Shown: one piece after another, positions 1 to 20,876 of the stretch | Layout of the letters: each line of letters opens with the position of its first letter | How positions within the stretch are numbered: the first letter of the stretch is position 1 | IMG/VR virus record: IMGVR_UViG_3300027805_000100 | Coordinates: 1 to 20,876 of that record | Source: a virus | Strand: one strand, 5' to 3' | DNA length: 20,876 bases | Program-made: the position numbers and the translations under genes | Notes under the pieces: generated by a model | What the model was told of the DNA's origin: nothing | The model's database searches: none | Seen by the model: the letters and a program-made list of their open reading frames with translations, nothing else

Positions 1-1090
1 GGAAGAGCACGTTCAGCGTGTTGACCCTGTCCTTGACAGGCGGATTTGCGTTGCCATGGACCGCTCTGAACCCGGCCTGCGTCAGTAGCGCGACGTCGCT
101 CTTCGTCGACGTGGAGCGAAGCGCCGTTCCGCTGGCGTCGACGAACGCCTGTAGCCGCATCTGGTACACGTCGTCTCGCGTGTAGTGCCTCCCTCTTGTG
201 CGGGTGAGGTACTGCGCGATCCACTGTGCCACTCGCTCAGCGTGTTCGTCCGTCGTCGTGCCGCCCTCTTTGATCACCTCGCCGACGACGTGTGTCGTGC
301 GTTGCGACTGGTCCGTCTCGACGACGATCCAATGCATGTAGCGCACGTTGAAGTCACATGCGATTTGGATGGTGCCCTTGACGACGACGGGCGACACGCA
401 ATGCACCCGCCGGTCGAAGCGGCCATAGACGCGCCCGCCCTTTGCCGTGCGGACGCCGTCGAGTTTCTCCGACGCCGTGCTGTCGTCCATGCGTTGACGC
501 ATCGATTCCACATACGTCGACGACAAGTAACTATTGGCCGACGACGTCACGCTCCATTGCCGCACATCGGGCGACGGCTTGGCGAGGATCATCTCATAGG
601 CCGGCCCGTAGCCTTCAGGGGTGCCTGTCAGCACGATTTGCTGACACGGCCCCATGCTGACACGGGCCATCGCCGTCGTCAGGGCCTCGACGTCGCAGAG
701 TTCCCATTCGTCGACGAGAAGCCCGCCAGCGGTGATGCCTTCAAGGGAGCGTGGTTCGTCGGCTGACCGACACAGGATCTCCACCTGCTTGCGCTTGCCG
801 ACGGTCAGGATCTTATCCGTCTTGTGCCAAGTGTACGGTAGCTTCCACGCATCGAGCATCCTCCGTGCGGTGGCCACAAACACATCGACGACCATGCGAT
901 AGGTGGGCTCGACGACGAGGATCGGGAAGCCACCGGAGCGGAAAGCCATGTCGACGACGGCAGCGACACCGGCCACGGTCTTGCCCGAGCGGTAGCCGCC
1001 CTGAAGCACGCGAATGCGCGACGTCCTGTCACCCACCAGCGCGAGCTGGTGAGGTAGCAAGGTCGCTTCGCCGCGCTGGATATTCAGCAC
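1..1090 (-). CDS. terL: Terminase large subunit, 3' part outside window
   Basis: Packaging motor ATPase/nuclease that cuts concatemeric phage DNA and pumps it into the procapsid. The reading frame is open from GTG 1090 to the window edge (363 codons), so the C-terminus is missing. Visible motifs are Walker A GGYRSGKT (residues 31-38), Walker B LLVDEWE (124-130, D127/E128), coupling motif TGTPEG (155-160), and the first RNase H-like nuclease aspartate in ACDFN (D246), followed further on by VDASG. The GTG start lies 6 nt after the upstream stop and has CAGGAA about 12 nt upstream. The Walker motifs plus the nuclease aspartate make the family assignment firm. It is the last gene in the window of a leftward unit; portal and other head genes would normally follow beyond position 1. 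Confidence 0.93.
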   Translation of the reverse strand, partial: MLNIQRGEATLLPHQLALVGDRTSRIRVLQGGYRSGKTVAGVAAVVDMAFRSGGFPILVVEPTYRMVVDVFVATARRMLDAWKLPYTWHKTDKILTVGKRKQVEILCRSADEPRSLEGITAGGLLVDEWELCDVEALTTAMARVSMGPCQQIVLTGTPEGYGPAYEMILAKPSPDVRQWSVTSSANSYLSSTYVESMRQRMDDSTASEKLDGVRTAKGGRVYGRFDRRVHCVSPVVVKGTIQIACDFNVRYMHWIVVETDQSQRTTHVVGEVIKEGGTTTDEHAERVAQWIAQYLTRTRGRHYTRDDVYQMRLQAFVDASGTALRSTSTKSDVALLTQAGFRAVHGNANPPVKDRVNTLNVLF

Positions 1091-1096
1091 GGTGCG

Positions 1097-1609
1097 CTAT
1101 TTCCTGTCGGCGGTTGTGACCACCGCAGGCACCCAATCCACCACATCGACCGTGTCCGGCGAGTCAGCGACGGTGCGTCCTGGCGGACCGTAGCGGGCGG
1201 GGTCGAGGGCCGCCAGCATGGCGAGGATGGCGGCGCGGTCGCCGTCGTCCGCTAGGGCTGCTAAGCGCTCCTCGAGTTCTTCGATTGACGGTCGCCGCCA
1301 GTTGGCCCCCATCGCCACCATGGTCCCGTTGTCGCGGTGCTCAGGCTCCCATCGTGCGTGAGGGGCCAAGGCGATGTCGAGGATCATCTTTGCCGCAGCG
1401 TTGCGATCCTTGCTGTCGGCCTCGACGACAGAGAGGCGCTCGGCGTCGGTGAGGTCCGGCACCACGTCGGGGTTGCCGACGGCTTTGGCGTACTGGACGC
1501 GCAAGATGTGGTCGGTCGCCGTGCGGAGCCAGCGAGAGAGAGGCAGGCGATCAGACGCCCGCCCGGAACCGGGACGGGGAGGGGACGGCATAGGCAAGCA
1601 TCTTGCCAT
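1097..1609 (-). CDS. Probable terminase small subunit or hypothetical protein
   Basis: I do not recognise a named family. The protein ends 6 nt before the large terminase start, and that position suggests the DNA-recognition (small) terminase subunit. It has a basic, proline-rich N-terminus, a central helical part (around RWLRTATDHILRVQYAKAV) and an acidic C-terminal half with a helix-forming EELEERLAALADDGDRAAIL stretch. The start is uncertain: ATG 1609 and ATG 1591 are both in frame and neither has a good Shine-Dalgarno. Starts further upstream are unlikely because an intrinsic terminator occupies 1618-1648. The function is inferred only from gene order; the reading frame itself is convincing. 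Confidence 0.6.
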   Translation of the reverse strand: MARCLPMPSPPRPGSGRASDRLPLSRWLRTATDHILRVQYAKAVGNPDVVPDLTDAERLSVVEADSKDRNAAAKMILDIALAPHARWEPEHRDNGTMVAMGANWRRPSIEELEERLAALADDGDRAAILAMLAALDPARYGPPGRTVADSPDTVDVVDWVPAVVTTADRK

Positions 1610-1616
1610 ATTGGCA
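1604..1616. promoter_or_regulatory. 13-bp palindrome over the small-terminase start
   Basis: TGCCA-TAT-TGGCA is a perfect inverted repeat whose centre is the ATG at 1609. It directly follows the T-tract of the 1618-1648 terminator. It could be an operator, a terminase recognition element or chance; nothing else in the window repeats it. Confidence 0.3.
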
Positions 1617-1617
1617 C

Positions 1618-1648
1618 AAAAAAACAAACCCCCGACACCATGCCGGGG
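1618..1648 (-). terminator. Intrinsic terminator immediately before the terminase genes
   Basis: On the minus strand an 8-bp stem (CCCCGGCA/TGTCGGGG, one G-U pair) with a 3-nt loop is followed by GGTTTG and seven T. The T-tract ends only 8 nt before the first possible start codon of the small-terminase gene, so it would block leftward transcription into the terminase operon unless it is read through. Confidence 0.8.
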
Positions 1649-1715
1649 ATCCGTCTGCCTTGTCAGGGCCCATCGTGGGCGTTGTGTAGCGCGTGGAGGC
1701 GATGGAGGCAACGAC

Positions 1716-1741
1716 AAAAAAAGAACCCCGGCGAACCGGGG
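1716..1741 (-). terminator. Intrinsic terminator of the 1757-1987 gene
   Basis: Reading leftward, CCCCGG-TTCG-CCGGGG (6-bp GC stem with a stable TTCG loop) is followed by TTC and seven T. It lies 15 nt after the stop codon of the 76-residue gene and is a textbook rho-independent terminator. Confidence 0.88.
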
Positions 1742-1756
1742 CGGGTGGGGGAGGGG

Positions 1757-1987
1757 TCAGAGCCAGCCACCGGGGCGGACCACTTCGACGGTCACCTTGC
1801 GTGGGAACTGGCCGGGCTGCTGCAGGGTCCACTCCTTGCCAACCTGATAGACGTAGGCGCCGTCACCGACATCGAAGCTGTGCGGCGCACAGCCGGGGCC
1901 AGAAGAGTAAGCACCAATCGTCGTCGTCTCGCGACCGTCGACGGTGATGATGCTGTGCGTGTAGGACTTCGCGGCGGTGGTGTTCAT
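1757..1987 (-). CDS. Small orphan protein in its own transcription unit (moron-like)
   Basis: 76 residues, not recognised. The sequence is rich in Thr, Val and Gly, with a likely beta-rich fold (SYTHSIITVDGRETTTIG, then AYVYQVGKEWTLQQPG, KVTVEVV). There is no signal peptide or membrane segment and a single Cys. ATG 1987 has no Shine-Dalgarno. Instead a TTGACA-N17-TAGAGT promoter ends 6 nt before the ATG, so the message is probably leaderless. A strong terminator follows 15 nt after the stop. Promoter, one gene and terminator together are the hallmark of a phage moron expressed independently of the lytic programme, possibly during lysogeny; that role is inference. Confidence 0.75.
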   Translation of the reverse strand: MNTTAAKSYTHSIITVDGRETTTIGAYSSGPGCAPHSFDVGDGAYVYQVGKEWTLQQPGQFPRKVTVEVVRPGGWL

Positions 1988-1993
1988 GCACCC

Positions 1994-2022
1994 ACTCTAC
2001 CCAACCGTCACGCATCTGTCAA
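1994..2022 (-). promoter_or_regulatory. Sigma-70/SigA-type promoter, leaderless
   Basis: The minus strand carries a perfect -35 TTGACA (2022-2017), a 17-nt spacer and -10 TAGAGT (1999-1994). Only GGGTGC separates the -10 from ATG 1987, so transcription should start at or next to the ATG. The -35 sits in GCTTGAC, also present in the promoters at 6356 and 9065. Confidence 0.8.
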
Positions 2023-2073
2023 GCATTCTGTGTGTGTGGCATCCCAAAGCCGGATCTAGACCACCGACAGATC

Positions 2074-2103
2074 AAAAACCAAACCCCGCCAGCGCAGGCG
2101 GGG
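2074..2103 (-). terminator. Intrinsic terminator in the intergenic region
   Basis: On the minus strand CCCCGCC-TGCGCT-GGCGGGG (7-bp GC stem) is followed by TTTGGTTTTT. It insulates the leaderless promoter at 1994-2022 from anything transcribed leftward out of 2104-2371. Confidence 0.82.
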
Positions 2104-2319
2104 TCCAGTCGCGATCCGGTGGGTGTCCGGTGCTCGCCAACCCGCCGAGAGACGGTAGCGGGGTGGCGTGGGGGGGAGGGTAGCACGGGCCAGTCGCCGG
2201 GGCAAGGGCGGAGGTGGAGCCCTTCTTGATGTATTGATCAGAGAGTAAAGAGATCTCCTAAGAAAACTCCTTATATATAGGGGCTTCCGTTGTTTTAGAT
2301 CCTTCTTTCCCAAAACGCA
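2104..2319. other. Non-coding stretch with AT-rich island; candidate origin or ncRNA locus
   Basis: No convincing gene was found here. About 2228-2319 is strikingly AT-rich for this genome and includes TATATATA (around 2272-2280), the palindrome GAGATCTC and, on the minus strand, two SD-like purine blocks (AAGGAG, TAGGAG) with no start codon suitably placed after them. The rest (2104-2227) is G-rich on the plus strand with two GGTAGC copies around 2155-2187. The stretch is bounded by a hairpin at 2320-2351 and a terminator at 2074-2103, and lies next to the primase gene. A TATATATAA box on the minus strand has no clear -35. Replication origin or a short leftward RNA are the two readings I consider. 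Confidence 0.35.
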
Positions 2320-2359
2320 GTAGCGGGTCCGACTTCCGCCGAACCCGCTACCCTTTTTT
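2320..2359. terminator. Hairpin terminator after the primase operon, possibly bidirectional
   Basis: Perfect 9-bp arms GTAGCGGGT (2320-2328) and ACCCGCTAC (2343-2351) with a 14-nt loop. The plus strand continues CCTTTTTT, a good T-tract. The minus strand continues TGCGTTTTGGG, which is weaker. It starts about 20 nt after the stop of the prim-pol gene, so the useful direction is most likely leftward, closing the helicase/primase operon. Confidence 0.65.
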
Positions 2360-2371
2360 CCCGCGTAAGTA

Positions 2372-4609
2372 TTATCCCTGTTGACGCAGCGCGTAAATCT
2401 CGCGTGGGCGTCCGCCCGTAGGCTCCTTTGCTACCACGATTGTCCCCTCTTCGGCAAGCCGGTCGACAATCTCGCCCACCAGACGCGCTGGGAGCGCCCT
2501 GCAGGCCCGCAGCAAGTCCGACCTACCCATGGACCCGCGCGAGGCCCGCAAAGCGCCTAGGACAAGCTCACATTGCGCCGCGTGGTCATCCCACGATGCC
2601 CGACGATTGGCCGCCAGACTCCCGGCAAAGACCCGCGCCGACTCCTCTGCCAGCGCGACCGCCACACGAGCGCAATCCTCCGTCACGACAGGCACGTCCG
2701 CTTCGGGTTGCGCCAGCGCGGCAAGGATCATCGCCAACCGGCCGGCAAACTCCGGCAGACGCGCCAGAACCGCCGGAGGCACATCCTGCCGAGTGCCATC
2801 GCGCCGTGCCTTGTCTGCGTCGATCTTGCACTTTGTCAACAGGCCACGCGCCGCGTCATCCTCTGGCATCGTGACCGAGTCATAGAGCCGAAGCTGATCC
2901 ACGCCGGTGTCGACCGTCACCGCAAGGGCCAGGTGCCATGCCTCATGACGCTCACGCACCGCCAGCACAGCCGAGCGGACGTCCAGCGGCAGATCGTCGT
3001 CGGGCCTCGTCTCTGGCGGTTGCCAGTCCGGCAGCACCCACTGTGAACGCATCCACACATGACGACCGACAAAGCCGTCTGCCACGTCGACCGACGTCAG
3101 GACACTGTGCAGGCTCTCCGGCGTTGTCGATCCAAGCACCGTTACGACAGGCGCAATCAAGTCGAGTTTGCCACCGCCCTTCACCAACGACACCGCTGGG
3201 GACCACTTGTCTGTGCCCTTCGTGGACAACTCCGTCAGAGACTGCTTGATGTCCTGCCGATGTGTCGCGGCCCTTGGACCCATCATGTTCCCGAGCTGCA
3301 TCCCATACTCGTCAAGCACAAGACACGTCGCCACGCCAGCACCGACAGCCTTCCTCACGCCGTCGACGAAGGCAGGCCCGCTGCTGAAGCTGTTGGGACC
3401 GCGCAATGCTGGCCAGCACTCGTCGATGACCCGCGACAGGCAGGACTGCGGACGGTTCTTGCCCTCACCCGACGACGCCATCGACACGACGTAGAGACTC
3501 GACGTCGACCGGCGGTACACAAGCCGACGGCCAGCCATCGCCGACCCGAGGGCCAGAAGCGCCGCGATGGTGAGTCCAGGTTGCGGATGATCGGCCCCAC
3601 GGATCACCCACCCACAGAACGTGTCGCACAAGCCGCCCAGCGCCCTGACATCGGCCAACATTGCCCAACGTGCGGCGTCCTGCTCGGCTGGCGTCGGCCC
3701 CTTGGGCTTGGCCCTCTCCGGTGCCATGATGATCTCCGGCTCAATCGCCAGCGCGTTGATCTCGTCGACGTAGTAGCCGCTGTCAGACTCCATAATCGCC
3801 TTGTCGACAGGGCTCCGAGGATGCGACGCGCCAGCCTTCAGGCCACGCTCAATCGTGCCCCTCGACTTGCGTTCGCTTTCTCCCTCCCAACCACGGGCCA
3901 CGCTGTAGAGCGCGTCCGCAGCTACGCCGAACGACAAGTGACCAGCGCCGCAAATCTGCCCGAGCTTGAATGCCGCACGAACCAGCGCATGGTTGCGCCC
4001 GCCCTTGCCTGTCCGCGCCACCTCGTCGACTTCCTGCCGCATCGCCGTCTCTGCCCACGACGTCGCAGTGAGCGCAAAAGTCTGGCGCGTGAGCGTGATC
4101 GCTTGCTGTCGTGGCCTCACCCTGTCCACGATCCACGACGGCAACGGCACCGGGTCTACGTCATTCGTCCAGGTGTATCCTTTGCCCTCCACCACCGACG
4201 GGAACGCCACGATGTAGCCGCCCTCGCCACGCGTGTCGGCATCGGGGCTGATAGCGTTAGGGCTTGACTTGGCTGTGTTGGGCAAGCGCACACCCTCCGG
4301 CAGCGCGTAGACGTAGTGCCATCCGCCGCCGCGTGTCCTTGCGATCCACGTTTCAGGCAGGCGCGGCATGATCTCCGACGACGCCGCGTCAATGTCGACG
4401 ACGTAGATGCCAGACACCGACCCCGTCGCAATCGCCACGTTGGCACCTGGCGTCTTCTCCCACCAAGACCGGATCGTAGCCTCGTCCGTCGTCGCGTCTT
4501 TGCACCCGGCAGACCCAGCAAAAGGGATCTTCGTGCCGGGGCTGCAAGGGAACACCGCAAGCCCGCGTTCTGCGTACCAAAGGGCAGCTTCAATATTGGT
4601 CATCACCAT
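2372..4609 (-). CDS. Bifunctional primase-polymerase with DUF3987-type helicase domain
   Basis: A 745-residue replication protein likely to make primers and unwind or load at the phage origin. The N-terminal prim-pol domain (about 1-165) shows the catalytic VDID pair (D72, D74), GGGWHYVY (94-101, H98) and DTRGEGGYIVAFPS (125-138), as in the bifunctional DNA primase/polymerase family. A PriCT-like helical part follows (about 185-265). A DUF3987-like ATPase region has a Walker A-like SSGEGKN (379-385) and Walker B CLVLDEYG (D433/E434). The last 70 residues look like a winged helix. ATG 4609 has GAGAGGA upstream and overlaps the helicase stop by 7 nt, implying coupled translation. The long open frame on the opposite strand is a composition shadow. 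Confidence 0.88.
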   Translation of the reverse strand: MVMTNIEAALWYAERGLAVFPCSPGTKIPFAGSAGCKDATTDEATIRSWWEKTPGANVAIATGSVSGIYVVDIDAASSEIMPRLPETWIARTRGGGWHYVYALPEGVRLPNTAKSSPNAISPDADTRGEGGYIVAFPSVVEGKGYTWTNDVDPVPLPSWIVDRVRPRQQAITLTRQTFALTATSWAETAMRQEVDEVARTGKGGRNHALVRAAFKLGQICGAGHLSFGVAADALYSVARGWEGESERKSRGTIERGLKAGASHPRSPVDKAIMESDSGYYVDEINALAIEPEIIMAPERAKPKGPTPAEQDAARWAMLADVRALGGLCDTFCGWVIRGADHPQPGLTIAALLALGSAMAGRRLVYRRSTSSLYVVSMASSGEGKNRPQSCLSRVIDECWPALRGPNSFSSGPAFVDGVRKAVGAGVATCLVLDEYGMQLGNMMGPRAATHRQDIKQSLTELSTKGTDKWSPAVSLVKGGGKLDLIAPVVTVLGSTTPESLHSVLTSVDVADGFVGRHVWMRSQWVLPDWQPPETRPDDDLPLDVRSAVLAVRERHEAWHLALAVTVDTGVDQLRLYDSVTMPEDDAARGLLTKCKIDADKARRDGTRQDVPPAVLARLPEFAGRLAMILAALAQPEADVPVVTEDCARVAVALAEESARVFAGSLAANRRASWDDHAAQCELVLGALRASRGSMGRSDLLRACRALPARLVGEIVDRLAEEGTIVVAKEPTGGRPREIYALRQQG

Positions 4610-6333
4610 GGCAGATCGTCCTCTCCAAAACTGTCGCCAGCGGCAGGTTGGGCCTCTGACTCGTTCTCAACCTCGTCATCAATCTCACGGCGCTTGCCAT
4701 GGTGGATGGCAACGACGCGGTCCCACTTGCCATCCTTCTCCGTCTCGACAGCCACAACCGGGCGCATGTGCCCGTCGTCGAGGAGGGCAAGGGCATCGTC
4801 GACGCTCTCTGGCAGGCGACAGCCAACGTGTTCCTCCCACCATCGCATCGCTTTGCGCCACGCAAAGCTGCCCTCTTCGTGCTCGACGCACACCCACTCA
4901 GACACGATCTTGCGCCCGAGCCCAAGCGGCCCACCTGGCGGGCAGTAGTCGATCCGAAGCGTCGGTGGCGCGTTGTCGTCGCCGGCCTTGTAGTGCTTGC
5001 GCCACTCGACAGCGCCGACCTCATGCCGCACGGGCGGTGCCTTGGGCTTGATCTCGAGGGACAGCGCCGGCAGGTTGCTCGCCTTGTCGTTCGCCTTGCG
5101 CTCTGGCGCGGGCCACTCGTAGCCACAGTGAAGGCAGACCCGCACCGCCGGTGCTTGCTGCGCAAGACACTGTGGACACGTCTTTGTGGGCGCGTCGCCG
5201 TCGCTCTTCTTTCCCTTGGGCTTCACCTTGACGTCGTCGATGGGGCCATGCCTTGCGATGTTCCCACCGTAGTCCAAAAGCAGGCAATCGGTCTTTCCGT
5301 CGGCCAGTCTCATCCCGCGCCCCACCATTTGGACGTAGAGAGAAGGGCTCATGGTCGGCCTGACCAATGCCAGCACGTCGACGACAGGCGCATCAAAGCC
5401 AGTCGTCAGGACGTCGCAGGACGCGAGACACGCAAGCTGCCGCGACTTGAATCGCCCGATGATCTCGTCCCGCTGGCCGCGCTCCGTCTCGCCGGTGATT
5501 ACGTCGCAGGACACGCCACGGATTTGCATCTCGTTTCGCAGACGCTTTGCATGGGCCACCGACGTGCCGAAGATCATGGCCGACGTGCGCCCGCCATCGA
5601 GCGCACCCTTGACGTCGTCGGCGACGATGCCGTTGATCTTGTCGACGTCGCAAGCCATCTCCAAATCCTTCGCCGCAAACTCACCCATGCGGATGCCGAC
5701 GTCGGATAGGTCTATCTGCTCTCGGACGTACCCCGTCACGACAGGCGATAGCCAACCGTCGCGAATGAGGCGCTTCACGTCGACGTCGTAGGCGACGGCG
5801 GTAAAAAGCGCACTGTCCCCTTCCGTCAAGTAGCCCTGCCCGAGACGGTACGGCGTCGCCGTGTACCCGAGTATCCGCAGGTCAGGGTTGACTGCTCGTA
5901 GGTCGGAGATCACGCGCTGGTATGACGTCGTGTCTTCAGGGCTTAGGAGATGCGCCTCGTCAATGATCACGACGTCGACATGCCCGAGCCTTGACGTCGA
6001 CCGCACGATGGACTGGACACCGCAGATCGTGATCTGCTCGATCTCCTTTCGTCCAAGCCCGGCGCTGTAGATCCCGACCGGGGCCATCGGCCAGATCGAC
6101 CGCACCGCCTTCGCATCCTGGACGATGAGTTCCGCCCGATGCGTCGCAATGACGACGCGGCACCCGAAATCCTGCACAAGCCGCCGCGTCGTCTCTCCGA
6201 GCGTCGGGCTCTTGCCGCTTCCCGTCGGCATCACCACAAGGGGGCTTGCTGGCTTCTCTGGCGTCGACGGTGCCCGCTCCCAGTACGAAAACACCGCGTC
6301 GACTGCCTCTTTCTGGTAGTCCCGTAACTTCAT
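4603..6333 (-). CDS. SF2 DEAD/DEAH-type helicase with zinc ribbon
   Basis: A 576-residue ATP-dependent helicase probably acting in phage replication. RecA-like domain 1 carries the Q-motif-like LRDYQ (3-7), Walker A MPTGSGKS (35-42), DEAH (125-128) and TAT (158-160). Domain 2 carries TGFDAP (311-316) and the arginine-finger motif QMVGRGMR (335-342). A C4 zinc ribbon follows (C386, C389, C400, C403), then a C-terminal domain with LRIDYCPP...EWVCVEHEEG...WWEEH, a pattern I associate with phage SF2 helicases. ATG 6333 is chosen over upstream in-frame starts because AAAGGAG lies 11 nt before it and the upstream codons run through the divergent promoter. It is transcribed leftward with the primase. 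Confidence 0.88.
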   Translation of the reverse strand: MKLRDYQKEAVDAVFSYWERAPSTPEKPASPLVVMPTGSGKSPTLGETTRRLVQDFGCRVVIATHRAELIVQDAKAVRSIWPMAPVGIYSAGLGRKEIEQITICGVQSIVRSTSRLGHVDVVIIDEAHLLSPEDTTSYQRVISDLRAVNPDLRILGYTATPYRLGQGYLTEGDSALFTAVAYDVDVKRLIRDGWLSPVVTGYVREQIDLSDVGIRMGEFAAKDLEMACDVDKINGIVADDVKGALDGGRTSAMIFGTSVAHAKRLRNEMQIRGVSCDVITGETERGQRDEIIGRFKSRQLACLASCDVLTTGFDAPVVDVLALVRPTMSPSLYVQMVGRGMRLADGKTDCLLLDYGGNIARHGPIDDVKVKPKGKKSDGDAPTKTCPQCLAQQAPAVRVCLHCGYEWPAPERKANDKASNLPALSLEIKPKAPPVRHEVGAVEWRKHYKAGDDNAPPTLRIDYCPPGGPLGLGRKIVSEWVCVEHEEGSFAWRKAMRWWEEHVGCRLPESVDDALALLDDGHMRPVVAVETEKDGKWDRVVAIHHGKRREIDDEVENESEAQPAAGDSFGEDDLPW

Positions 6334-6349
6334 GATCTGTGTTGCTCCT

Positions 6350-6396
6350 TTGTGCTTGACACGTTCTATCGGCCCCCGATAGAAGTCAAGGCACAA
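6350..6396. promoter_or_regulatory. Large inverted repeat in the divergent promoter region (operator)
   Basis: A nested inverted repeat fills the gap between the two divergent replication operons. Outer arms TTGTGC (6350-6355) and GCACAA (6391-6396) enclose TTGAC/GTCAA, and the inner arms TTCTATCGG (6364-6372) and CCGATAGAA (6376-6384) have a 3-nt centre. The inner arm overlaps the -10 of the rightward promoter, so a dimeric repressor bound here would shut that promoter and probably the leftward one. The HTH protein at 7707 is a possible ligand; this is inference. Confidence 0.7.
6356..6385 (+). promoter_or_regulatory. Rightward early promoter
   Basis: -35 TTGACA (6356-6361), 18-nt spacer, -10 TAGAAG (6380-6385); transcription would start near 6391 and give a short leader with the GAGGAGA ribosome site of the AAA gene. 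Leftward, the mirror copy TTGACT (6389-6384) sits only 15 nt from TAGAAC (6368-6363), so the leftward promoter is weaker or uses another -10. Confidence 0.7.
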
Positions 6397-6407
6397 GAGG
6401 AGAACAC

Positions 6408-7130
6408 ATGCAGATCATGAAGCTCGCGCAAGCCATCCGGCCTCATGCGCCAAAGGTTCTTGTCTACGGTGACAGTGGCATCGGCAAGACGACGCTTATC
6501 GGCAGCCTTCCGGGCCGCGTCCTGATTGTGTCCGCAGAGTCGGGCCTGCTCTCGCTCTCGTTCGCGTCGGGCGATGACCGCTTTGACGTCGTCGAGATTG
6601 TCACCGTCGATGACCTGATCAACGTCCACAAGCATCTTACCGGCAAGTCGCACGGCTACGATTGGGTCGCGCTGGACAGCATTTCGGAGATTGCCGAGGT
6701 GGTCCTCACCGCAGAAAAAAAGAAGGTCACGGACCCGCGTCAGGCATACGGTGCCGTTATCGAGCGCGTCACCGCCGCGATGCGGGCCTTCCGTGATCTG
6801 CCGATTGGCGTCTATTTCTCGGCCAAGTTGGCCAAGGTGAAGGACGACGCCACGGGCCGGATCTCCTACGGGATCTCGATGCCCGGCGCAAAGCTTGGCG
6901 ACGCCGTCCCGTACCTCTTTGACGAGGTGTTCCGTCTCGTGTGTGTCGACGAAGTCGACCCCGACGGAAAGCGCGTGCCCGTGCGCTACCTCCAGACATC
7001 CGGCGATGCGCGAAGCATCGCCAAAGACCGCAGCGGGGCGCTTGACCCGCTCGAACCTGCTGACCTCGGCGCCGTGGTGGCGAAGATGGCGGCTCACGCT
7101 GGCGCGGCAGTCTCCGCGACGAAGGAGTGA
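6408..7130 (+). CDS. AAA_24/Sak4-like RecA-fold ATPase
   Basis: A 240-residue RecA-like ATPase of the type phages use in single-strand annealing or recombination (AAA_24; Sak4-like). Walker A GDSGIGKT (21-28) and Walker B WVALDS (D90) are clear, and the length fits the family. ATG 6408 has GAGGAGA 5-6 nt upstream. It is the first gene of the rightward operon and is followed at once by a DUF669 SSB-like gene, the partner commonly found with such ATPases. The exact role (annealing, helicase loading) is not shown by the sequence. Confidence 0.82.
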   Translation: MQIMKLAQAIRPHAPKVLVYGDSGIGKTTLIGSLPGRVLIVSAESGLLSLSFASGDDRFDVVEIVTVDDLINVHKHLTGKSHGYDWVALDSISEIAEVVLTAEKKKVTDPRQAYGAVIERVTAAMRAFRDLPIGVYFSAKLAKVKDDATGRISYGISMPGAKLGDAVPYLFDEVFRLVCVDEVDPDGKRVPVRYLQTSGDARSIAKDRSGALDPLEPADLGAVVAKMAAHAGAAVSATKE

Positions 7131-7135
7131 TGACC

Positions 7136-7654
7136 ATGTCCGACTGGATGAACGACAACGACCCCCTCGCCCTTGATTTCGACGTCGCCAGCGTCGAGCG
7201 CCGCCCGTCGAGCTTCGATCCGCTGCCTGCCGGTGACTACCCTGTCACCGTCAGCAAAATCGAGGCGAAGAAGACCCGCGACGAGCAAAGCGTCCAAGCC
7301 AATGTGGAACTCACCGTCGACGACGGCGATCACAGGGGCCGGAAGATCTGGACGCGCATTACGCTGCGCACCATCCGCACTGACGAGAAGGGCCAGCAAA
7401 TGCTGGACATTGGCAAGCGCCAATCTGCCGAGCTTGCCGATGCTTGCGGCGTCACCGGCATGAGCCTGTCACCGTGCGTCGGTGCGCAGATCGTGGTCAA
7501 GCTGAAGGTGCGCCCTGCCGCCAACGGCTACGACGCCAGCAACGACGTAGTCGCATTCAAGGCCCGCGCTGGCGCTGCGCCGGTCGCCGTCGCCAGCAAG
7601 CCCGCCGCGTCGGCTCCGACGAGCAAGCCCGGATTTATGGCCCGCAAGGGATGA
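7136..7654 (+). CDS. DUF669 family protein, likely ssDNA-binding
   Basis: 172 residues with the DUF669 pattern: an N-terminal acidic segment, LPAGDYPVTVSKIEAKKT (about 30-47), NVELTVDDGDHRGRKIWTRI (about 58-77), then a beta-rich part and a disordered Ala/Pro/Ser-rich tail ending KPGFMARKG. DUF669 proteins are usually encoded beside AAA_24 ATPases and are considered SSB-like. GTG 7127, ATG 7130 and ATG 7136 are all in frame; ATG 7136 is chosen because it alone leaves a normal 8-nt spacing after GAAGGAG (7121-7127). Confidence 0.8.
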   Translation: MSDWMNDNDPLALDFDVASVERRPSSFDPLPAGDYPVTVSKIEAKKTRDEQSVQANVELTVDDGDHRGRKIWTRITLRTIRTDEKGQQMLDIGKRQSAELADACGVTGMSLSPCVGAQIVVKLKVRPAANGYDASNDVVAFKARAGAAPVAVASKPAASAPTSKPGFMARKG

Positions 7655-7663
7655 CACCCATCG

Positions 7664-7698
7664 CCCCGCACGGATCACCGTGCGGGGCTTTGCTTTGG
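7664..7698 (+). terminator. Intrinsic terminator after the DUF669 gene
   Basis: CCCCGCACGG (7664-7673), loop ATCA, CCGTGCGGGG (7678-7687) form a perfect 10-bp stem followed by CTTTGCTTTGG. It ends the two-gene recombination unit. The next gene's ribosome site TTTGGAG overlaps the T-rich tail, so downstream expression needs readthrough or an unseen promoter. Confidence 0.8.
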
Positions 7699-7706
7699 AG
7701 ATTCAC

Positions 7707-7958
7707 ATGGCCCGCACCTGGTACGACCGAAAAAACGGAGCCCGCACGATGCTTGATGGCACCCGCCTACGCGCTCTCCGTGAGAGCATGGGCATGAGCC
7801 TGCCCGACGTGGCCCGTGAAACGCGCTGTAGCGTCGCCAGTTTGTCAGTATGGGAGAACGAGGGTGCTTGCCCGTCGACGGAGTCTATCGCCGCGCTGCG
7901 GGCATTCTACGGTGATGCTTTGGAAGCATCGGGCGCTCTCACGGTGTCCGATGCCTGA
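7707..7958 (+). CDS. XRE-family helix-turn-helix regulator
   Basis: A small (83-residue) DNA-binding protein. The HTH_3 pattern is clear: LRALRESMGMSLPDVARETR followed by CSVASLSVWENEG and a closing helix IAALRAFYGDAL. There is no C-terminal peptidase, so it is a stand-alone Cro/CI-like or transcription-modulating protein. Two starts each have a ribosome site: ATG 7707 (TTTGGAG, 6-nt spacing) and ATG 7749 (AACGGAG, 8-nt spacing); the latter removes only a non-conserved basic N-terminus. It sits just after a strong terminator, and its stop overlaps the next gene. It is a candidate binder of the inverted repeat at 6350-6396. Confidence 0.78.
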   Translation: MARTWYDRKNGARTMLDGTRLRALRESMGMSLPDVARETRCSVASLSVWENEGACPSTESIAALRAFYGDALEASGALTVSDA

Positions 7959-8313
7959 CCCCATCGTTCTCAGTGCCCCTTTGCGCGTCGACGCATGGAC
8001 CAACGTGCGCGGCCACTGGCGGACGACGCAGAAGCGCAAGGACCGCGAAAAGCAAACGACATCGTGGCTCCTGCGTTCTCGTGTGCTGCCGGACCTTCCT
8101 GTCGTCGTGACCTTCACGCGCATTTCACCGCGTGACCTCGACGACGACAACCTTCCGTCGGCTTTCAAGTACGTCCGCGACGAGATAGCGCGGCACTACG
8201 GAACGCACGACGGAACCACCGCGCCGATCACATGGCGCTACCAGCAACGCCGTGCGCGTGTCGACGAGACGGCGCGTTACGGATTCACGATTGAGATTGG
8301 GAGCGCAGAGTGA
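7951..8313 (+). CDS. rusA: RusA-like Holliday junction resolvase
   Basis: 120 residues. The family signature is the acidic motif DLDDDN (62-67) followed by the SAFKYVRDEI helix (K73, D77), where RusA proteins place metal-binding aspartates. The N-terminal APLRVDAWTNVRGHWR segment is also typical. The enzyme would cut four-way junctions, resolving replication and recombination intermediates before packaging. ATG 7951 overlaps the end of the HTH gene (ATGCCTGA), which argues for coupled translation. The wider open frame starting at 7816 covers the HTH gene and is not used. Confidence 0.75.
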   Translation: MPDPIVLSAPLRVDAWTNVRGHWRTTQKRKDREKQTTSWLLRSRVLPDLPVVVTFTRISPRDLDDDNLPSAFKYVRDEIARHYGTHDGTTAPITWRYQQRRARVDETARYGFTIEIGSAE

Positions 8314-9008
8314 TCATCTACATCGACACCGAAACCGGCCCGAGCACCCGCCCCGACGTCGTGGCCCACATCGCAGGGAAACACTACGATCCAAGCGACC
8401 TCGACAGGGCCGCCAAAGATGCGGCGAAGGCTCTTGAGAAGACCAGCCTATCGGGCACCTTCGGCGAGCTGTGGGTGATCTCCGTCGCCACCGACGGCGA
8501 CGAGCCGATCACCTACGTCCGCGACGGGACCGACCCAGACGGCGAAGGGGCGATGCTGCGCCGGTTTGCTGAAGACGTGATCGACCTCGACAAAGACGTG
8601 TCTTTTTCCCGCCACCTCGACGCCATCGTGGCTCACGGCGCCGACTTCGACCGCCACATGATCCGCCAGCGCTGCACGGCGCACGGTGTCTATCTGCCCG
8701 CCGCAATCGCAGGATGCAGCCCAGACGGCACGTCGATGGCCCCGTGGGATCGAGCCAATCGATGGCGATGCACCATGGCGCTATGGACAGGCGACACCCG
8801 AGGCCGCGTCAGCCTGGGAGATCTCGCGCTGGCCCTTGCGGTCGATGCGCCCGTCAAAGGCGCAGACGGGATCGACGGATCACAGGTCTGGCCCCTGATC
8901 TGTGCTGGCCAGATCGGCCGGGTGGCGTCCTACTGCGCCGATGACGTGCGACGGGTGCGGGCGATCTACCAGCGGATCATGTCCGCCCGTCGGCCTGATC
9001 TGATCTGA
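8310..9008 (+). CDS. DnaQ-like 3'-5' exonuclease
   Basis: 232 residues. The DEDD exonuclease motifs are visible: ExoI YIDTETG (D6, E8), ExoII AHGADFDRHMI (about 109-119) and ExoIII SYCADDVRRVRAIY near the C-terminus, the spacing of a PolB-like 3'-5' exonuclease without a polymerase domain. Proofreading or single-strand end trimming is likely. The GTG start overlaps the RusA stop as GTGA, with GGGAG upstream. The C-terminal codons lie in a CTGAT tandem repeat that includes the stop codon. Confidence 0.8.
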   Translation: MIIYIDTETGPSTRPDVVAHIAGKHYDPSDLDRAAKDAAKALEKTSLSGTFGELWVISVATDGDEPITYVRDGTDPDGEGAMLRRFAEDVIDLDKDVSFSRHLDAIVAHGADFDRHMIRQRCTAHGVYLPAAIAGCSPDGTSMAPWDRANRWRCTMALWTGDTRGRVSLGDLALALAVDAPVKGADGIDGSQVWPLICAGQIGRVASYCADDVRRVRAIYQRIMSARRPDLI

Positions 9009-9019
9009 TCTGCTCTGAT
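8995..9019 (+). repeat. CTGAT short tandem repeat across a stop codon
   Basis: Five 5-mers, CTGAT x3, CTGCT, CTGAT. The exonuclease stop (TGA 9006-9008) is inside the array. Because the unit is 5 nt, gain or loss of one unit would shift the frame and change the C-terminus. Confidence 0.85.
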
Positions 9020-9022
9020 CCA

Positions 9023-9038
9023 CCGCATCACAATGCGG
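9023..9038. other. Small hairpin without T-tract
   Basis: CCGCAT-CACA-ATGCGG lies between the exonuclease stop and the 9065 promoter. No T-run follows on either strand, so termination is not supported. Confidence 0.4.
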
Positions 9039-9064
9039 CCACGGCACAATCAACACACAAGTGC

Positions 9065-9093
9065 TTGACGCTTGTGACGATGGTGTGTAGGCT
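9065..9093 (+). promoter_or_regulatory. Promoter of the accessory operon
   Basis: -35 TTGACG (9065-9070), 17-nt spacer, -10 TAGGCT (9088-9093). The -35 lies in GTGCTTGAC, the same nonamer as in the 6356 promoter, and within a CACAAG...CTTGTG inverted repeat (about 9056-9076) that could be an operator. A leader of about 45 nt would follow. Confidence 0.72.
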
Positions 9094-9141
9094 GTGGATG
9101 TGGCCGGCAGGGGTGCCGGGCACGAAACAGGAGAGACACAC

Positions 9142-9342
9142 ATGACCGACAGCTACATTCCCCCCGGCGCTGATCACTACTGGGGCGCTGACCTCGACCT
9201 CCCCGACACCCGCGATGAGCCGCCGGAGGACGACCACCAGATCAGCGACGAGAAGGCAGAGGCATGGGCCGCTGAAATGGGCGAGGAGCGCGACATCGAG
9301 GACGTGCTCGCCGAGCTTGCTGAAATCTACGGGGTGATGTGA
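9142..9342 (+). CDS. Small acidic protein, first gene of the accessory operon
   Basis: 66 residues, not recognised, strongly acidic (long Asp/Glu runs such as DEPPEDD and EMGEERDIEDVLAELAEI), predicted mostly helical at the C-terminus. ATG 9142 is preceded by AGGAGAG at 6-7 nt; this start excludes the upstream frame, which runs into the promoter. It is expressed directly from the 9065 promoter. Small acidic early phage proteins sometimes mimic DNA or bind host factors, but nothing specific supports that here. Confidence 0.7.
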   Translation: MTDSYIPPGADHYWGADLDLPDTRDEPPEDDHQISDEKAEAWAAEMGEERDIEDVLAELAEIYGVM

Positions 9343-9431
9343 TGTGCCGCACCATGCGCAAAGCCCTTGTGGCCGAAGCCAAGCGCCGTCGTCTGCCCGT
9401 GTGGGCGTTTCTGCTGCTGATCAATCACTGA
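9342..9431 (+). CDS. Possible 29-residue basic peptide
   Basis: An ATG overlapping the previous stop (TGATG) opens a 29-codon frame, MCRTMRKALVAEAKRRRL... ending in a hydrophobic WAFLLLINH. The basic helix and hydrophobic tail could make it membrane-associated. Support comes from the overlap and the otherwise unexplained gap before 9453; there is no homology evidence. Confidence 0.4.
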   Translation: MCRTMRKALVAEAKRRRLPVWAFLLLINH

Positions 9432-9452
9432 ATGGGAAAAGGGAGAGACACA

Positions 9453-10199
9453 ATGCTGACAATCACGACCGAAAAAATCACGCCGTCAATCGCTACTGCC
9501 TACCTTGAAAGCAACACCCGCAATCGACCGATCAAGCGCAAGCATGTCATCACGCTGGCAGACGCAATGGCCCGAGGTGAGTGGCGCACGACGCACGAAG
9601 GGATTGCGTTCGACTCAAACGGCGACCTCATCGATGGCCAACACCGGCTCTGCGCCGTCGTCATGAGCGGCGCGACCGTGTATATGGCCGTTGCCCGTGG
9701 GTGCGACCCGGATTCGTTTGCCGTCATCGGCGACGGTGCCCGCCGGTCCTCTGGCGACGTCCTGCACCTTGCAGGCGAAATCAACGCAAAAAAGCTGGGG
9801 TCGGCTGTTTTTGCGGCGATTCTCGGCACCGAAACTCGCACCGCAAGCAAGGCCGAAATCGCCGCATGGATGCGCGGCACCCATGCGCAAATCACCCGCG
9901 ACATTGTCTCTGCAATGCGAGACGAACACGCCGCCGTCACAGGCGCGATAATCCGGTCTGTCGTTGCAGGTGTTTTCAGTCACGCCCAGGCAATTGACTT
10001 TGCGAGGCGATATCAGTCCGGCGATTGGGACGGAGCCACGTCGCCAATTTGTGCGCTGAAGGCGCGAATCACGAAACACAAGCACACTCGAGTCGAGCAA
10101 TACCTCTATGCGGTGCGAGCGATCACGATGTACGCCGAAGGAAAACGTGCGCCAAAAATCTATCGCGCCACCTGTGATTTCGAGGTTCCCAATGCGTGA
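9453..10199 (+). CDS. ParB/Srx-fold-like phage protein with DGQHRL motif
   Basis: 248 residues. The motif LIDGQHRLCAVV (about 59-70) and the later FAVIGDGARRSSGDVL match a family of phage proteins related to the ParB/sulfiredoxin fold, where the GxHR core binds nucleotide or DNA. The remainder is helical, with an LKARITKHKHTRVEQYLYAVRAI segment near the end. The biochemical role (nuclease, CTP-dependent switch or other) cannot be told from the sequence. ATG 9453 has GGGAGAG 5 nt upstream; the alternative upstream in-frame start lacks one. Confidence 0.68.
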   Translation: MLTITTEKITPSIATAYLESNTRNRPIKRKHVITLADAMARGEWRTTHEGIAFDSNGDLIDGQHRLCAVVMSGATVYMAVARGCDPDSFAVIGDGARRSSGDVLHLAGEINAKKLGSAVFAAILGTETRTASKAEIAAWMRGTHAQITRDIVSAMRDEHAAVTGAIIRSVVAGVFSHAQAIDFARRYQSGDWDGATSPICALKARITKHKHTRVEQYLYAVRAITMYAEGKRAPKIYRATCDFEVPNA

Positions 10200-10395
10200 C
10201 CCAGACCGCCACTTGCCAGACCCCGGCATCGACGACAGCCCCACCGACGCCGAGCTCGCCAGCGCCGCCGACGGCGTCGACGTGACCCGATGGGTGGCAG
10301 ACCTCGTCGACACCGGCGAGGACAGCGCGGCTCTGCTCCGATGGGCACAGGACTGCTACCGAGAGATCATGGATGCGGTGGAGCGTGGCCGATGA
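10192..10395 (+). CDS. Small acidic hypothetical protein
   Basis: 67 residues, not recognised: a Pro/Asp-rich N-terminus, then two helices with Trp anchors (VTRWVADLVD and ALLRWAQDCYREIMDAVERG). ATG 10192 overlaps the preceding stop (ATGCGTGA) with GAGG upstream. It is an ordinary accessory-operon gene of unknown function. Confidence 0.65.
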   Translation: MRDPDRHLPDPGIDDSPTDAELASAADGVDVTRWVADLVDTGEDSAALLRWAQDCYREIMDAVERGR

Positions 10396-10549
10396 GTCGC
10401 CACATGCATGGGCGTCTCGCCCTCGCATTCTGGTACGGGCGCTGTGCTGCGTCCGTCATCGGCCCACTGTAATCATCGGCGACGACCACAACAGCGACAC
10501 CGTCGAGATCATCCGCGACGCGACGCAACGATTGAAGGAGACAGCATGA
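10385..10549 (+). CDS. Small hypothetical protein, GTG start
   Basis: 54 residues starting at GTG 10385, overlapping the previous gene by 11 nt. The C-terminal half PTVIIGDDHNSDTVEIIRDA looks like folded protein, and the stop (TGA 10547-10549) overlaps the next ATG as ATGA, the coupling used throughout this operon. The competing 26-codon frame at 10392-10472 starts with ATGA but ends 74 nt before the next gene. I prefer the 54-residue product. The ribosome site is poor. Confidence 0.5.
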   Translation: MADESPHAWASRPRILVRALCCVRHRPTVIIGDDHNSDTVEIIRDATQRLKETA

Positions 10550-10716
10550 AGAAACCCCCCCGAATCGCCTTGAACATCGATCTGAAGCCCGCTGAACGGC
10601 AGGCCCTCGACGCAGCAGCCGCCGCCGTCATCGACGAGCGTGGTCGACCCATGCGCGTGTCTACTTGGGCGCGTCGTGTGCTGATTGAAGCGGCGAAGGC
10701 CACGGAGAACACATGA
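10546..10716 (+). CDS. Ribbon-helix-helix-like small protein
   Basis: 56 residues: a beta-strand-like start (RIALNIDLK) followed by two helices (PAERQALDAAAAAVIDE and STWARRVLIEAAKA). That arrangement resembles Arc/MetJ/CopG dimeric DNA-binding proteins, although the match is only structural in outline. ATG 10546 has GAAGGAG at 5 nt. It may regulate its own operon. Confidence 0.6.
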   Translation: MKKPPRIALNIDLKPAERQALDAAAAAVIDERGRPMRVSTWARRVLIEAAKATENT

Positions 10717-10739
10717 GCAAGCACACACCGGGACCGTGG
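10713..10739 (+). repeat. 27-bp direct repeat (partner 11386-11412)
   Basis: The first 27 bases of the two HTPGPW genes are identical, covering the start codon and the SKHTPGPW codons. Unequal recombination here would delete the gene between them. Confidence 0.9.
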
Positions 10740-11000
10740 ACGGCCCGAGAACCCAACGGCCCCGGCATAGGGTGGCGTGTTGGCCCGGCATGGCTGGGAG
10801 AGAAACCATGGTCAGACGAGACAAGTGCCAACGCCCACCTCATCGCCGCCGCGCCCGATCTGCTGGAGATGCTCGAAAAGTGCGTCGCTGCGCTTGAGGC
10901 GGTGGACCGCACCTACGCCTCCGCAGCTTCCTCGGAGGTGAGGCGAAAAGTGCTGGACGAAGCCTGCACCGTCGTCACCAAGGCGAAGGGGGAGGGCTGA
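10713..11000 (+). CDS. HTPGPW-type phage protein, copy 1
   Basis: 95 residues of a family widespread in phages: N-terminal SKHTPGPW, central ANAHLIAAAPDLLEMLE and a helical C-terminus. The function is unknown in general; the conserved AAAPDLL segment is the family hallmark. ATGA overlap with the upstream gene. It shares two long identical DNA blocks with the copy at 11386, so these are recent duplicates. Confidence 0.78.
   Translation: MSKHTPGPWTAREPNGPGIGWRVGPAWLGEKPWSDETSANAHLIAAAPDLLEMLEKCVAALEAVDRTYASAASSEVRRKVLDEACTVVTKAKGEG
10830..10866 (+). repeat. 37-bp direct repeat (partner 11509-11545)
   Basis: A second identical block in the same two paralogues, encoding NAHLIAAAPDLL. The middle paralogue at 11000 carries a diverged version near 11200-11240. 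Confidence 0.9.
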
Positions 11001-11389
11001 TGCACTCCATCCCCTTCCGCCAACTCGGCATCGACGTCGACGGCGACTGTCACGGCACAGAAGGCCCATGGGTTTTTGACGCCAGAAGGATGATCGTGAC
11101 CTCGACGCTACCACGCACGGGCATGCGACCAGCCGGCGACCCCTTCCCGACGGTCTGCCGCCTGCCTGCCTCCTACACGCCGCAGGTCGTCGACGGCTAC
11201 CTGCTGGCTGCCGCCCCCGATCTGCTGGAGGCCCTTGAGGATATGCTGGGGCACTGTCAGGGCTGCAACGGCAAGGGGCGCTGCTATGGCCCCGTCCCCG
11301 GCTCTCCGGGGTCATATGCAAGCAACCAACCATGCGGCGACTGCGCGGATGCTCGCGCAGCCATCGCGAAAGCAAGGGGGAGCCAATGA
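11000..11389 (+). CDS. HTPGPW-family relative with zinc-finger-like insert
   Basis: 129 residues. It keeps the family core GYLLAAAPDLLEALEDML (about 66-83) but has lost the HTPGPW start and carries a cysteine cluster C-x2-C-x5-C...C-x2-C (CQGCNGKGRC, then CGDC), reminiscent of DnaJ-type zinc binding. ATG 11000 overlaps the upstream stop (TGATG). It stands between two near-identical relatives, so it is an older, diverged duplicate. Function unknown. Confidence 0.7.
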   Translation: MHSIPFRQLGIDVDGDCHGTEGPWVFDARRMIVTSTLPRTGMRPAGDPFPTVCRLPASYTPQVVDGYLLAAAPDLLEALEDMLGHCQGCNGKGRCYGPVPGSPGSYASNQPCGDCADARAAIAKARGSQ

Positions 11390-11688
11390 GCAAGCACACA
11401 CCGGGACCGTGGTTCTACGCAGAATCTGAAGTAGGCACTCCGTTCGTCGACTCCGAATCTGTTGGCGATTTGTCCGCCGTCGCGCTGCCGCTTGACGAGC
11501 AGAAAGCAAACGCCCACCTCATCGCCGCCGCGCCCGATCTGCTGGCGGCGCTGGAAGATCTGCTTCCTGACTTGCAGTGCTGGTGCGACGTCGCGTTCAC
11601 GGCTCGAGGAAAGCATCAGCCGAACACGCTCTGTCACCACGAGGAAAACGTGAAGGCCGCCATCGCCAAAGCGAAAGGCCAGTCATGA
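11386..11688 (+). CDS. HTPGPW-type phage protein, copy 3
   Basis: 100 residues: SKHTPGPW start, ANAHLIAAAPDLLAALEDLL core, then a Cys/His-rich stretch (CWCDVAF, LCHHEE) and a helical tail ending AAIAKAKGQS. ATG 11386 follows GGGGGAG. The DNA shared with copy 1 covers both conserved protein segments, while the variable middles differ, the pattern expected from duplication followed by diversification of the linker. Confidence 0.78.
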   Translation: MSKHTPGPWFYAESEVGTPFVDSESVGDLSAVALPLDEQKANAHLIAAAPDLLAALEDLLPDLQCWCDVAFTARGKHQPNTLCHHEENVKAAIAKAKGQS

Positions 11689-11840
11689 TCGCCCGCATCC
11701 TTGCCATCTTTGGCGTCCGTGTCGTCGACCTCGACATGGTGCATGTGCCCCTCGACAAGTGGCACGAGATCATTGGCGAACGTGATCGCCTGCGTCTTGA
11801 GGTGGAGCGCCTGCGGTCGCTTGTAAGAGGTGGAGTGTGA
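11685..11840 (+). CDS. Small helical protein with hydrophobic N-terminus
   Basis: 51 residues, not recognised. The N-terminus IARILAIFGVRVVDLDMV is hydrophobic with one Arg and is more likely amphipathic than transmembrane. The C-terminus ERDRLRLEVERLRSLVRG is a short coiled coil. ATGA overlap with the upstream gene; its stop overlaps possible starts of the helicase gene. Confidence 0.6.
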   Translation: MIARILAIFGVRVVDLDMVHVPLDKWHEIIGERDRLRLEVERLRSLVRGGV

Positions 11841-11845
11841 TGACC

Positions 11846-13222
11846 ATGGACTATCAATCTTTCATTGACCGCAAGAGCTACGCCGAGTCCTTTCCGGGCA
11901 TCGACGACACCGATATCGCGCCACACTTGTTCGCGCATCAGCGTGACCTCGTCTTGTGGTCTTTGCGCAAGGGTCGCGCTGCGGTGTTTGCAGACACCGG
12001 CCTCGGTAAGACCGCTATTCAGGTGGAGTGGGCACGCCATGTTTCGCGGCGTGGTCGGGTGTTGATTCTGGCACCGCTTGCTGTTGCACAGCAGACAGTC
12101 GAGGAAGGCCGGCGATTCGGTGTCGACATGGCCTACCGTCGCGACGATGCGGGCGACCTCATTACAGTGACCAACTACGAGATGCTGGACCGATTCAGCC
12201 CTGACTCATTCGTCGGCGTCGTGCTCGACGAGAGCAGCATCTTGAAGTCGTTTAACGGCGCGACCCGCAACGCCGTCATCGGTGGGTTCAAGTCGACCCC
12301 GTACCGCCTGGCGTGCACGGCGACGCCGGCCCCGAACGACTTCACGGAGCTTGGCAATCATTCGGAGTTCCTCGGGGTCAAGACTCGCACGGAAATGCTT
12401 GCAGAGTATTTCGTGCACGACATGGACACGACGCAAGACTGGCGGCTCAAGGGGCACGCTATCAAAGGATTCTGGAAGTGGTTGGCGACGTGGGGAGCGG
12501 TTCTGCGCCGACCGTCGGACCTCGGCCACGAAGATGGCGCCTACAGCCTGCCGCCGCTCCGGTTTCACGAACACGTTATCGCTGTCGATAACATCGGCGC
12601 TCACAAGTCCGGCCTGTTGTTCGCGGTGAACGCCACGACGTTGGCAGACCAGCGTGCGGTGCGCCGCGGCACAGCCGACGCTCGCATCGCCAAGGCTGCC
12701 GCCCTCGCCAGCGGAACAGGGCCGTGCATTGTGTGGTGCGAAATGAACGACGAGAGCAAGGGCGTAGCGCAAGCCATCGTTGACGCTGTCGAGGTCACAG
12801 GAAGCGACAGCGTCGACGAGAAGCAGGCAAAGCTGGCGATGTTCTCATCGGGCGAGAAGCGCGTCATCGTGACCAAGCCAAGCATCGCCGGATTTGGCCT
12901 CAACTGGCAACACTGTGCACGCATGGTCTTTGTGGGGGCCAGCCATAGCTACGAGCAGACCTATCAGGCCATCCGTCGTTGCTGGCGTTTCGGCCAAACG
13001 ATGCCGGTCGATGTCCACATTATCCGCGCCGACACGGAACAACTGGTCATCGACAACTATCGACGCAAGGAAGCCGAAGCTGCACGCCTGGGGGCTGAGA
13101 TGGCCCTGCAGGTCATCGACAGCGTGAGAGCAGAAGTCCAGGGCGCATCGGCCCGCGAGTGGAACCCGTACGACGCACAAACTGCCATGACCATCCCGTC
13201 GTGGCTCAAGGAGAGCACATGA
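11846..13222 (+). CDS. SNF2/SF2-type helicase paired with a methyltransferase
   Basis: 458 residues. Motifs in order: HQRD (31-34), Walker A ADTGLGKT (49-56), DESS (128-131), TATPAPND (158-165), GFGLNWQ (349-355) and arginine-finger QAIRRCWRFGQ (374-384), so both RecA lobes are intact. No nuclease domain is seen. This compact helicase is followed by a DNA methyltransferase with an ATGA overlap, an arrangement I have seen as a conserved phage pair; its job is unsettled. In-frame starts exist at GTG 11837, ATG 11840 and ATG 11846. ATG 11846 is chosen for its 10-nt distance from GTGGAG; 11840 is equally possible. Confidence 0.82.
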   Translation: MDYQSFIDRKSYAESFPGIDDTDIAPHLFAHQRDLVLWSLRKGRAAVFADTGLGKTAIQVEWARHVSRRGRVLILAPLAVAQQTVEEGRRFGVDMAYRRDDAGDLITVTNYEMLDRFSPDSFVGVVLDESSILKSFNGATRNAVIGGFKSTPYRLACTATPAPNDFTELGNHSEFLGVKTRTEMLAEYFVHDMDTTQDWRLKGHAIKGFWKWLATWGAVLRRPSDLGHEDGAYSLPPLRFHEHVIAVDNIGAHKSGLLFAVNATTLADQRAVRRGTADARIAKAAALASGTGPCIVWCEMNDESKGVAQAIVDAVEVTGSDSVDEKQAKLAMFSSGEKRVIVTKPSIAGFGLNWQHCARMVFVGASHSYEQTYQAIRRCWRFGQTMPVDVHIIRADTEQLVIDNYRRKEAEAARLGAEMALQVIDSVRAEVQGASAREWNPYDAQTAMTIPSWLKEST

Positions 13223-14112
13223 ACATCATCGACCAGAACGTGACCGACAATTTCGCAGCCTACCATGGCGACTGCATCGACGTATTGCGAGGGATGCCAG
13301 ACGAGAGCGTGCATTATAGCATCTTCTCCCCGCCGTTTGCGTCGCTCTACACATATAGCGCCAGTCCCCGCGACATGGGCAACTGCGCCAGCCACGATGA
13401 GTTCTTTGAGCAGTTCCGGTACCTCGTGCCCGAGCTTTACCGCGTCATGAAGCCCGGTCGCCTGCTGTCATTCCACTGCATGCTACTGCCGACGTCTAAG
13501 GCTCGCGACGGCGTCATCGGGCTGACGGACTTCCGGGGTCAACTCATTCGTGCGTTCCAAGAAGTCGGCTGGGTGTTCCATTCTGAAGTGGTCATCTGGA
13601 AGGACCCTGTCACGGCGATGCAGCGCACGAAGGCGCTTGGCCTGCTTCACAAGCAGATCAAGAAAGACAGCGCCATGTCGCGTCAGGGTATCCCCGACTA
13701 CCTTGTCACGATGCGCAAACCCGGCGTAAATCCCGAGCCTGTGACACACACTGGCAAGGACGACGACATGCCCGTCGGGATGTGGCAGCAGTTTGCGTCG
13801 CCGGTGTGGATGGACATCGACCAGGGCGACACGCTCCAGTATCGCAGCGCCCGCGAGAACGACGACGAGAAGCACATCTGCCCGCTTCAACTTGAGGTCA
13901 TCCGACGAGGCATCAAGCTGTGGTCAAATCCCGGAGACACGGTGCTGTCGCCGTTTATGGGTATCGGCAGCGAGGGTTACGTCGCACTTGAGATGGGTCG
14001 TCGGTTTGTCGGCGCTGAATTGAAGCGCAGCTATTTCGATCAAGCTTGCCGAAATCTTTCGTCTGTCGCACACGGCAGTGAACGGCAACCAGCGCTATTT
14101 GGAATTGTTTGA
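13219..14112 (+). CDS. Beta-class N6-adenine/N4-cytosine DNA methyltransferase
   Basis: 297 residues. Catalytic motif IV SPPF (37-40) precedes the SAM-binding motif I FMGIGSEG (246-253), the beta-class order. The segment after motif IV (SLYTYS, RDMGN) and the IWKDPV, SRQGIPDYLVTMRK stretch match phage methyltransferases found next to SNF2-type helicases. SPPF is compatible with either m4C or m6A. No restriction endonuclease is beside it, so it most likely masks phage DNA from host restriction or serves regulation with the helicase. ATG 13219 overlaps the helicase stop and has AAGGAGAG at 4-5 nt. Confidence 0.87.
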   Translation: MNIIDQNVTDNFAAYHGDCIDVLRGMPDESVHYSIFSPPFASLYTYSASPRDMGNCASHDEFFEQFRYLVPELYRVMKPGRLLSFHCMLLPTSKARDGVIGLTDFRGQLIRAFQEVGWVFHSEVVIWKDPVTAMQRTKALGLLHKQIKKDSAMSRQGIPDYLVTMRKPGVNPEPVTHTGKDDDMPVGMWQQFASPVWMDIDQGDTLQYRSARENDDEKHICPLQLEVIRRGIKLWSNPGDTVLSPFMGIGSEGYVALEMGRRFVGAELKRSYFDQACRNLSSVAHGSERQPALFGIV

Positions 14113-14124
14113 AGGGAGCACGAC

Positions 14125-14706
14125 ATGCACGACACTGAAGGCGAAACGATTGAACTTGAAGAACTCCTGACCGCCGAGAAGACCCGCGCCGACGAAATGG
14201 AGGCTTTGGCGGAACGGTGGGAGGACCGCTACTGCATCCAGACAATCCGCGCCGACGAACTGTCCCGCATGGTGGCGGCGTGCGTCGAGCACATCGACGT
14301 CGTCGAGCGCATCCTCGGCGACCACGAGGAAGAGGGCGGCGTGTTCATTCCTCGTGCCGACCTGCCCAAGCGCTTCTCCCACCGCGACGGAGACTACCTT
14401 GCGGTCACCCACACTGTCTCGGCTGGAACCTACGCAAAGCGAGTCGACGAACGAGACGCCGCCATTCGCGAGCGCGACGAACTCGGCATCCAACTGGCGG
14501 CATTGCGCGAGCGGTTGCGGTTGGCGATGGATGCGGCGCGCAAACTCAAGGCGTTCCGCGACGGCATCGCCTTCAAGGTTGACGACGAGCGCGGCGTCCA
14601 CAGCCTGCGAAGCATCGCCGTCAACCTTGAGCGCCTGTGGGATGAGAGCGCCAACGCCCTCGCCGCCCTCGACGAAGTCCCAGGCGACACATTGGAGCGC
14701 CCATGA
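14125..14706 (+). CDS. Coiled-coil protein of unknown function
   Basis: 193 residues, highly charged. Coiled-coil stretches lie at about 8-60 (EELLTAEKTRADEMEAL...) and 108-145 (ERDAAIRERDELGIQLAALRERL...), separated by a less helical middle with FIPRADLPKRFSH. There are no catalytic motifs or membrane segments. ATG 14125 has AAGGGAG upstream, 12 nt after the methyltransferase stop. It may be a scaffold or structural partner, but nothing decides this. Confidence 0.65.
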   Translation: MHDTEGETIELEELLTAEKTRADEMEALAERWEDRYCIQTIRADELSRMVAACVEHIDVVERILGDHEEEGGVFIPRADLPKRFSHRDGDYLAVTHTVSAGTYAKRVDERDAAIRERDELGIQLAALRERLRLAMDAARKLKAFRDGIAFKVDDERGVHSLRSIAVNLERLWDESANALAALDEVPGDTLERP

Positions 14707-14840
14707 TTGCCATGCTGTTCGTTATCGTCGTCGTCAGCGTAGCTGTCGGCCTTGTCTACCTCGCCGACGTATGGGAAGCGCGGGAACGCGCCCGCCGTCG
14801 TCATGAGGCCCTGCAATCCTTCTATGGACGTGAGTCATGA
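14703..14840 (+). CDS. Single-pass membrane microprotein
   Basis: 45 residues: the N-terminal hydrophobic segment AMLFVIVVVSVAVGLVYLA (about 3-21) is a clear transmembrane helix, followed by a positively charged cytoplasmic tail (EARERARRRHEALQS). ATGA overlaps at both ends place it firmly in the operon. The topology rule predicts the N-terminus outside. The sequence is compatible with a membrane-acting superinfection-exclusion or lysis-timing protein; function unknown. Confidence 0.65.
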   Translation: MIAMLFVIVVVSVAVGLVYLADVWEARERARRRHEALQSFYGRES

Positions 14841-15304
14841 CCAGAGTCCGTGGAACCGACAAACTTGATCCGCCGTCGACGTACCAGCGCATTATCGAGC
14901 GTGGGCCGTGGGCCAGCTACGCCCGATGTGAGGAGTGCGGCGTCGACGCCGGCCGCGCCTGTCGCGACATGAGCGACCGTGAGGCGCTAGAGGTCTGCGA
15001 TGAGCGCCGGCTCGTCATCAACGACAGCGCCGCCCGCTGTCGTGTGCGAAACGTCGACGACGAGAAGCCAGAGAAATCGAGACGCGACAAGCCGCCAGCC
15101 AGCGACAAGCGCACGAAGAAACGGCGAGAAGAGGGCAAAGCAGGCCAGCCGGTGTACGTCGCCTGCCACCACTGTGGCGAGCCGACCCGACTATGGGGGC
15201 AGGGCCTGATCTCAGGCCGCACATGGTGCGCGGCCACGGAGTGTCGTCGCCACAAGGGCAGGGTGTATCGCGCCGAGCGCGGGCTCAGCAGGAGGAGCGC
15301 ATGA
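14837..15304 (+). CDS. Zinc-ribbon protein with two cysteine clusters
   Basis: 155 residues. The N-terminal knuckle CEECGVDAGRACRD resembles the CxxC...G...C motif of small phage zinc fingers. The second cluster CHHCGEPTRLW...WCAATECRRH lies near the C-terminus. They are joined by a very basic, disordered linker (about 78-105, rich in Lys, Arg, Glu). The combination suggests nucleic-acid binding. ATG 14837 overlaps the previous stop. Confidence 0.65.
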   Translation: MTRVRGTDKLDPPSTYQRIIERGPWASYARCEECGVDAGRACRDMSDREALEVCDERRLVINDSAARCRVRNVDDEKPEKSRRDKPPASDKRTKKRREEGKAGQPVYVACHHCGEPTRLWGQGLISGRTWCAATECRRHKGRVYRAERGLSRRSA

Positions 15305-15498
15305 GCGAAGTGAAGCATTGTCACATGAACCGAGGTGCCCTTGAACGCCGCGCCGATGCGCTTGCCCGCTCTGAGGCGGCGCTACGCGCCGACCTCGCCG
15401 AGTGCCGCGCCGAGAAGGAGCGGCTCCGCAAGCTGAGTCTGCATCTGCAGGCCACGATTGACCGCATCCGTGTGGCTTGCGGGCCGGTCAGCCGTTAG
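15301..15498 (+). CDS. Short coiled-coil protein, last gene of the rightward operon
   Basis: 65 residues, almost entirely helical with heptad-like spacing (GALERRADALARSEAALRADLAECRAEKERLRKLSLHLQATIDRI). ATG 15301 has a strong CAGGAGGAG. The frame upstream of it belongs to the zinc-ribbon gene. Its stop TAG 15496-15498 overlaps the stop of the convergent peptidase gene, with no terminator between the operons. Confidence 0.6.
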   Translation: MSEVKHCHMNRGALERRADALARSEAALRADLAECRAEKERLRKLSLHLQATIDRIRVACGPVSR

Positions 15499-16091
15499 CC
15501 CGTGACGACGAGAGGATACCCTCTGACCACGCGATAGCGCCTCGGTGACGCGCCCCACATGACCTCAGCCTGTAGGGTGCGCCGGTCGATTTGGACCACC
15601 TTCGCCGGTGCGCTGTCGGTCGCATAGATGACGTCGTCATCGTAGGCGAGCGCCATGATCCAGTGCTCGCCTACGTCATCGCCGGTGTAGTCCACATGCA
15701 ACCACGCGAAACCGTGCCGTGGTTGGATTCCGTGACGGTCGATTGCGTCGCAGATTGCGACGCTGAGTTGCCGCGCCGACATGGCCCCTTTAGCGACCGT
15801 CCAGGCTGACTCAGGATCGGGACAAGAAAACCCCGCAGAACGCGCCAAGCGCGGCAGGACGGCCAGCGACGAGCCGGGTGCCCAGACGGGCGGGACCGCC
15901 AGCGCGGCGCGTTCACACACCGTCTGTGGCGTTGCGCCAGCGCGGGCACCCGAGGCCCGCTGTGCTTCGGCCAGACTGGTCGCCGTGCATCCCCACTGCG
16001 CGACGGTCTTGCCGCCGTGGCCGTAGGGAGACGAGCCCCATCGGCGGTCGCCTTGCCACATCACGCGAGACGGGAGGGGCCAGCCGTGCAT
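15495..16091 (-). CDS. C39-like cysteine peptidase, probable endolysin
   Basis: 198 residues. The N-terminus has the C39_2 pattern WQGDRRWGSSPYG...QWGCTATSLAEA with catalytic C35; the general base is probably H143 in GEHWIMALAY, followed by DDDVIYATDSA (D159). Such peptidases cleave peptide cross-bridges, and at the end of a lysis cassette the natural role is peptidoglycan hydrolysis. It could instead process a phage protein. There is no signal sequence, so a holin would be needed. ATG 16091 overlaps the upstream stop as TAATG with GGTGAG 6 nt before; longer in-frame starts would overlap two genes. Confidence 0.75.
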   Translation of the reverse strand: MHGWPLPSRVMWQGDRRWGSSPYGHGGKTVAQWGCTATSLAEAQRASGARAGATPQTVCERAALAVPPVWAPGSSLAVLPRLARSAGFSCPDPESAWTVAKGAMSARQLSVAICDAIDRHGIQPRHGFAWLHVDYTGDDVGEHWIMALAYDDDVIYATDSAPAKVVQIDRRTLQAEVMWGASPRRYRVVRGYPLVVTG

Positions 16092-16219
16092 TATCCGCTC
16101 ACCGCCATGACGACGTCGGGCTCGCCATAAAAGCGAGCTTGCTGCGCGGCCTGCTCTGGGGACATCGCCCACAGGTAGCGGGTGCGGCCGTCGACGTAGT
16201 GGGCAACGTAGCGTCTCAC
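16091..16219 (-). CDS. 42-residue protein in the lysis cassette
   Basis: GTG 16219 overlaps the upstream stop (GTGA), has GAGGAA upstream, and its TAA overlaps the next ATG (TAATG). The product, VRRYVAHYVDGRTRYLWAM... with PEQAAQQARFYG, looks like a small folded domain. It is not recognised, and its support is the perfect fit between neighbours plus sensible composition. Confidence 0.55.
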   Translation of the reverse strand: MRRYVAHYVDGRTRYLWAMSPEQAAQQARFYGEPDVVMAVSG

Positions 16220-16413
16220 TGGCGTTCCTCGATCCGCTTTGCGGCGTCGTCGACGACGTCTGCCACGGCGTCATTCTTTGGGTCGTCATCGCTGCGGAGA
16301 CGAGCGGCGTACAAGCGAAGCGCAAAGCCGGCGACCTCACGCACGACGGCGTAGATGCCGCCGCCAGCGAGCATGGCCTGCCATTCTGCGGCGACGTAGT
16401 TAGCGAGTTCCAC
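16216..16413 (-). CDS. Small amphipathic protein of the lysis cassette
   Basis: 65 residues from GTG 16413 with AAGGGAAA upstream. A moderately hydrophobic central part (WQAMLAGGGIYAVVREVAGFALRLYAARL) could insert in or lie on the membrane; the C-terminus is acidic then basic (DDDPKNDAVADVVDDAAKRIEERQ). It overlaps the gene before it by 14 nt. It may be a holin partner or second holin-like protein; this is inference from location. Confidence 0.55.
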   Translation of the reverse strand: MELANYVAAEWQAMLAGGGIYAVVREVAGFALRLYAARLRSDDDPKNDAVADVVDDAAKRIEERQ

Positions 16414-16645
16414 TGTGGTTTCCCTTCAGCAAAAGTGCTTCGATGCGGTCGAATCTTTTGTCCATCTCGGCTTGCATTTTTTCGACGCTGCCGGCCACCA
16501 TCGCCAGCGCCTCTTTGCTGGCCTTGTCACTGCGCAGCTCCGATGTGATTTCCTCAAGACGACGCACACGAGCCTGTAGCGCCGCCCATGCCGCTGCGCC
16601 ACCTGTCGCCGCCGAGAGAGCACCAATGGCAATTTGCTCAATCAC
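16400..16645 (-). CDS. Holin-like membrane protein
   Basis: 81 residues: an N-terminal hydrophobic segment (QIAIGALSAATGGAAAWAALQ, about 4-24), then a long charged coiled coil (RVRRLEEITSELRSDKASKEAL...EKMQAEMDKRFDRIEALLL). One TM helix plus a coiled coil fits type III-like holins or their regulators. GTG 16645 overlaps the patatin gene stop as GTGA; the longer in-frame extension upstream overlaps the patatin gene and is not used. The holin call rests on topology and on the endolysin two genes later. Confidence 0.6.
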   Translation of the reverse strand: MIEQIAIGALSAATGGAAAWAALQARVRRLEEITSELRSDKASKEALAMVAGSVEKMQAEMDKRFDRIEALLLKGNHSGTR

Positions 16646-17490
16646 GCCACACCTCGAAACCAGCCGCCGCAGAGGCGCACGGTGTCGTAGCCGGTCGACC
16701 ACTCACGTTCGACGCGCTGCTTGTTTTTCCTGAATGACCAATCGTTGACGGCGTCCACGTCGACATCCAGCCCGTCAGTGCGTCTCGACTTGCGTTGCGA
16801 TGGAGCCCACAGCAGAGCACGGGGAATCGCAGAGAGAATTGCTGGGACGTCACCTGGACGGATGCGGCTGGCCGGGTCCATCGGTGCCTCGCCGAGACGC
16901 ACGGACACGCGAGGCTCCGGCTTGTGGTCCCAGACGCTATCGACGGTGTTGTCGCAAAGCCCGCCGTCGCCATACAAGCGGATGTCCGGCGACAACTCCG
17001 TGCCGATTGACGGGATGACCGCCGCAGGGACCACGCCGCACATGAACGACGACGACGCGATGACAGCCTCACGCACTACAATGCGCGGTGTGCTGTGCTT
17101 CGACAGGTATACGGGCCTCGCCCTGTCGAGGTCGGTCACGCACACCACGAGCCCGCTGGTTGCGTCGCCGAGTCGTGCGCCCTTGCCGATGTGCGTGTCG
17201 ACGAGGTCGCCGATGACGTCGAGTGAAAACAAGCCCCCACGGGGGACACTGGCCGGCGACAGCGCGAGAGTCTGTCCACTCTCCAGCACGTCGACGAGCA
17301 TGGCGACGATGACCTCGTCGGGCAAGCCAAACGCCTTGCACGTTGCGACGATTGACCCCGCCGATGCGCCACTCCAACCAAGGACTTTCGCGTGTGCGTC
17401 GACGGCAGCAGCAGCACCGGCGAGGTAGGTGATAGCGGGGCCACCTCCGCTGATACTGGCGTACACTGGACGACGTGACATGCCGGTCAC
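16642..17490 (-). CDS. Patatin-like phospholipase
   Basis: 282 residues. All patatin landmarks are visible: glycine-rich oxyanion loop ISGGGPAITYLAG (13-25), nucleophile elbow GASAG (41-45, Ser43) and the catalytic Asp in YGDGGLCDN (D175). The oxyanion loop lacks the Arg/Lys that usually follows GGG. The enzyme would hydrolyse acyl chains of membrane lipids. GTG 17490 overlaps the previous stop (GTGA); ATG 17481 is an alternative. It directly precedes a holin-like gene and the C39 peptidase, so a role in host envelope breakdown is plausible. Another option is a virion enzyme used at entry. No signal peptide is seen. Confidence 0.85.
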   Translation of the reverse strand: MTGMSRRPVYASISGGGPAITYLAGAAAAVDAHAKVLGWSGASAGSIVATCKAFGLPDEVIVAMLVDVLESGQTLALSPASVPRGGLFSLDVIGDLVDTHIGKGARLGDATSGLVVCVTDLDRARPVYLSKHSTPRIVVREAVIASSSFMCGVVPAAVIPSIGTELSPDIRLYGDGGLCDNTVDSVWDHKPEPRVSVRLGEAPMDPASRIRPGDVPAILSAIPRALLWAPSQRKSRRTDGLDVDVDAVNDWSFRKNKQRVEREWSTGYDTVRLCGGWFRGVA

Positions 17491-17570
17491 GGTATCACCG
17501 CGACGGGGGAACCGGAACCCCCACCAACGCCGCCACTCGGTTTGCCCGGTGGCTTTCTGGTGCCGGTCAC
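17487..17570 (-). CDS. Possible 27-residue Gly/Pro-rich peptide
   Basis: GTG 17570 and the TGA at 17489-17487 each form a GTGA overlap with the flanking genes. The product VTGTRKPPGKPSGGVGGGSG... is low-complexity. Its first ten bases (GTGACCGGCA) are repeated at the patatin start. It may be a real linker-like peptide or only a spacer that couples translation. Confidence 0.35.
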   Translation of the reverse strand: MTGTRKPPGKPSGGVGGGSGSPVAVIP

Positions 17571-17797
17571 CGCTCCACTTCCGTGGTGTGCGTCGGCTCG
17601 ACGTCGGGGTAGTGCCAGTGCGGATACTCGCCGAGGGAGCGGTGATTCATCGTGCGCGTGGCGATGCTCATGCCGCCAAGGTAGTCCGCAGAGATGCGGC
17701 CACCGCCGAGATGGCGACGCACGAATCCGGGGCAAGCGTAGGTGTCGGAGATGACGACGACGACGGCGTCACCGATGACAGGTGTGCGGATCTTCAT
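17567..17797 (-). CDS. Small hypothetical phage protein
   Basis: 76 residues from ATG 17797 with an excellent AGGAGG at 5 nt. The N-terminus MKIRTPVIGDAVVVVISDTYACPGFV is beta-rich and the C-terminus is His/Pro/Trp-rich (EYPHWHYPDVEP). Not recognised. It follows a strong hairpin that separates it from the virion gene at 17859. The longer in-frame extension upstream runs through that hairpin and is rejected. Confidence 0.65.
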   Translation of the reverse strand: MKIRTPVIGDAVVVVISDTYACPGFVRRHLGGGRISADYLGGMSIATRTMNHRSLGEYPHWHYPDVEPTHTTEVER

Positions 17798-17809
17798 GGG
17801 CCTCCTAGA

Positions 17810-17836
17810 CAACAGGCCCCACAAGGGGGCCTGTTG
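17810..17836 (-). terminator. Strong hairpin lacking a full T-tract (attenuator or processing site)
   Basis: Perfect 11-bp arms CAACAGGCCCC/GGGGCCTGTTG around a 5-nt loop lie between the 17859 gene and the AGGAGG of the next gene. On the minus strand only TCT follows the stem, so it may terminate partly, protect the 3' end of the upstream mRNA, or be cut by RNase III. Confidence 0.55.
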
Positions 17837-17858
17837 CGTGTCACGTTGTCGTCGACGT

Positions 17859-18362
17859 TCAGCCGATCTTGCGGACAATCAGGCTGAAGTCACGGATGGT
17901 CAGGGCGTGACCGTTGGTGCCGACGCGCACACGAGCCTCGACGGTGTCGCCGACAGCGGTCGGCGAGAACACGGCGTAGGCGGCCGGCATACCCATGCGC
18001 GACGCCGTGGACAGCTCGGTCTTGCGCGAGCCCACGCCGATCTGCGCCTTGGCCGCGCCACCGACGCTGGCCCAGATCTCGACGTCGACAACGGCACTGT
18101 TGGTCGCGATGCCGTCGCCGACGATGGCGAAGACCTCATAGTCGCCGATGCCGGCGGGCTGGGCGACAGTGACGACGCCAGTCGAACCGACGAACGAAAG
18201 AGCGCCGCCAGCGTTGTTCTTGGCGACGGTGTAGAGCGTCGACGAGAGGATGGCCTGCGGCGTAGCAGCGGCGGCGACGGTGATTGTCTCACCAGTGCCG
18301 TTCTTGATCTGCGCCACAAGGGCGAGGGGAGTGCCACCGGTATTCAGTGCTGCGAGGGACAT
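17859..18362 (-). CDS. Probable virion protein (head decoration or similar)
   Basis: 167 residues, rich in Ala, Gly, Thr and Val with repeated short beta-strand patterns (GETITVAAAAT, GVVTVAQPAGIGDYEVFAIVG, VVDVEIWASVGG, DTVEARVRVGTNGHALTIRDFSLIV), the look of a small beta-sandwich virion protein. Not matched to a family. ATG 18362 has TAGGAG at 5-6 nt. It lies two genes downstream of the major capsid protein, which favours a decoration, head-completion or tail protein. Confidence 0.6.
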   Translation of the reverse strand: MSLAALNTGGTPLALVAQIKNGTGETITVAAAATPQAILSSTLYTVAKNNAGGALSFVGSTGVVTVAQPAGIGDYEVFAIVGDGIATNSAVVDVEIWASVGGAAKAQIGVGSRKTELSTASRMGMPAAYAVFSPTAVGDTVEARVRVGTNGHALTIRDFSLIVRKIG

Positions 18363-18370
18363 GTGTGCTC

Positions 18371-18517
18371 CTACTTGCCGCGCTCGCGGCTCTGACGGTT
18401 GATGCGCTCGGCACCTTCACGCGCAATTTTGCGCGCTTGTTCCGAGGTGAGGGAAGGGCTTGATTGCTTGATCTTTTCCGCGACCTTGTCGACGGTGGAG
18501 GTCTTGATGTCAGACAC
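18371..18517 (-). CDS. 48-residue basic helical protein
   Basis: GTG 18517 overlaps the preceding stop; the TAG stop is part of the ribosome site (TAGGAG) of the next gene. The product is helical and basic (TVDKVAEKIKQSS, LTSEQARKIAREGAERINRQSRERGK). Not recognised. The tight packing at both ends and codon use like the neighbours support a real gene. Confidence 0.6.
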   Translation of the reverse strand: MSDIKTSTVDKVAEKIKQSSPSLTSEQARKIAREGAERINRQSRERGK

Positions 18518-18968
18518 GAGCCACCGCCTTCGTCGACGACGACGCGACGGACTTGACCATCGCCTGAATGCTCTTCGCGACCTCGCCGCCCATCTGCTGC
18601 TCCATCTGGACTTCAGCCTGACGACGAGCCTCGATGGATTTGGCGATGAAGTTATCGCGGGCCTTGGCCCATCGGGCGAGCATGTGCTCAGGGTGTTCGC
18701 GCTGAATCACGTCGGCCTCGAAGGCGAGGGCGTCGTCGGAGGAAGGCACAGACTCACCAGGGCGAAGCGTCCATTCGCCAACGTGTTCGACGAGAAACAC
18801 GGGAAGCTGCGTCTCTTTGCCGTCGACGACGACGGGGACGCGCTTCGACATGACACGCGCAAGCGCCTGTCGCTGAGACGTGGGTTCGCCCTCTTTGGTC
18901 ACGCCACCGTCGGCAAACTCGACGATGTGGGGGTCTTTGATGCAGCGGAGTTTGATCGTTCGTTTCAC
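18510..18968 (-). CDS. Hypothetical protein after the capsid gene
   Basis: 152 residues from GTG 18968. The N-terminus is beta-rich (RTIKLRCIKDPHIVEFADGGVT). The middle PVFLVEHVGEWTLRPGE is followed by a long helical C-terminus (ARWAKARDNFIAKSIEARRQAEVQMEQQMGGEVAKSIQAM). The ribosome site is weak (AGAGG about 9 nt upstream). It follows the strong capsid terminator, so it is expressed by readthrough or an unseen promoter. Function unknown; a head-tail adaptor or virion role would fit the location only. Confidence 0.62.
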   Translation of the reverse strand: MKRTIKLRCIKDPHIVEFADGGVTKEGEPTSQRQALARVMSKRVPVVVDGKETQLPVFLVEHVGEWTLRPGESVPSSDDALAFEADVIQREHPEHMLARWAKARDNFIAKSIEARRQAEVQMEQQMGGEVAKSIQAMVKSVASSSTKAVARV

Positions 18969-18994
18969 GCGACGCGCCTCTAGTGAGGGATGGG

Positions 18995-19025
18995 AAAAGC
19001 CGGGGGCTCACGACGAGCCCCCGGC
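18995..19025 (-). terminator. Strong terminator after the major capsid gene
   Basis: GCCGGGGGCTC-GTCGT-GAGCCCCCGGC, an 11-bp all-match stem, is followed leftward by TTTTCCC. It lies 10 nt past the capsid stop. Partial termination here would set capsid mRNA well above the downstream virion and lysis genes. Confidence 0.82.
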
Positions 19026-19034
19026 AGGCAGACC

Positions 19035-20027
19035 TCAGTCGAGGTCGTAGATGATCCGGCAGCCGTGCTCATCGGTGTGCTCGGCAACGGACCAGCACCA
19101 ACGACCAACGGCGAGGAGGGTGTCGTCAGCCAAATCGTACTGGAAGCCCAGCGACGGCTCGTAACGCTCAACCATCTCGGCGAAGCCACGCACGGAGCCG
19201 GGGGTACCCGTCTCGCCACGGCCAGCGACGATAAGCGCGGCGACACGGTCGACGCCAGCGTTCGCGGTCTGCATGACGTTCTTGTTCGCCGAGTAGATCG
19301 GGATACCAGCGAACGAACCACGGAAGCCGTTGCGGCTCGCGTCCGGGCGATGGTTGAAGAACGAGACATCGCCAGAACCGCCACCGCCAAAGATAGCGGA
19401 CAGCGACGCGCCAGAGCCCGACGCAGCAAGCGTACGGAGGTCGGCGAGGCCCTGCTCTTCAAGCATGAACACGAGGTCTTCCGACGACGGGTTGTTGTCC
19501 ATGACCTTGAGCAACGCATCCAGCAACGTGGCGAACGACAGCGGCTGGTTGGTCGTGCCGGCCGACTCCGACAGACCCGAGAAGAGCGCGAGGGCGTCAG
19601 TCTCGGCACGGAGGTAGTGGGCCTCGAGGATCTCGGTGATGGCATCACGCACGAGCGGCAGGGCACCGGGGTTGTTCCCCTCGATGGCGCTGATCACCTG
19701 GCTGCGCGGCACACCGGGGAGCGCAAGCTCGACGGCGTCAGCGGTGAGCTGAATGCCCTGAACCTTGGTCGTCGGGGTGATCGAGATGTTCGCCTGCACA
19801 CCGAGCGAGGCCGGGTTGCTGAACGCAATGCCCTCGCTGTCGTCGACAGCGGCGGCAATCGCGGACTTCTTCCGGATCTTGCGGACCTTCGTGGCGCGGC
19901 CCGAGATATCGGCCATGTTGAGGAAGGGGAGCAAAACGTACTTGCCGCGAAGCGGGTCAAGCGCAAGCTGCGACATGACCTCGGTGAGAATCCAATTGGC
20001 AACGGTCGTGCTGCTAGAGACGGGCAT
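19035..20027 (-). CDS. Major capsid protein
   Basis: 330 residues. The call rests on several agreeing points: position directly after a scaffold-like gene, a strong dedicated terminator, the usual length, and capsid-like text, including an N-terminal DPLRGKYVLLPFLNMADISG, an Ala/Thr/Gly/Leu-rich interior, AITEILEAHYLRAETDALALF and a C-terminal VERYEPSLGFQYDLADDTLLAVGRWC. An HK97-fold is expected for tailed phages but cannot be read directly. ATG 20027 has AGGTGAAA at 3-8 nt. The 455-codon frame on the other strand is an artefact of the biased codon use. Confidence 0.78.
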   Translation of the reverse strand: MPVSSSTTVANWILTEVMSQLALDPLRGKYVLLPFLNMADISGRATKVRKIRKKSAIAAAVDDSEGIAFSNPASLGVQANISITPTTKVQGIQLTADAVELALPGVPRSQVISAIEGNNPGALPLVRDAITEILEAHYLRAETDALALFSGLSESAGTTNQPLSFATLLDALLKVMDNNPSSEDLVFMLEEQGLADLRTLAASGSGASLSAIFGGGGSGDVSFFNHRPDASRNGFRGSFAGIPIYSANKNVMQTANAGVDRVAALIVAGRGETGTPGSVRGFAEMVERYEPSLGFQYDLADDTLLAVGRWCWSVAEHTDEHGCRIIYDLD

Positions 20028-20053
20028 GTTTCACCTATTGCGGCGTCAGCCGC

Positions 20054-20713
20054 TCAAGCGTTTTGCGCCTTGTTCGCCGACGAGAATCGCCCGACGCCAA
20101 GGGAGGGCGAACCGCCGTTGCGATTCGCCAGAACTCGATTGAAAAACGCCGACACCGCGCCGGGGTCGCGCTTCTTGATCTCGGCCAGCTTCGCGCCGCT
20201 CTTGTCGGCGAGGGCGGCCTCGATATCGACGGCAGACACCGGAGCGGGCGCACCCATCGGCGGAGGCTGGCCCTTGACGGGAGCCGCCGTCGTCGACGTG
20301 GAGCGGAAAGCCGCAAGCACCTTGCGGCGGGCCTCGATGTCGGACGCGCTGGCGTAGAGGTCGCGCACGGCGTCAGGCAGTGCGGCAGCCTCGGCGTCGA
20401 GGCGCTTTGCTTCCTCGGCCTCGTAGCTGCGCCACTTCGCCGCCAGCGGCTCGACGCCTTCGAGCTCAGCGAGGCGGGCCTTTGCCGCCTCCAAAGCCTT
20501 TGCGATCTCGCCGGCCTGCTCGGCCTGCTCCTGCGCCCGCTTGCGCTCCTCGCGCTCGGCCTTCTTCGATTCGGCTTGCGCAGCCTTCAGGCTCGCCAGT
20601 TCCGCCGCAGCGGCCTTGAGCGCGTCGAGGTCCACGACGTCAGGTGAAGGGGCAGCAGAGCCCGCTACAGGCTCTTGAGAGGGGGTCGGCGCGCCATCGG
20701 CGGAGGTGGTCAT
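20054..20713 (-). CDS. Scaffold protein for head assembly
   Basis: 219 residues, highly charged and Ala/Glu/Lys-rich: a disordered N-terminus (1-28), a long coiled coil (about 29-95, LASLKAAQAESKKAEREERKRA...), a helical middle, a Pro/Ala linker (about 155-175) and a C-terminal part with RDPGAVSAFFNRVLANRNG. This matches phage scaffolds encoded just before the capsid gene, from which it is separated by 26 nt. ATG 20713 has no Shine-Dalgarno but follows a -10 box by 6 nt, so the message is probably leaderless. Confidence 0.78.
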   Translation of the reverse strand: MTTSADGAPTPSQEPVAGSAAPSPDVVDLDALKAAAAELASLKAAQAESKKAEREERKRAQEQAEQAGEIAKALEAAKARLAELEGVEPLAAKWRSYEAEEAKRLDAEAAALPDAVRDLYASASDIEARRKVLAAFRSTSTTAAPVKGQPPPMGAPAPVSAVDIEAALADKSGAKLAEIKKRDPGAVSAFFNRVLANRNGGSPSLGVGRFSSANKAQNA

Positions 20714-20719
20714 GGCGGC

Positions 20720-20749
20720 AGTCTACTGCACTCTAGTGCAGACGTGCAA
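20720..20749 (-). promoter_or_regulatory. Head-operon promoter, leaderless
   Basis: -35 TTGCAC (20749-20744), 18-nt spacer, -10 TAGACT (20725-20720), then GCCGCC and the scaffold ATG. The expected +1 falls on the ATG itself. The spacer is almost filled by the palindrome 20726-20741, so a bound regulator would exclude RNA polymerase. Confidence 0.72.
20726..20741. promoter_or_regulatory. Operator copy 1 (16-bp palindrome)
   Basis: CTGCACT-CT-AGTGCAG, perfect 7-bp arms, lying between the -35 and -10 boxes of the scaffold promoter. Confidence 0.7.
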
Positions 20750-20756
20750 CCCGGAC

Positions 20757-20772
20757 CTGCACTCTTTTGCAG
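20757..20772. promoter_or_regulatory. Operator copy 2 (diverged palindrome)
   Basis: CTGCACTCTTTTGCAG matches copy 1 at 14 of 16 positions and keeps CTGCA/TGCAG arms. It starts 31 bp from copy 1, about three helical turns, so two dimers could bind the same DNA face upstream of and within the promoter. Confidence 0.65.
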
Positions 20773-20783
20773 TTGACAGGACG

Positions 20784-20876
20784 CTAGTGGGTGCGGCGGA
20801 CGACCTGATTGAGTGAGCATGGACCGATGTCCATGCCGGTCGCTCCGCCAGCCAGCGACGTCAGTTCAAACTGAAT
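20784..20876 (-). CDS. C-terminal end of an upstream head gene (partial)
   Basis: A 30-codon open end enters from the right edge and stops at TAG 20786-20784. The residues IQFELTSLAGG...MDIGPCSLNQVVRRTH read like real protein with the local codon bias. It precedes the scaffold gene, where portal or head-morphogenesis genes usually sit; the identity cannot be decided from 30 residues. An inverted repeat CATGGAC-CGAT-GTCCATG (20818-20835) lies inside it. Confidence 0.55.
   Translation of the reverse strand: MQFELTSLAGGATGMDIGPCSLNQVVRRTH

Follow-up and report, generated by a model that had tools for sequence, protein, structure and literature searches.

Introduction

How a small gene without recognisable relatives comes to lie between the replication and the packaging genes of a virus, and whether it forms there a transcription unit of its own, is the question raised by this locus. 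The window, meaning the whole stretch of DNA analysed, is a 20,876-base virus record of IMG/VR, on whose minus strand the order is helicase, primase-polymerase, terminator T1, the unit, terminators T2 and T3, a terS-like gene and terL. Relatives were retrieved through the primase (18 loci) and through terL (14 loci), all of them being metagenome contigs. When genome contigs were searched by primase alignment no relative appeared, and the terminase alignment against them gave two contigs (L079 and L080) of one Myxococcales MAG, with a terL identity of 59-60%. Since the promoter module described below was not found in that MAG, Myxococcales were not adopted as the host.

Anatomy of the unit

The features of the unit and its surroundings are as follows:

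4603-6396, minus strand: helicase gene
2372-4609, minus strand: primase-polymerase gene
2077-2110, minus strand: stem of terminator T1, upstream of the unit (-25.1 kcal/mol, z -5.3)
2017-2022, minus strand: -35 element TTGACA, with an invariant GC just before it (promoter scan and module alignment)
1994-1999, minus strand: -10 element TAGAGT (promoter scan and module alignment)
1757-1987, minus strand: 76-codon orphan ORF, with a predicted leaderless ATG at 1987 and a stop ending at 1757
1725-1742, minus strand: terminator T2, with a 7-bp stem, a TTCG loop and a T run (-13.7 kcal/mol, z -2.25)
1622-1656, minus strand: terminator T3, before terS

On this strand TTGACA and TAGAGT are separated by a spacer of 17 nt, and a further 6 nt lead to the ATG at 1987. 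The sequence-only reading had placed these elements, the 76-residue gene and the TTCG-loop terminator in just these positions, and it had rightly located the unit between the replication and packaging modules, where it sits between the primase and terminase genes. The 6-nt distance fits a leaderless start, at which a host sigma70-type RNA polymerase would begin at or beside the A of the ATG, so that a leaderless mRNA encoding one 76-residue protein would be made. T2 would end this transcript, and T1 would block read-through out of the replication operon. Leaderless mRNAs are frequent in some bacteria, accounting for about 14% of mycobacterial genes in the part of PMC7148126 drawn on here.

A scan for sigma70-like promoters over positions 1-20000 (the last 876 bases lying outside it) gave 1 site, against 2.8 +/- 1.6 in shuffles, and the consensus match is therefore not significant by itself.

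An exact insertion with empty and exchanged alleles

Comparison of the window with contigs empty at this site delimited the unit to the base:

1715-2072, minus strand: 358-bp insertion relative to the empty sites
2073-2078, minus strand: left TTTTTG direct repeat, in the T1 tail
1715-1720, minus strand: right TTTTTG direct repeat, in the T2 tail

Once 1715-2072 is removed, the joined flanks match the empty sites of L021 (660/691), L025 (666/692) and L054 (663/691), that is, at 95.5-96.2%. L002 is also empty, but the joined flanks match it at 505/715 only, because its terS is a 53% variant and the right flank differs accordingly. The T1-tail stretch shared with L005 is longer, GGGGTTCTTTTTTTG. 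A direct-repeat finder run on 1600-2130 reported nothing of length at least 12, the TTTTTG repeats being shorter.

The T1 flank is present in 12 contigs, the window and 11 others, among which four are empty (L002, L021, L025 and L054), six are filled with four different alleles, and two (L004 and L060) are cut by contig ends. The filled alleles are those of the window, of L005 (59 residues), of L003 (a 47-residue ORF and more) and of L061, L062 and L063 (a 73-residue ORF and another one). The window and L005 have the promoter in common through about the fourth codon, after which the genes are completely different; a promoter can therefore stay while the gene behind it changes after a few codons. 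The sequence-only reading had proposed comparing related phages for replacement of just this unit, and in the relatives it is indeed replaced or absent as a whole. The same reading had the gene insulated by terminators on both sides. T1, T2 and T3 are all there, but T1 and T3 also occur in the empty alleles, from which T2 is missing, so that the outer two belong to the neighbouring genes and T2 alone travels with the cassette. The cassettes of L061-L063 have no T2, so some cassettes may run on towards terS.

Taken together, the exact empty and filled alleles point to terminator tails as joints in phage gene exchange, at base resolution. Recombination between short repeats in these tails would let whole cassettes come and go, and at other times the module would be kept while the gene is exchanged. 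The sequences fit gain as well as loss of cassettes, and the empty state may be ancestral or derived.

Exchange in this region also concerns the neighbours. The terS gene (1097-1717) was exchanged independently of terL, since L002 and L003 have a terS 53-55% identical to that of the window and a terL 97% identical, and the terS variants part company just past T3. On the other side, a non-coding block before T1 (about 2080-2200; GCTACCGTCTCTCGGCGGG and its neighbours) is common to phages with different replication modules (L021, L025 and L061), and might serve as a site of packaging or as a joint for recombination.

A promoter module shared by unrelated genes

Alignment of 19 sequences from this and other sites gave a box GATCCGGC, followed by W-T-T, about 4 bases and A-N-G-C, and then GC-TTGAC(A/G), 16-17 nt and TAGA(A/G/C)T. 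In short, the module consists of a dyad-like box, GCTTGACA, 16 or 17 nt and TAGA(A/G/C)T. Two models were built, R1 from sequence only and, as a leave-site-out version, R2 from 14 modules at other sites. The copies in the window are:

1989-2059, minus strand: module M2 (box and promoter of the unit), 49.8 bits with R1, the window being in its training set, and 24.8 bits with R2 (E 1.7e-6 over 131 kb)
2037-2056, minus strand: upstream box GATCCGGCTTTGGGATGCCA of M2, an imperfect dyad of the short-spacing class, its centre 24 bp above the -35 element
9015-9094, plus strand: module M1, the second copy, with box CCGCATCACAATGCGG (9023-9038), TTGACG (9065-9070) and TAGGCT (9088-9093); 27.4 bits with R2 (E 2.6e-7)
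9142-9342, plus strand: small gene after M1, with a Shine-Dalgarno leader; in some relatives other genes are inserted before it

R1 found 51 matches in 38 sources, training sequences included; 19 of the 20 whole records had matches, and most records contain one to two strong copies. R2 also detected the corresponding module copies in seven given relatives, and had no match at E up to 10 in 19 control sources. It is this comparison with relatives that makes the promoter of M2 significant, the consensus alone being at chance level. As judged from the alignment and the models, the module of which the predicted promoter is a copy also stands before many other small genes, unrelated to one another, a fact that the sequence-only reading had missed. 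A literature search, made without sequence patterns and with most subscription journals outside it, found no description of the module.

These results also bear on a simpler explanation, in which promoter and terminators are accidental or unused and the gene is transcribed as part of the replication or the late operon. The chance level of the consensus scan speaks for it, as does the fact that antitermination is common in phages and could join the unit to its neighbours. Nevertheless, the leave-site-out match, the conservation of module and spacing, and three terminators in series are hard to reconcile with it, and we consider it highly improbable. The unit is, in our judgement, quite likely a moron-like cassette, a separate set of promoter, gene and terminator whose promoter is a copy of a reused phage module.

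Other scans defined the limits of the family. A promoter-plus-ATG pattern scan of viral contigs returned 21 stretches, with the module in three of this group (L026, L046 and L052); the other 18, mostly AT-rich and in many cases bearing one 421-residue gene, were set aside as being of a different kind and later became part of the controls. A box-promoter scan in which the gap from box to promoter was left free from 22 to 42 returned 23 stretches, and L069, L075, L077 and L078 (gaps 27, 23, 25 and 35) were put down to chance, having no box-like sequence after GATCCGGC and no R2 match. A leaderless-promoter scan yielded only two contigs, both already known, and a flank-length scan added little. 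As a separate observation, the ATG of the 421-residue gene in the AT-rich contigs L034-L036, L038-L044, L047, L051 and L053 is immediately preceded by TTGACA-17-TAGAAT-GGGTGC, or GGGCGC, another strong and leaderless-looking promoter, and L037 and L045 have a leaderless-looking promoter and a 74-residue gene, with another promoter and ATG immediately behind it.

Box spacing and the possible regulator

The box was positioned in each module where it matched best among 51 positions. Its centre then lies 24/25 or 35/36 bp above the -35 element in all 23 modules less than 90% identical to each other (6 and 17 modules, respectively), and at a threshold of 70% all 13 modules fall in the same two classes (4 and 9). 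Part of these modules came from the box-promoter scan, in which any gap from 22 to 42 had been allowed. Owing to their common ancestry, the modules do not count as independent events. Between the two classes there is a difference of 11 bp, or one turn of the helix. Even at the same site both occur, the window, L003 and L061 being short-spaced and L004 and L005 long-spaced. Relative to the predicted start, this geometry puts the box centre at about -57 or -68, positions which we take to be comparable with class I activator sites. Dyad symmetry is good in some copies, CCGCATCACAATGCGG of M1, whose place is conserved in relatives, being the best dyad of all, and poor in others, that of M2 included. 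A DNA-binding protein would probably occupy the box, always on the same face of the helix, and these phages would reuse the module as a whole, box first and then GCTTGACA-16/17-TAGAnT.

One candidate for this protein is encoded by the phage itself:

7749-7958, plus strand: HTH_3-type (Cro/CI-type) protein, weak candidate regulator of the module

As an addition to the preferred explanation, this protein might bind the module and repress or activate M1 and M2. An HTH_3 match was found in 11 of 12 records, 10 of them above the cut-off, and the twelfth, G004, may be a contig that ends short of the place where the gene would be expected. However, L025 and L028 have different HTH proteins and yet a box of the same type, which makes it at least as likely that the box-binding protein is a host factor; the phage protein was therefore judged a weak candidate, and its role as regulator is doubtful. 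As an observation apart, GATC is dense in the 85 bp upstream of the boxes, where 23 modules have on average 3.39 copies and the loci would predict 0.59; such GATC-dense stretches in the window are, for example, 2023-2130 (minus strand) and 8985-9030 (plus strand).

Genes behind the modules

Among 29 distinct modules listed, 27 head a readable gene, and these 27 genes form 20 families (blastp at 1e-3, our grouping). The ATG follows the -10 element by 6-7 nt in six cases (the window, L005, L026, L066 and two in L068, one of the last two also having a Shine-Dalgarno start), and most of the other module genes have a leader with a Shine-Dalgarno site. This includes the gene after M1, so that, as a correction to the sequence-only reading, the other module copy in the window precedes a leadered and not a leaderless gene. 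One family has a leaderless module copy before it in L068 and a leadered one in L061 (53% identity), and another recurs in L016, L028 and L070. At M1, L003 and L062 have an extra gene (331 and 249 bp more, respectively) between the leader and the first M1 gene of the window, with GAGAGACACCATG repeated on both sides of it. At both sites, therefore, the control region is kept and the gene is exchanged, M1 and M2 behaving as sockets. The cassette genes that were scanned gave no match to any family with a known function.

The 76-residue protein

The orphan status given to the gene from the sequence alone has withstood the searches made: the protein could be assigned to no family of Pfam, PHROG, NCBIfam or PADLOC, and searches for relatives gave nothing credible in phages (best E 0.6), in plasmids, in viral contigs (a search reaching close relatives only) or among the sequences of the PDB (best E 0.82). 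The AlphaFold2 model, computed from the single sequence, is all-beta and poor (mean pLDDT 63), and Foldseek of this model against the PDB gave nothing at E 0.001; no function was drawn from the structure.

A short, insulated unit with a strong terminator, whose protein has no relatives, might be suspected of producing a small regulatory RNA, with an incidental ORF. Nevertheless, the codon use of the ORF is coding-like, at 0.303 bits per codon, a value reached by 0.7% of 280 false-frame pieces, while about 70% of 56 true-frame pieces exceed it and 30% are at or below it. The ORFs of other cassettes at the site are coding-like too (0.55 in L005, 0.48 in L003 and 0.58 in L061), the ATG is placed where the transcript should begin, and an Rfam search, counting against the small RNA as well, had no match; tRNAs were also looked for, and none was found. 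Such an RNA as the active product thus has very little probability, and a translated cassette remains our preferred reading.

Comparison with known systems

A first term of comparison is the moron of lambdoid phages, reportedly described by Juhala and Hendrix in 2000. The unit resembles it in being a single extra ORF that separates two genes found side by side in relatives and that brings a promoter and a terminator with it, here predicted from sequence; for the definition, the parts available of PMC1524935 and PMC6814406 were followed. Foreign G+C has been described for lambdoid morons (same part of PMC1524935), whereas the cassette (0.634) has that of the phage (0.636), at the 45th percentile of windows of that length. 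Judged by sequence, then, the insertion and the putative signals of a moron are present and the foreign base composition is not. Moreover, unlike in the lambdoid case, nothing points to lysogeny, the promoter is that of a module repeated in these phages, and the insertion joints are terminator tails.

A second comparison is with the extended start-associated sequences (ESAS) of cluster K mycobacteriophages (PMC3203893 and PMC11373665, both in part); according to the latter, small genes of phage Adephagia are preceded by an ESAS promoter that contains an inverted repeat. As far as these extracts go, the likeness consists of a repeated, intergenic SigA-like promoter with an inverted repeat before small genes of different families, the repeat being here imperfect in several copies, that of M2 included. 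The present module differs in the position of its box, upstream of the -35 element and at either of two distances that differ by 11 bp, in the leaderless start of several of its copies, and in the exchange of genes behind a promoter that stays in place. The SAS is missing as well: GGGATAGGAGCCC, which in cluster K stands just before the start codon, had 0 exact matches in 81 loci, and with 2 mismatches allowed gave a single match in the window, whose position (16026) is distant from both modules; this is at chance level.

The PeSL cassettes of T4-type phages, seen through the passage of PMC4503421 that cites them, are promoter/stem-loop combinations at gene-shuffling joints, an arrangement that the neighbouring T1 and M2 may fit. 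Compared with that passage, the differences are small unrelated phages, a joint formed by a terminator tail or a Shine-Dalgarno repeat, and a sigma70-type promoter with an upstream box. Finally, in archaeal viruses a conserved regulatory sequence stands ahead of anti-defence genes (PMC11065993, in part). In both systems, to judge from that excerpt, one strongly conserved promoter region precedes many unrelated small genes (here 20 families behind 27 modules); the promoter here, in contrast, is of the bacterial sigma70 type, with one to two strong copies in most records, and the likeness is one of promoter pattern.

Lysogeny and possible function

Lysogenic conversion or superinfection exclusion had been put forward for the unit in the sequence-only reading, which would make it a moron expressed from a prophage. 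A promoter and terminator of its own, as in the classic morons of the available parts of PMC1524935 and PMC6814406, and the presence of a Cro/CI-type HTH protein agree with this. However, no tyrosine integrase (PF00589) and no serine recombinase (PF00239) were found in 12 records (five of 34-40 kb, the records being possibly incomplete), which makes prophage expression less likely, and the primase has no relative in genome contigs. Lysogenic conversion is thus left unsupported and we consider the prophage reading unlikely, though a plasmid-like lysogeny is conceivable.

For the moron-like cassette that we prefer, analogy with the archaeal-virus anti-defence promoters and with the ESAS of Adephagia tentatively suggests, as the most probable role of the 76-residue protein, that of an early accessory aimed at the host or its defences. 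A wider and somewhat more speculative proposal is that one regulated, helically phased module serves as a plug-in socket, using terminator-tail or Shine-Dalgarno repeats and working with or without a leader, and that the genes behind it might form a coordinated early anti-host or anti-defence arsenal under one box-binding factor. For most phage accessory genes no relative can be recognised, and sequence therefore gives no clue to their function; the module, if the proposal is true, would mark the places where they plug in and would be a search key for the accessory genes of an uncultured phage group. There is a precedent, the conserved regulatory sequence of archaeal viruses having served as a search key for anti-defence genes, according to the same part of PMC11065993.

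Other observations in the window

Three further features of the window were recorded:

16642-17490, minus strand: patatin-like phospholipase gene (PF01734, E 1.6e-12), among structural and lysis genes
13159-14112, plus strand: DNA methyltransferase-like gene, with NCBIfam adenine-specific matches well below the cut-offs
10713-11688, plus strand: tandem small genes of the ORF list with similar motifs (SKHTPGPW, ANAHLIAAAPDLL), apparently paralogues

Follow-up and report, generated by a model that had tools for sequence, protein, structure and literature searches.

Palindromic candidate operators in two predicted leaderless late promoters of an uncultured tailed phage family and their probable role in repression

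Palindromes found in the late promoters of an uncultured tailed phage are probably double-stranded DNA operators, at which a dimeric regulator would repress late transcription; judging from the sequences and positions of the sites, we put the probability of this reading at about 0.6. The window analysed here is an entire viral contig of 20,876 bases, part of a phage genome of ~37 kb (the longest relatives are 36.9–37.8 kb). The names scaffold, capsid and portal are based on gene order and conservation, those of scaffold and capsid being positional. The putative scaffold gene (20054–20713, minus strand, 219 aa) heads a head-to-lysis operon, appears to start at a leaderless ATG at 20713, and precedes a conserved, putative capsid gene of 330 aa; relatives stand at 82–92%. 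The preliminary description of this DNA had proposed that the scaffold-capsid-lysis genes are preceded by a regulated, leaderless promoter carrying a pair of phased operators, and the comparisons below support such a predicted promoter.

On the minus strand, the scaffold promoter reads CTGTCAACTGCAAAAGAGTGCAGgtccgggTTGCACgtCTGCACTAGAGTGCAGTAGACTgccgccATG. The 71-bp gap 5' of the scaffold gene consists almost entirely of operators and promoter, and contains in order on this strand the upstream stop, CTGCAAAAGAGTGCAG, TTGCAC, CTGCACTAGAGTGCAG, TAGACT, 6 nt and the ATG. The -35 box TTGCAC (20744–20749) and the -10 box TAGACT (20720–20725) are separated by 18 nt, the final 16 of which are occupied by the proximal operator CTGCACTAGAGTGCAG, a perfect 16-bp palindrome (20726–20741) centred ~20 nt upstream of the ATG. 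The distal operator CTGCAAAAGAGTGCAG, a 14/16 match (20757–20772), is centred ~51 nt upstream of the ATG, at an offset from the proximal one of exactly 31 bp, or about three helical turns. The 6-nt gap between the -10 box and the ATG (20714–20719) has no Shine-Dalgarno sequence. Upstream, the tail block closes with a gene whose TAG stop codon is at approximately 20784–20786 (minus strand; frame 0 ends ...NQVVRRTH*); the ORF at this place in the relative G005 stops at 23457, at a distance of 70 bp from the scaffold ATG. Boxes, palindromes, spacing, 6-nt gap and lack of a Shine-Dalgarno sequence had all been described correctly, to the base.

Of 300 dinucleotide-shuffled versions of the window, one had two TGCA-N6-TGCA sites within 40 bp, and when this contig or three relatives were shuffled in this way, CTGCA-N6-TGCAG was expected by chance 0.02–0.04 times per contig; by this measure, the pair at the scaffold promoter is beyond chance, and its conservation among relatives is the stronger evidence. 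Related loci were collected from IMG/VR by a scan with the scaffold protein (6 loci) and a scan with the capsid protein (24 loci). In an alignment of eight phages, the window phage with G001–G006 and G010, the flanks drift around a set of conserved elements: both sites, the TTGC of the -35 box (also present in relatives with another class of operator, see below), GTGCAGTAG and the 6-nt gap. The two operators are 31–32 bp apart across the eight phages, and the distal copy of G006 has decayed by one base (TGCA to CGCA). Further copies of the palindrome, on which the preliminary description had made its proposal depend, were found: eight genomes (225 kb) contain 18 copies of CTGCA-N6-TGCAG, all of them at the late promoter of either the scaffold gene or the tail block, and the 292 kb of 13 other relatives contain none. 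A scan of the whole collection with the operator pattern returned seven loci, two of which belong to the family of the window phage; the other five, including G022 (26.6 kb, read whole), are from unrelated phages and are probably chance occurrences.

The second member of the regulon sits beyond the 20.9-kb fragment and was thus invisible when a single regulated switch was proposed. All near-complete genomes that bear the operator (G002, G003, G005, G006 and G010) carry one further site each, ~14 kb away and directly 5' of the first tail gene (CTGCATTATAGTGCAG-CC-ATG); the same tail-promoter site is present in four more contigs (G025, G028, G030 and G031). The centre of this operator is 10–12 nt before the tail-gene ATG, the -10 box (TATAGT or TAGAGT) lies within the palindrome, and the N-terminus of the tail gene is conserved starting at that ATG. 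Because the same operator is also found in the tail-block promoter, the notion of a single switch is too narrow: as read from these genomes, the late regulon is two operons with leaderless promoters.

Just upstream of the tail-block promoter of G005 (locus L035, ~360–460), the minus strand has a GC-rich stem and then TTTTT, with the look of an intrinsic terminator, so that the tail block is probably a transcription unit of its own. In G007, G012 and G016, which have the other operator class, this block comes behind the lysis genes; in the G005 class it is between the portal/minor-head genes and scaffold. Each block retains its own operator-promoter.

Two features of leaderless promoters were scored, a -10 box 5–9 nt before the start codon and no Shine-Dalgarno sequence, and the late starts showed both. 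A TAnnnT hexamer was located 5–7 nt upstream of the ATG at 16/16 scaffold, 15/15 portal and, in the CTGCA class, 5/5 tail starts, compared with 0/46 control starts (capsid 0/21, sak4 0/10, g17859 0/15). The gap to the ATG was 6–7 nt at all 16 scaffold starts, with 6 nt in each of the eight phages that carry CTGCA-N6-TGCAG; at the tail starts of the other operator class, a clear TAnnnT was seen in 0/10. Conversely, Shine-Dalgarno matches of at least 5 were rare at late starts (scaffold 2/16, portal 1/15, tail 0/15) and frequent at the controls (capsid 12/21, sak4 8/10, g17859 14/15), the -10 and Shine-Dalgarno patterns being reversed between late operon heads and internal or early genes. A leaderless late structural gene had been called unusual in the preliminary description. 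The starts do read as leaderless, but this appears general for the late operon heads of the family, and leaderless genes are known in the phages lambda and P2 (PMC4633059); the putative leaderless late start is therefore notable, yet with precedent. Mycobacterial leaderless promoters, with a -10 box directly before an RTG start (PMC4633059), have the same -10-to-start geometry and lack of Shine-Dalgarno sequence, and differ in that the present cases are late genes of a phage.

At the scaffold and tail promoters, and also before the portal gene, most of the 13 other relatives carry palindromes of the GCTTACATAAGC type in one orientation or the other; G013 and G014 have degenerate copies at most. 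The centres of these TTACATAA-type sites are at about -10 (tail), -26 (scaffold) and -30 (portal) from the ATG. On the capsid tree the operator class switches at least twice, and G003 (CTGCA class) groups with G019 (other class) with support 99/96. These switches indicate that the operator class was exchanged and not simply inherited with the capsid gene. The uncultured family thereby gains a concrete late regulon, with two operons, two operator classes and one architecture, and the swap of operator class between close relatives at fixed promoter positions provides a comparative handle on the rewiring of late control. Some portal promoters have no operator (L035, 3444–3500, in G005; also G009, G011 and G014); in these, TTGAC is only ~10 bp before a TAGnnT box, too near for a normal -35 box.

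Primary operators are centred at about -10, -20, -26 and -30 from the ATG, and every one of these positions overlaps the polymerase footprint on a leaderless promoter. As the main sites are within the core promoter, repression fits better than activation; the preliminary description had left this choice open, and the site positions would favour a repressor. In the mechanism that we propose, the regulator would bind the proximal scaffold operator, between the -35 and -10 boxes, together with the distal one, whose distance of three helical turns suits cooperative binding on one face of the DNA. At the tail-block promoter of the relatives it would bind the operator that engulfs the -10 box. RNA polymerase would in this way be excluded from both late promoters, and when the regulator is gone or inactivated both late operons would switch on together; their transcripts would begin at the ATG or beside it, and their translation would not need a Shine-Dalgarno sequence. 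The portal promoter of the other class counts against repression, since its operator occupies the expected place of the -35 box, as in activator-dependent promoters.

The main rival to repression is that the palindromes bind a late activator of the phage, similar to Ogr of P2, a small zinc-finger protein that would be produced late in the early phase and recruit polymerase to several late operons via the dyad. The four late promoters of P2 share TGT-N12-ACA and are served by the zinc-finger activator Ogr (PMC3931495). As in the Ogr/B regulon of P2 and 186, several late operons here have one common dyad, and a zinc-finger protein is encoded outside them, close to where the early operon ends in every dyad-bearing phage; leaderless genes are likewise known in P2. 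Moreover, the tail promoters have no -35 box, and a distal scaffold site at ~-51 would suit an activator. However, a conventional activator would obstruct polymerase if bound to the tail operator, centred on the -10 box, or to the proximal scaffold site, between intact -35 and -10 boxes, and the conserved N-terminus of the tail gene from its ATG means that transcription cannot begin far downstream. The systems also differ in their elements: CTGCA-N6-TGCAG lies inside the core promoter and the upstream dyad TGT-N12-ACA was not found, the zinc-finger-array protein has two to four CxxC modules spaced otherwise than the CX2CX22CX4C of the Ogr family, with no detectable similarity to Ogr, and Ogr/B activates whereas the role here is probably repression. 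We consider an Ogr-like activator unlikely.

Less likely again is the binding of a host transcription factor, the two operator classes then corresponding to different hosts. The candidate phage regulators are unproven, the bacterial XRE repressor BzdR, a catabolic regulator of Azoarcus, has TGCA-N6-TGCA as its operator, and CopG binds TGCA palindromes (PMC6678401). Against a host factor, the operator is confined to two promoters of one phage lineage, and its class tracks class-specific early genes (the zinc-finger-array family versus an XRE protein and another zinc protein, in the genomes sampled). With the BzdR system the late operator shares half-sites and spacing, as well as the location of operators in the -35/-10 spacer, several per promoter; in the BzdR system a TGCA palindrome is located between the -35 and -10 of PN, and the operators are bound cooperatively (PMC6678401). 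The difference is that a cognate XRE protein does not co-occur with the late operator, the XRE protein of the window not tracking it. By these features, the system partly resembles those of BzdR and P2 but belongs to neither type.

That the palindromes are RNA hairpins by the AUG, translational operators of the MS2 coat type, is highly improbable: the CTGCA-class 16-mers do fold into stems of 5–6 bp (-4.6 to -7.3 kcal/mol) and the tail copy ends 2–3 nt before the AUG, but for the alternative operators GCTTACATAAGC/ACC the folding energy is -1.1 or 0 kcal/mol, several copies have inner stem mismatches (CTGCAACAGAGTGCAG), and, judging from the -10 boxes, the distal scaffold site is not part of the transcript. 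Operators of the TTACATAA class form little or no RNA structure, a point in favour of recognition as DNA. In mycobacteriophage L5, repressor sites known as stoperators are scattered over the phage genome; one repressor-type site repeated at distant places is a shared feature, and the present sites differ in being symmetric and confined to promoters, in phages where no integrase was found (ten genomes).

That the regulator is not encoded at this spot, as had been described, is supported, but neither of the two proteins that had been named follows the late operator. The XRE-type HTH protein (7680–7958, plus strand; HTH_31, E=7e-8) is absent from the operator-bearing phages G002, G004 and G006, whose XRE proteins are unrelated to it. 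The early region of the window contains a palindrome at a divergent promoter, TTCTATCGG-CCC-CCGATAGAA (6364–6384), which is flanked by outward TTGAC boxes, is unrelated to the late operator, and is a predicted separate operator. In G031, both the HTH protein and the early palindrome (TTGTAGC-ACGC-GCTACAA) are different and the late operator is unchanged. Since the HTH type tracks the early palindrome, the HTH protein most likely reads 6364–6384, and it probably pairs with the early, not the late, operator. The RHH-like small protein (10546–10716, plus strand) was rejected because its gene is missing from G003 and G006, which both bear the operator; this separates the present system from the CopG-type RHH repressor of plasmid pMV158, with which it shares the TGCA palindromic core and the presence of a small RHH-like protein in the window.

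Families present in all operator-bearing phages and in none of the 13 others are a patatin-like gene of the lysis region, a small tail-region gene and the zinc-finger-array gene (14837–15304, plus strand), located near the end of the early operon; a short coiled-coil gene nearly shows the same distribution. Among the co-occurring early-region families, only the zinc-finger-array gene has a nucleic-acid-binding look, which makes it the best, unproven, phage-encoded candidate for the regulator by a co-occurrence mostly among close relatives. We tentatively suggest, giving it rather less than an even chance, that its product is the DNA-binding partner of the late operator. The model of this protein was poor (mean pLDDT 51.8); in it, the C-terminal half has beta-hairpin/helix units resembling treble clefs. 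A fold search with the model gave no significant match, and the protein had no Pfam match at E<=1. At the same locus, the sampled phages of the other class encode an XRE-like protein together with a zinc protein of another kind. The window gene is C-terminally shorter than in G004, G005 and G031, the last finger being missing, and G025 also has the short form; a coiled-coil ORF (15295–15498) comes after it.

A broader proposal, doubtful when taken as a whole, is that this family, in which no integrase is recognised, times its late genes by a non-HTH zinc-finger-array repressor that occludes leaderless core promoters, and that the whole operator-regulator pair is replaced in sister phages by one of unrelated specificity at fixed promoter positions. 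If true, the swapped pairs would be natural orthogonal late switches, and identification of the regulator would provide compact orthogonal promoter-operator parts.

Profile support for gene identities is limited to the terminase, one weak minor-head match and tail genes. The scaffold gene had no match in PHROG or Pfam, family searches gave no confirmation of the capsid and scaffold identities, and the capsid structure model was poor (pLDDT 31.6). No relatives of the family were found with the capsid among 50,697 phage records, nor in two genome-collection scans for a host with capsid and portal alignments, and the terminase is only ~29% identical to those of enterobacterial phages. Tyrosine and serine recombinases (integrase and resolvase families) were searched in 10 genomes and none was found, so that lysogeny, the classical reason for a repressor, is unsupported in this phage group. 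The window also contains, in the early region (10713–11688), a tandem set of two or more paralogues of a small protein starting MSKHTPGPW, with a related ORF between them. The patatin-like phospholipase gene of the lysis region is at 16642–17490, and is restricted to phages that carry CTGCA-N6-TGCAG.
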